From the NCBI GenBank assembly GCA_018223125.1, contig JAAEZA010000034.1:1-47330 (forward strand): DNA of 47,330 nucleotides. Direction: 5' to 3'. Below the pieces are notes generated by a model. That model did no database searches and was not told the DNA's origin. It was given only the letters and a program-made list of their open reading frames with translations. Positions 1 to 47,330 of the stretch are shown piece by piece. This DNA comes from Paracoccaceae bacterium (lineage in GTDB: Bacteria > Pseudomonadota > Alphaproteobacteria > Rhodobacterales > Rhodobacteraceae). How positions within the stretch are numbered: the stretch's first letter is position 1; each line of letters starts with the position of its first letter. A program made the position numbers and the translations under genes.

Positions 1-38
1 ACAATGCCCCCCGCGAGAAGATTTTTAAATAGAGACAT
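1..38 (-). CDS. 5' end of an unknown leftward gene (partial)
   Basis: An ATG at 38-36 on the minus strand is preceded by a perfect AAGGAGG Shine-Dalgarno at 50-44, spaced 5 nt. The frame is open to the window edge and reads MSLFKNLLAGGI. Twelve residues are too few to name a family; the hydrophobic start could be a signal or membrane segment. The gene lies 150 bp downstream of the MocR gene, in the same direction, and has its own upstream region with repeated ATGACAATT-type sites, so it is probably separately promoted. The strong ribosome site is the main reason to call it real. Confidence 0.55.
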   Translation of the reverse strand, partial: MSLFKNLLAGGI

Positions 39-88
39 AAAGTCCTCCTTAAACGCGTGCAGACACCACCCGAAAGTAGTGCCGCACA

Positions 89-159
89 AATTGTCATGAT
101 TAACTAACCCTTTCGAACCATCACAATCATGTCAATGTCATTATTGAACCATGACAATT
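89..159. promoter_or_regulatory. Repeated operator-like sites, candidate MocR binding region
   Basis: Two similar direct repeats, GAACCATCACAATC (115-128) and GAACCATGACAATT (146-159), start 31 bp apart, about three helical turns. AATTGTCAT at 89-97 is an exact inverted copy of ATGACAATT at 151-159. MocR/GabR-type regulators are known to bind spaced direct repeats on one helix face. The site lies between the MocR gene and the leftward gene that starts at 38, so that gene is the likely target. This is inference from spacing and position. Confidence 0.4.
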
Positions 160-190
160 CCACCCAAGCGCGAGCGGATTCAAAAGGGTT

Positions 191-1558
191 TTAAGCCGGA
201 TCACTGCCGGCAATTCCGGCAATAATTCGCAGACCCTGGGTGAAATCCGGAAAGCTCAACCCGCCCAGGGCGATCCGAACGCCTGTGTGATTCTCATGCG
301 GGCCGATGCTGAAACTGGCCCCTGCAGCAACGGCGACTCCCATCTCGCGGGCTGTGTCGACCAGACGCTGTTCCTGCTCCGCGCCGCGCGTGTCAAGCCA
401 GACATGTAGGCTGTTCGGTGCCATCTTGTAATCAAGCCCCCGAAACAGGTTTCGAACGACCGCGGCGCGATCCGACAAAGCTGCCTTTTGGCGGTCCAGA
501 AGGACTTGCGCTGTGCCGTCCATAATCCAGCGATAGGCGATTTCAGTCATCAGGTTCGTCGCCATCCAGTTCATCACCAGATGCCGGTTCGCCGCCGCCC
601 GCGCAAGATGATCGGGGACCACCAGATAGCCCACCCGCAGGCCGGGCAAGATGGATTTGGTCAGACTGGTAAAGAACAAAACCCGCTCCGGCGCCAGCGC
701 GGCCAGAGGTGGCGGCCCCTGCAACAAGGGCCCCCAAGCATGATTTTCTACGATCAGAATATCATAACGGCGGGCAATATCGACGATACGGGCACGCCTG
801 TCTGCCGTCATGACAAAACCTAAAGGATTCGTGCCACCGGGCATCAAATACAAAGCTTTTACAGGCTCTTGCGCGCAACGTTGCTCCAGTGCATCCGGGC
901 AGATACCGTCGTCGTCGACACGCACCCCTTCAAGCCGCATCCCCAGATATCGCGTCAGGGAGCGCAGGGTATGATGGCCAACATCCTCTGCCAGAACCAG
1001 ATCGCCTGCCTGAGCCGCAGTCATCAGGGCCATGCTCATCGCGCTGGTGCTGCCGTTGGTGACGACTACACCGTTGCCGCCGGAATCCAGCCCGCAAAGC
1101 TTTAACCATCGCCGCGCGGATTCCGGCTCGTCCTCCTGCGGTTCGTCAGGCCGGAACCCCGAGAGTACCGCCGCAGGCAGGGAGCGGGCCATACTGCGCA
1201 AAACCTTTTCCATCGCAATGTCGTGGGTCTGGTCCAGCACCGGCTTGATCAGGGACATGTCCAGCACCTTGTCAGCGGTCTTGCGGCTGACGAATGGCAC
1301 CGGAAATTCATCCTGCACGCCTCGCACAAAGGTGCCCCGTCCGACTTCACCGACAACCCTGCCTGCCTCTGTCAGTTTGTCATAGGCGCGGCTGACGGTT
1401 TGCACGCTCAGTTTCAGATCGAAGGCCAGTTTGCGATGGGGGGGCAGTTGGTCCCCGGGTTTGAGATCACCATGTTGAATGGCGAGTTCTATGGCCTGCA
1501 CCAGTGAACGATAGGCCGGACGGGTGATGGTTTCGGGATCGGGGAGCCATTTTGTCAT
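191..1558 (-). CDS. MocR/PdxR-type GntR-family regulator with aminotransferase-like domain
   Basis: A 455-residue cytoplasmic transcription factor. Residues about 10-80 form a GntR winged helix (LPPHRKLA, then SVQTVSRAYDKL). Residues about 100-450 are a fold-type I aminotransferase domain, the usual MocR layout and length. The Schiff-base lysine is present (K301 in SLTKSILPGLRVGY), and TNPLG carries the usual Asn. Where the family normally has D-x-x-Y contacting the PLP ring (as in EDNAYG) this protein has ENHAWG (N272, W275), so cofactor binding may be weakened or lost. It is divergent from the Lrp gene at 1624. Ectoine gene clusters also pair MocR (EnuR) with an AsnC/Lrp regulator, but no ectoine enzymes are visible here, so its effector is unknown. 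Confidence 0.9.
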   Translation of the reverse strand: MTKWLPDPETITRPAYRSLVQAIELAIQHGDLKPGDQLPPHRKLAFDLKLSVQTVSRAYDKLTEAGRVVGEVGRGTFVRGVQDEFPVPFVSRKTADKVLDMSLIKPVLDQTHDIAMEKVLRSMARSLPAAVLSGFRPDEPQEDEPESARRWLKLCGLDSGGNGVVVTNGSTSAMSMALMTAAQAGDLVLAEDVGHHTLRSLTRYLGMRLEGVRVDDDGICPDALEQRCAQEPVKALYLMPGGTNPLGFVMTADRRARIVDIARRYDILIVENHAWGPLLQGPPPLAALAPERVLFFTSLTKSILPGLRVGYLVVPDHLARAAANRHLVMNWMATNLMTEIAYRWIMDGTAQVLLDRQKAALSDRAAVVRNLFRGLDYKMAPNSLHVWLDTRGAEQEQRLVDTAREMGVAVAAGASFSIGPHENHTGVRIALGGLSFPDFTQGLRIIAGIAGSDPA

Positions 1559-1623
1559 GATACGGGATACTCACGCTAATCAGTACAATTGACAAGCCCT
1601 CCCGTCCTGCCCATGACTGGGAC

Positions 1624-2109
1624 ATGAGCTTCATCAAACTCGACAAACGCGATATTGCCATTTTAAAAACCCTGTCGGCAGAGGGGCGGATTTCCAAAAC
1701 CGCCCTCGCGGATCGGGTGAATCTCAGCGCGACGGCCTGTTGGGACCGTTTGCAACGGCTGGAAACCTCGGGCCTGATCAAAGGCTATCATGCAGAGGTC
1801 GAACTGCGAAAGCTGGCGCCGCATGTGACCGTTTTTGTTCTGGCCGAACTGGCCAGTCACAAGGCAGAAGCGTTCCAGACCTTCGAAACTATCGTTCAGA
1901 GCCATCCCGAAATCACCGGATGCTGGGCTTTGGGCGGTGGCTTTGATTATCTGTTACAAGTGATCAGCCGTAATATTGAAAGCTACCAGAAGCTTATCGA
2001 TACCGTATTGGAAGAGGACGCAGGACTGGCAAGATATTTCACCTATATCGTGACCAAAGCGGTGAAAGATGCACCCCTGCCGTTTGATCTTCTGTTTGGG
2101 GACGACTGA
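1624..2109 (+). CDS. Lrp/AsnC-family transcriptional regulator
   Basis: 161 residues, the normal size for the family. An N-terminal helix-turn-helix (LDKRDIAILKTL, then ISKTALADRVNLS and CWDRLQRLE) is followed by an alpha-beta RAM domain (about 65-150, including GGGFDYLLQV). Such proteins form octamers and respond to amino acids or related small molecules. It starts 65 bp from the divergent MocR start. A TTGACA lies at 1589-1594, but only a poor -10 (CATGAC) sits 17 bp downstream. It is followed, 137 bp on, by the aldehyde dehydrogenase in the same direction, which it could control. Confidence 0.92.
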   Translation: MSFIKLDKRDIAILKTLSAEGRISKTALADRVNLSATACWDRLQRLETSGLIKGYHAEVELRKLAPHVTVFVLAELASHKAEAFQTFETIVQSHPEITGCWALGGGFDYLLQVISRNIESYQKLIDTVLEEDAGLARYFTYIVTKAVKDAPLPFDLLFGDD

Positions 2110-2246
2110 CTGCTGCCGAAAATCTGCCCGTCAGATACCGGTGTAGGACGATAAATCATCGCCACAGACCGCTGAATCCCGACACACTCTCCCCCGCCTT
2201 TGCACTAGCCTGCACGAAACAGGCCTCTCACAAAGGATCGGACCCG

Positions 2247-3731
2247 ATGACACAGCATGCAACCTGCACCCCCGCCGGATTTTCAAATCTGAACTGCCCC
2301 GCCTTATGGCGCGAAACGGCCTATGTGGATGGCGCATGGCGCAACGGCACCGCGAAAGAGGTCTTCATCGTAACGGACCCTTCAAACGGACAAACGCTCG
2401 GGCAGGTGGCACGGCTAAACGCACAGGATGCCCGTGACGCGGTGTCTGCGGCACAGTCTACTTTTGCGCAATGGTCGGGGCTGCTTCCGCAAGAGCGTTC
2501 CCATATTCTGCGGCGCTGGTATGAACTTATGCTGGAACACAAGGAAGACCTTGCGCAGATTATGACCGCGGAACAAGGCAAGCCGATTTCTGAATCCCGC
2601 GGCGAGATCGACTACGCCGCTGCGTTCTTCGAATTCTACGCCGAAGAAGCCCGGCGGCCGAATATCGAAGGTGTGACATCCCATCTGCCCGATGCAGAAG
2701 TAGAGGTCTGGCGTGAACCTGTTGGCGTGGCCGCCCTTGTGACGCCGTGGAATTTTCCGTCTGCCATGCTGACCCGCAAGGCCGGTGCTGCACTTGCAGC
2801 GGGTTGTACCGTTGTGGCTCATCCTTCCGCCGAAACACCGTTTTCCGCTCTGGCGCTGGCTGAACTGGGGGAACGGGCCGGATTGCCCAAGGGTGTGTTC
2901 AACGTTGTCACCGGAGACGCCGCAGAGATTGTCGGGACATGGATGAATGACACCCGCGTGCGGGCGGTTTCCTTTACCGGCTCAACAGAAATCGGGCGGC
3001 TGCTGTACGCGCAGGGGGCGGACACCATCAAACGGCTGGTACTGGAACTGGGCGGCCATGCACCGTTTATTATGTTTGACGATGCAGATATGAAACGGGC
3101 CGTTACCGAAGGGATCAAGGCGAAATTTGCGACATCGGGGCAGGATTGTCTGGGTGCAAACCGCTTTTTCATTGCGCGGGATTGCTATGATAGGTTTTGC
3201 GCAGAGTTTACCAAGGCAACCCAAGCCCTGACAGTCGGGGCAGGCATTGACGATCCGGACATCGGACCACTGATGAATGAAAATGCGGTTGTTAAGCAGG
3301 AAGAACAGATCCGCGATGCGCTGGACAAGGGCGCACGGTTGTTGTGCGGCGGCAAGCGTCACGCCAAGGGGCCGCTGTTCTTTGAACCTACTGTGCTGGC
3401 CGATGTTCCCGCAAATGCGCGGATCATGCACGAAGAGACCTTTGGGCCAGTGGCGGCCATCGCAGCCTTTGACACGGAAGAAGAGGTGATCGCCCGAGCC
3501 AATGACACGGAATACGGGCTGGTCGCCTATGTTCACAGTCAGGACCCCCGCCGCATTTACCGTGCAAGTCGTGCGCTTCAATTCGGGATGGTGGCGGTAA
3601 ACCGCACCAAAGTCACCGGCGCACCGATCCCCTTTGGCGGGGTGAAACAATCCGGTCTGGGGCGGGAAGGATCGCGGCTGGGGCTGGAAGCCTTTACAGA
3701 TGTGAAATACGTCTGCCGCGATTGGGCGTGA
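2247..3731 (+). CDS. NAD(P)-dependent aldehyde dehydrogenase, succinate-semialdehyde dehydrogenase (GabD) family
   Basis: 494 residues, matching GabD along its length. It oxidises an aldehyde to a carboxylate in the cytoplasm. Visible landmarks: oxyanion Asn169 in TPWNFP, the FTGSTEIG dinucleotide loop (243-250), general base Glu267 in LELGG, and nucleophile Cys301 in GQDCLGANR. Differences from ordinary GabD: the ribose-contacting Lys is His192 (VVAHPSAETP instead of a KP motif), LGGN is LGGH, and the second Cys of TCVC is missing. AAAGGA upstream of the ATG acts as ribosome site. It is tail-to-tail with the FMN dehydrogenase, with no base between the stops. That context suggests it takes the aldehyde made by ComDE; plain succinate semialdehyde is the alternative. 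Confidence 0.85.
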   Translation: MTQHATCTPAGFSNLNCPALWRETAYVDGAWRNGTAKEVFIVTDPSNGQTLGQVARLNAQDARDAVSAAQSTFAQWSGLLPQERSHILRRWYELMLEHKEDLAQIMTAEQGKPISESRGEIDYAAAFFEFYAEEARRPNIEGVTSHLPDAEVEVWREPVGVAALVTPWNFPSAMLTRKAGAALAAGCTVVAHPSAETPFSALALAELGERAGLPKGVFNVVTGDAAEIVGTWMNDTRVRAVSFTGSTEIGRLLYAQGADTIKRLVLELGGHAPFIMFDDADMKRAVTEGIKAKFATSGQDCLGANRFFIARDCYDRFCAEFTKATQALTVGAGIDDPDIGPLMNENAVVKQEEQIRDALDKGARLLCGGKRHAKGPLFFEPTVLADVPANARIMHEETFGPVAAIAAFDTEEEVIARANDTEYGLVAYVHSQDPRRIYRASRALQFGMVAVNRTKVTGAPIPFGGVKQSGLGREGSRLGLEAFTDVKYVCRDWA

Positions 3732-4856
3732 TCAAACAGAAGGGGCGATCACCTCTGGTGTGATCTCCTCCATTCGCCGCAGGCCGAGCTGTGCCAGCGT
3801 GATGCTGACTTCCTGCGCCAGAACATCGCGCATCTGGCGCAGCCCCCCTGCCCCGTTTGCTGCAATCGCGTAGGAAAACAGCCGTCCCGCAAAGACAAAA
3901 TCCGCCCCCATAGCATAGGCTTTGACGATGTCTTCACCGCTTTGGATACCGCTGTCATAGAACAGCGGAAATTCCGGCCCCAGCGCCTCGCGGATATTTT
4001 TCAGCGCATGGATGGCAGGCGGGGCGCTGTCAAGCTGGCGGCTGCCGTGGCTTGAGACCTGCACGGCATCCACCCCCGCATCCTGCGCCCGCTTTGCGTC
4101 CCGCGCATCCATCACGCCTTTCAGAACAAGCTTGCCGGACCATTGGTCCCGCACCCGTGCCAGCGTATCCCAATCCGCGCCTGCACGGCTTTCCTCGCGG
4201 TCGAATTCTCCGAAGGCCCCGCCGAAATTGCCCATCTCCGGTTTGCCTTTGACCAGTTGGGGTAAAGACCACGCCGGATGGCAGGCGAAATCCACGAACT
4301 GGCGCGGGCCGATGCGGAAGGGCATCTTGAAGCCACGGCGCAATTCCCGCGGGCGGCGGCCCACTTCGGGCACATCCACCGTCAGCACGAGCGTCTTATA
4401 GCCTGCCGCACTGGCCCGTGCGATCAGTCGCTCCGCCGTTCCGGTTGACCGGCTGATGTAAAGCTGGAACCAAGCGTTGCCCTGTGATTGCTCCCACATG
4501 TCTTCCAGAGAGGTAGAAGCGACGGTGCTGACACCAACGGGAATATGATCTTCCGCTGCCATACGTGCCAGCAACCTGTCCGCACAAGGACTGGCCAGAT
4601 TGCACATTCCCATCGGCGCGATCCCGAATGGCAATTTGCATGCGCGATCAAACACCTGCCCTGCGATGCTCCGGTCTTCAACGTTGTTCAGAACGCGCGG
4701 TTGCAGTTTTATCCCGTCAAGGGCAGCACGGCTTGCCCGCGCGCCGCAACCCGTCCCCGCCGTCCCGTCGATATAATCAAACACCATCCACGGCAGCCGC
4801 CGCTTCGCGATCCGGCGGGCGTCTTCGTAACTGTGGATCGCATTATCGAAAAACAT
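3732..4856 (-). CDS. FMN-dependent 2-hydroxyacid dehydrogenase (LldD/glycolate oxidase family)
   Basis: 374 residues from the ATG at 4856, where the family's normal N-terminus (MFFDN, then FDYIDGTAG) begins; longer frames upstream run through tctB. It oxidises an L-type 2-hydroxyacid to the 2-oxoacid through FMN. Visible residues: Tyr28, QLY at 131-133, Lys246 (VLKG), catalytic His270 and Arg273 in SSHGSRQLD (usually SNHGGRQLD), and the phosphate-binding FAGR loop at 322-325. The neighbours argue against plain lactate: it closes the comDE-tctCAB operon. In sulfolactate users, stereospecific dehydrogenases feed sulfopyruvate to ComDE, so a sulfolactate dehydrogenase is plausible; other anionic hydroxyacids remain possible. 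Confidence 0.88.
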   Translation of the reverse strand: MFFDNAIHSYEDARRIAKRRLPWMVFDYIDGTAGTGCGARASRAALDGIKLQPRVLNNVEDRSIAGQVFDRACKLPFGIAPMGMCNLASPCADRLLARMAAEDHIPVGVSTVASTSLEDMWEQSQGNAWFQLYISRSTGTAERLIARASAAGYKTLVLTVDVPEVGRRPRELRRGFKMPFRIGPRQFVDFACHPAWSLPQLVKGKPEMGNFGGAFGEFDREESRAGADWDTLARVRDQWSGKLVLKGVMDARDAKRAQDAGVDAVQVSSHGSRQLDSAPPAIHALKNIREALGPEFPLFYDSGIQSGEDIVKAYAMGADFVFAGRLFSYAIAANGAGGLRQMRDVLAQEVSITLAQLGLRRMEEITPEVIAPSV

Positions 4857-4885
4857 TGCGGGCGTCCCTTTCCGACAGGTCCGGT

Positions 4886-5335
4886 TCAGGGTAGCGGTAC
4901 ATTCAACACATATTTGAACAGGGAAAAGAAACAAACCATGACCACCGCGCCGCTGCTCCAGTAGAGCAGCACCGTTCGTGTTGTCCATTTGTCGTGCATC
5001 GCCGCGATCAGGCCACCGGCAAAGGCGATCACACCAGCGGGAAGGAAGCCGATCACCGGCATCACAAAACAGGCAGCCAGCATGCTGACCACCAGCAGAA
5101 TACGCCGCCACCAGACGCCGGGACCAAAACCGCCGCGATCCGTGGGGCGCAGCAGGCGGATGATGAACGACAATCCGGCAGTGACAATCAGGATAACTGC
5201 CACGGTCTGGGGAAAAACCTGACTGTCGCGATCCGTATAACTTGCCGCATCATAAAGCGTCGCCGCGCCTGCCAGCATGAAAAACGCCGATGTTAGCAGG
5301 GAACCGATATGCCCTTGTGAAGTAGAGACGCTCAT
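4886..5335 (-). CDS. tctB: Tripartite tricarboxylate transporter small membrane subunit (TctB family)
   Basis: 149 residues from the ATG at 5335, whose ATGA overlaps the tctA stop by 4 bp; the longer frame upstream is not TctB-like. Four hydrophobic segments are visible: near the N-terminus (SLLTSAFFMLAGAA), SQVFPQTVAVILIVTAG, WRRILLVVSMLAACF with GFLPAGVIAFAGG, and LLYWSSGAVVMVCFF near the C-terminus. TctB is the poorly conserved small partner of TctA in the inner membrane. Assignment rests on size, topology and its place between tctA and the dehydrogenase. Confidence 0.85.
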   Translation of the reverse strand: MSVSTSQGHIGSLLTSAFFMLAGAATLYDAASYTDRDSQVFPQTVAVILIVTAGLSFIIRLLRPTDRGGFGPGVWWRRILLVVSMLAACFVMPVIGFLPAGVIAFAGGLIAAMHDKWTTRTVLLYWSSGAVVMVCFFSLFKYVLNVPLP

Positions 5336-6837
5336 TCCGGGACTCCTTGCGTGGCTTTGGCGCGTCGTTTGCCCATGAACACCGGCAAAACCAGCGTGAT
5401 CAGTGTAAAAGCGATAATCCCCTGAGAGATCGGACGCCCGAAGAACATTCCGGTCAGGTTGTTGGTCGCCGCACCGATGGTCCAGCCCTGCACAAACCCC
5501 TGTTCGGCAATCGGGCCGAGGATCAGGCCCAGCACAATCGGGGAGGCCGCGAATCCGAACCGCGCGACAACCCAGCCGAAGACACCAAGACACAGCATGA
5601 TCACTACATCAGAGATACTGTTTCGGATGGCAAAGGTGCCAATGATTGTCATAAAGCCAACCGCCGGAACAAGCACGGCCTTCGGGATGGTAACGATGGA
5701 TTTATAGGCATAGCGCCCGATCAGCAGGCCCGCAGGCAGCATCATAATCGTTGCAATGATCAGCCCGTAAATGAAGGTGTAAACGATAGAACCGCTTTGC
5801 TGGAACATGGTCGGACCCGTGCGCACGCCTTGCACCAGCAAAGCGCCCAGAACGATGGCATCCGGCGGCGTGCCGGGAATTCCGAGAACCAGCGTCGGGA
5901 TGAACCCGCCACCCACGGTCGCGTTATTGGCGGATTCAACGGCCATGATGCCATCGGGTTCGCCCTCGCCGAATTTCTGATGGGGTTTTGCGCCGCGCTT
6001 TACTTCGGAATAAGCCACAAGCCCCGCAACCGATCCCCCTGCGCCCGGCAGGATACCGACCAGCGTGCCGATGATCGAAGAGCGGACAAGATTGAATTTG
6101 GAGCGCATAGCCAGACCGAACGCCTCTCCGATGCGCACGGATTTCACGTCTTTTTCAACCTTCAGATGCCGGTCCGGTACGGCCACAAGGTCTATCAGGA
6201 CGGGAATGCAATAAAGCCCGATCAATGTGCCCACGACACCAAAGCCGCTGATCAGGGTCTGGCTGCCAAAGGTCAGGCGGATGTCTGCGGAAATCTCGGC
6301 CACGCCGACAGTGGACAAAATCATTCCGAAGGCCCCGCCGGCCAGACCTTTCATCAGGTTGCCTGTGGACAGGGAAGCGATCAGGGACAGGCCAAAGACC
6401 GACAGCCAGAAGTATTCGACCGGACCAAAGGCCAGCGCCACTTTGGACAGGGGCGGCGCAAGCAACAGCAGCGCAAAGGCCCCGATCAGGCCGCCGCAAA
6501 CCGAGGCAAAACAGGCCAGCGCCACGGCAAGGTCTCCGTCCCCTTTCTTGGCCATCGGATAGCCGTCAAAGGTGGTCGCAATCGCGGAAGGCGTGCCGGG
6601 CGTATTCAGAAGAATGGCGGCATAGGCCCCGCCATAAAGGGCACCAGTATAAATCGCCCCCAGCAGGATCAGCGCCGACGCAGGATCCATGCTGAAGGTG
6701 ATCGGCACCAGAACAGCCAGTGCCATTGTTGCGGTCAGGCCGGGGATAGATCCGACAATCGTCCCCGCTGCCACGCCGAACAGTGCCAAACACAGGTTGA
6801 ACGGCGTCGCGGCGGTTAGAAAATGGTCAAAATTCAT
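5332..6837 (-). CDS. tctA: Tripartite tricarboxylate transporter large permease (TctA family)
   Basis: 501 residues with about a dozen transmembrane segments, the expected length for TctA. Family signatures include GSIPGLTATMALAV near the N-terminus, YGGAYAAILLNTPGTPSA, and the internal repeat GILPGAGGSVAGLVAY with LGIPGTPPDAIVLGALLVQG. It is the channel subunit of a cation-driven importer that receives ligand from TctC. The gene follows tctC by 25 bp and overlaps tctB by 4 bp. The substrate cannot be read from TctA; neighbouring enzymes suggest an anionic 2-hydroxyacid. Confidence 0.95.
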   Translation of the reverse strand: MNFDHFLTAATPFNLCLALFGVAAGTIVGSIPGLTATMALAVLVPITFSMDPASALILLGAIYTGALYGGAYAAILLNTPGTPSAIATTFDGYPMAKKGDGDLAVALACFASVCGGLIGAFALLLLAPPLSKVALAFGPVEYFWLSVFGLSLIASLSTGNLMKGLAGGAFGMILSTVGVAEISADIRLTFGSQTLISGFGVVGTLIGLYCIPVLIDLVAVPDRHLKVEKDVKSVRIGEAFGLAMRSKFNLVRSSIIGTLVGILPGAGGSVAGLVAYSEVKRGAKPHQKFGEGEPDGIMAVESANNATVGGGFIPTLVLGIPGTPPDAIVLGALLVQGVRTGPTMFQQSGSIVYTFIYGLIIATIMMLPAGLLIGRYAYKSIVTIPKAVLVPAVGFMTIIGTFAIRNSISDVVIMLCLGVFGWVVARFGFAASPIVLGLILGPIAEQGFVQGWTIGAATNNLTGMFFGRPISQGIIAFTLITLVLPVFMGKRRAKATQGVPE

Positions 6838-6862
6838 AGACGTCTCTCCGGCGTGACCAGTG

Positions 6863-7816
6863 TTATTTAATGAGTCCGGCTTCGCGGGCGTCCTTCAGAT
6901 ACTCTGCTTCACGCTCTGCCATGAAGGCATCCATTCCGTCGGCATCCACATCCAGAAGCGCAAAACCCGCATCCAGCATCTTTTGGCGGAAGGCTTCATC
7001 CGTATTCACCGCGCTGATCATGTCGGACCACATTTTGGTGGTCTCTTCGCTGGCGGTATTTGGCAGGGCAATCCCGCGATAGGCACCGCCCACCATGTCA
7101 TAGCCGAGTTCCTTGAAAGTTGGCACATCAGGGAACAAGGGATGGCGTTCCTCCATCGCAACGGCCAGCAGCCGCACCGCATCCCCCTGCGCCGCCCCGA
7201 CGGTGGTATAACCCCACTCCGCCTTGACCTGTTTGCCCAGCAACGCCGTTACAGCCGCACCTGTTCCCTTGAAAGGAACATAGGTGGTCATCGCGCCGGT
7301 CATCTTGTCAAACTTGATCTGTGCCAGATGGTTTGCGCTCGCCTTGCCGGAACCCGAAATCGTCACCTGACCGGGGTTTGCCTTGGCATCCGCCACCAGA
7401 TCTTCGAGTGTCTGGTAAGGGCTGTCCGCTGTTACGACGATTGCGTCCGGTGTGAAATGGAACATGTGGAAGATGTTAAGATCTTCCGTCTTGAAGCCCA
7501 CATCCTTTTGCGCCGGTTTGATGACGATATGGGGCAGATTCACGCCCATGATGGTCTGTCCGTCACCGCTCAACCCGTTGAGCGAGGCCCAGCCAACCGC
7601 GCCACCGCCCCCGGGCTGGTAGGACACTACCAGATCCTGCCCGAATTTTTCCTTAAAGAACGGTTGCTGCATCCGCGCAGAGATGTCGGACTCCCCGCCC
7701 GGACCGAATGGAATGATGTAATTGACCGGACCGCTCAGCTCTGCCGATGCGACGGATGCAAGACTGGTAACCAGCGCCATTGCGGCACCGGCTTTCAAAA
7801 TGGTTCTTCTCAGCAT
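6863..7816 (-). CDS. tctC: TTT periplasmic substrate-binding protein (TctC/Bug family)
   Basis: 317 residues with a signal peptide of about 25 (MLRRTILKAG, hydrophobic core, ASA). The mature part begins with the family's ligand loop IPFGPGGESD, where Bug proteins hold a carboxylate, followed by QPGGGGAVG and a second ligand region near TISGSGKASANHL. A strong ribosome site, GGGAGG, lies 6 nt before the ATG at 7816. It sits 45 bp after comE and heads the transporter genes, in the order tctC-A-B. Confidence 0.93.
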   Translation of the reverse strand: MLRRTILKAGAAMALVTSLASVASAELSGPVNYIIPFGPGGESDISARMQQPFFKEKFGQDLVVSYQPGGGGAVGWASLNGLSGDGQTIMGVNLPHIVIKPAQKDVGFKTEDLNIFHMFHFTPDAIVVTADSPYQTLEDLVADAKANPGQVTISGSGKASANHLAQIKFDKMTGAMTTYVPFKGTGAAVTALLGKQVKAEWGYTTVGAAQGDAVRLLAVAMEERHPLFPDVPTFKELGYDMVGGAYRGIALPNTASEETTKMWSDMISAVNTDEAFRQKMLDAGFALLDVDADGMDAFMAEREAEYLKDAREAGLIK

Positions 7817-7861
7817 AATTTTCCTCCCTATTGTGCTGTAAAGCTTAATTCTGTTGATCTA

Positions 7862-8425
7862 TCAGGTATTTGCCTCCCGTATCGCTGTCATAAACCTGTC
7901 GCGGATCACAACCGGATCCTTGGTAATGACAGGTACCTTGATATTTCCACTTTCGCATTTACACACGATGATCGTCATCTTGTCACCCGCAATCGCCTCG
8001 CGCATCACATCGGCGCAGTCTTCGGCCTGACATTCGATTACAGTTTCACAGCCGCAGGCTTTGGCCACCGCAGCCAGAGACGTTTTCTTCCCTGCATAAG
8101 TTGGTTGGTCGCCGGTCGAGCCGTAGCTGCCATTGTCGATGATCAGCAGGATAAAGTTGTCCGCCACGTTATTCGCAATGGTGGGCAACGTGCCGAAATT
8201 CGTAAGAACCGAGCCGTCACCGTCAATCGAGATCACCTTCTTGTCCTGCGCCAGTGCAACCCCCAGACCGATAGAGGACGCCAGCCCCATCGTCCCTAAC
8301 ATGTAGAAATTTGTCGGCTGGTCATCGAGCATGTGCAGTTCCTGACTGGGCAGACCGATATTACAAACGACAAACTGGTCGGAAATGACAGGAACAAGCT
8401 CTTTCAAAACATCAGATCGGATCAT
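7862..8425 (-). CDS. comE: ThDP-dependent decarboxylase beta subunit, ComE (sulfopyruvate decarboxylase) family
   Basis: 187 residues, the size of ComE. It carries the ThDP-Mg site: MGLASSIGLGVALA, then the motif starting GDGS (about residues 68-71), and NGSYGSTGDQ, where the acidic residue and Asn coordinate the metal. With ComD it decarboxylates 3-sulfopyruvate to sulfoacetaldehyde. The start ATG overlaps the comD stop by 4 bp, so the subunits are coupled. Phosphonopyruvate decarboxylase is the closest alternative but is usually one fused chain; the split form favours ComDE. No sulfoacetaldehyde acetyltransferase (Xsc) is in the window, so substrate remains inference. Confidence 0.8.
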   Translation of the reverse strand: MIRSDVLKELVPVISDQFVVCNIGLPSQELHMLDDQPTNFYMLGTMGLASSIGLGVALAQDKKVISIDGDGSVLTNFGTLPTIANNVADNFILLIIDNGSYGSTGDQPTYAGKKTSLAAVAKACGCETVIECQAEDCADVMREAIAGDKMTIIVCKCESGNIKVPVITKDPVVIRDRFMTAIREANT

Positions 8426-8928
8426 TGGTCGCCGTAGCCTCCCCAGAAGGTTGCATCGGTCAGGATCGCGACCGGTTTATTGCACATGAATGTATATTTC
8501 AGAATTGTATCCAGTTCCTCCGCATCGGATTGCTGGTGGAAGTGATAGGTCGGGATGTGAAGCTGGTTCAGCAATGCCTTGGTATGGACAGCCATTTCTA
8601 CCTGACAGGCCACCGGCTCTTTTAACTCTCCGCGATAGGAAATCAGCATCGGCAACGGCATCCGGTAGAATTGTGTCAGCGTCACCAGCGTATTAACCGT
8701 CACACCGATCGCAGTGTTCTGCATGATAATGGCGGAGCGTTTCCCCCCCATAAACGCACCGGCGCAGATCCCGATGCCCTCGTCCTCTTTATTGCTCGGA
8801 ATGTGATAGATGTCCTTGCAGGCGTCGATTTCATCAATTACCCCTGCCAGTTGTTTGCACGGCACGGTTGTCACCAGTTCGATGTCGTTATTCACGAAAT
8901 CCGCGACGATCTTTTTGTCTATATCCAC
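8422..8928 (-). CDS. comD: ThDP-dependent decarboxylase alpha subunit, ComD (sulfopyruvate decarboxylase) family
   Basis: 168 residues from a GTG start at 8928; no better ATG lies upstream, and the start matches the usual ComD beginning (a short helix then TTVPC). The pyrimidine-binding half shows the conserved acidic stretch SNKEDEGIGICAGA, which should hold the Glu that activates ThDP, then GGKRSAIIMQNTAIG. It is the first gene of the leftward operon comD-comE-tctC-tctA-tctB-FMN dehydrogenase and faces the divergent LysR gene across 130 bp. Regulation by that LysR protein is likely. Confidence 0.8.
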   Translation of the reverse strand: MDIDKKIVADFVNNDIELVTTVPCKQLAGVIDEIDACKDIYHIPSNKEDEGIGICAGAFMGGKRSAIIMQNTAIGVTVNTLVTLTQFYRMPLPMLISYRGELKEPVACQVEMAVHTKALLNQLHIPTYHFHQQSDAEELDTILKYTFMCNKPVAILTDATFWGGYGDQ

Positions 8929-8981
8929 GGTAAGATCCCAAAAATTACAGTCCCCGCCTACCGTTGTTGTAAAGGCGAACT

Positions 8982-9004
8982 AAATCAAATCATTAATATT
9001 TGCG
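8982..9004. promoter_or_regulatory. Candidate LysR operator between comD and lysR
   Basis: AAATCAAAT (8982-8990) and ATTTGCG (8998-9004) flank a 7-bp AT-rich spacer, giving an inverted CAAAT/ATTTG pair in the divergent comD-lysR spacer. The same two blocks recur at 9973-9989 before the GlcD-type gene, with a 1-bp spacer. Sharing by both flanks of the LysR gene suggests a common regulator. Not tested. Confidence 0.45.
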
Positions 9005-9058
9005 TTTAAGTAAAGAATCTGTTTATTTGCGATACTGCCCCGCCAGCGAAAGCACCCG

Positions 9059-9952
9059 ATGACCATTTCCCTGTTCAAAACCCTTATCGCGATTTCCGAA
9101 CACGGCAGCTTTAGCGCCGCTGCCGAAGAAATCTGCGTCACCCATGCAGCAGTGGGCCAGCAAATGAAACGGCTGGAGGATTCGCTGAATGTGGCACTGT
9201 TTGACCGTTCAGCCAAAACCCCGCGGTTGAACCAGCTTGGCAAGGCGCTGGTGCCCAAGGCCAAAGCAGTTGTGGCGGAATATGAAACCATTCTGGATGA
9301 TCTGACCGGCGATCCCCGTATGATCGGGGAACTGGTATTGGGGGCGGTCCCCTCCACCATCCGCGGATTGATCCCGCAGGCGATGAAGCGGCTGATCCGG
9401 CTTTATCCCGATTTGCACATCCGTGTGGTGCCGGACCTGTCCCCGAACCTGCTGGAACAGATCGAACGGGGGTCGCTTGACGCGGCGGTGCTGAGCGAAC
9501 CCACGCGCCTGTCCCGCAATCTGGACTGGAAACCTTTCGTGCGGGAAGAACTGGTTCTGCTCACTTCCCCCGAAGTACAAGAGGACGATCCTTTCGAAAT
9601 CCTCGCGCAGAAACCATATATCCGCCACACGCGGCAGGCCTCTGTCGGGATGCTGGCCGAAGAATGGCTGTCCGACAATAAGGTAACGGTTCATGATGCG
9701 ATGGAAATGGGGTCTCTTGAAAACCTCGCCAGCATGATTGCCCATGACCTCGGGGTGTCTGTCGGGCCGAACATCTGCGTCCCTGACCCGATTTTTGAAG
9801 GGCTGCGGAAAATTCCCCTTGGGCCGACCGCAACAGCGCGAACCTTGGGTATTCTGACGCGCACCGATTGTTCTAAAATCCGTTTGGTACAACGCCTGTT
9901 TGACCAGATTCACAGCACAATCGAAGACAACCACCCCGGGCGCGCGCTTTAA
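9059..9952 (+). CDS. LysR-family transcriptional regulator
   Basis: 297 residues, standard for the family. The winged helix-turn-helix is at about 3-62 (LIAISEHGSFSAAAEE, THAAVGQQMKRLED), followed by a linker helix and a periplasmic-binding-like effector domain from about 88 (LVLGAVPSTIRGLIPQA). It is divergent from comD and 74 bp upstream of the co-directional GlcD-type gene, so it probably controls both arms of the hydroxyacid cluster, with the pathway substrate or an intermediate as inducer. Confidence 0.93.
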   Translation: MTISLFKTLIAISEHGSFSAAAEEICVTHAAVGQQMKRLEDSLNVALFDRSAKTPRLNQLGKALVPKAKAVVAEYETILDDLTGDPRMIGELVLGAVPSTIRGLIPQAMKRLIRLYPDLHIRVVPDLSPNLLEQIERGSLDAAVLSEPTRLSRNLDWKPFVREELVLLTSPEVQEDDPFEILAQKPYIRHTRQASVGMLAEEWLSDNKVTVHDAMEMGSLENLASMIAHDLGVSVGPNICVPDPIFEGLRKIPLGPTATARTLGILTRTDCSKIRLVQRLFDQIHSTIEDNHPGRAL

Positions 9953-9972
9953 AATCTCTTTACATTCCCTAA

Positions 9973-9989
9973 AAATCAAATGATTTGCG
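9973..9989. promoter_or_regulatory. Candidate LysR operator before the GlcD-type gene
   Basis: AAATCAAATGATTTGCG contains the perfect 11-bp palindrome CAAATGATTTG. It lies about 40-55 bp before the start of the FAD dehydrogenase and repeats the half-sites found in the comD-lysR spacer, though with a different spacer length. Confidence 0.45.
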
Positions 9990-10026
9990 AAAGAAAGGCT
10001 TTCATATAGGTTTGAGCCGACTTTGA

Positions 10027-11484
10027 ATGAAATCAAGACGGGCGCCGACCATGACAGCAGGTTTTACTCCTCCCGAACCGCAGGCTGTGACCGCCTTGCA
10101 AGACATTACCGGATCCGGCGGCTGGCGCACCGGCGCGGATATGGCCCGTTATTTCGAAGACCCGCGCGGGCGGTTTACCGGACAGGCAGCACTGGTCTTG
10201 CTGCCCGATACAGTGGAAGCGGTGGCAAATATCGTGCGCTACTGTTGTGCGCAGAAAATCGGCATCATTCCCTACAGCGGTGGCACCGGTGTTGTCGCCG
10301 GTCAGCTTTCGCCGGACAGCCCCCATGCAGTCATCGTATCGCTTGAACGAATGAACAAGGTTCGCGAACTCTCTGTCGAAGACGGGGTTCTGGTGGCCGA
10401 AGCCGGATGTATCCTGCAGGATATACATTCCCGCGCCGAACAGGAAAACATGATCTTTCCCCTTAGCATGGCGTCAAAGGGCAGTTGCTGCATCGGCGGC
10501 AATCTGGCTACGAATGCAGGTGGTATTCAGGTTTTGCGCCATGGCAATGCAAGGGATCTTTGCATTGGGGTGGAAGCGGTTTTACCGGACGGATCCATTC
10601 TGCGCGAACTCAGCCCGTTACGTAAAAACAACACCGGTTACGATCTGCGCCATCTGCTGATCGGAAGCGAAGGTACCCTTGGCATCATCACCGCCGCCAG
10701 CCTTGTTCTGAAACCGCGGGATCCGGAATCTGTCACCGTATTTTGCGCGATCCGCGATCATTCGGATGGGGTCAAACTCTACAAGGAACTCCGCGCCTCC
10801 CTTGGCGAGTCTTTGTCCGCCTTTGAACTGATGAGCGGCTTTGGCGTAAGTCTCGTACGCAGCCATTTTCCCAAGCTCCCCGCCCCCTTCGCCGGAAAAC
10901 ACCCCTGGCACCTGCTGTTGCAATTTGACGGCCCAAGCGGATTGAATGACGCGGTAGAACCCGTTCTGGCGCGGATGTTTGAAGAGGAACTTCTGGTGGA
11001 CGCGGTTGTTGCCCAGTCCGAAACCCAATCGGAAGACCTTTGGGCCCTGCGGGAAAACACGCCCGAGGCAAACCGCATGGAAGGCGCATTCTGCAGCAGC
11101 GATACATCCGTGCCGATCCGCAAAATCGGGCAATTTGTGAATGAAACCAAAGCAGCGCTGCACGACATTCATGCAGGATTGCGGGTAAACACCTATGGTC
11201 ATATCGGGGATGGTAATATTCATCACAACGTTTTTGCCCCCGATGGAACCACAAAGGGTGAATTCATTCAGGCGCATCCCCACATCATCGACGCGGTTCG
11301 TATGGCGATTAATGAAGTCACCCACCGGAACGGCGGTTCGATCAGTGCCGAACATGGTATCGGACGGTTGAAGGCAGCCGATCTGGAGTCTTATGCAAGC
11401 TCTGCCAAACAGAATGCGCTTCGCAGTATAAAAAACGCGCTGGACCCGTTTAACATTATGAATCCCGGCGCCCTGATCCGCTAA
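10027..11484 (+). CDS. FAD-linked 2-hydroxyacid dehydrogenase (GlcD / D-lactate dehydrogenase family)
   Basis: About 485 residues. The PCMH-type FAD domain spans roughly 45-225: LVLLPDTVEAVANIV, PYSGGTGVVAGQ at the pyrophosphate, GGNLATNAGG, and GSEGTLGIIT. The C-terminal FAD-oxidase domain holds the metal/substrate motif GHIGDGNIHHNV and ends with SAEHGIGRLK. Family members oxidise D-2-hydroxyacids and pass electrons to the respiratory chain. Paired with the FMN enzyme at 3732, it would let the cell use both enantiomers, as described for sulfolactate degraders. An ATG at 10051 (residue 9) is an alternative start; neither has a strong ribosome site. A LysR-type palindrome lies upstream. Confidence 0.88.
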   Translation: MKSRRAPTMTAGFTPPEPQAVTALQDITGSGGWRTGADMARYFEDPRGRFTGQAALVLLPDTVEAVANIVRYCCAQKIGIIPYSGGTGVVAGQLSPDSPHAVIVSLERMNKVRELSVEDGVLVAEAGCILQDIHSRAEQENMIFPLSMASKGSCCIGGNLATNAGGIQVLRHGNARDLCIGVEAVLPDGSILRELSPLRKNNTGYDLRHLLIGSEGTLGIITAASLVLKPRDPESVTVFCAIRDHSDGVKLYKELRASLGESLSAFELMSGFGVSLVRSHFPKLPAPFAGKHPWHLLLQFDGPSGLNDAVEPVLARMFEEELLVDAVVAQSETQSEDLWALRENTPEANRMEGAFCSSDTSVPIRKIGQFVNETKAALHDIHAGLRVNTYGHIGDGNIHHNVFAPDGTTKGEFIQAHPHIIDAVRMAINEVTHRNGGSISAEHGIGRLKAADLESYASSAKQNALRSIKNALDPFNIMNPGALIR

Positions 11485-11555
11485 CCCCAGCCCCGATTCC
11501 CTTTACGCCATCGGCGAATTTCCACCCGTGAAATCCCGCTGTAGGGGTGTTGCTA

Positions 11556-11588
11556 TTGTTTCTGTCGAATTGAGAACATATAGTGAAC
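11556..11588 (+). promoter_or_regulatory. SOS promoter with LexA box; probable leaderless start
   Basis: GAAC-ATATAGT-GAAC (11574-11588) is the reverse complement of GTTC-N7-GTTC, the LexA box of Alphaproteobacteria. A sigma-70-like promoter overlaps it: TTGTTT (11556-11561), a 17-bp spacer, and TATAGT (11579-11584). Transcription would begin about 7 nt after the -10, at or next to the ATG at 11591, so the mRNA is probably leaderless. LexA bound here would cover the -10. Confidence 0.75.
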
Positions 11589-11590
11589 AC

Positions 11591-12826
11591 ATGAGCACAC
11601 GATCCATAGAATCCAAACTTGCCATCCTCAGCGATGCCGCAAAATATGATGCGTCCTGCGCCTCCTCCGGCTCCACCAAACGGGATTCCCGTGATGGTAA
11701 GGGGCTTGGATCCAATGGCGGCAGCGGTATCTGCCATGCCTATGCTCCGGACGGGCGCTGTATTTCGCTGTTGAAAATCCTGATGACGAATTTTTGCATT
11801 TACGATTGCGCCTATTGCGTCAACCGCGTGTCATCAAATGTAGAGCGGGCACGGTTTACGGTGGATGAGGTTGTCAAACTAACCATCGAATTCTACCGCA
11901 GAAATTACATTGAAGGGCTGTTTCTGTCCTCGGGCATTATCCGCTCTCCGGATGTGACCATGTCAGAAATGGTGCAGATCGCCCGCAAGCTGCGACACGA
12001 AGAAAACTTCCGCGGTTATATCCATCTTAAAACAATTCCCGATGCTGCGCCGGAACTGATTGCCGAGGCCGGATTGCTGGCGGATCGGCTGTCTATCAAT
12101 GTGGAACTGCCCACCGATGCGGCTGTCACCCAATACGCCCCGGAGAAAGACCCTGCGCAGATTCGCAAGGCGATGGGCCATGTCCGCTTGCGTAAAGAAG
12201 ATAGCAATGACCGTTCTCATACCGGAAAGCGGCCACCAAAATTCGCACCGGCGGGACAGTCTACACAGGTCATTGTCGGGGCGGATGCGTCTAACGATGC
12301 GACGATCCTTGGCCAGTCTACGCGGCTCTATTCCAGTTACGGTTTGAAACGGGTCTATTATTCTGCCTTTTCGCCGATCCCTGACAGTTCCCAAAACCTG
12401 CCCCTGATCCGCCCGCCCCTGAAGCGGGAACACCGGTTGTATCAGGCAGACTGGCTGCTGCGCTTCTACGGGTTTGAACTGGATGAAATCACAGATGTAA
12501 CCAAAGACGGGAATCTGGAATTGGATTACGATCCGAAACTGGCTTGGGCGCTGGCCCATCGCGGGCTGTTTCCGCTCGATGTGAATAGGGCTAGCCGCGA
12601 GATGTTGCTGCGCGTGCCCGGTTTCGGCGTGCGCACAGTGAACCGCATCCTGTCCACACGTCGGCACCGCAGCCTGCGATACGAAGATCTGACCCGAATG
12701 GGCGTATCCATGAAAAAGGCCCGCGCTTTTGTAACGGTGACGGGATGGTCGCCGAATAAGCTGACTGACAGTGCGGACCTGCGTGCCAGATTCGCCCCGC
12801 CACCGGAACAATTGTCGCTGTTATGA
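11591..12826 (+). CDS. Putative DNA modification/repair radical SAM protein with C-terminal HhH domain
   Basis: 411 residues from the ATG at 11591. The [4Fe-4S] motif CxxxCxxC is at Cys69, Cys73 and Cys76 (NFCIYDCAYCVNR), so it should cleave S-adenosylmethionine to a radical; the substrate is unknown. A helix-hairpin-helix unit near the C-terminus (DVNRASREMLLRVPGFGVRT) suggests DNA contact. The family is typically encoded beside UdgX-like proteins, as here: its stop overlaps the udgX start by 4 bp (ATGA). An upstream LexA box ties it to DNA damage. An in-frame start at 11528 is unlikely because it would put the promoter and operator inside the gene. Confidence 0.88.
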   Translation: MSTRSIESKLAILSDAAKYDASCASSGSTKRDSRDGKGLGSNGGSGICHAYAPDGRCISLLKILMTNFCIYDCAYCVNRVSSNVERARFTVDEVVKLTIEFYRRNYIEGLFLSSGIIRSPDVTMSEMVQIARKLRHEENFRGYIHLKTIPDAAPELIAEAGLLADRLSINVELPTDAAVTQYAPEKDPAQIRKAMGHVRLRKEDSNDRSHTGKRPPKFAPAGQSTQVIVGADASNDATILGQSTRLYSSYGLKRVYYSAFSPIPDSSQNLPLIRPPLKREHRLYQADWLLRFYGFELDEITDVTKDGNLELDYDPKLAWALAHRGLFPLDVNRASREMLLRVPGFGVRTVNRILSTRRHRSLRYEDLTRMGVSMKKARAFVTVTGWSPNKLTDSADLRARFAPPPEQLSLL

Positions 12827-14310
12827 CCGTAGTCGTGACCATGCCGATGATCGGCACCGCACAGGCGTGGCGGGATGCGGCGCGCGGGCTGATCAACGCG
12901 AACATACCCCCCTGCGATGTCAGTTGGGGGGATGAAACCGCCCCCGCCGGTTTATGGGACAGCCCCCCGCCCCCCTGCACCGGCAAGGTTCTGACGGTGC
13001 CAAAGGAATTCCTTTCCATCGCCCGCTCGGTTGTCTGGCACAGCGATCCGGCACGGTTTTCACTGCTTTATCAGGTTTTGTGGCGGTTGCGGGACACGCC
13101 CGGATTGCTGCAGGATCGGGCTGATCCCGAACTGGCCAGATTGCGGCAGTTGCAGAAAAACGTCCACCGTTGCCAGCACAAGATGAAAGCCTTCGTGCGT
13201 TTCCGCGAAATTGGTTCCCCCGATGATCCGCGCCGGTCCTTTGCGGCATGGTTCGAGCCAAGCCATTTCACCGTGGAACCGACCGCGCCATGGTTTGCCC
13301 GCCGCTTTGGCGATATGGACTGGCGCATCATAACACCAAGCGTCACGGCCAGTTTCATTGACGGAGAGCTGCGTTACGCTGAAGGCCAAAGCAAACCGCC
13401 CCTGCCCGAAGACGCGAGCGAACAGCTCTGGACCACCTATTTTCGCAACATTTTCAATCCGGCACGGGTGAAAGTGAAAGCGATGCAATCGGAGATGCCA
13501 AAGAAATACTGGAAGAATATGCCAGAGGCCGCCGCCATTCCCGATCTGATCGCTTCGGCCCCTGCCCGCGTCCGTGCGATGAACGATGCCGCACCGACCC
13601 TGCCGCCGCTGCGCGTGGAGAAGGTACAGCAGCAACTTGCACAGTTACCGGAGTCGGTCTGGTCCGGTAACGCCGATGCGCTGCGCGCCGAAATCTCTGC
13701 CTGTACCCGCTGCCCGCTGCATTGCCACGCCACACAAGCGGTGCACGGCGAAGGACCGATGGATGCGGCCCTGATGATTGTCGGGGAACAACCGGGCGAT
13801 ACCGAAGACCTCGCCGGGCGGCCTTTTGTTGGTCCCGCGGGTAAGCTGTTGGATCAGCTATGTGCAGAAACAGAGGTAGACCGCAGCAAAGCTTATATTA
13901 CCAATGCCGTGAAACACTTCAAATTCAAGCCACGAGGCAAGCGAAGGATTCACCAACAGCCCAGCACGACCGAAGTGGAGCAATGCAAATGGTGGCTGGA
14001 CGCCGAACGGGCAGCGGTTCAGCCCCGCGTGATCCTTGCAATGGGGGCCAGTGCCGCGTTGTCGTTAACCGGCAATGGGAAAGATATGCGCAACCGGCGC
14101 GGCAGGGTTCATCAACTGGATGACGGAACACCAGTGGTGCTGACCTTCCATCCTTCGTACCTGCTGCGCCTGCAAGACCCTGACGCTCGGGAAGCCGCAA
14201 CCGATTTACTGCGAACAGACCTGACCCGAGCACATCAACTGGCGCAGAATCTTGCGGTCAGGATAACACCTGATGGCGGCGGCGCACCTGTTCGGGCCGC
14301 CCCGCAATAG
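12823..14310 (+). CDS. udgX: UdgX-family uracil-DNA binding protein fused to an N-terminal DUF4130-type domain
   Basis: 495 residues in two parts. About 1-255 is a DUF4130-type DNA-metabolism domain (AWFEPSHFTVEPTAPWFARRF). About 280-480 is a family-4-like uracil-DNA glycosylase domain: iron-sulfur cysteines starting ACTRC (294, 297), motif GEQPGDTEDLAGRPFVGPAGK, and HPSYLLR. The loop KRRIH (373-377) is the UdgX hallmark; in mycobacterial UdgX this His forms a covalent bond to the abasic sugar after uracil removal, so His377 is the expected crosslinking residue. Mycobacterial UdgX stands alone, whereas here it is the C-terminal half. The gene is coupled to the radical SAM gene and its 3' end overlaps the codA-like gene by 53 bp. 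Confidence 0.9.
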   Translation: MTVVVTMPMIGTAQAWRDAARGLINANIPPCDVSWGDETAPAGLWDSPPPPCTGKVLTVPKEFLSIARSVVWHSDPARFSLLYQVLWRLRDTPGLLQDRADPELARLRQLQKNVHRCQHKMKAFVRFREIGSPDDPRRSFAAWFEPSHFTVEPTAPWFARRFGDMDWRIITPSVTASFIDGELRYAEGQSKPPLPEDASEQLWTTYFRNIFNPARVKVKAMQSEMPKKYWKNMPEAAAIPDLIASAPARVRAMNDAAPTLPPLRVEKVQQQLAQLPESVWSGNADALRAEISACTRCPLHCHATQAVHGEGPMDAALMIVGEQPGDTEDLAGRPFVGPAGKLLDQLCAETEVDRSKAYITNAVKHFKFKPRGKRRIHQQPSTTEVEQCKWWLDAERAAVQPRVILAMGASAALSLTGNGKDMRNRRGRVHQLDDGTPVVLTFHPSYLLRLQDPDAREAATDLLRTDLTRAHQLAQNLAVRITPDGGGAPVRAAPQ

Positions 14311-15538
14311 ACAGGCTTGCATCCCCGCGCGGGGTGCGGCTGATCACCTGCCCCTTGGACACAACAAACAGCCGCGCCGCCCTCAGCCGCAGGGCCTCAA
14401 TCGGATCACCCGCATCCAGAACAACAAGCGATGCCTGCGCCCCGACCCGCAGCCCGTAATCCTGCAAACCGAGTGTTCGGGCGTTATTTTCGGTTACCAT
14501 ATCAAAACAGGTTCGCATTTCCTGCGGGCTGGTCATTTGCGCCACATGCAATCCCATGAATGCGACGTCCAGCATATCCGCCGTGCCCAGCGAATACCAA
14601 GGATCAAGCACGCAGTCCTGTCCCCAACCCACATTGATACCCATTGCCAGCATTTCCTTGACCCGCGTCAGCCCGCGTCGTTTCGGGAAACTGTCATGCC
14701 TTCCCTGGATGACAATATTGATCAACGGGTTCGGAATTGCGCTGATCTGCGCCTCAGCAACCATCGGTAAGAGTTTGGAAACGTAGTAGTTATCCATTGA
14801 ATGCATGGATGTCAGGTGAGAGCCCGCCACCCGTCCCTGCAACCCCAGCCGCGTTGTTTCATAGGCCAGCGTTTCGATGTGGCGCGACATGGGATCGTCG
14901 GTTTCGTCGCAGTGCATATCCACCTGCAAACCCCGGTCTGCCGCGATTTCGCACAGTTCTTTGACCGAGGCTGCACCGTCCGCCATGGTCCTTTCGAAGT
15001 GGGGAATGCCCCCGACAACATCCACGCCCATATCAAGGGCACGGATGGTGTTGTCCCGTGCAGTGGGGTCGCGGTAAAACCCGTCCTGCGGGAAAGCAAC
15101 CAGTTGCAGATCAATGTAATCCTTAACCTTTTCCCGCACATCCAGCAGGGCCTCCACCCCGAGCAGGCGATCATCGCAAGTGTCTACATGGCTTCGGATG
15201 GACAACAACCCCATGCTCGCCGCCCAGTCGCAATATTCCAATGCGCGGGTGACCATATCGTCCTGTGTGACGATCTCTTTCAACTCCCCCCAAAGACCGA
15301 TCCCTTCCAGCAGCGTACCGGATTCATTGATCCGTGGCAGGCCGTAGGACAGGGTTGCGTCCATGTGAAAATGCGGGTCGACAAAAGGCGGCGAAACAAG
15401 ATCCCCCTGTGCGCTCACAATCTCGGCTGCCTCTGCCCCGTCGAGGGACTCGATCGCCGTAATCAACCCGTCGCGAATACCAATATCGGTCACGCGCCCG
15501 TCAGGCAAATTGCCCCCTTTGACGATCAGATCAAACAT
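14258..15538 (-). CDS. Cytosine deaminase-like amidohydrolase (CodA family)
   Basis: 426 residues, aligning with E. coli CodA throughout at a constant offset of 5. Metal and catalytic residues are kept: His56 and His58 (PHFHMD), Gln151 (FPQDG), His209 and Glu212 (HCDE), His241, and Asp308. The next residue, Asp314 in E. coli CodA and a base contact, is Cys309 (GQDCVLDPW), so the preferred base may not be cytosine. It would hydrolyse an amino group from a pyrimidine, purine or triazine-like ring. The start overlaps the upstream permease stop as TGATG, placing it last in a BMP-type ABC operon, which supports a salvage or catabolic role for an imported nucleobase or nucleoside. Confidence 0.85.
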   Translation of the reverse strand: MFDLIVKGGNLPDGRVTDIGIRDGLITAIESLDGAEAAEIVSAQGDLVSPPFVDPHFHMDATLSYGLPRINESGTLLEGIGLWGELKEIVTQDDMVTRALEYCDWAASMGLLSIRSHVDTCDDRLLGVEALLDVREKVKDYIDLQLVAFPQDGFYRDPTARDNTIRALDMGVDVVGGIPHFERTMADGAASVKELCEIAADRGLQVDMHCDETDDPMSRHIETLAYETTRLGLQGRVAGSHLTSMHSMDNYYVSKLLPMVAEAQISAIPNPLINIVIQGRHDSFPKRRGLTRVKEMLAMGINVGWGQDCVLDPWYSLGTADMLDVAFMGLHVAQMTSPQEMRTCFDMVTENNARTLGLQDYGLRVGAQASLVVLDAGDPIEALRLRAARLFVVSKGQVISRTPRGDASLSIAGRPEQVRRRHQVLS

Positions 15539-16482
15539 CAGCGTTCTCCTTTATTGAACGGCACCATCAGTGCAGCCGGAACTTCGGCGCGGCGGGACAT
15601 GACCACAAGCGCAAGAATGGACAGGATATAGGGCATCATCAGGAAGATTTGATAGGGTATTTCCGCCCCGATTTCAGTTTGTTGCACCCTGATCTGCAAG
15701 GCATCGAAAGCCGCGAACAGAATCGCCCCCAGAAGGGCCTTGCCCGGTCGCCAGGACCCGAACACCACAAGGGCGATACAGATCCAGCCGCGACCGTTTA
15801 CCATTTCAAAGAAGAAACTGTCGAACGCGGACATCGTCAGGAAAGCCCCTCCCATTGCCATAAACCCGCTGCCAACAATCACCGCGCCCATTCTGATGGC
15901 TGTAACGGACAACCCCTGTGCTGCCACGGCAGACGGGTTTTCACCCACCGCGCGCACCGCCAGCCCCAAGGGCGTGCGGTAGAGCACAACAGCCACTGCC
16001 AGAACCAGCAGAAAGGCAAAATAGGTGAAAGGGGTTTGAGAGAAGAGCGCCTCTCCGATGAAAGGAATATCCGAAAGGATTGGGATTTCGTAAGGTTGAA
16101 AGGCTGCAATTTTCGGTGGGCTGGTCACTTCCGGGAGGGCCAGACGATAGGCGTAATAGGTTGCCGATGTTGCAAGCAGCGTAACGCCAAGCCCGACAAC
16201 ATGCTGGGACAACCCGAAGGGAACCGTCAACGTGCTGTGTAGCAGGCCGAAAGCCATTCCGACAATAAAGGCCACGGCCACACCGGCCCAAAGACCGGTG
16301 CCCGAATAAACCGCCATCCATCCGGCGAATGCGCCGACGACCATGATGCCCTCGATCCCGAGGTTCAACACCCCTGCCCTTTCGCAGATCAACTCTCCCA
16401 TTGTGGCAAGGATCAACGGTGTGGCAATGCGGATCGCTGCGGCCCAGAAACTGGCGGTGAAGAGGATTTCGATAATGTCCAT
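15538..16482 (-). CDS. ABC transporter permease, nucleoside/BMP type (second membrane subunit)
   Basis: 314 residues with about eight to nine membrane segments. It has the branched-chain/ribose-type permease fold: RIATPLILATMGELICERAGVLNLGIEGIMVVGAF near the N-terminus is typical of NupC/YufQ-like subunits. It pairs with the permease encoded 2 bp upstream. The stop shares its A with the deaminase start (TGATG), suggesting translational coupling. Confidence 0.92.
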   Translation of the reverse strand: MDIIEILFTASFWAAAIRIATPLILATMGELICERAGVLNLGIEGIMVVGAFAGWMAVYSGTGLWAGVAVAFIVGMAFGLLHSTLTVPFGLSQHVVGLGVTLLATSATYYAYRLALPEVTSPPKIAAFQPYEIPILSDIPFIGEALFSQTPFTYFAFLLVLAVAVVLYRTPLGLAVRAVGENPSAVAAQGLSVTAIRMGAVIVGSGFMAMGGAFLTMSAFDSFFFEMVNGRGWICIALVVFGSWRPGKALLGAILFAAFDALQIRVQQTEIGAEIPYQIFLMMPYILSILALVVMSRRAEVPAALMVPFNKGER

Positions 16483-16484
16483 AA

Positions 16485-17534
16485 TCAGCCTCTTACCACA
16501 CGGAAACGGGTCAGCATGATGGCCAGCACCATCATCAAAAGGGCGCTTGCCAGCATGATGTCTGCCAGATAGGTCGGCACGTCCGCAGCGCGGCTCATAC
16601 TGTCGGCCCCGACAAATATTCCGGCGACAAAAAGCGCCGCCACAACCACGCCCAGCGGGTTCAGCAGGGCCAGCATCGCAACGATAATCCCTGTGTATCC
16701 GAACCCCGGCGACAGATCGAGCGTCAGGCTCCCCTTCAGGCCTGCCACTTCGGAAAATCCGGCGAGCGCAGCCAGACCACCGGACAACAGTGCTGTTTTC
16801 ACCAGCACGCGGTTGACCGGAATACCGGCGAAAGCTGCAGCTTCCTTGTTCAGACCGACGGCGCGCATTTCATACCCGAGCGTGCTGCGGGTCTGGATGA
16901 TCCAGACCAGCCCCGCCGAGATCAGCGCCAGAGCGAACCCCCAGTGCAACCGCAGCCCGTCTACGATACGGGGCAGTCGGGCCTCGGGTATCAGGCGAGC
17001 GGATTTGGGCCAGCCCATGCCCATAGGGTCTTTAAGCGGGCCTTCCAGCAGCATGGAAATAAACAGTAAAAAGATAAAGTTGAACAGCAATGTTGTCACA
17101 ACCTCGTCCACTCCGAAACGGGTCTTTAGAAGGGCCGGAACCAGCAGAACAATCGCACCCGCCAGTATCGCGCAGACAAACAGGGCTGGCAAAATCGCAA
17201 AAGCCGGCCAAGGCAGTAATCCCGTTCCCAGAACCACAGTCACCAAAGCGCCTGCGTAAAGCTGGGCCTCTGCCCCGATGTTCCAGAATTTGGCGCGGAA
17301 GGCGACGGCCACCGCCAAACCGGTAAAGATCAGCGGCGTTGCACGGTTCAGGGTTTCAAGAACTGCAAACTTCGATCCGAACGCCCCTTTTATAATCAGC
17401 CCGAAGACGGAAAACGGATTGGCGCCTGCGATCATTGCCAGCAGCGACGCCACCAGAAAGGTTGCCGCCAAGACAGCAGCGGGCAGACCCAGCCTGCGCA
17501 ACATGGTCGGATTCTCAATGGGTTCAAGACGCAT
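16485..17534 (-). CDS. ABC transporter permease, nucleoside/BMP type (first membrane subunit)
   Basis: 349 residues from the ATG at 17534; longer forms would add a basic segment read from inside the ATPase gene. The true start overlaps the ATPase 3' end by 11 bp, with AGAGAG as ribosome site. It has about nine hydrophobic segments and YufP-like motifs (TFLVASLLAMIAGANPF, LIFTGLAVAVAFRAKFWNIGAEAQL). Assembles with the second permease, two ATPase copies and the BMP lipoprotein-type receptor. Confidence 0.9.
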   Translation of the reverse strand: MRLEPIENPTMLRRLGLPAAVLAATFLVASLLAMIAGANPFSVFGLIIKGAFGSKFAVLETLNRATPLIFTGLAVAVAFRAKFWNIGAEAQLYAGALVTVVLGTGLLPWPAFAILPALFVCAILAGAIVLLVPALLKTRFGVDEVVTTLLFNFIFLLFISMLLEGPLKDPMGMGWPKSARLIPEARLPRIVDGLRLHWGFALALISAGLVWIIQTRSTLGYEMRAVGLNKEAAAFAGIPVNRVLVKTALLSGGLAALAGFSEVAGLKGSLTLDLSPGFGYTGIIVAMLALLNPLGVVVAALFVAGIFVGADSMSRAADVPTYLADIMLASALLMMVLAIMLTRFRVVRG

Positions 17535-19080
17535 GGTGACTCTCTTGTTTTTGCGCAGGTTCATCGAACCCCTGCCCTGCCATCCATAGGCCAAGCTCTG
17601 CCGGTGTTTTTTCGCCGCGATTAAAGGCGGGTGACAGACGCCCTTCGGCAATTACATGAATGACATCTGCCAAACCCATGATTTCATCCAAATCTTCAGA
17701 GATCAGCAGAACCGCCGCCCCCCGATCCCGAGCTTCCAGAAGTTGGGAATGCACATAATTCACAGCGCCGATGTCAAGCCCCCGCACCGGCTGGTTCGCC
17801 AGGATGATCTGTGGAGCCGCTTCAAGCACACGCCCGAGGATCAGCTTTTGCATATTCCCGCCAGACAACAGACGGATCGTCGTGTCCGGCCCCGGACACC
17901 GCACGTCGTATTTATGAATAATCTCATTGGCAAAACTGCGGGATTTTCGCCAGTCCAGCCACCCTCCCCGACTGAACGGCGTATTGCTGTACCGTTCCAG
18001 AATCGCGTTTTCCGTCAGATCGAAATCTGCAATCGTTCCTGTTTTGTGCCGGTCCTCCGGAATGCGGGCTATTCCACTTTCGACCGCTGTGCGCGGCGAC
18101 CATTTGCTAAGAACTTCATCGTCCAGCTCCAGCACGCCGGTGTCAGGGCTGCGTTGTCCACCGACAACTTCGGCCATCGCCGCCTGCCCGTTTCCCGAAA
18201 CACCGGCAAGACCGATGATTTGCCCTGCCCTAAGGTCAAGCGAGACGGATTTCAGGCCCGGCGCATTACCGATATCCGGTGTTGAAACAGTCCGAAGCGC
18301 CATCAGCGTTTTCCCCGGATTGGCAGGCGCCACAGCCGGCGGCGTGGCCTCCGCCCCCATCATCAGGGCAGCGAGTGCTGCCTTATCAGTGTCTTTGATG
18401 GCAACCCCGTCCACCATTTTACCATGACGCAAGACAACCACACGATCTGCGATCGCCATCACTTCATGCAGTTTGTGAGAAATAAATATGATAGACAGCC
18501 CATTCGCAATCGCCTGCCGCAACGTGGCAAACAGATCGTCCGTTTCCTGCGGTGTCAGAACTGCCGTCGGTTCATCCAGAATAAGAATGCGCACATCGCG
18601 GTAGAGCGCCTTCAGGATCTCGACCCGCTGTCTTTCGCCCACGCTCAGACTGCCGACTTTCGCATCCGGCGACACCGCAAGGTGAAACCGTTCGGACAAT
18701 TCCACAATCCGTTGCCGCGCCGCCTTGCGGTCAAGCCGCGTGCTGAACAAGGGTCTTGTCCCAAGGGTAATATTCTCTTGAACGGTCATGTTATCGGCCA
18801 GCGTGAAATGCTGGTGCACCATTCCCACGCCCGCGTCCAGCGCCGCACGGGGATTGCCCGGCGGAAGTGTCTTGCCAAAGACAGAAACCGTCCCGTTATC
18901 AGCCGTGTACTGGCCAAAGAGAATGTTCATCAATGTGGTTTTGCCAGCCCCGTTTTCACCGAGCAATGCGACGACCTCACCCTTTGCCAGAGAAAAGCTG
19001 ACCGCGTCATTTGCGGTCAGCTCTCCGAAACGCTTGGTGATCCCGTCGAGGCGCAAAACCTCTTCGCGATCTGTGCTCAT
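17524..19080 (-). CDS. ABC transporter ATPase with two ABC domains (BMP/nucleoside type)
   Basis: 518 residues with two nucleotide-binding domains, as in RbsA/YufO. The first is intact: Walker A GENGAGKTT (about 39-47), signature LSVGERQR, Walker B ILILDEPTAVL and switch His in FISHKL. The second has a degenerate P-loop (GVSGNGQAAM) but keeps the signature LSGGNMQK; its Walker B has N and Q (IILANQPVRGLD) where D and E are usual. One productive and one degenerate site is normal for this class. It lies 4 bp after the binding-protein gene. Confidence 0.94.
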   Translation of the reverse strand: MSTDREEVLRLDGITKRFGELTANDAVSFSLAKGEVVALLGENGAGKTTLMNILFGQYTADNGTVSVFGKTLPPGNPRAALDAGVGMVHQHFTLADNMTVQENITLGTRPLFSTRLDRKAARQRIVELSERFHLAVSPDAKVGSLSVGERQRVEILKALYRDVRILILDEPTAVLTPQETDDLFATLRQAIANGLSIIFISHKLHEVMAIADRVVVLRHGKMVDGVAIKDTDKAALAALMMGAEATPPAVAPANPGKTLMALRTVSTPDIGNAPGLKSVSLDLRAGQIIGLAGVSGNGQAAMAEVVGGQRSPDTGVLELDDEVLSKWSPRTAVESGIARIPEDRHKTGTIADFDLTENAILERYSNTPFSRGGWLDWRKSRSFANEIIHKYDVRCPGPDTTIRLLSGGNMQKLILGRVLEAAPQIILANQPVRGLDIGAVNYVHSQLLEARDRGAAVLLISEDLDEIMGLADVIHVIAEGRLSPAFNRGEKTPAELGLWMAGQGFDEPAQKQESHHAS

Positions 19081-19084
19081 AAGA

Positions 19085-20101
19085 TCAGGAGGACTTCGGT
19101 TCGGCGTCGTTGATCTCTACCGTGTAAGCGCCGGATTTGATCTCTGCTTCGCGTGTTTTGACCAGTTCCATGGCCTGTGCAGGAACCTTACCTTCAAACG
19201 TTCCAAGAGGTGCAAGGGATGTGCCGCCCTCTCCCATGAAGGAATAAACACCGTAGTCGGCGGCTTTGAAGCTGCCGGCCTGCACCTCTGCAATCGCCTT
19301 GTCGAGGGTTGGTTCGAAGTGCCAGATCGCGGACGCCACAACCGTGTCGGGGTATTCCGCCTGCGTGTCGATCACATTGCCAATGGCCAGAATGCCCTTT
19401 TCCTTGGCGGCATCAGACACGCCGAACCGTTCCGCATAAAGAACATCAGCGCCGTTTTCGATCATCGCGAAAGCGGTTTCCTTGGCTTTGGGTGGATCAA
19501 ACCAGCTGCCGATAAAGCTGACCTGGAATTTGATGTCCGGATTCATCTCTTTCGCACCGGCCATGAAAGCGTGCATCAGGCGGTTCACCTCGGGGATCGG
19601 GAAGCCACCGACCAGCCCGATGTTTCCGCTTTCTGTCATGGAGCCGGCAATGATGCCGGACAGATAAGAAGCATCCTGAATATAGTTATCAAAGACGGCA
19701 AAGTTTGGCAGCGCCGCATCTTCCTTGAAGCTGGACCCCATCAGGAAAGCAACGTCGGGATATTCCGCTGCCACTTCACGGGCTTCCTGCTCCGCGCCGA
19801 AAACTTCACCGATGATCAGCTTGTTACCCGCTTCGGCATATTCGCGAAGAACGCGGGCATAATCCGTGTTGCTCACATTTTCAGAGAATGAATAGTCAAT
19901 GTCGCCCCGATCCTGCGCGGCCACGGCGGCTTTGTGAATCCGGCTGACCCACTGCTGTTCAACAGGTACAGTGTAGACACCAGCGGTTTTAATGGGTTCC
20001 GCGGCGAACACGGGCCCGGCCCCTGCTGTTCCAATTAACAATGATGTTGCTGCACTCGTCCCCAAGAAATGGCGACGGTTCATTTTGTTTGCTATTTTCA
20101 C
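19085..20101 (-). CDS. BMP-family periplasmic binding protein (nucleoside/purine ABC importer)
   Basis: 338 residues from a GTG at 20101, chosen because AGGGAGA lies 6-7 nt before it; an ATG at 20083 (MNRRHFLG) is the alternative. The N-terminus has twin arginines and a hydrophobic stretch ending VFAAEP, so it is exported, possibly by Tat. The PnrA/BmpA-like domain shows GVYTVPVEQQWVSRIHKA and GNIGLVGGFPIPEVNRL. Members bind nucleosides or related purines. It heads the operon with the ATPase, two permeases and the deaminase, and a likely promoter/operator lies at 20127-20156. Confidence 0.9.
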   Translation of the reverse strand: MKIANKMNRRHFLGTSAATSLLIGTAGAGPVFAAEPIKTAGVYTVPVEQQWVSRIHKAAVAAQDRGDIDYSFSENVSNTDYARVLREYAEAGNKLIIGEVFGAEQEAREVAAEYPDVAFLMGSSFKEDAALPNFAVFDNYIQDASYLSGIIAGSMTESGNIGLVGGFPIPEVNRLMHAFMAGAKEMNPDIKFQVSFIGSWFDPPKAKETAFAMIENGADVLYAERFGVSDAAKEKGILAIGNVIDTQAEYPDTVVASAIWHFEPTLDKAIAEVQAGSFKAADYGVYSFMGEGGTSLAPLGTFEGKVPAQAMELVKTREAEIKSGAYTVEINDAEPKSS

Positions 20102-20126
20102 GGTGTATCTCCCTCTGGATGGCAAC

Positions 20127-20156
20127 ATGTAACGACGAGTCTGACCAACAGGTCAA
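20127..20156 (-). promoter_or_regulatory. Promoter and operator-like inverted repeat of the BMP ABC operon
   Basis: On the minus strand, -35 TTGACC (20156-20151), an 18-bp spacer and -10 TTACAT (20132-20127). TGACC (20142-20146) and GGTCA (20151-20155) form a perfect inverted repeat overlapping the -35, reminiscent of GntR-family TGGTC-type half-sites. No matching regulator gene is adjacent. Confidence 0.45.
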
Positions 20157-20438
20157 GATTTTTTACGGATGCAACATTACCCTGCGTTACAAACTGCCCG
20201 CTTCCCTATTAAGAACAGTGGCTTGGAACAAGTTGTTGCGGGGAATTGCACGCATGTCCGGTAGAATGCAACCGCCGATTTGCCTAGAATCCGGTCGCAT
20301 TGCGCGATTTTGCATCATTTGAACGACGGATCGCCCATTTTTCATTTAAGATACTGAAAAGTAATATAAAAACATTTTGCAACGCGCGTTTACTTCCTAA
20401 TTCGCCCATTACCGACCGCCACTTACCACTGCGCAAAG
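20157..20438. other. Non-coding spacer between BMP operon promoter and parB terminator
   Basis: No gene is supported here. The left half carries scattered GCAA/TTGC words; 20335-20395 is strongly AT-rich (runs of A and T around ATATAAAAACATTTTGC). No clear iterons or DnaA boxes were recognised. It could be part of the partition locus or a second origin-proximal element, but this is speculation. Confidence 0.3.
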
Positions 20439-20465
20439 AAAAAGGGGTAACCCGTGGATTACCCC
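20439..20465 (-). terminator. Rho-independent terminator after parB
   Basis: Read leftward, GGGGTAATCC pairs with GGTTACCCC across a short loop and is followed by TTTTT (complement of 20443-20439). It lies 28 bp past the parB stop. The stem contains the weaker of the two parS-like palindromes, so one element may do both jobs. Confidence 0.6.
20447..20462. repeat. parS-like palindrome, imperfect copy
   Basis: GTAACCCGTGGATTAC differs from the perfect palindrome at 20476 by two bases. Start-to-start spacing is 29 bp. Position next to parB and similarity to the perfect copy suggest a ParB-binding centromere site. Confidence 0.5.
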
Positions 20466-20475
20466 CTTTCGCATC

Positions 20476-20491
20476 GTAACCCGCGGGTTAC
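20476..20491. repeat. parS-like perfect 16-bp palindrome
   Basis: GTAACCCGCGGGTTAC is a perfect palindrome ending 1 bp beyond the parB stop codon. Alphaproteobacterial plasmid centromeres are commonly 16-bp palindromes near the par genes; this one has the same length and GC centre as repABC parS but different flanks. Probably the ParB binding site. Confidence 0.6.
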
Positions 20492-20492
20492 A

Positions 20493-21545
20493 TCATTCAT
20501 CAAGAGCCGCATTAAAGGCCCGAATGGCACGCTCCAACTGATCCTTAGGCACGCCTGCAAAATCAACCCGACCAACGATGCGGCATTCTCCATTGCGGGC
20601 AGTGACCTTCAACTCGCCAACGTGAAACTCGAACTTTTCTTTCGGTTCGCTTTTGATGGTCTTGGTGCTGGTGCCGGACTTGGACGCGGACACAAACCCC
20701 GCCAACACAACAGCCTGCGCATCCCTGTCAGAGCAAGCTGCAAGAGACTGGCGAAGCGCCCCAACATCCCCCTGCCCCGACTTAATCGCACGCGCAACAT
20801 CAGCACCAAGGTTGCGGGATACATCCTTTGGCCACTGCAAAGCTTCACCGAGCGTGGTCAGCAAGTAAACAAAACTGCGTATGTAAGAGCGTTTCATTTT
20901 GTGCAGCGACGCATAAAGCCGCCCGACGAGCGCATCGGGGTCGCGTCCTTCCACCTGATCGTCCTGTGCTGCTGCGATCACAACCTGCGCCATTTCGGCA
21001 AAGGTCAGATCCTCACGCACAACGTTCTCTTCCACCATATCTATATAGCGGGTGATCCGGTCGTCTTCTGCCCGGTCCACCCGCGCGAGAATGGTCGCGA
21101 ATTGAGCGTCGCCGGTTTCTTCAAGAAGTTGGGACAAAGCCGTAAAACGCCGCCAACCCTTCTTCAGTTGATAACCGCCGTCAGCGCCCGGAAAAACTTC
21201 AATCGGCTCTTTCTGTCCACGTTCACGAATAGAAGCCTTCAACTCGTCCATCTCGGCTGATACCGCGACAGCCTCCAGTTCCAGACGGTCGCGGGGCAAT
21301 TCGTCTGTGGAAATTTCCGACAATGGCAACGCCTGCAGAACGCGTCCTTGCTCGGACGCTTCCCGAAATTCTTTCGCGTCCCGCGCATTCAAACGGCGCT
21401 GTTCGACCTTCGCTTCGGTGGTTTCCTGCAAGCTGTCCGCAGCCTCGCGCACCGCAGCCCCCATCGGGCCAACACTACGGGATCTGCGGGAAACAGGCTC
21501 AGTCGTATCTAAAGGGCCAAATCCGAATTTGTTTTTTGATGTCAT
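20493..21545 (-). CDS. parB: Plasmid partition protein ParB
   Basis: 350 residues. The N-terminus KNKFGFGPLD is typical of Rhodobacterales plasmid ParB/RepB. The ParB nuclease-like domain (about 70-190) shows KKGWRRFTAL and the ParB arginine motif as ENVVREDLTFAEMA. A helix-turn-helix region and dimerisation tail follow. It should bind the parS palindromes immediately downstream and act with ParA to segregate the replicon. The ATG overlaps the parA stop by 4 bp. Confidence 0.92.
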   Translation of the reverse strand: MTSKNKFGFGPLDTTEPVSRRSRSVGPMGAAVREAADSLQETTEAKVEQRRLNARDAKEFREASEQGRVLQALPLSEISTDELPRDRLELEAVAVSAEMDELKASIRERGQKEPIEVFPGADGGYQLKKGWRRFTALSQLLEETGDAQFATILARVDRAEDDRITRYIDMVEENVVREDLTFAEMAQVVIAAAQDDQVEGRDPDALVGRLYASLHKMKRSYIRSFVYLLTTLGEALQWPKDVSRNLGADVARAIKSGQGDVGALRQSLAACSDRDAQAVVLAGFVSASKSGTSTKTIKSEPKEKFEFHVGELKVTARNGECRIVGRVDFAGVPKDQLERAIRAFNAALDE

Positions 21546-22852
21546 TGCTTCGCTCCCTCACTGCCGTTTCGTTTATCCCAGGCATCAAGCACGGTTCCGA
21601 GAAATTCGCCGTATGCCCGATCGAAACTGTGCCGCGCCCGTTTCCATGTTTCCCGTGTCATATGCCGGTAGTCCTGCTCGTAGACCGACATTTGGAACCT
21701 GCCGGATTGTTCAACCGCACGGGTCATTTCGATCGGGTTCTGACAAACGTCCGCGCCAAAAACGTTCCGGAAGGCATCCATCATCGCAGCGTGCAACGGG
21801 TTGGTGTTTTCAAAACGGGTCATCAAAACACGAATGTCAGCAAAAGCTTTTGGCAGGGTGATGCCGGCATCTTCCGCCAGCGCCCCGAAGCCATCAGATA
21901 TATCCGCCATCGCATCCCCCAGTTGCCCGAGGTAGCTGGTGGTGCTGTCATATTCCCAATAGCCGGGACCGGACGGGATATACAGAATGTCTGCCGCGAA
22001 AGCAGCGTTCAGGGATTGATAGCCAATCGCAGGCGGGCAATCGAAAATGATAATGTCGTATTGATCGTCGGGCAGTTCATCGAGATAGCGTGCCATACAC
22101 CCGAAGAAGCTCCACGCTTTATGCAGGGCGCGATACTGGGCCGAGGCAAATTCCACAAAGGCCGCATTGGCGCAGGACGGAATAATATCAATCGTCGGCC
22201 AGCAAGTTGGCTGGATAAAATCCTGAACCCGTTGCGCCCCGATAGAACGCACATCATCCGGCAATTCTTCGGAGGACGGGTAGGGGCAATCATCCGGATC
22301 ATCGTAGCTCTCTATAATCCGGTCCGCTTCACGGCACAGATCGCGGCACATGATACCCCAAACTGTATTCCATTCCTTTACCTCGGTCAGACCCATAGAG
22401 TGGGTCAATGTCGCCTGCGGATCGAAATCGACACAAAGAACCCGATACCCGTCGAGCGCCGCCGCATTGGCGAGATGCTGGGCCACGACTGTTTTGCCGA
22501 CACCTCCTTTGAAGTTCGAAACCGCCGCCCGCATGGCGCGGCCCTTCGGGCGTTTTGGAAGCAGCGTCTTGCCGCGAAACTTTGCGCGACGGCGCAGTTC
22601 GTTAATCTCCTCCAGCGAAAACCAGCGTTGACGGCCGTCTTCTTCTGTGGCCCCTTGGGGCAGGGAAGGATCGTCCATCAGCTTCTTACGAAGTGTGTCA
22701 GCGGACACATCAAACATAAACTGGCTGATCTCCCATATAGAAAAAGGACGCAGGGTTTTCACCTCGCCCGGGGAAAAGGTTGAACGCCGGACCGCCGCCT
22801 GTTGTGCGAGACTGCGTTCATTCATTTGCTGAAGGTCTTTATGGTTGCGCAT
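21542..22852 (-). CDS. parA: Plasmid partition ATPase ParA
   Basis: 436 residues from the ATG at 22852; upstream in-frame codons run through the AT-rich origin region and lack family sequence. A MerR-like DNA-binding segment (about 36-88, FSIWEISQFMFDVSADTLRKKL) precedes the deviant Walker A KGGVGKT (115-121), with DFDPQATLTH and the Walker B-like IIIFDCPP further on. The N-terminal DNA-binding part marks the large plasmid-type ParA, which usually also represses its own operon. It is divergent from the replication initiator. Confidence 0.93.
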   Translation of the reverse strand: MRNHKDLQQMNERSLAQQAAVRRSTFSPGEVKTLRPFSIWEISQFMFDVSADTLRKKLMDDPSLPQGATEEDGRQRWFSLEEINELRRRAKFRGKTLLPKRPKGRAMRAAVSNFKGGVGKTVVAQHLANAAALDGYRVLCVDFDPQATLTHSMGLTEVKEWNTVWGIMCRDLCREADRIIESYDDPDDCPYPSSEELPDDVRSIGAQRVQDFIQPTCWPTIDIIPSCANAAFVEFASAQYRALHKAWSFFGCMARYLDELPDDQYDIIIFDCPPAIGYQSLNAAFAADILYIPSGPGYWEYDSTTSYLGQLGDAMADISDGFGALAEDAGITLPKAFADIRVLMTRFENTNPLHAAMMDAFRNVFGADVCQNPIEMTRAVEQSGRFQMSVYEQDYRHMTRETWKRARHSFDRAYGEFLGTVLDAWDKRNGSEGAKQ

Positions 22853-23143
22853 TGCTCTACTCTTGTTTTTGCCACATAGATGTTGAATAACGGGAATTGA
22901 CAGAAAGAGCAAAACCGAATTTTCGATATTTTCCTGTAATCCCCCGATTCGGATGAAAAACAGGAAAAACAGGTCGAATTGCCGGGTCAGATAAAAAATA
23001 AGGGGACAGCAACCCTGCCTATACAGGCAAATAAGGTGACACCGTGGCTCCGATAAGGTGACACCTTGAATGTCCCCCTTAACCAATAAACCTTATCTAT
23101 TCCTCTTTTTTAAGTTTTTCTCTCTTTTTCCCGATATTTCAAA
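22853..23143. other. Putative origin of replication
   Basis: This AT-rich spacer separates parA from the divergent initiator gene. It contains tandem GAAAAACAG (22955-22963, 22964-22972), an inverted TTTTCCTGT near 22930, and the ATAAGGTGACACC iterons at 22998-23065 with inverted partial copies at 23071-23081 and near 23091. A possible parAB promoter is TTGCTC (22912-22907), 17 bp, TATTCA (22889-22884) on the minus strand. Position and repeats suggest the replication origin. Confidence 0.55.
22998..23065 (+). repeat. Iteron-like repeats
   Basis: ATAAGGTGACACC occurs exactly at 23031-23043 and 23053-23065, 22 bp apart. A diverged copy, ATAAGGGGACAGC, is at 22998-23010. Two-turn spacing upstream of an initiator gene is typical of initiator-binding iterons. 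Confidence 0.6.
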
Positions 23144-23167
23144 GTGATTGACAAAAAACGGGAATTC

Positions 23168-23944
23168 ATGCCTTCTTCAGATGCAGACAGAATCGACACC
23201 AACAAAAAAGTCGATCGCATCAGAGGCAGACAGTATGACAGGCAAACTATGGAACCCAAGCGATTAACCGGCCCCGAGGCCGGGGCGCTGAAGTATGACA
23301 TTCTCACAGCATTGACCCTAATCGGGTTGAACGGCACGACGACCCAGCAGATGACAGTTCTCAGACTGACGGCTTTGGTCACAGCACGGTATAACTGGCG
23401 TGCGAATGAACTTTCAGTGGGCCAGCGGGACATGGCCCGCATGTGGGCGGTGAACGAACGTACGGTAAAGCGGGAAATAAAACGGCTGCTCGACAGCAAG
23501 ATCCTGACCTGCAAACGGCAGGGCGTGCGGGGCAGGGTAGGGGCCTATGTGCTGAACCTTGCCGCAATAGCGAAACTTTCGGCGGATCAATGGGAGACAA
23601 TCGGACCGGATTTTGCGGAACGTATGGCCGGCTATTTCCCGCAGCGTTCCGAAAATGTGGTGAAAGTCGATTTCACCGCGGCTTCCCTGCCATCGGGCGA
23701 CCCCGAGGAAACGCGTTCAGGTACATGGCGGGCTGTTCAGCATGCTCTCAGAAAAAAGGACGAGGCGATCCATAACAACTGGTATTCCCGTCTGAGTTTG
23801 AAACTGTGCAAGGACCGGAAAGCGGAAATCCTTGCCCCCAGCAGGTTTGTTGCCAATTACATACAAACACATCTTTTCGATGAATTGCATCATGCTTTGG
23901 AACAGGAGTTTGGTATTCTGGACGAGATCCGAATTACAGTCTGA
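23168..23944 (+). CDS. Replication initiator of the Rhodobacterales 'DnaA-like' plasmid type
   Basis: 258 residues from the ATG at 23168, preceded by GGGA; a GTG at 23144 would add 8 residues. Residues about 40-130 look like a winged-helix DNA-binding domain (NELSVGQRDMARMWAVNERTVKREI is split here by position: QRDMARMW at about 87-93, ERTVKREIKRL at about 97-107). The C-terminal 70 residues resemble DnaA domain I (WYSRLSLKL, LAPSRFVANYI, LFDELHHAL), which recruits helicase in DnaA, but no AAA+ ATPase motif is present. It is divergent from parAB across the iterons, the layout expected of the plasmid initiator. A hairpin follows at 23963. Confidence 0.8.
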   Translation: MPSSDADRIDTNKKVDRIRGRQYDRQTMEPKRLTGPEAGALKYDILTALTLIGLNGTTTQQMTVLRLTALVTARYNWRANELSVGQRDMARMWAVNERTVKREIKRLLDSKILTCKRQGVRGRVGAYVLNLAAIAKLSADQWETIGPDFAERMAGYFPQRSENVVKVDFTAASLPSGDPEETRSGTWRAVQHALRKKDEAIHNNWYSRLSLKLCKDRKAEILAPSRFVANYIQTHLFDELHHALEQEFGILDEIRITV

Positions 23945-23962
23945 AAAAAGGCTTCAAGCTTG

Positions 23963-23997
23963 GGCGCTTTAACCCTTGTAAATCAAGATAAAGCGCC
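23963..23997 (+). terminator. Hairpin terminator after the initiator gene
   Basis: GGCGCTTTA (23963-23971) pairs with TAAAGCGCC (23989-23997), with an inner CTTG/CAAG pair. It lies 18 bp after the stop. Downstream DNA is T-rich but without a clean run, so termination strength is uncertain. Confidence 0.55.
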
Positions 23998-24061
23998 GTT
24001 CGTTCTTTATACCCAACTGTAATATTTGTGAGGATATTTGTCCAAGTGTCTGAATAGATGT

Positions 24062-24093
24062 AAAAAACCACCGGCGTATTGCTACACCGGTGG
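24062..24093 (-). terminator. Rho-independent terminator of the HtrA-type gene
   Basis: On the minus strand CCACCGG pairs with CCGGTGG across a 12-nt loop and is followed by six T (complement of 24067-24062). A second 8-bp inverted repeat, CGGAAGGG/CCCTTCCG (24146-24172), lies between it and the protease stop and has no T-run. Confidence 0.75.
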
Positions 24094-24187
24094 AAGCTTC
24101 CACAGAACGGCTTTTCGGGGCAGCCTGTTCCGGGAAGACATTATCCGGAAGGGCTGACTGTCGACCCTTCCGAATGGGGGGTTATGT

Positions 24188-25297
24188 TCAGGCGTCCTGT
24201 TTCGGCAATTGGCCGAGTGTGACTTCCAGTTCCAGTTCACGCCCTTTACGCAGAACCGTAACGGTCTGTCTGCTGTCCGGTGCGGCACCGGCCACAGCGC
24301 GGGGCAAATCCCGAAGCGTTTCAATTTCGGTTCCGGCGAAGGACATAACGATGTCACCAGCCTTGAAACCGGCCTTATCCGCTGGGCTGTCGTCCTGTAC
24401 CGCCTCGATCACCGCACCTTTTGGGGCATCATAGCCCAGAACAGCGGCGACTTCGTCGCTCATCGGGCGTATCTGGACTCCCAGCCAGCCCCGATCAATC
24501 GTACCATCTGCGGACAGATCGGCCACGATCGTTTTGACCATATCGGCCGGTACAGCAAAGCCAATGCCAACCGATCCACCATCCGGAGAGAAGATTGCGG
24601 TGTTCACCCCGATGACTTCACCATCAGCGTTGAACAGCGGTCCACCGGAGTTACCACGATTAATCGCGGCGTCGGTCTGGATATAGTTGTCAAAAGGTCC
24701 CGATTTGATGTCACGGGATTTGGCCGAGATGATCCCCGTGGTTACGGTGCCGCCCAGTCCGAAAGGGTTGCCAATCGCAATCGCTTCGTCACCAACGCGG
24801 ATATCTTCGGAACTGCCGAATTCGACGACCGGAAGCTCTTCGTCTGTATCAACGCGCAACAGCGCGATGTCGGTCAGAGGGTCACTGCCCACAACGGTCG
24901 CCGTAAAGCTGCGCCCGTCGGATAACTTGACCTTCACTTCATCGGCGTCCGCCACAACATGGTGGTTGGTCACAATATCGCCGTCAGAGCTGATGATAAA
25001 ACCGGAGCCGAGACCGGTTTTCGGGGCTGCTTGCGGGGGCATGGGTACTTGAAGCCCGTAACGGTTCTGGAATTGTTGCAGAAGCTTGCTCTCTGCAGAA
25101 ACCGGCAGGGCCTTTTGTGTGACTTCAATGAAGACCACGCTCGGGGTTACGGTTTCTACCAGATCGGCATATCCACCAGCGGGAACCGCGAACGCTGTGG
25201 ACGGGGCAAAGGAAATCGCACCGCTTGCGGCTATTGTTGCAGCCATCAGCGCGGCGGTCAGGGTTTTGCGGGGTTTGAAAATTAGTGTCGGTGTCAT
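24188..25297 (-). CDS. Periplasmic HtrA/Deg-type serine protease
   Basis: 369 residues with a signal peptide (hydrophobic 12-30, cleavage near AFA). The trypsin-like domain has its triad: His113 (TNHHVV), Asp143 (LTDIAL) and Ser217 (GNSGGPL). One PDZ domain follows (about 262-355, WLGVQIRPM and GAVIEAVQDDSPADKAGFKAGD). With one PDZ it resembles DegS more than DegP, which has two. It should degrade or process misfolded envelope proteins. It is divergent from an OmpR-type two-component system across a 178-bp spacer with a palindrome, suggesting envelope-stress control. Confidence 0.93.
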   Translation of the reverse strand: MTPTLIFKPRKTLTAALMAATIAASGAISFAPSTAFAVPAGGYADLVETVTPSVVFIEVTQKALPVSAESKLLQQFQNRYGLQVPMPPQAAPKTGLGSGFIISSDGDIVTNHHVVADADEVKVKLSDGRSFTATVVGSDPLTDIALLRVDTDEELPVVEFGSSEDIRVGDEAIAIGNPFGLGGTVTTGIISAKSRDIKSGPFDNYIQTDAAINRGNSGGPLFNADGEVIGVNTAIFSPDGGSVGIGFAVPADMVKTIVADLSADGTIDRGWLGVQIRPMSDEVAAVLGYDAPKGAVIEAVQDDSPADKAGFKAGDIVMSFAGTEIETLRDLPRAVAGAAPDSRQTVTVLRKGRELELEVTLGQLPKQDA

Positions 25298-25358
25298 GTA
25301 GTGCTACTCCGTAGTCTTGTTCCTGTGGAAAGGAGATGGGGCATGCAATTAAGGATGA

Positions 25359-25394
25359 CTTTGCAGCAGCTATACAAATTTGTAATCTTTGCAG
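25359..25394. promoter_or_regulatory. Palindrome flanked by direct repeats in the protease/regulator spacer
   Basis: TACAAATTTGTA (25373-25384) is a perfect palindrome. Exact CTTTGCAG copies flank it at 25359-25366 and 25387-25394, 28 bp apart. OmpR-type regulators bind direct repeats, so this is the likely site through which the adjacent response regulator controls the divergent genes. Confidence 0.5.
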
Positions 25395-25475
25395 ATCAAC
25401 GCGCTGCACTAGACTTTTCTGGTGTAGAACAGCAGGACCGCATCCCATCGGGCGTGGAGAATTCAGGAAGGCCGG

Positions 25476-26150
25476 ATGAAAATTCTTGTGATCGAAGATG
25501 ATAAGACAACGGGCGATTATGTCGCCCACGGTCTGCGTGAAGAGGGTCACACGGTTGACCTGATAGAAAACGGGCGGGACGGGTTAATCCGCGCAAGCAC
25601 TTCGGATTACGACATTCTTGTGGTTGACCGGATGCTGCCCGATCTCGACGGATTGTCGATCGTCAAAACCCTGCGCGGGGCGAAAAACCTGACGCCGGTT
25701 CTGTTCCTGACCTCGCTTGGCGGGGTGGATGACCGGATAGACGGGCTGAACGCGGGGGCGGATGACTATCTGATCAAACCCTTTGCCTTCGGTGAATTGT
25801 CAGCACGGGTCGCGGCCCTTGCACGGCGCCCGAAAATGGCTGAAATGGAAAGTACGTTGCATGCAGGTGATCTGACGATGGATCTGATCCGGCGCAAGGT
25901 CACGCGGGGTCACGTAGAGATCGATCTTCTGCCGCGGGAGTTTGCCTTGCTTGAACATCTGTTGCGGCGAAAGAACCGCGTGCAGACCCGCACGATGTTG
26001 CTGGAGGCAGTCTGGGACATCAGCTTTGATCCCCAGACGAATGTTGTGGAAACCCATATCAGTCGCTTGCGGGCGAAAGTGGACAAACCCTTTGATACGG
26101 AACTGATTAAAACAGTGCGCGGTGCGGGCTACCGGATAGAGGCGTCCTGA
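25476..26150 (+). CDS. OmpR/PhoB-family response regulator
   Basis: 224 residues. The receiver domain (1-115) has Asp8/Asp9, phospho-acceptor Asp51 (VVDRMLPD), Thr79 and Lys101 (IKPF). The C-terminal winged helix (about 127-222) carries ETHISRLRAKVD and ends KTVRGAGYRIE. It is followed after 3 bp by its histidine kinase and divergent from the HtrA-type protease. Confidence 0.95.
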   Translation: MKILVIEDDKTTGDYVAHGLREEGHTVDLIENGRDGLIRASTSDYDILVVDRMLPDLDGLSIVKTLRGAKNLTPVLFLTSLGGVDDRIDGLNAGADDYLIKPFAFGELSARVAALARRPKMAEMESTLHAGDLTMDLIRRKVTRGHVEIDLLPREFALLEHLLRRKNRVQTRTMLLEAVWDISFDPQTNVVETHISRLRAKVDKPFDTELIKTVRGAGYRIEAS

Positions 26151-26153
26151 TTG

Positions 26154-27533
26154 ATGGCAGAACGCGCGCCCAGACGGATCAACCTGCTGCAATCCACGCC
26201 CCTGCGGCTGACCGTGGGATTGATTGCCCTGTTCGCGCTGGTCAGCCTGATCAGTCTCGGGGCGGCCTTTCTGGTGATCCGTGATTCCATGCAGCAGGCC
26301 ATGCGGTCCGATCTGACACAGGAATTTGCCGGTTTCCAGGCTGCCCCGACCGCAGGGGCCGTGGCCGCATTGGTCAAGGCCGAGGCGGCCGTTACGCGGT
26401 CCGACCGTCGTATCCTAAGCTACACGGCACCGGACGGGCGGCATTACGGCAACGGATATATCGCCTTCACAGAGGACGGATTTCGTGTCCTTTCGATCTC
26501 CAAAGACGATGACCTGTCCCAACTGACCTATCTGGCGGTCAGCCGTCCACTCTACGGGGGGCGGCTGACCATTGCCATCAGTCGCGCACAGATTGATAAT
26601 CTGAGCGATTTCTTCATAAAAATCCTGCTGCTCAGCGTGCTGCCCACCACAGCCATCGGCCTTACGGCGGGGCTGGTTCTGGCACGGCGCACGGCACGGC
26701 GGATCAGGGCCATCGGGGACACACTGGACAAGATGGCGGGCGGCGATCTCGGGGCGCGGGTACCCATACTGTCAGGGCGCAGGGACGACCTGTCATTCAT
26801 TGCCACCCATGTGGACCGGATGGGACAGGCACAGCAATCGTCGGTAGCAGCGCTCAAACAGGTTTCTGCCGATATTGCCCACGATCTGAAAACGCCGATC
26901 CAGCGGGTTGCCGTGATGCTGAACCAGGCGCGTGAAATGCCGGAGCTGCCTCCCGCACTGGAAGATCTGATGCACCGCGCCGGACAGGAGACCGAAGGGA
27001 TTGTGGCGACGTTCCAGTCCTTGCTTCAGATCGCACAGATCGAAGGGGGCAGCCCGAAATCCCGTTTCGCACCGGTTGATCTGGCAAAACTGGCGGCGAC
27101 ATTTGTGGAAGTTTACGAACCCTCCGCCGAGGAAACCGGACACCGGCTGACGGTGACCGCACCCGAGGGAACGGGATTCACAGTAATGGGCGACAAAGCA
27201 CTGCTTGGGCAGGTGCTCGCCAATCTTATTGAAAATGCCCTGCGCCACACACCCGAAGGAATACCAATAGATGTGCGGCTGGAGCGGTCCGGCGCGGATG
27301 TTGTTCTGACTGTTGCGGACAAGGGACCGGGCATTCCCGAACAGGAACGGGACAACGTACTCCGGCGCCTTTACCGGCTGGAGCAAAGCCGCACGACTTC
27401 GGGCAGCGGCCTTGGCCTGAGCCTTGTTTCGGTCATTGCCGATCTGCACGAGGCCCGCCTGACACTGGAGTCTAACGAACCCGGTTTGCGGGTCCGCCTG
27501 CGGTTTCCGCCACCCGCTGTGATTACTCCATAA
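26154..27533 (+). CDS. Sensor histidine kinase of the HtrA-linked two-component system
   Basis: 459 residues from the ATG at 26154. Two membrane helices (about 19-42 and 156-177) bound a periplasmic sensor of about 110 residues, then a HAMP linker, the H-box with His243 (AHDLKTP), N-box Asn361 ([13 protein letters not shown]), and ATP motifs DKGPGIPE and GSGLGLSLV. The membrane topology is QseC/EnvZ-like. Its 3' end overlaps the convergent bdhA end by 11 bp. Confidence 0.94.
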
Positions 27534-28305
27534 ACCAGCCGTGGCTGACGACCAGTGATTGTCCGGTCAGGGCATTGGTGGGGAAGGCGGCGAACATATG
27601 CGCCACTTCGGCCACGTCTTCCACGGTGGTGAACTCCTGATCCACAGTCTTGCCGAGCATGACGGTCCTGACCACTTCCTCTTCTGAAATGCCCAGCTCT
27701 TTGGCCTGCTCGGGGATCTGTTTTTCCACCAGCGGCGTTTTGACAAAGCCAGGACAGATCACATTTGAACGCACGCCGTGGGCGGCCCCTTCTTTGGCGA
27801 TCACGCGGGACAGGCCCAGCAAACCGTGCTTTGCCGTCACATAGGCGGATTTAAGGGGAGAGGCTTCCTTGGAATGGACCGATCCCATCAGAATAACCGA
27901 ACCGGACCCCGCCTTATACATATGGGGCAGGCAGGCTTTGGTTGTCAGGAAAGCGCCGTCCAGATGGATTGCCAGCATTTTCTTCCATGCGGAATAGGGG
28001 AAATCCTCTACCTTGTGGACAATCTGGACACCGGCGTTTGACACCAGCACGTCGATCTGTCCCCAAGTGTCGATCACTTCGGCCACGCCTGCGTTCACGG
28101 CCTCTTCATCGGTCACATCCATTGCAACGCCCATGGCCGTTCCGGGGTATTCGTCGCTCAACCGTGCAGCTGTGTCTTTGGCCGCATCAAGGTCAAGATC
28201 CGCAATGACCACTTTCGCGCCGTCTTCCATATAACGCCGCGCAATGGATTCCCCGATGCCTCTGGCAGAGCCGGTAATAATGCAAACTTTGTCTTTCAAA
28301 TTCAT
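27523..28305 (-). CDS. bdhA: 3-hydroxybutyrate dehydrogenase (SDR family)
   Basis: 260 residues. It oxidises 3-hydroxybutyrate to acetoacetate with NAD. Visible: TGSARGIG (11-18), NAG (90-92), Ser142, Tyr155 and Lys159 (SAYVTAKHG), and the C-terminal VVSHGWFME typical of BdhA. It is translationally coupled to the patatin gene (ATGA). Final gene of the long leftward train and therefore likely feeds acetoacetate into CoA metabolism with the ligase and thiolase upstream. Confidence 0.92.
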
Positions 28306-29450
28306 TTCGCTTCCTTTGCGGTCCTGTGTCTGTTCAATCTGTCCCCTGCAAGATCGTAAATGCCGATGCGCCCGTCCGATTTATGCCGGTTTTCCCAATC
28401 GGGATGGGTCAGGGTTTCCATCACATCTTCGCGCCCTGCGGCCCAACGGTCCAGCATTGAATTGCGGGAAAACTCGTAATCCTTGGAACCGCCTTCATAT
28501 TGCGCCTGCCGGTAAATCAGATGCACGATTGCGATGTCCGGTTCGCCGTCTTCGCACAGCAACGCGCGGGCGTCGGGATCATTGCGCAGTTCTTTAGGGA
28601 GTTTTTTAAACAGTCTTTCAGCCGCTTCACGTTGTTGGTGCAGGCGTTTCATCATTTCGGTGTTAAACCGTGTGCGGCTGGAATAGCGGATGTCCTTGAC
28701 GCGGGATTCTATGTCCCAGACCGATTGGGGCACCGGCCCTTTGGCGTTAAAAAGGTCAATCTGAAAGATGCACATCTCGCTGCTGTTGCCGGGATGGTCC
28801 AGTACGTATTTCAGGGGCGTATTGGAAACCAGTCCGCCGTCCCAGTAGAACTGCCCGTCAATTTCGACTGCCGGAAACCCCGGCGGCAGCGCACCGCTGG
28901 CCATGATATGTTCGGGGCGGATGGTTTCCCGTGCGCTGTCAAACCAGGTCATATTGCCAGTGGCCACATTGACCGCCCCGATACTAAGACGGGTGGGCCC
29001 GTTGTTCAGACGCTCGAAATCCACCAGTTCCAGCAGGGTTTCGCGCAGTTCAGAGGTATCGTAATAACTGTCCGCGCCCTCCTGTCCGGGCAGGCGCATC
29101 GGGGCAGGGGGCACGCGGGGCCGGAAAAAACCGGGGGCGCCTGTTGTCATGGTGGCTGCGGCGCTGATGTTGTTGAAAACCGTCAGGGCCGTGTTGAATT
29201 TTAGCGGTGTCAGATATGCGGTATTTGCGGTGATCCGCGTCCAGAAGGCCCGCAATTGATCAACGCAGCTTTCCGGCGGATTGCCCGCAATAATCGCTGC
29301 ATTAATGGCGCCAATGGAAATGCCCGCCACCCAGTCGGGATGATGCCCGCGGGCGTCAAGCTCTTCCACTGCGCCCGCCTGATAAGAGCCGAGCGCACCG
29401 CCGCCTTGCAACACAAGCACGGTCTTTTCTCTGTCAGTTTTTCTGGTCAT
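28302..29450 (-). CDS. Patatin-like phospholipase/acyl hydrolase with DUF3734-type C-terminus
   Basis: 382 residues from the ATG at 29450, which has AAGGAAGG upstream. The oxyanion GGGALG (16-21), nucleophile Ser45 in GISIG, and catalytic Asp204 in DGGLVSN are all present. The C-terminus ([21 protein letters not shown]) matches the DUF3734 tail. Natural substrate unknown. Coupling to bdhA suggests a link to polyhydroxybutyrate or hydroxyacyl ester turnover, as patatin-type enzymes with this tail are often encoded beside bdhA. Confidence 0.88.
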
Positions 29451-29542
29451 CGCATTGCCTTCCTTTTCCACATTTAGGCGGGATCGGCACAAATGCGAAG
29501 GAAAAGCAGGATTATCTTTTCGTGAAAGAATGGAGCAGGGGG

Positions 29543-31042
29543 CTAAAGCCTTTTCCGCAGGTCCGTTTTCAACACTTTTCCGTAGCTGTTCTTTGGCAGG
29601 GCCTCCAGAATTTCATAGCGTTTCGGCTTTTTGAAAGACGCGATTTGCGACCTGCACCAGTCATCGAGCTGCGCCGTATCGCAAGACCTGCCCTGTTCAA
29701 AGACGATAAAGGCGACCACGATCTCTCCCCATTCGGCATCCGTTGCCCCCACGACCGAGACCTCGAACACGTCAGGATGGGTGAGCAAAACTTCCTCGAC
29801 CTCGCGCGGGTAAATATTGCTGCCACCCGAAATGATGACGTCTTTGGACCGGTCCGTGAGGGTCAGGAAACCGTCTGCGTCCAGCCGTCCCATATCGCCC
29901 GTTTTCAGCCAGCCGTCCTGCAGGGTTTTGCGGGTTGCCTCTGCGTTATCCCAATACCCTGCCATTACGCTGTCGCCCCGCAGGATGATTTCGCCTGTTT
30001 TGCCCGAAGGCATATCGTTCATTGCGTCATCCACCACGCGCAGGGTGACGCAGGTTTGGGCGAAACCGACCGACACGCGCCGCGCCTCGGCATCAGGGTG
30101 CTCGCGGTCTGCCACCAGATCGCGGGGCAGGGCGGTGATGGTCATCGGGCTTTCACCCTGCCCGTAAATCTGCACGAATTTCGGTCCCAGTACCCTTAAT
30201 GCCTCGTTTATGTCGGCCAGATACATCGGACCACCGCCGTAAATCACCGTGCGGATCCCGCTGCCGTCATAGCTTTCGCTTTTGGCGTATTCCACCAGCC
30301 GTTTGATCATTGTCGGGGCGGCAAAAAACACAAGGTTGCCAAACTGCCGGCCGAGTGCAGCTATTTCCGCCGGATCAAACCCTTGGGACGGGGGGATCAG
30401 GTGTCGCGCACCGGCCCGCACGAACTGGAAGTTATAAAGGCCCGCCCCGTGGGACATGGGGGCCGCATAAAGCGAAACATCATCAGGGCAGACACTGTCC
30501 ACATCCAGCGTATAACTGCCTGCCATTGCGTGAATATTCCGGTGGGTGATCATCACCCCCTTGGGCCGACCCGTGGTTCCGGAAGTGTAAAACAGCCACG
30601 CAATATCATCCATTTCCACAGAGGCAGGCGGCTGATAGGTATCGCGGGGCAGCGAAGCAAATGCAGTCAGGCCGCGTTCGGGGCAGGGCAGGGACATATC
30701 CCCGCCAAAGACATCGCCGCTTTCGGTTATGACAATAGAGGCGCGGGCATTTTCGATGATCCAGACAGCCTCTCGCGGGTGGAGTTTGTAATTGATCGGG
30801 ACAATCGCCGCGCCAATCCAAAGAACGCCGTAAAGAATTTCCAGATATTCGGCGCAGTTTCGGGTGAAAAGGGCAACGCGGTCGCCCTTTTTGATGTTGT
30901 AGTGCTGCGCAAGGTGCCGGCTGATGGCACAGCTTTGCGCCGCAAAATCTTCGTATGTGGCGTGAAGAACCTCGCCTGTCTGGATTGCAGGGCGCGCAGG
31001 GCGGGCCCGCGCAGTCTGGTGCAGCCAAAGGGCAAGGTTCAT
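29543..31042 (-). CDS. Acyl-CoA synthetase (AMP-dependent)
   Basis: 499 residues. The adenylation motif YTSGTTGRPKG (152-162) precedes YGQGESPM, TGDMGRLD and DRSKDVIISGGSNIYPREVEE. The C-terminal catalytic Lys is K489 in SYGKVLK. It activates a carboxylic acid to its acyl-CoA via acyl-AMP; substrate class cannot be read directly. It starts 4 bp after the thiolase stop, so ligase and thiolase probably act in sequence, for example on a 3-oxoacid. Confidence 0.92.
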   Translation of the reverse strand: MNLALWLHQTARARPARPAIQTGEVLHATYEDFAAQSCAISRHLAQHYNIKKGDRVALFTRNCAEYLEILYGVLWIGAAIVPINYKLHPREAVWIIENARASIVITESGDVFGGDMSLPCPERGLTAFASLPRDTYQPPASVEMDDIAWLFYTSGTTGRPKGVMITHRNIHAMAGSYTLDVDSVCPDDVSLYAAPMSHGAGLYNFQFVRAGARHLIPPSQGFDPAEIAALGRQFGNLVFFAAPTMIKRLVEYAKSESYDGSGIRTVIYGGGPMYLADINEALRVLGPKFVQIYGQGESPMTITALPRDLVADREHPDAEARRVSVGFAQTCVTLRVVDDAMNDMPSGKTGEIILRGDSVMAGYWDNAEATRKTLQDGWLKTGDMGRLDADGFLTLTDRSKDVIISGGSNIYPREVEEVLLTHPDVFEVSVVGATDAEWGEIVVAFIVFEQGRSCDTAQLDDWCRSQIASFKKPKRYEILEALPKNSYGKVLKTDLRKRL

Positions 31043-31046
31043 TTTA

Positions 31047-32219
31047 TTACGCTTTTACAGTTTCAAGAACAGAGACATAATTGGCCACACCGGAGCCCCC
31101 CATGTTAAAGACCAGACCAAGGTTCGCCCCGTCTTTCTGGATGCCGCCGGCCTGACCTGTCACCTGACGGAAGGCCAGCGCGTGCATCGACACGCCGGTC
31201 GCGCCAACCGGGTGGCCTTTGGCCTTCAGCCCGCCCGACAGGTTCACCGGCAATGCGCCATCCTTGAACACAGTGCCCTCTTCCAGCGCCCGTGCGCCCT
31301 GACCCTTTTCCGTCAAACCCATTGCTTCGTAGGTCAGCAGTTCAGCGATGGTGAAACAGTCATGCACTTCGGCAAAGTCGATGTCTTTCACAGTGGTGCC
31401 GGATTGCGCAAAGGCATTATGGAATGCCCGCTCCGGACCTTCGAATTTCAGGAAATCGCGGGAGGACATGGGCAACGTATCGCTGACATGGGCCGCCGCA
31501 CGGAAACCGGCCACCTTGGGGAAGTTCACCGCATTTTCACCGGTGGTCAGTACCACGGCCGCCGCCCCGTCCGTGACCAGCGAACAGTCGGTCAGCCGCA
31601 GGGGGGGGGCGATTTCCGGATTGCGATTGGTGATCTGGCTGCAATCTTCAACGGTGAAGGGTTTTTGCATCTGCGCCAGCGGGTTATCCATGGCGTTCAT
31701 GTGGTTCTTGGAGGCAATCCGCGCCATCGCATCAAGCGGGTCGTTGTACTGCTTGCCATAGGCTTTGGCCGCCAGCGCGAACACCTGCGGGAAGCTCAGC
31801 CCTGCTTCGGTGCTGTCATTCTGGTATCCGGCCCCTGCCAGTGCCGTGGTAATATCCGCAGTCGGGCGGTGGGTCATCTTTTCAGCCCCGACGACCAGCA
31901 CGGTTTTTGCCTGCCCCGCACGGATTGCATTCATCCCCGCATGGATCGCTGCGGAGCCGGAGGCACAGGCATTTTCTGCCCGCATCGCCGGTTTGAAACG
32001 GAACTCCGGATAGGCCTGCATAATCAGCGAAGACGCAAACCCGTCGCTGACCATACCGGAGTTGAAATGCCCCAGAAACAGCGCGTCGATATCCGCCGGA
32101 TCAACGCCGGCTTCTTCAATCGCTTCGCGGGTCGCAGCTACGATCATGTCTTCGAGATTTTCGTCCAGCCGGCCGAATTTGGTGTGGCCACTGCCAACGA
32201 TGCAAATGTCATGTGTCAT
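31047..32219 (-). CDS. Thiolase-family protein (SCP-x-like)
   Basis: 390 residues from the ATG at 32219 with GAGGAG upstream. Nucleophile Cys85 (AENACASGSA), EVHDCFTIAE and the His motif GLKAKGHPVGATG are present. The usual C-terminal Cys motif is replaced by NMGGSG, as in the SCP-x branch of thiolases. It would cleave or form 3-oxoacyl-CoA. Separated from the aldolase upstream by 87 bp, so it may also have its own promoter. Confidence 0.9.
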   Translation of the reverse strand: MTHDICIVGSGHTKFGRLDENLEDMIVAATREAIEEAGVDPADIDALFLGHFNSGMVSDGFASSLIMQAYPEFRFKPAMRAENACASGSAAIHAGMNAIRAGQAKTVLVVGAEKMTHRPTADITTALAGAGYQNDSTEAGLSFPQVFALAAKAYGKQYNDPLDAMARIASKNHMNAMDNPLAQMQKPFTVEDCSQITNRNPEIAPPLRLTDCSLVTDGAAAVVLTTGENAVNFPKVAGFRAAAHVSDTLPMSSRDFLKFEGPERAFHNAFAQSGTTVKDIDFAEVHDCFTIAELLTYEAMGLTEKGQGARALEEGTVFKDGALPVNLSGGLKAKGHPVGATGVSMHALAFRQVTGQAGGIQKDGANLGLVFNMGGSGVANYVSVLETVKA

Positions 32220-32306
32220 GGTTTTCTCCTCATTTGGCAGAACTATGGCAAGTTGACCTTGCGCTGTCACGGGCAAAAGGGGCGGATTTTCCGTTGTGCC
32301 GCATGG

Positions 32307-33074
32307 TTACGAATTGTGTCCGAATTGTTGCAGCGCGGCCTTCGCGGCCCCCATCAGAAACGCCTGATCGCTGCCGATAACAAACAGGTTTGCCCCTGCT
32401 TTCTGCCATTTTGCGCTGTCTGACGGATTGCCCAGAAACAGCCCCGCGGCGGTTCCCGCCGGCGCGGCTGCGACGACGGTGTCCTGACAGAGCGTTTCGA
32501 CTTTTGCGTCAGCCGGATCGGTCAGGCCAAGTGAAACCGTCAGATCGACCGGCCCGAGCAGAAGCCCGTCAACACCGTCAACGGCAGCAATGTTGCCAGC
32601 CTGTGCGACGGAGGGTTCATCTTCTATCTGGCAGATCAAGACTGTTTCCTGTGCAGCCTGTTCCAGATGCCCCGCGATACCCCGTGCGCCATAGTCCGCC
32701 CCCGCAGTAGAAGGGGAAAAGCCGCGCCCCTGCGCACCAAAGCGGGTCGCTGCGACCAAGGCGCGCGCCATTTCCGCGTCGCGCACCTGCGGGGCCATAA
32801 TACCCGCAGCCCCCGCATCAAGCGCGCTCGCAATCCAGTGGCTTTCGCTTTCGGGGATGCGCACCAACAGCGGCAGTTTTGCAGCCCGCGCCGCCATTGT
32901 CATTGCGGCAATGGTGGCGCGATCAATGGCGGCGTGCTCTGCATCGAGAATGGCAAAGTCAAACCCCGCAAGGCCCAGTATTTCCACATTGGCCGGATCA
33001 CATGATTTCACGAAGCTGCCGACCAAACGGTCTCTGGCCCGCAGCCGCTTTGCAAACGTGGCACGGTAAGACAT
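32307..33074 (-). CDS. HpcH/HpaI-family class II aldolase
   Basis: 255 residues forming a TIM barrel. Catalytic His47 lies in LDAEHAAID, Arg in LLVRIPESE, metal-ligand Glu in CQIEDEP, and Asp in LGPVDLTVSLG. Relatives cleave 4-hydroxy-2-oxo acids to pyruvate plus an aldehyde; the carbon skeleton here is unknown. Its start shares a base with the hyuB stop (TAATG). Confidence 0.9.
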   Translation of the reverse strand: MSYRATFAKRLRARDRLVGSFVKSCDPANVEILGLAGFDFAILDAEHAAIDRATIAAMTMAARAAKLPLLVRIPESESHWIASALDAGAAGIMAPQVRDAEMARALVAATRFGAQGRGFSPSTAGADYGARGIAGHLEQAAQETVLICQIEDEPSVAQAGNIAAVDGVDGLLLGPVDLTVSLGLTDPADAKVETLCQDTVVAAAPAGTAAGLFLGNPSDSAKWQKAGANLFVIGSDQAFLMGAAKAALQQFGHNS

Positions 33075-34624
33075 TACGCCGCCCCGTATCCGCCGCCACC
33101 CGGAGTGACCATCATCACCTCGTCATCCGGTTGCATCTCTTTCTTGCGGGTGTCGCTGACCGTTTCGCCGTTGATCCTGAAGCTCCCCGCTGCGCCGTCC
33201 TTACCGCCAAGCAGACCTTCCGGACCGGACGTCAGGCGGGAGGGGATGGTGTTGAGCAGCCACGGGCGATCGGTGCGCATTTTATAGCCGATCCGCTGAC
33301 CATCACCGCCCGGTTGTTTGCCTGCCCCGCCGGTGCCGTGTTCCAGCTCCTTGCAGGTAAAGGCGATAGGGTAGGAGGCTTCGAGCACTTCCACCGGAAC
33401 CGCCGACACGCCTGTGGGGTAACAGACGGCGGAAATGCCCGGTTTTGTTGCGCGTGCGCCCATGCCGCCGGAATAGTTGAACATGGAGGAGGTGAAGGGT
33501 TTGCCGTCTGCGTCGCGCCCCTGAATCTGTACGGTCCAAACAGCGCCTGATCCTTCGGCGACAACAGCATCCGGCACAACTTGCGCCAGCGCCTTCAGAA
33601 TCGGGAAGGGCACATACATGCCAACCACGTGGCGCGCGTTTACGGGCGACGGATACTTAGCGTTCACCACGCATTCTTCAGGCAATTTCAGTTTAATCGG
33701 CGTCAAAGATCCCGCGTTATTCGGAAGATCAGGGTTCAGAGTGGATCGCACCGCAAAGGTTGCATAGGCGTGGGTATAGGCCGGAACGACATTGATCCCC
33801 ATTGCGCTCGGGCCGGAGCTGCCTTCAAAGTCGATTTCGATTTCGCCTTTTTCGGCGTCCACCGTTACGGCGGTTTTCAATTCGATCACCTCGCCGCCCG
33901 GAACGTCGAATTTGGACGATCCGTGATAGATGCCTGCGGGCAGTTTGCGGATCGCCTCGCGGGTGGCAGTTTCGGATTTGGAGATGATGGCTTCTGACAG
34001 GTCTGAAATGTCCTCCAGTCCGTAGCGGTCGCACAGGGCGTTCAACCGCTCCGATGCAATCATCCCCGAAGACACCTGCGCCCCGAGATCGCCCATCAAG
34101 GCATCCGGCGTGCGCACATTGCGTTTGATGATCCGGAACAGGGTCTCGTTCGGGCGGCCTTCTTCATAGAGCTTCATGGTGGGAATCCACAGGCCTTCTT
34201 CGTGGATGTCGCGCGCGCCCGACCCGATGCCATAGCCGCCGATATCGGAATGGTGAATGGTCGATCCTGCATAGGCGATGATGCGCCCGTTGCGGAAGAT
34301 CGGGGACAGGACGGTAATGTCAAAGAAATGCCCTGCCGACATCCAAGGATCATTTGTGATCAGCACATCGCCGGGTTTCAGGCTGGCAGGATCATAGTCC
34401 TGCAACAGGTTCCGCGCGGCGGCCGCCAGTGAATTGATGTGACCGGGGGTGCCGGTAACCGCCTGTGCCACCATTCGCGCCTGTTCGTCGAACAACCCGT
34501 TGGCCAGATCACCGGCTTCGCGCACAATGGGGCTGAAGGCAATGCGTTGCAGGGCGCGGGCCTGTTCGCTGACGATGCCGATCATATTGCTCCAGAGGAT
34601 TTGCAGTTCTACGCCGTCCATCAT
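33074..34624 (-). CDS. hyuB: HyuB-type subunit (hydantoinase B/oxoprolinase/carboxylase family)
   Basis: 516 residues beginning with the family pattern (VELQILWSNM, EQARALQRIAFSP). Contains ITNDPWMSAGHFFD and GSTIHHSDIGGYG, conserved in HyuB and acetone/acetophenone carboxylase subunits. It works with HyuA, hydrolysing an amide ring or carboxylating a ketone with ATP. ATGATG at the start: the first ATG overlaps the hyuA stop by 4 bp. Confidence 0.92.
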   Translation of the reverse strand: MMDGVELQILWSNMIGIVSEQARALQRIAFSPIVREAGDLANGLFDEQARMVAQAVTGTPGHINSLAAAARNLLQDYDPASLKPGDVLITNDPWMSAGHFFDITVLSPIFRNGRIIAYAGSTIHHSDIGGYGIGSGARDIHEEGLWIPTMKLYEEGRPNETLFRIIKRNVRTPDALMGDLGAQVSSGMIASERLNALCDRYGLEDISDLSEAIISKSETATREAIRKLPAGIYHGSSKFDVPGGEVIELKTAVTVDAEKGEIEIDFEGSSGPSAMGINVVPAYTHAYATFAVRSTLNPDLPNNAGSLTPIKLKLPEECVVNAKYPSPVNARHVVGMYVPFPILKALAQVVPDAVVAEGSGAVWTVQIQGRDADGKPFTSSMFNYSGGMGARATKPGISAVCYPTGVSAVPVEVLEASYPIAFTCKELEHGTGGAGKQPGGDGQRIGYKMRTDRPWLLNTIPSRLTSGPEGLLGGKDGAAGSFRINGETVSDTRKKEMQPDDEVMMVTPGGGGYGAA

Positions 34625-36696
34625 TTCTCTCCCGATTTTTCTGCAACGAGGCTTCCGCTCTCGTGATAGGTGACTGTCCAGCCTTCCAGAACGAAGATGG
34701 TTGTCTCCCGCTCCTCGATGATGACCGGGCCTTTTATGCTGTCGTTTGGGGTTATTGCGCTGCGCGACCAGACCGGTACGTCTTGCGCCTCTCCGCGGAT
34801 GTATACGGGGCGGGTGCCTTTGGGGCCGGATGTGTCCGCGCCAGCGGATTTAGACGCGTTGCGATCCGGCTGCACGCCTGAAGCCGTGACGAGCCAGTTG
34901 ACGGTTTCGATCTTCATGCCGTCCAGTTTCAACCCGTACTGGCGCAAATATTCCGCTTCGAACAACTCTTTGATTGCGTCACTGTCACGGGATGTGCGCG
35001 GATCATGGTCGAGCGTGATGCGCACTTCGGATTGCTGGCCGAGATAGCGCATCTCAAGGGCAAAGCCGAAGTGGAAGTCCTCTTCTCGGATGCCAGCCTC
35101 GGCCAGAGCTGCCGCTCCTTCGCCGGTCATGGCATTCAACAGTGCATCGACTGCATCCCAATCGAGCGATTCAAGCGGGCTGACATGGCTGCGCACCAGA
35201 TCAATCTGGGCCGGTGTGACCAGCGTGCCGAATGCCGACAGAACAGAAGCCAGCGGGGGATAAATGACTTTGGTGCTGTTGGTCAGTTCCCCGACCATAC
35301 AGGCGTGCACCGGACCCGCGCCACCAAAAGCCAGCAGCGGCATGCCGCGATAATCGATGCCCCGTTCGGTGGCGTGGGTGCGGGTGGCCGCAGCCATCTG
35401 TTCGCAGACCACTTCGAACACGCCCCAGGCGGCCTGATGGCGGGGCAGGGACAGCGCATCGCCAAGTGTGTCATAGGCGGCCTGCGCCCCTGCAAGATCC
35501 AGCGCCATGTCACCGCCAAGGAAGTTATCGGCATCCAGCACGCCAAGCACCAGATCCGCATCGGTGACGCAGGGATCACTCCCGCCCCGACCATAGCTGA
35601 CAGGGCCGGGCATGGATCCCGCACTTTCGGGGCCGATTTTCAGCAGGCCCAGATCGTCCACAGATGCAATGGATCCGCCGCCCGCGCCAATCTCGATCAT
35701 GTCGATAGACGGTACTGTGATCGGCATGCCGGATCCGGGTTTAAAGCGGTAACGGCGGTCCACCTCGAACGTGCCGGTGACAAGCGGTTCGTGGTTTTGC
35801 ACCAGACAGGCTTTGGCAGTGGTGCCGCCCATATCAAAGGAAATCAGATCGGGAATATCAAAGATGCGGCTGAAATAGCAGGCCACCAATGCGCCAGCTG
35901 CGGGGCCGCTTTCGATCATGCGCACGGGCATGGTGCTGGCCCGTTCCGCGCCGATCACTCCACCGTTTGACAGCATGATCAGGGGTTGCTGGTTAAAGCC
36001 GCGGGTTTTCAGTTCTTCGATCAATGCGGTCAAATAGGGGCGCGTGATCGGCACGGTATAAGCGTTGATTGCCACGGTCGAGGCCCGCAGGTATTCGCGC
36101 ATTTGCGGTGCGATGACCGAAGACAGGGACACATAGATGTCCGGCGCCTCTTGCGCAAAAATCCGGCGCACGTCTTCTTCGTTCGCGCCGTTGCGGTAAG
36201 AGTTCAGGAAACACACAGCCACCGAAACAATGCCTTTTTCGCGGCACTGGCGGATCACATCGCGCACGGCATCGGCATCCACAGGGGTGCCTACAGTGCC
36301 ATCAGCGAAGGTGCGTTCCTTCAGGGTGAAAGTGCGCTCCGACGGGATCAGCGGTTCGGCAAACTCGATCTGCGGATCGTACATATCATAGCGGTGTTCC
36401 TCGCGGATATAGAGAACATCGCGGAAGCCTTCCGTCAGGATCAGGGCCACGGGCGGGCCTTTGCGTTCGATCAATGCGTTGGTCACAACAGTCGTGGCGT
36501 GGACAACCACATCGTCCACATCTTTTGCTGTCAGTCCGGCACGGCCCAGCACCAGATCGACACCTCTGAAGAACCCTTCAAGCAGGTTGTTGTGGGTGGT
36601 AAGGGTTTTGTCCACATAGCTTTGCCCGTCCGAGGACAACAGTACAGCGTCGGTAAACGTGCCGCCAATGTCGATTGCAAGGGAATGTCGGGTCAT
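34621..36696 (-). CDS. hyuA: HyuA-type ATPase subunit (hydantoinase A/oxoprolinase/carboxylase family)
   Basis: 691 residues. It has the ASKHA phosphate motif DIGGTFTD (10-17), SFDMGGTTAKA, EIGAGGGSI and LAFGGAGPVHA, the ATPase half of 5-oxoprolinase, N-methylhydantoinase and ketone carboxylases. It would activate substrate with ATP for HyuB. The neighbouring ligase and thiolase fit a ketone-carboxylase reading as well as a hydrolase; sequence alone does not separate them. Start overlaps the iclR stop by 4 bp. Confidence 0.92.
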   Translation of the reverse strand: MTRHSLAIDIGGTFTDAVLLSSDGQSYVDKTLTTHNNLLEGFFRGVDLVLGRAGLTAKDVDDVVVHATTVVTNALIERKGPPVALILTEGFRDVLYIREEHRYDMYDPQIEFAEPLIPSERTFTLKERTFADGTVGTPVDADAVRDVIRQCREKGIVSVAVCFLNSYRNGANEEDVRRIFAQEAPDIYVSLSSVIAPQMREYLRASTVAINAYTVPITRPYLTALIEELKTRGFNQQPLIMLSNGGVIGAERASTMPVRMIESGPAAGALVACYFSRIFDIPDLISFDMGGTTAKACLVQNHEPLVTGTFEVDRRYRFKPGSGMPITVPSIDMIEIGAGGGSIASVDDLGLLKIGPESAGSMPGPVSYGRGGSDPCVTDADLVLGVLDADNFLGGDMALDLAGAQAAYDTLGDALSLPRHQAAWGVFEVVCEQMAAATRTHATERGIDYRGMPLLAFGGAGPVHACMVGELTNSTKVIYPPLASVLSAFGTLVTPAQIDLVRSHVSPLESLDWDAVDALLNAMTGEGAAALAEAGIREEDFHFGFALEMRYLGQQSEVRITLDHDPRTSRDSDAIKELFEAEYLRQYGLKLDGMKIETVNWLVTASGVQPDRNASKSAGADTSGPKGTRPVYIRGEAQDVPVWSRSAITPNDSIKGPVIIEERETTIFVLEGWTVTYHESGSLVAEKSGEK

Positions 36697-37478
36697 ACGG
36701 GATACTCCAGATAGCCTAAATTGGTCGAAATCTCGCGGGCTGCATCAAGTGCGGCGCGGATGTAGGTGGGGTCGGGTTCGGATGTGATCTGCTGGACGGA
36801 GCCGACCACAGTGATGGTGGCGACGAACTGCCCGTCGCTGTCAAAAACCGGAGTTGAAATGGCGTTCACGCCGGGCAGGATTTCCTGCGGGGCAATGGCC
36901 CAGCCTTTGGCTCGCGCCTCTGCGATTTGGTCTTGCAGGGTGTCACGGTCCAGTCCCGCCAGTTCGGGATCGCCTCCATCCAGCCGTGCGTTGAACCGGT
37001 CCAGCAGGGACGTGTTCCCCCAAGCCAGCGCCACCTTACCCTGTGCGGAACTGTGCAGCGGCAAGAGAGCACCCGGCCGGGTGATGATCTGGACGGGGGT
37101 TTCCACGCGCACGATGTCGATCACCCGCATGCCTGCTTCTTCGGGGATGGACAGGGTGACGGTTTGCTGAACGCTGTCACGCAAGGCCGCCATAACAGGG
37201 CGGGCTACGGCTGTCAGTTGGGTGCCGTCCGCAATGGCCTGCCCCAGATGGAACAGTTTCAGCGTCAGGCGATAGCGTTCGCTCGCCGCATCCTGCCGCA
37301 CGTATCCCAGTTGCACCAGCGTCTGCAGGTAGCGGTGGGTGCGTGCCCGCGGCATCCCGAGCGCATTGGCGATGTCGGTGACACGGGCCGGTTCGGTGTG
37401 TTGGGCCATTTCCTCCAGCACGGCGAAAGCGGCCACGGTGGACTGGTTGGTGCGGTTTGAATCAGTGGTGGGTGGCAT
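36693..37478 (-). CDS. IclR-family transcriptional regulator
   Basis: 261 residues from the ATG at 37478, with GGGAGG 7 nt upstream; longer frames read out of dctM. Winged helix at about 14-65 (TDIANALGMPRARTHRYLQTL), then the GAF-like IclR effector domain ending STNLGYLEYPV. It sits inside the operon, sharing a base with dctM and overlapping hyuA by 4 bp. It probably binds the palindrome over the dctP promoter at 40808-40836 and responds to the imported substrate. Confidence 0.93.
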   Translation of the reverse strand: MPPTTDSNRTNQSTVAAFAVLEEMAQHTEPARVTDIANALGMPRARTHRYLQTLVQLGYVRQDAASERYRLTLKLFHLGQAIADGTQLTAVARPVMAALRDSVQQTVTLSIPEEAGMRVIDIVRVETPVQIITRPGALLPLHSSAQGKVALAWGNTSLLDRFNARLDGGDPELAGLDRDTLQDQIAEARAKGWAIAPQEILPGVNAISTPVFDSDGQFVATITVVGSVQQITSEPDPTYIRAALDAAREISTNLGYLEYPV

Positions 37479-38758
37479 CAGTTTCCTCCCAATAGGGTTG
37501 GCAAGCCAAGGGACAGGACAGGGACAAAGGCCACCAGCATCAGAACCAGCAGGCAAAGCCCGATCATCGGCAGAATGGCCAATGCGACTTTCTCCAGCGG
37601 TTCGCGGCTGATGGCAGCGACAATGAACAGGCAGAGGCCCACAGGCGGGGTGATCATGCCGATCATCAGGTTCAGAACGACCATGACACCGAATTGCACA
37701 GGGTCGATTTGCAGCAACGGGAAGACTTCGTTCAGGATCGGCATCGCCAGCACCAGCGCTGCCAGAGGTTCCAGAAACAGGCCCAGAACCAGCAGAACGA
37801 TGTTCAACAACAGGATCAGAACCCAAGGCTGTTCGCTGATGTCGCGCATCTGTGCGGCAATGGCGCGGGGGATGTTTTCAATCCCCAAAATGAAAGATGT
37901 CATAGAGGCGACGGCCACAATCAGCATCACGCCGGCGGTCATGGTGGCCGTGTCGTAAAAGGCGGTAACGATCTTGGACGGGGACAGCGTGCGATAGAGG
38001 AACAGGCCGATCAACAAGGCGTAAACGGCGGCCACTGCGGCGGCTTCTGTGGGGGTGAAGATCCCTGCGCGGATGCCACCGACAATGATGACGGGCAACA
38101 TCAGCGCGGGAAGGGCACGAAGGGTCAGGCCGAAACGTTCTTCCTTCGCGACAGGGGCCGGAACGGGGTGGTCTTCAACGCGGGCGCGCCACAGGGTGTA
38201 AAGGATCAGCAGGCCGCACAGCGTGAAGGCTGGTACGATCCCCGCCAGAAACAGGCTCGAAATCGACGTGCTGGTCAGAACGCCGTAAAGGATCAGCGCC
38301 AGTGAAGGCGGTACAAGCGGCCCAAGGATCGAACCGGCGGCTGTCAGTGCTGCGGCATATTCCGCGCGGTATCCGTCGCGGCGCATGGCCGGGATCATCA
38401 CGGAACCGATTGCAGAGGCTTCGGCAGTGGCCGCACCGGACACACCGGAAAACATCATGGAGGCCAGCACATTCACCATCGCCAGCCCGCCTTTGACACG
38501 GCCCACCAGCATTTGTGCGAACCGCACGATCTGGCGGGTCAGATCCGCCGAGTTCATCAGATTGCCCGCAAGGATGAAAAACGGAATGGTCAGCAAGACA
38601 AAGTTATCGACCCCTGCGATCATCTTCTGGGGGAAACCGATCATCAACTGCCACTGGTCGTTCACCAGCAGATAGGCAACCGAGGCCAGACCCAGCGAAA
38701 AGGCAACCGGCACGCCAAGGATCAGGCAAACGATAAATGCGATCAGGTAAAGGGTCAT
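37478..38758 (-). CDS. dctM: TRAP transporter large permease (DctM)
   Basis: 426 residues from the ATG at 38758, whose ATGA overlaps the dctQ stop; upstream in-frame sequence is dctQ read out of frame. About twelve membrane segments with DctM motifs: LGVPVAFSLGLASVAYL, FFILAGNLMNSADLTRQIV, GVSGAATAEASAIGSVM and GMITPPVGLCLFIVAAI. It is the ion-coupled channel subunit. Confidence 0.95.
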   Translation of the reverse strand: MTLYLIAFIVCLILGVPVAFSLGLASVAYLLVNDQWQLMIGFPQKMIAGVDNFVLLTIPFFILAGNLMNSADLTRQIVRFAQMLVGRVKGGLAMVNVLASMMFSGVSGAATAEASAIGSVMIPAMRRDGYRAEYAAALTAAGSILGPLVPPSLALILYGVLTSTSISSLFLAGIVPAFTLCGLLILYTLWRARVEDHPVPAPVAKEERFGLTLRALPALMLPVIIVGGIRAGIFTPTEAAAVAAVYALLIGLFLYRTLSPSKIVTAFYDTATMTAGVMLIVAVASMTSFILGIENIPRAIAAQMRDISEQPWVLILLLNIVLLVLGLFLEPLAALVLAMPILNEVFPLLQIDPVQFGVMVVLNLMIGMITPPVGLCLFIVAAISREPLEKVALAILPMIGLCLLVLMLVAFVPVLSLGLPTLLGGN

Positions 38759-39327
38759 TGGGCCACCCCGCTTTCGTTGCGCTGAAGCGCGTCTTTCAAA
38801 GTCTCGCCGGAGCCGATTGCCCGCAGGCACAGCAGCAGATCCGCAACCAGCCGAAGCGCGACAAAGGCCATGCCGACCGGCAGAGCAAGGTAAACCCAAT
38901 AGATCGTCGCTGCTTCGGGGGCATTGGCACCGAACAGGTCTTCAAGAAGGAAGCGCAGGGCGGGGATTTTCGAACGTCCGGCCAGATCGGCAAAAATCAT
39001 GCCGTACCAGACCAGCAACACACACAGCAGCAGGGACAATCCGGTGCACAGTGCACCCAGCAACAGGGCCGGTACGCGGGGCAGGGACAGGGACAGAAAG
39101 CCCAATGCGGCGACCTCTCCTCTTTCGTAGGCCAGTACAATGCCAAGAAACGAAAGCCAGATCAGCATGTAGCGGCAGATTTCCTCCGCCCAAAGCAGCG
39201 AGGCGTTGAACCCGTAGCGCATTACTATCTGGGTTGTCATCAACACCAGCAGTGCTGCGATCAATGTGACAAGAAGCCAGCGGATTGCTGAACGCAAAGC
39301 GGTTTGGGCAGGCATGAGAAAGGTCAT
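38755..39327 (-). CDS. dctQ: TRAP transporter small permease (DctQ)
   Basis: 190 residues with four membrane segments and the family's WLSFLGIVLAYERGEVAAL region. Start ATG at 39327; an in-frame ATG at 39315 is possible. It joins DctM in the membrane complex. An 89-bp gap with a hairpin separates it from the cupin. Confidence 0.9.
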   Translation of the reverse strand: MTFLMPAQTALRSAIRWLLVTLIAALLVLMTTQIVMRYGFNASLLWAEEICRYMLIWLSFLGIVLAYERGEVAALGFLSLSLPRVPALLLGALCTGLSLLLCVLLVWYGMIFADLAGRSKIPALRFLLEDLFGANAPEAATIYWVYLALPVGMAFVALRLVADLLLCLRAIGSGETLKDALQRNESGVAQ

Positions 39328-39382
39328 TCCCCGAGTCCCCTGTTGGTCGGTGGCAGTTAAAGGCGTTAATGGGCGGAGGGTC

Positions 39383-39411
39383 GGGCTGGCCGCATCAGGA
39401 CGGGCCAGCCC
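39383..39411 (-). other. Intercistronic hairpin between cupin and dctQ
   Basis: GGGCTGGCC (39383-39391) and GGCCAGCCC (39403-39411) form a perfect 9-bp stem with an 11-nt loop, 5 bp after the cupin stop. No T-run follows, so it is more likely an mRNA-stabilising or attenuating hairpin giving more dctP and cupin than permease message. Confidence 0.55.
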
Positions 39412-39416
39412 TTGGT

Positions 39417-39782
39417 TCAGGTGAAATCTGCTTCCTGATATTCCGTCAGATGCAGATAGTCCTTCCGCGCCGGTGCAAAGACATCAAGGTTCACGGCGGT
39501 TTCATCGCCCAAAGCCTCTCCGCAATGGACCACATCGGGCGGGATGCGGACCACTTCGCCCGCGCCCACCTCTATGACTTCGTCACCGATTTCAAAGCGC
39601 ACGCGCCCTGACAGGATATAGGCAAGCTGTTCGAACGGGTGGGAATGGGGTTTTTTCTCCATTCCCGGTTCAAGCCAGTTCATCACCATGATGGCTCCGT
39701 CACCCCGAAAGGCTGTGCGTGATACGCCGGGGCGGACATCTTCGCGTGGCAAATCCGTCCAGCGGTAGACATTTGTAGCCAT
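39417..39782 (-). CDS. Cupin-domain protein
   Basis: 121 residues, a single beta-barrel. The metal motif is seen as PHSHPFEQ (His, His, Glu) and the second-strand His in VVHCGE. Such small cupins are isomerases, dioxygenases or sensors; none can be chosen here. It sits between dctP (3 bp upstream) and the permeases, so it may act on the imported compound. Confidence 0.88.
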   Translation of the reverse strand: MATNVYRWTDLPREDVRPGVSRTAFRGDGAIMVMNWLEPGMEKKPHSHPFEQLAYILSGRVRFEIGDEVIEVGAGEVVRIPPDVVHCGEALGDETAVNLDVFAPARKDYLHLTEYQEADFT

Positions 39783-39785
39783 GTT

Positions 39786-40763
39786 TCAGTTACCTGTGCG
39801 GAAGGCTTCGGTGACTTTGGCCACCATCGGATCTTTGGCGGTCCATGTCTCAACCACAGATTCCGTCTTGGCTTGCATCGCATCCAGATCGGACAGGGGC
39901 GTGATGGTCACACCGTTTTCTTCAAGGAACGCCGTTGTGTCCGCTTCCTGACTGGCAGCAAGGGCATAGGCCTCGGCGGTGGCTTCCTTACCGGCGGCGG
40001 TTACGGCGGCTTTTTGTTCCGCGCTCAGCCCGTCAAACGTTTTGCCGGACAGCATGATAACGCCCGGCCAGAAGTAGTGGCCGGTCAGGGTCACATCCTT
40101 GGCGGATTCAAACAGGCTCTCGGACTGGATGGAGGACAGGTTGATCTCCACCGCGTCGATCGTTCCGGTCTCAAGGGCAGAGTATACCTCGCCGTAGGCC
40201 ATGCCGATCGGGTTTACACCGATGCCTTCCCAAGTGGCCTTGTGCAGCGGGATCGGCACGATGCGGGTTTTCAATCCGGCAAAATCAGCGGTGGAGCCGA
40301 CTTTGGATTTTGCCAGAAAGTGCCGCTGGCCTGCTTCGACAAAACCGACCCCTTTGATGGATTTTTCATCCAGAGTGGCCAGCAGTTCATCCCCGAGATC
40401 AGAGGTCAGAACGCCGGACATCTGTTCGTAGCTGGAAACCACAAACGGCAGTTGCAGGGCATCAAAGCCGCCGGCGCCCAACACCAGCGGCAGCGTCGCC
40501 GACGACACAAGCGCGCCGTTGATAAGGCCGATCTGCAGGCCTTCCAGCAGTTGTTTGTCGTCGCCAAGCTGGCGGTCGCCATAAACTTCGACCGCAACTG
40601 CACCGCCGGTTTTTTCCGCCACCTTCTGCGCAAAAATTTCAAGTCCCTGATGGAAAATATGTTTGGAAGAGGCCGCATGGCCCATCTTGATCGTAACATC
40701 CTGTGCCACTGCGGACAGGGGCAGGGCGCAGGTCAGCGCCGCTGTCATAAGAAAATGCTTCAT
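39786..40763 (-). CDS. dctP: TRAP transporter periplasmic binding protein (DctP)
   Basis: 325 residues from the ATG at 40763, with GGGAGG 7 nt upstream. Signal peptide of about 20 (LTCALPLSAVAQ), then IKMGHAASSKHIFHQGLEIFAQ and the ligand Arg region LKTRIVPIPLHKATWEGIG typical of DctP. First gene of the train, behind a promoter with an IclR-type palindrome. Confidence 0.93.
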   Translation of the reverse strand: MKHFLMTAALTCALPLSAVAQDVTIKMGHAASSKHIFHQGLEIFAQKVAEKTGGAVAVEVYGDRQLGDDKQLLEGLQIGLINGALVSSATLPLVLGAGGFDALQLPFVVSSYEQMSGVLTSDLGDELLATLDEKSIKGVGFVEAGQRHFLAKSKVGSTADFAGLKTRIVPIPLHKATWEGIGVNPIGMAYGEVYSALETGTIDAVEINLSSIQSESLFESAKDVTLTGHYFWPGVIMLSGKTFDGLSAEQKAAVTAAGKEATAEAYALAASQEADTTAFLEENGVTITPLSDLDAMQAKTESVVETWTAKDPMVAKVTEAFRTGN

Positions 40764-40807
40764 TGTAGTCCTCCCAGTTTGTATCGTTAATCGAAACAAG
40801 TTATCAG

Positions 40808-40836
40808 ATAGTGAGACAGAATCGATTTTCTGTCAA
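40808..40836 (-). promoter_or_regulatory. dctP promoter with IclR-type operator
   Basis: On the minus strand TTGACA (40836-40831), a 17-bp spacer and CACTAT (40813-40808). GACAGAA (40815-40821) and TTCTGTC (40828-40834) form an inverted repeat with a 6-bp spacer, covering the -35 and spacer, where a repressor would block polymerase. The IclR regulator of the same operon is the likely binder. Confidence 0.6.
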
Positions 40837-41005
40837 CACCAGCCCTCAGGCAGTGCGTGTTGAAGCACTGCACAACTGTGTGCGGCTGAATCTGTGTTCT
40901 AATTTAAAGGGTTAGCCATAATCGCTGCGCAGGGCCGCAGTCGCGGGAGCCAGCAAACTGAAGGGGCAGCGCAGAATCGGATGCAAAAAAATTGCGCCGA
41001 AAATG

Positions 41006-41035
41006 AAAAAGGCCGCTCTGATAAGTAGAGCGGCC
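41006..41035 (-). terminator. Rho-independent terminator of the ddaH operon
   Basis: Read leftward, GGCCGCTCT pairs with AGAGCGGCC (9 bp, 7-nt loop) and is followed by TTTTT. It lies 32 bp beyond the ddaH stop. A textbook terminator. Confidence 0.88.
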
Positions 41036-41067
41036 TAAGGCAGTTAAATCTGAAAGAGAGTTTCGAC

Positions 41068-41850
41068 TCAGAAGCGCAAGGACAGGCAGGACATGCCACC
41101 ATCAAGTTTGGCGCATTCGGTATTGTCGATCTGCACCACGTCATATCCGGCCTTGTCGAGCATCTCTGCGGTTTTCGGAAAACCGTCGGGGCAGATCACG
41201 AACTGGTTGAACCGGATGCTGTTGGCCGCCGCTTCCTCGCCCTCGGCGGTGTGAAGAACGCGGTAGCCTTCAAAGCAGCCGGATGCGTCAAGCCGTTTGG
41301 TGGACAGGATGGTTTCTCCGTCCAGCAGGGAACAATCGGTTTTGAAATGCAACACACCTTCGGGCGTGAATACCTCGCGCAAGCTGTGGCCCCATTCGCT
41401 GATGATGTTGCGCAGTTCTTCCACGCCTTCAGCATCCGTGCGGTCCGAACGGCCTACCAGAACCTCGCGGCCTGTGACCAGAATATCGCCGCCCTCGATA
41501 TGGCCCGGTCCCTCGATCTTGCGCACGTCATCGTACACGCGGTGCAGGGTCGGGCCCATCTCGGCGACTTCGCCCATGCGGCTTGGCGCGCCGGGGCGCA
41601 TCAACACAGCCCCTTGCGGCAGGCACAGTGCAGTGTCCTCCACAAAAACCGCATCGGGGAAATCCTCAAGCGGGGGCAATTCAATCACTTCCGCGCCGGT
41701 CTTTTTCAAGGTTTCCACGTAATGGGCGTGGGCCGCCAGCATCCGGTCGAGATCCGGTATCCCGATGTCCTCGGCGCGCAACCCGTCAACAATGCTGGCC
41801 GCAGGTTTGCGGGTAATGGCGCGGGTGAATTCGTAAGTCGGGTCGGTCAT
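41068..41850 (-). CDS. ddaH: Dimethylarginine dimethylaminohydrolase (DDAH)
   Basis: 260 residues, as in bacterial DDAH. It hydrolyses asymmetric dimethylarginine and monomethylarginine to citrulline plus dimethylamine or methylamine. The guanidine-modifying fold shows acidic residues in DAVFVEDTA, Glu119 in HIEGGD, His168 in VLHFKTDCS and nucleophile Cys255 near the C-terminus (GMSCLSLRF). It overlaps the aminotransferase stop by 4 bp. The divergent basic-amino-acid importer supports a role in scavenging methylated arginines. Confidence 0.92.
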   Translation of the reverse strand: MTDPTYEFTRAITRKPAASIVDGLRAEDIGIPDLDRMLAAHAHYVETLKKTGAEVIELPPLEDFPDAVFVEDTALCLPQGAVLMRPGAPSRMGEVAEMGPTLHRVYDDVRKIEGPGHIEGGDILVTGREVLVGRSDRTDAEGVEELRNIISEWGHSLREVFTPEGVLHFKTDCSLLDGETILSTKRLDASGCFEGYRVLHTAEGEEAAANSIRFNQFVICPDGFPKTAEMLDKAGYDVVQIDNTECAKLDGGMSCLSLRF

Positions 41851-43034
41851 ACTGTTTCCATTTGCAAAGAATGTGCGTGTTTGATGATGCGGTCGCAGGC
41901 CCTGTCGAAAGCGGCGTCATCGACCGTAAGCGCAACCCGCACCCAGTCTTTCAGGGACTCCCCGAAAGAACTGCCGGGCATGACGGCGACATTGCCGTGT
42001 TCCAGCAGGTGTTCGGCATAGTCGAGCCCGCTCATCCCTGTAGAGGCCACGTTGATCAGCGCAAACATACCGGCGTCGGGGCGATGTACGGCCAGATCAC
42101 TTTCACTGGAGAGCCGCTGTTCCAGCAACGCCGCCCGTTTGGAGAAACGCGCGCACATACCTGCGGCTACTGTAGAGCCGTCCCGCACCGCTTTTTCGGT
42201 CATGTCCGCGATGAAGGGCTGGTTGCCGAACAGCATGGTTTCTGCCAGCGGCAACAGGGCTTCCGTAAATTCGGCAGGCCCGACAAGCCAGCCGCTGCGA
42301 AAACCGGGGGCTGCGTGGGATTTGGAGATGGACGAGGCGACAATCACTCGGTCTGCCAGATCGGGAAAGGACAGGGGAGAGGTAAATGCGCTGCCGTCAA
42401 AAATCAGGTCTTCATAAACCTCATCCGAGATGATCCAGAGATCGTGCTTCTTCGCCAGCGCACCGATCGCGGTAATATCCTCTGCCGTCAGGATCGAACC
42501 CGTCGGATTGTGCGGCGTATTCAGGAAAATGGCCCGTGTGTCGGGCGTGATCCTGCTTTCAATGTCGGCGGCCTGCATGCGAAAGCCGTTTTCAGGGCGC
42601 AGCGGCACAGGCACCATCGTTGCGCCACTTGCGCGAATGACCCCTTCATAGGTGGCGTACATCGGATCCCCAACCAGCACTTCGTCGCCGGTTTCAACGA
42701 TGCCGGTGAAGATTGTGTATAATGAGGTCTGTGTGCCCGGAAAGCACATGATCTGGTTCGGGTTAATCTCGCGCCCGTTGCGTGCGGTGTAACGTTCGGC
42801 CAGTGCAGCCCGCAAGCCGGGTTCGCCTTCGCCGCTGGAGTATCCGGTGCGGTGCCTGCCAAGCGCGTCAACTGCCGCAGTAACTAGAGCGTCGGGTGTT
42901 GGTACATCCGGTTCCCCGATGGTCAGTTCGATAATGTCCTGTCCCTGTGCCGACAGTTTGCGCGCAAGCGCATGGATTTCCCATTTCGCGCCCCCGAGCC
43001 CTGCAAGCCGGTCTGTGATTGCAGCAAGTTTCAT
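41847..43034 (-). CDS. Class I aminotransferase (PLP-dependent)
   Basis: 395 residues. PLP Lys238 (SISKSHAAPGF), Asn176 (HNPTG), Asp204 and Tyr207 (DEVY), and Arg246 are all present. Family members include aspartate and arginine:pyruvate aminotransferases. Located between TetR and ddaH with 4-bp overlaps at both ends, it probably acts on arginine, citrulline or a related product. Confidence 0.9.
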   Translation of the reverse strand: MKLAAITDRLAGLGGAKWEIHALARKLSAQGQDIIELTIGEPDVPTPDALVTAAVDALGRHRTGYSSGEGEPGLRAALAERYTARNGREINPNQIMCFPGTQTSLYTIFTGIVETGDEVLVGDPMYATYEGVIRASGATMVPVPLRPENGFRMQAADIESRITPDTRAIFLNTPHNPTGSILTAEDITAIGALAKKHDLWIISDEVYEDLIFDGSAFTSPLSFPDLADRVIVASSISKSHAAPGFRSGWLVGPAEFTEALLPLAETMLFGNQPFIADMTEKAVRDGSTVAAGMCARFSKRAALLEQRLSSESDLAVHRPDAGMFALINVASTGMSGLDYAEHLLEHGNVAVMPGSSFGESLKDWVRVALTVDDAAFDRACDRIIKHAHSLQMETV

Positions 43035-43717
43035 GGCTCACCTTCCTCTTTTGTAGGTAAATTCCTGTCAGTTTGTTCAACTGCGGTCCGGTCCAGCTCC
43101 AGACCGGTAATGGCGCCGACGGATTGCAGGCCGATCCGTGCAAGTTCGCCGGTTTCAAATGCGTCCGGCAATGCGCCGCCTTCCATCCACAACCCGTCAA
43201 TCACCGCGTTTCCAGCGATGGCCATACGGCGCAATTCGCCTTCTGATGCGGGCCTGCCCGCTTCTGCCAGTGCGTCTGCGATCAGAACTTCCAAACGGTT
43301 GCGAAAGTTGTAATAGGTCCGCTGGTGCATGGCGCGCATGTTGTTGTCGTATCGCAGCGAACTGATGAAGCTGGCCCAAAGCGTGACCGAGCGTGTGTCC
43401 ATGACCGGCGACGTCAGACCTGCTGCAACAAAAGTGCCAAGCCGCTGGCGCGCCGTTACTTCGGGGTCCGCGACAGGGGCGGCTGTCAGCTCTGTCATCC
43501 GGTCCATGTGATATTCATAGGCCGCCGCGATCAGGTCTTCCTTGCTGGAAAAATAGTGCCGGATCAGCCCCTGCGTGACGTCTGCCCGCTGGGCAATGGC
43601 GCGCACTGTGGCCCCGCCGATGCCCTGTTCTGCAATCAGGCCAAGCGCAGCTTGGATAAGCGCCTCTTTCCGCTGGGTTGCGGGTTCTCTCCTGAATTTC
43701 GGGCGGGGCTCTGACAC
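43031..43717 (-). CDS. TetR-family regulator (BetI-like)
   Basis: 228 residues from a GTG at 43717; AGGA lies about 8 nt upstream. The helix-turn-helix is at about 18-60 (GIGGATVRAIAQRADVTQGLIRHYF, split by position: VRAIAQRADV near 38-47). It is the first gene of the aminotransferase-ddaH operon and faces the ABC importer over a perfect inverted repeat, so it likely represses both directions. Confidence 0.92.
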   Translation of the reverse strand: MSEPRPKFRREPATQRKEALIQAALGLIAEQGIGGATVRAIAQRADVTQGLIRHYFSSKEDLIAAAYEYHMDRMTELTAAPVADPEVTARQRLGTFVAAGLTSPVMDTRSVTLWASFISSLRYDNNMRAMHQRTYYNFRNRLEVLIADALAEAGRPASEGELRRMAIAGNAVIDGLWMEGGALPDAFETGELARIGLQSVGAITGLELDRTAVEQTDRNLPTKEEGEP

Positions 43718-43730
43718 GGGCTGTCCTGCT

Positions 43731-43771
43731 GTAATTATACACTTGCATAATTACTCGAATCTTGCATTACT
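43731..43771. promoter_or_regulatory. TetR-type operator and divergent promoters
   Basis: GTAATTAT (43731-43738) and ATAATTAC (43747-43754) are perfect inverted repeats with an 8-bp spacer. A rightward promoter TTGCAT (43743-43748), 17 bp, ATTACT (43766-43771) overlaps it. Leftward, TATAAT (43739-43734) gives a -10 for the regulator gene. Confidence 0.65.
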
Positions 43772-43798
43772 ACAAGGCAGGAATTGAAGGGGATGGAA

Positions 43799-44599
43799 AT
43801 GGGCTTGGACGATCGCCTCGGGAACGGGGCCGGCCAGAACACTGCAGATGAAGCCATCAAGGTCACGGATCTGCACAAATCCTTTGGAACGCTGGAAGTC
43901 CTGAAAGGGGTTTCCCTGACTGCCCGCAAAGGCGATGTTGTAGCGATTATCGGTGGCAGTGGTTCCGGTAAGTCGACGCTTTTGCGGTGTATCAACTTTC
44001 TGGAAACCCCGTCATCGGGCACCATCACCGTAAGTGGCGAGGCTGTAGAGATGCGCGCCGACGGCTCGCCTGCTAACCGGCGCCAGATCGAACGTATCCG
44101 CACGCGGCTTGCAATGGTGTTTCAGGCGTTCAATCTTTGGACCCACCGCACATTGCTTGAAAATGTTATCGAGGTGCCGGTCTATGTACTAAAGACCCCT
44201 CGCGCTGAGGCAATCAAGAAGGCAAAGGTCCTGCTGGATCGGGTCGGGCTCGGCGATAAGGCCGAGACTTTTCCCTCTTTCCTGTCCGGCGGTCAGCAAC
44301 AACGGGCCGCGATCGCGCGTGCGCTGGCCGTGGATCCGAGCGTGATGCTGTTTGATGAACCGACCAGTGCCCTTGATCCGGAACTGGTGGGCGAGGTTCT
44401 GACCGTGATCCGTGATCTGGCCGCCGAGGGGCGGACCATGCTGCTTGTCACCCATGAAATGAAATTCGCGCGCGAAGTGGCGACCCATATTATCTATCTG
44501 TACGAGGGCAGGATCGAAGAACACGGCCCCCCCGACGAGGTTTTCGGCAATCCGAAATCCCCCCGGCTACAGCAATTCTTAAAAACCGTAGGCTGGTAA
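43799..44599 (+). CDS. Polar/basic amino acid ABC transporter ATPase (HisP/ArtP family)
   Basis: 266 residues from the ATG at 43799, chosen because AAGGGG lies 6 nt upstream; ATG 43793 and TTG 43784 are in frame but too close to or before that site. Walker A GGSGSGKST, Q-loop MVFQAFNLW, signature LSGGQQQR, Walker B MLFDEPTSALD and His switch VTHEM are complete. It powers uptake by the two permeases downstream. Confidence 0.94.
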   Translation: MGLDDRLGNGAGQNTADEAIKVTDLHKSFGTLEVLKGVSLTARKGDVVAIIGGSGSGKSTLLRCINFLETPSSGTITVSGEAVEMRADGSPANRRQIERIRTRLAMVFQAFNLWTHRTLLENVIEVPVYVLKTPRAEAIKKAKVLLDRVGLGDKAETFPSFLSGGQQQRAAIARALAVDPSVMLFDEPTSALDPELVGEVLTVIRDLAAEGRTMLLVTHEMKFAREVATHIIYLYEGRIEEHGPPDEVFGNPKSPRLQQFLKTVGW

Positions 44600-44628
44600 A
44601 CCGGCCCATTCAACAAGGAGACTATGAA

Positions 44629-45402
44629 ATGAAACTCAAGAATATCGTCAAGGCGACAGTTGCCGCAGCTGTGCTGGGCGCAGGTGCTGCAACCGCTGAA
44701 GAAGTTAAGGTCGGCATTGCGGCCGAACCCTATCCCCCCTTTGCTTCGGTTGATTCCGCAGGCAACTGGAACGGCTGGGAAGTGGATGTGATCAACGCTG
44801 TGTGTGAAGCGGCCGAACTTGACTGCGTGATTACACCTGTGGCTTGGGACGGCATCATCCCGTCGCTGACCGGCGGTTCCATCGACGTGATTATGGCGTC
44901 CATGTCCATCACGGCAGAACGCCAGAAGACAATTGATTTCAGCGACCCGTATTATGACACGCCTACCGTGATTGCAGCGGATAAAAACTCTGACATCGAA
45001 CCAACGGCTGAATCCCTGAAGGGCAAGATCATCGGCGTTCAGGCTTCGACCGTGCATCAGGCCTATGTGAACGCGCATTTCTCTGATGCCGGTGAAATCC
45101 GCGTTTATCAGACACAGGACGAAGCCAATCAGGATCTGGTTGCTGGCCGGATTGATGCGACACAGGCAGACAGCATTGCGTTGGCCGATTTTGTCAGCAC
45201 ACCGGGTGGTGCCTGTTGTGAAATCAAAGGCTCTGTTCCGGATGACAAGGCGATCCTTGGTCTGGGTGTCGGGGCCGGTGTCCGCAAGGGCGACGATGCG
45301 CTGCGCGAAAAGCTGAACGCGGGTATCCAGAAAATCCTTGATGACGGCACCCATGCTGAAATCACTTCCAACTACTTCAAAACCAGCATCTACAAAAAGT
45401 AA
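44629..45402 (+). CDS. Basic amino acid ABC transporter binding protein (HisJ/ArtJ-like)
   Basis: 257 residues with a signal peptide ending near AATAEE. The mature part starts VKVGIAAEPYPPFASVD, with GWEVDVINAVC, SITAERQKTIDFSDPYY and the closing DDGTHAEITSNYF of the Lys/Arg/Orn receptors. Start preceded by AAGGAG. With DDAH encoded divergently, methylated arginine is a plausible ligand. Confidence 0.92.
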   Translation: MKLKNIVKATVAAAVLGAGAATAEEVKVGIAAEPYPPFASVDSAGNWNGWEVDVINAVCEAAELDCVITPVAWDGIIPSLTGGSIDVIMASMSITAERQKTIDFSDPYYDTPTVIAADKNSDIEPTAESLKGKIIGVQASTVHQAYVNAHFSDAGEIRVYQTQDEANQDLVAGRIDATQADSIALADFVSTPGGACCEIKGSVPDDKAILGLGVGAGVRKGDDALREKLNAGIQKILDDGTHAEITSNYFKTSIYKK

Positions 45403-45411
45403 GACGCCGGT

Positions 45412-46167
45412 TTGGAAACTCTGTTAGATACGCTCGGTCTTGCACAGAGCATGGAACTGTTGTCGCTTTCGCCTCCGGGCTGGGGCGGCAACCTTCTGCG
45501 CGGGCTGGTCAACTCCTTGCAAATCGCCCTTGGCGCTTTCGGACTGGGGTTGGTGATCGGGCTTTTCGGAGCATATGGTAAACTTTATGGCGGGGTGGTC
45601 ATTCGTGACCTCCTCGGCATTTATACGACTGTTATCAGGGCGGTGCCGGAGCTGGTGCTGATCCTGATCCTTTATTATGTGGGAACCGATCTGATCAATC
45701 AGGCCTCCGAAGCGATGGGCTATGGCCGTGTGGAGATCAGCGGAGTCGTGGCCGGTATCTGGGTGCTTGGGGTTGTGCAGGGTGCCTATTCCACCGAAGT
45801 TTTGCGCGGTGCAATACAGGCGGTGCCCAAGGGCCAGATAGAGGCCGCACGCGCCTACGGCATGCCCGCCTTTCTGGTGATGCGCCGCGTGACGATTCCC
45901 GCGATGATGTCTTTTGCCGTGCCGGGATTGGCGAACCTCTGGCTGATCGCAACCAAAGACACCGCCCTGCTGGCGATTGTCGGTTTCAGCGAACTGACCC
46001 TTGAAACCAAACAGGCCGCGGCAAGCACGCGGGCCTATTTCACCTTCTTTCTGGCGGCCGGTGCGCTTTATCTTATCGTAACCCTTCTGTCCGGCGTGGT
46101 TTTCGCGCGCATTGAAAAATGGGCGCGGCGGGGCCAGCCTTCCTTGCGGGCGGGGCAAAGCCGATGA
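45412..46167 (+). CDS. Polar amino acid ABC transporter permease (HisQ-like)
   Basis: 251 residues from a TTG at 45412, 9 bp after the binding-protein stop; an ATG at 45451 would drop 13 residues and is a real alternative. Five membrane segments with the EAA-like loop GQIEAARAYGMPA. Stop overlaps the next permease start (ATGA). Confidence 0.9.
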   Translation: METLLDTLGLAQSMELLSLSPPGWGGNLLRGLVNSLQIALGAFGLGLVIGLFGAYGKLYGGVVIRDLLGIYTTVIRAVPELVLILILYYVGTDLINQASEAMGYGRVEISGVVAGIWVLGVVQGAYSTEVLRGAIQAVPKGQIEAARAYGMPAFLVMRRVTIPAMMSFAVPGLANLWLIATKDTALLAIVGFSELTLETKQAAASTRAYFTFFLAAGALYLIVTLLSGVVFARIEKWARRGQPSLRAGQSR

Positions 46168-46934
46168 CCTTACGTGCCTTGTTCCAACCCCATCGCATCG
46201 TGATGATGGTGCTGTTTGCAATCTTCGTGATCTGGTGCGCGATGTCCCTGCGTTGGGACTGGATTCCACAATATGCCCCCCTTGCACTTGAAGGCTTGTG
46301 GCGCACGATCTGGATTTTGATCGTCACCTGTATTCTGGGGTTTCTTCTGGCGATCCCGCTCGGGCTGGCTCAGGCGATCGGGCCCTGGTATCTTGCCGCG
46401 CCGGCGCGGGTGTTTTGTACCGTCATTCGCGGCACGCCGCTTCTGTTGCAAATCTGGCTGCTGTATTACGGGCTTGGCTCTCTGTTTCCGCAAATCCCGT
46501 GGATTCGCGGCAGCGATCTGTGGCCTTATCTGCGGCAGGCCTGGCCCTATGCGGTGCTGGCCCTGACCCTGTCTTACGCAGGATATGAAGGCGAAGTCAT
46601 GCGCGGCGCGTTTTCCTGTGTGAACAAAGGACAGCTAGAGGCAGCCAATTCTTTCGGTATGCCGCGCTTTACAGTGTTCCGCCGCATCTGGCTGCCACAG
46701 GCGATCCGTAATGTACTGCCGACCCTTGGCGGCGAAACCATCCTCCAGTTGAAGGCGACACCGCTGGTGGCAACCATCACCGTGGTGGAAATTTACGCTG
46801 TTTCCTCCCGTGTGCGCTCTGATATGCTGATCGTTTATGAGCCGTTGCTGTTGCTGGCGCTGTTCTATCTGATCATCGCAGGCATTATCACCCTGCTGTT
46901 CCGAAAATTCGAAAAAGCAGTCCCGACCCGCTAG
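46164..46934 (+). CDS. Polar amino acid ABC transporter permease (HisM-like)
   Basis: 256 residues from the ATG at 46164, overlapping the previous stop by 4 bp. Contains TVIRGTPLLLQIWLLYYGL and the EAA-type loop KGQLEAANSFGMPRF that docks on the ATPase. It completes the ABC importer. A stable hairpin overlaps its last codons. Confidence 0.93.
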   Translation: MTLRALFQPHRIVMMVLFAIFVIWCAMSLRWDWIPQYAPLALEGLWRTIWILIVTCILGFLLAIPLGLAQAIGPWYLAAPARVFCTVIRGTPLLLQIWLLYYGLGSLFPQIPWIRGSDLWPYLRQAWPYAVLALTLSYAGYEGEVMRGAFSCVNKGQLEAANSFGMPRFTVFRRIWLPQAIRNVLPTLGGETILQLKATPLVATITVVEIYAVSSRVRSDMLIVYEPLLLLALFYLIIAGIITLLFRKFEKAVPTR

Positions 46935-46950
46935 TCGGGAGCGGGACTGC
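46917..46950. terminator. Hairpin at the end of the ABC operon
   Basis: GCAGTCCCG (46917-46925) pairs with CGGGACTGC (46942-46950), with an inner CCCG/CGGG pair; the stop codon is in the loop region. The T-run is only on the minus strand (complement of 46912-46916), so for rightward transcripts it is a hairpin without a good U-tract. Confidence 0.5.
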
Positions 46951-47028
46951 AATCGTTGCATTTAAAACGACTCTTGATCGGTTTCCGTGAAACGGTTATT
47001 GCGATGACAAGGCAGTTTTGCTCTATGA

Positions 47029-47047
47029 TCAGGTCAACGCGACCTGA
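47029..47047. promoter_or_regulatory. Operator-like inverted repeat before the right-edge TRAP gene
   Basis: TCAGGTC (47029-47035) and GACCTGA (47041-47047) form a perfect inverted repeat with a 5-bp spacer, 60 bp before the start. A possible -35 TTGCGA (46999-47004) and -10 TCTATG (47022-47027) lie just upstream. Binder unknown. Confidence 0.4.
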
Positions 47048-47106
47048 CCCGGCCCGCAAACAGGGCGCCGGCGGAATTGCGATAAAGTTAAACCTGGGAG
47101 GATCTG

Positions 47107-47330
47107 ATGAAACGGTTCGTAAAATCATCTATTACAGCTTTGGCGCTTGCCAGCGCGGTAAGTTTTGCACAGGCGCAAGAGGTCACCATTCGCGTGCACC
47201 ACTTCATGTCTGCCAAAGCCCCGCTGCACGCCAATTTCCTTGTGCCACTGGCAGAACGTCTGGCCGAGGCCAGCGACGGGCGCATCAAACTCGAACCCTA
47301 TGACAGCATGTCCCTTGGCGGACGTCCGGG
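47107..47330 (+). CDS. TRAP transporter binding protein (DctP family), 5' part
   Basis: The gene starts at ATG 47107 after GGGAGG and continues beyond the window. A signal peptide (SSITALALASAVSFAQAQ) is followed by VTIRVHHFMSAKAPLHANFL and ERLAEASDGRIKLE, typical of DctP. It is a second TRAP receptor distinct from the one at 39786. Substrate unknown. Confidence 0.85.
   Translation, partial: MKRFVKSSITALALASAVSFAQAQEVTIRVHHFMSAKAPLHANFLVPLAERLAEASDGRIKLEPYDSMSLGGRP

Follow-up and report, generated by a model that had tools for sequence, protein, structure and literature searches.

A probable Slc/ComDE-type sulfolactate cluster next to an ectoine-module aldehyde dehydrogenase gene in a Paracoccaceae bacterium

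Sulfolactate is a common sulfur compound that derives from plant and algal sulfolipids. In the window, by which we mean the whole stretch of 47,330 nucleotides analysed from a marine Paracoccaceae bacterium (contig JAAEZA010000034.1 of assembly GCA_018223125.1), genes for a split ComDE decarboxylase, a TctCAB importer and two flavin dehydrogenases adjoin a gene for an aldehyde dehydrogenase (ALDH), raising the question of which compound this block handles and whether the ALDH takes part in its conversion. Judged by its sequence, the window most likely carries a sulfolactate cluster of the Slc/ComDE type, the product of which would pass to an unlinked Xsc, and the ALDH would belong to an ectoine-use module and have no part in this route.

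Gene content and the ComDE decarboxylase

All genes named in the initial annotation, those for the ALDH, the FMN- and FAD-linked dehydrogenases, ComDE, TctCAB and the LysR regulator, were found where it had placed them (Table 1), and the ALDH and FMN genes stand tail to tail, as it had described, with 0 bases between their stop codons. The tctCAB set is complete beside comDE in the order C-A-B, with TctA, TctB and TctC each above their Pfam gathering scores. The comD and comE genes overlap by 4 bases, as do tctA and tctB if the start codon that we chose for tctB is used. Two further genomes of the genus have the same gene order (locus L179 in genome G031 and locus L180 in genome G004; judging from its gene positions and the length of its contig, L013 is apparently the same region as L180), which argues against a purely accidental arrangement of the block.

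Table 1. Features of the block and of the adjoining ectoine module (positions in the window).
Feature	Position	Strand	Basis
MocR-type ectoine regulator EhuR/EnuR, outside the sulfolactate system	191-1558	-	NF052286
Lrp/AsnC regulator, ectoine module, outside the sulfolactate system	1624-2109	+	Lrp Pfam hits; ALDH-side homologs
ALDH	2247-3731	+	ALDH-family protein (Pfam); Ssd/DoeC-like
SlcD-like L-2-hydroxyacid dehydrogenase, FMN-dependent, at the end of the ComDE operon	3732-4859	-	Pfam FMN_dh 389.5 bits
TctB, small membrane subunit of importer	4886-5335	-	Pfam TctB 50.2 bits
TctA, large membrane subunit of importer	5332-6837	-	Pfam TctA 447.5 bits
TctC, periplasmic binding protein of importer	6863-7816	-	Pfam TctC 123.6 bits
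ComE, sulfopyruvate decarboxylase beta subunit	7862-8425	-	TIGR03846
ComD, sulfopyruvate decarboxylase alpha subunit	8422-8928	-	TIGR03845
comD/lysR divergent intergenic region, possible LysR operator	8929-9058	.	TTTAC-type stretch, weak
LysR-type regulator, divergent from comDE	9059-9952	+	Pfam HTH_1 and LysR_substrate
FAD-linked D-2-hydroxyacid dehydrogenase, downstream of lysR	10027-11484	+	Pfam FAD_binding_4 and FAD-oxidase_C

ComE scored 238.9 bits with the sulfopyruvate decarboxylase model TIGR03846 (cut-off 221.5) and contains the ThDP motif GDG...N, and ComD passed TIGR03845 narrowly, by about 2 bits (149.9 vs a cut-off of 147.95). The phosphonopyruvate decarboxylase model was far from reached by either subunit (131.1 bits for ComE and 75.5 bits for ComD vs 312.5). 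The initial annotation had suggested that ComDE be compared with phosphonopyruvate decarboxylases; in these curated models both subunits fell on the sulfopyruvate side, and ComDE was rejected as a phosphonopyruvate decarboxylase on the grounds that both sulfopyruvate cut-offs were passed and the phosphonopyruvate cut-off was not.

Gene neighbourhoods were surveyed in the best 80 of 559 confirmed ComD loci, and the proportions given here cover close relatives and may lack records of the own genome. Locus types were assigned by tblastn with identity thresholds that we set ourselves; requiring half the query length shifts one locus (L015) from the hps type to the remaining ones, and loci that end at contig ends may miss neighbouring genes. 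Loci L191, L192, L195, L198, L201, L202 and L210-L212 were mapped by tblastn, and L196 was both mapped and listed. Genes of the DHPS pathway (hps) stand beside ComDE in 58 of the best 80 of 559 loci, with one more partial match, at the end of a contig, in L015, and seven of the 80 combine TTT, FAD, LysR and ComDE genes in a single block. In a ComDE tree of 84 rows (the 80 loci, the window, L179, L093 and L193, the experimentally studied Slc sequences being absent), the window fell with a support of 100/99 into a clade of nine rows, which consists of three rows of the genus Neptunicoccus and six TTT clusters of Roseovarius and Sulfitobacter with the same FAD-LysR/ComDE-TctCAB layout. The TctA and TctC proteins of these six clusters are 87-89% and 80-81% identical, respectively, to those of the window.

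Together, the ComD and ComE scores and the clade in the ComDE tree provide good support for sulfolactate uptake and conversion to sulfoacetaldehyde. The proposal of the initial annotation that an anionic 2-hydroxyacid, most likely sulfolactate, is imported by a dedicated TTT system, oxidised by flavin enzymes and decarboxylated by ComDE is thus borne out by the model cut-offs, the Pfam matches, the clade and the literature on SlcHFG, the TTT system that, according to part of PMC5812351, imports sulfolactate in Roseovarius nubinhibens and Chromohalobacter. In the predicted route, 3-sulfolactate would be imported by TctCAB in an SlcHFG-like manner, and ComDE would convert sulfopyruvate to sulfoacetaldehyde. 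The divergent LysR gene, homologs of which (at least 50% identity) were present in 14 of the best 80 of 559 ComD loci, L013 included, is likely to encode the regulator of the cluster. A short TTTAC-type stretch lies in the comD-lysR gap at a similar place in relatives, a weak signal read by eye from an alignment; the relatives' alignment is uneven, and a perfect dyad was not found in the window.

The two flavin dehydrogenases

The best-scoring solved relative of the FMN dehydrogenase is (S)-mandelate dehydrogenase (6bfg). Homologs with at least 55% identity were found in 45 of the best 80 of 559 ComD loci, 41 of which have hps genes upstream of ComDE; the gene that accompanies hps and comDE in 41 of the 80 loci is 59-66% identical to the one in the window. 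The FMN gene is the positional counterpart of slcD (SPO0598) of Ruegeria pomeroyi, for which part of PMC4334477 gives the order hpsN-O-P-Q-slcD (SPO0594-0598), a correspondence of gene position. (R)-sulfolactate is the product of HpsN according to an excerpt of PMC11382572, and one figure of PMC11131964 draws SlcD as an R-sulfolactate dehydrogenase. The literature searched on SlcD yielded no statement of its cofactor class (FAD or FMN). As a member of the L-2-hydroxyacid family, the FMN enzyme would oxidise L-sulfolactate, that is the (R)-form, to 3-sulfopyruvate.

The FAD enzyme belongs to the GlcD/D-2-hydroxyglutarate dehydrogenase superfamily, with 3pm9 and the D-2-HGDH 6lpn as its best solved relatives, and homologs with at least 55% identity were found in all seven TTT-type loci and in none of the 73 others among the best 80 of 559 ComD loci. 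Going by the habit of its superfamily, it would oxidise D-sulfolactate, the (S)-form, to 3-sulfopyruvate. It is mildly new that one TTT cluster combines an FMN dehydrogenase of the L-type with an FAD dehydrogenase of the D-type, probably for (R)- and (S)-sulfolactate, respectively, and no flavin-dehydrogenase pair for the sulfolactate enantiomers was found in the literature searched. We tentatively suggest, as a possibility somewhat short of an even chance, that Neptunicoccus has assembled, within a single TTT-ComDE operon region, a stereo-complementary flavin pair in which the FMN enzyme acts on (R)-sulfolactate and the FAD enzyme on the (S)-form. In that case the oxidation of both enantiomers would feed directly into the respiratory chain, bypassing NAD(P)-linked SlcC/ComC. 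In the Roseovarius clusters an enolase-superfamily gene occupies the place of the FMN gene after tctB (among the best 80 of 559 loci, it directly follows tctB in four of the six TTT loci without the FMN gene, and in a fifth it lies some 5 kb away). The protein that this gene encodes might serve the second sulfolactate enantiomer instead, by racemisation or some other conversion.

Xsc and the neighbouring aldehyde dehydrogenase

The absence of Xsc claimed in the initial annotation applies to the window, as none of the six Xsc-family matches of the genome lies on its contig (C56), and does not apply to the genome: the whole-genome search for xsc that it had proposed recovered a full-length gene on contig C39 (947.9 bits vs a cut-off of 676.4). 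Among 121 genomes searched (E-value limits of 1e-50 for ComE and 1e-150 for xsc), xsc was present in 27 of 30 ComE-bearing genomes vs 30 of 91 ComE-less ones (p = 3e-8), the genomes not being independent of one another; within genomes G000-G071 only, the co-occurrence was weaker (27/3 vs 25/17, p = 0.007). These counts include G001 with a partial xsc of 561.6 bits, below the family cut-off, which 56 of the 121 genomes pass. In one genome (G017) comDE directly precedes xsc, and as an xsc with at least 60% identity was found within the flanks of none of the best 80 of 559 ComD loci, the linkage rests on genome-level co-occurrence and this single instance of adjacency. Xsc also acts in the use of taurine and isethionate, so its presence alone is no proof of a sulfolactate route. 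In the window's organism, the unlinked Xsc would convert sulfoacetaldehyde to acetyl phosphate and sulfite. For the Pta family (TIGR00651) no match above the cut-off was found in the own genome; the three best lie in frames of 758-784 aa, presumably malic-enzyme fusions, and a Pta/Ptb-like protein of 312 aa on C58 is a candidate only.

On its other side, the ALDH gene adjoins an Lrp/AsnC gene and an enuR-type MocR gene, the product of which scored 561.2 bits with NF052286 (EhuR/EnuR, cut-off 480). TRAP genes and the gene for the ectoine hydrolase DoeA (630.1 bits vs a cut-off of 613) lie on contig C74, which has 55 bases in common with the end of C56. Ten genomes in which ComE had no match carry ALDH homologs of 63-73% identity, followed in all 10 by a gene of the same class III aminotransferase family and accompanied in eight by an Lrp/AsnC homolog; the E-value limit of this search (1e-190) dropped weaker homologs before the count of 13 genomes. 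The MocR score, the TRAP and DoeA genes on C74 and the aminotransferase family in 10 of 10 genomes place the ALDH in the ectoine module, suggesting that it is most likely an Ssd/DoeC-like enzyme of ectoine use that is separate from the sulfolactate system and would act on aspartate semialdehyde. As in known ectoine-use clusters, MocR, Lrp/AsnC, the Ssd-like ALDH, the TRAP genes and DoeA/EutD form one run, here across C74 and C56; unlike in those clusters, the aminotransferase gene atf is not next to the ALDH gene, where the FMN gene stands instead, and a same-family aminotransferase above the cut-off was found on C43 (a match flagged with one in-frame TAA). DoeB had no match above the cut-off in the own genome.

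Against this background, it is highly improbable that the ALDH oxidises sulfoacetaldehyde to sulfoacetate in place of desulfonation by Xsc, as the initial annotation had proposed. The protein belongs to the ALDH family, its position end to end with the operon is kept in all genus genomes that have a homolog with at least 90% identity (three of three: the own genome, G004 and G031), and the atf needed for a complete asnC-ssd-atf run is missing beside it, but with the SafD model NF047626 it scored only 284.7 bits (cut-off 700) and ranked fourth of 17 own-genome matches, none of which passes. Moreover, xsc is present in the genome and co-occurs with ComE, the gene borders the ectoine module, its homologs and their aminotransferase neighbours are found in ComE-less genomes, and an ALDH with at least 60% identity stands near ComDE in only one of the best 80 of 559 loci, that of Neptunicoccus; the ALDH was rejected as SafD or as a local substitute for Xsc on the SafD score, the presence of xsc and the ectoine context. 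We also see hardly any likelihood that the ALDH is a sulfolactaldehyde dehydrogenase of the GabD-2/SLADH type that supplies sulfolactate to the cluster. Chain 8c54, which bears the database name succinate semialdehyde dehydrogenase and which we take to be the Rhizobium SLADH, is matched far better by paralogs on C28 (683.1 bits) and C37 (655.5 bits) of the own genome than by the ALDH (448.2 bits). Both paralogs also match the E. coli SSADH 3jz4 best, so the comparison with 8c54 singles out no SLADH, and the better-scoring paralogs, on which this candidate was rejected, are not decisive alone. GabD-like SLA dehydrogenases exist in roseobacters, such as GabD-2 of R. pomeroyi (part of PMC11131964), and the ALDH is SSADH-like (583.7 bits with the GabD model TIGR01780, below the cut-off of 646.35), but its ectoine context argues against such a role.

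Another anionic 2-hydroxyacid, such as phosphonolactate, tartronate or a dicarboxylic hydroxyacid, might be the substrate of the operon, and ComDE would then decarboxylate the corresponding 2-oxoacid, a reading that we consider unlikely. Both dehydrogenase superfamilies and TTT importers accept many substrates (for TTT, part of PMC5812351), and the best-scoring solved relative of ComE, 9iz3 (71.7 bits), is annotated as the putative beta subunit of a phosphonopyruvate decarboxylase, but the sulfopyruvate models are passed, the phosphonopyruvate model fails, and hps genes neighbour most of the ComDE loci surveyed. It is very improbable that cysteate and CuyA, and not Xsc, form the main route for sulfopyruvate. 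Such a branch reportedly forms part of the bifurcated R. nubinhibens pathway that Denger described in 2009, but TIGR01275, the family in which CuyA would presumably score, gave only three weak matches in the own genome, the best with 31.9 bits vs a cut-off of 289.4, and a cuyA branch was rejected there on this weak test.

Relation to known sulfolactate systems

The block in the window, preferably read as a sulfolactate cluster with desulfonation by Xsc, belongs to the known Slc/ComDE systems, and the module next to it is unrelated. The Slc pathway of R. nubinhibens is said to have been described by Denger et al. in 2009 as SlcHFG-SlcD-ComDE-Xsc. The window's genome resembles it in ComDE, a predicted sulfolactate dehydrogenase and Xsc as the desulfonating enzyme, and differs in having no TIGR01275 (CuyA-like) match above the cut-off; a TTT importer with tctB after tctA is likewise shared, according to part of PMC5812351. 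The hps-slcD DHPS cluster of Ruegeria pomeroyi (SPO0592-0598, part of PMC4334477) has slcD in the position of the FMN gene, whereas in the window this gene is detached from hps genes, and an HpsN-like protein (78%) is encoded on C90, where ComDE and the FMN gene were absent from the 14.2 kb read (L194). In Taurinivorans and Chromohalobacter, an SlcC/ComC pair occurs with SlcHFG and SuyAB (parts of PMC10507020 and PMC11382572). As far as those parts go, such systems share with the window a TTT importer and a pair of dehydrogenases, stereospecific there and predicted to be so in the window, for both sulfolactate enantiomers, and differ in using NAD(P)-linked enzymes and SuyAB, where the window has flavin enzymes and ComDE. 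A further likeness is to the mandelate pathway, where an FMN 2-hydroxyacid dehydrogenase is likewise followed by a ThDP decarboxylase. That pathway comprises a racemase, an FMN mandelate dehydrogenase, a ThDP benzoylformate decarboxylase and an ALDH, whereas the window has a split decarboxylase, ComDE, and an adjacent ALDH from the ectoine module; the cluster is not a member of it.

Sulfolactate and DHPS are large marine sulfur and carbon currencies, and the handling of both enantiomers by bacteria is a question of current interest, as set out in part of PMC11131964. The corrected assignment of the ALDH keeps a false 'sulfoacetate branch' out of the annotation, and the cluster provides a compact test bed, with two flavin dehydrogenases from families of opposite stereochemistry, one importer and one decarboxylase.

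Organisation of the ComDE–TctCAB cluster and its clade

All the genes named in the initial annotation were found at 2247–11484 of the window. The minus-strand genes are ordered, 5' to 3', comD-comE-tctC-tctA-tctB-FMN dehydrogenase, with overlaps of 4 bases each between comD and comE and between tctA and tctB in the window ORF coordinates (the latter depends on the tctB start codon at 5335, which was our choice), and lysR and the FAD dehydrogenase gene run opposite to comDE from a 130-base divergent gap. The stop codons of the converging FMN and aldehyde dehydrogenase (ALDH) genes have zero bases between them. ComE (238.9 bits, cut-off 221.5) and ComD (149.9 bits, cut-off 147.95) both passed curated models of the sulfopyruvate decarboxylase subunits; with the phosphonopyruvate decarboxylase model they scored 131.1 and 75.5, respectively, far under its cut-off of 312.5.

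In a tree of joined ComD and ComE proteins (84 rows), the window, two further loci of the genus (L013, L179) and six Roseovarius/Sulfitobacter clusters formed a 9-row clade (support 100/99), all nine members of which share the layout of FAD-LysR divergent from ComDE-TctCAB. Among the best 80 of 559 confirmed ComD loci, hps genes of the DHPS pathway lay alongside ComD in 58, 41 of which carried the window-type FMN dehydrogenase; seven were of the TctCAB (TTT) type, one being the Neptunicoccus region itself, seven had lysR next to ComDE but neither TTT nor hps genes (FMN in 3), and eight were of other type, among them L015, in which part of an hps gene is present at the contig end. An FAD homolog of at least 55% identity was present in 7/7 TTT loci and 0/73 others of these best 80. 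A TTT importer of sulfolactate, SlcHFG, has been described for Roseovarius nubinhibens and Chromohalobacter, and there tctB comes after tctA (PMC5812351). The window cluster most likely belongs to the known Slc/ComDE sulfolactate systems, as a further member.

The same genome has a second ComDE (L093, 83% identical). A full-length ThDP enzyme assigned to the 5-guanidino-2-oxopentanoate decarboxylase subfamily (529.8 bits, cut-off 500) is encoded upstream of it; N. sediminis (L076) and genome G031 (L198) have a similar order, a ThDP enzyme (24–25% match to Xsc) and then ComDE.

The genome comprises 3.9 Mb in 98 contigs (98.99% complete), the window being the entire contig C56, and the closest named genome among the matches listed is Neptunicoccus sediminis CY02 (ComD identity 99%). 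Elsewhere in the window, a ParA/RepA-like protein (partition_RepA, 191.3 bits, under the cut-off of 348.45), a 350-aa ORF adjoining it that had no matches at the limits used, and a protein bearing the N-terminal domain of DnaA look like a plasmid replication/partition module, and C56 may for this reason be extrachromosomal. A long ORF follows the gene for a radical-SAM protein that matches the rSAM_link_UDG family (582.8 bits, cut-off 343.5); by its position we take it to be the UDG-like partner of that protein, the two forming an ordinary pair.

Coordinates of features in the window and in other loci
Feature	Sequence	Coordinates	Strand or remark
GabD-like ALDH	window	2247–3731	+
FMN 2-hydroxyacid dehydrogenase	window	3732–4859	-
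FAD 2-hydroxyacid dehydrogenase	window	10027–11484	+
Putative ectoine stretch	window	191–3731	with G000:C74
Radical-SAM protein and long ORF	window	11528–14310	ORF 12823–14310
Replication/partition-like module	window	20493–23944
Second ComDE with ThDP enzyme upstream	L093 (G000:C81)	2259–5010
HpsN-like protein and alcohol dehydrogenase	L194 (G000:C90)	8622–10915
Enolase-superfamily (MR_MLE_C) gene	L020	14107–15270	downstream of tctB; also L022, L029, L062; L019 5 kb off

The FMN and FAD dehydrogenases

The one unusual feature of the window cluster is its FMN-plus-FAD dehydrogenase pair; a literature search of open-access papers found none on a flavin pair of this kind. The FMN gene follows tctB here, whereas the six Roseovarius/Sulfitobacter TTT clusters are without it. 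Four of these six have an enolase-superfamily gene directly after tctB and a fifth (L019) has one about 5 kb downstream, while none was found in the sixth (L031); the product of the enolase-superfamily gene is possibly a sulfolactate racemase or lyase.

Under the CIP rules sulfur ranks over carboxylate, so that the L form of sulfolactate is (R) and the D form (S). The best solved matches of the FMN protein were (S)-mandelate dehydrogenase and L-lactate oxidase, from an FMN family described as oxidising L-2-hydroxy acids (PMC10153336), and those of the FAD protein were 3pm9 (a putative oxidoreductase) and D-2-hydroxyglutarate dehydrogenase. Ruegeria pomeroyi SPO0594–0598 have the order hpsN-hpsO-hpsP-hpsQ-slcD (PMC4334477), with slcD in the place of the FMN gene of hps/ComDE loci, and because the hps-ComDE-FMN order matches it we took the FMN protein, by position, as the SlcD counterpart. 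Since, in addition, (R)-sulfolactate is the product of HpsN (PMC11382572), the FMN gene is the one of the two dehydrogenase genes sitting with hps genes in ComD loci, and SlcD is drawn as an R-sulfolactate dehydrogenase in a 2024 figure legend (PMC11131964), we infer as the simplest assignment that the FMN enzyme acts on (R)- and the FAD enzyme on (S)-sulfolactate.

Contig C90 of the same genome encodes an HpsN-like protein (78%) together with an alcohol dehydrogenase of hps type (63%), in a stretch with neither ComDE nor the FMN gene, and the window cluster may therefore also serve DHPS-derived sulfolactate.

Fate of sulfoacetaldehyde and the adjacent aldehyde dehydrogenase

The proposal that sulfoacetaldehyde is oxidised by the adjacent ALDH instead of being desulfonated by Xsc did not hold: the genome carries a full-length xsc on contig C39 (947.9 bits, cut-off 676.4), the ALDH fell short of the SafD cut-off (284.7 vs 700 bits), and it lies in an ectoine context. 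The initial annotation was right that xsc is missing beside the cluster; counting against a link of the two, at 60% identity or more it was likewise found in 0/80 ComD loci (best 80 of 559) within the available flanks. Local xsc is thus usually missing among these relatives, and its absence says nothing special about the window. The order comD-comE-xsc was adjacent in G017. Across this genome and 120 relatives, ComE was present in 30/121 and xsc in 57/121, xsc occurring in 27/30 ComE genomes vs 30/91 ComE-less ones (Fisher p = 3e-8, treating genomes as independent of ancestry; G001 counted as xsc-bearing by a partial match). Within G000–G071 alone, the numbers with and without xsc were 27/3 for ComE genomes vs 25/17 for ComE-less ones (p = 0.007, ancestry ignored). 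The three ComE genomes without an xsc match are 72%, 71% and 93% complete. Contig C58 encodes a taurine-type binding protein, which scored under its cut-off, along with a molybdopterin oxidoreductase and a Pta/Ptb-like protein; these may be part of a sulfonate-sulfite branch.

The ALDH also scored under the SSADH cut-off (583.7 vs 646.35 bits). The MocR regulator adjoining it passed the ectoine regulator EhuR/EnuR model (561.2 bits, cut-off 480), and the run ALDH-Lrp-MocR-TRAP-DoeA is continuous in two congeneric genomes (L199, L200); in the window's own genome, C74, whose left end has 55 bases in common with that of C56, begins with TRAP genes and DoeA (630.1 bits, cut-off 613). Ten ALDH homologs of 63–73% identity, all from genomes lacking a ComE match, each had a class III aminotransferase from a single family next downstream (10/10); Lrp lay beside eight of the ten, and the stretches read around seven held at least one more ectoine gene, be it DoeA, DoeB, TRAP genes or a MocR homolog of 46–50%. 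All three scored aminotransferases exceeded the cut-off of NF005684, a model named only "hypothetical protein", and by context we take the enzyme to be Atf. The arrangement matches asnC-ssd-atf as published, where L-aspartate semialdehyde is the substrate oxidised by Ssd/DoeC (PMC5924519; PMC13188858). The ectoine MocR, the TRAP/DoeA run and the aminotransferase context matching asnC-ssd-atf thus mark the ALDH as a neighbour from another pathway. Some observations speak against a simple ectoine assignment: in the window the FMN gene occupies the place of atf after ssd, an aminotransferase of the same family lies instead on C43 (826.2 bits, with a single in-frame TAA flagged), and the genome gave no DoeB match above the cut-off (best 80.5 vs 402.7). 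The ectoine route of this genome, possibly incomplete, is rearranged, with ssd lacking atf beside it in the genus.

What made the cluster look surprising, an ALDH in place of Xsc, does not hold; the window most likely carries a Slc/ComDE sulfolactate system beside an unrelated ectoine module.
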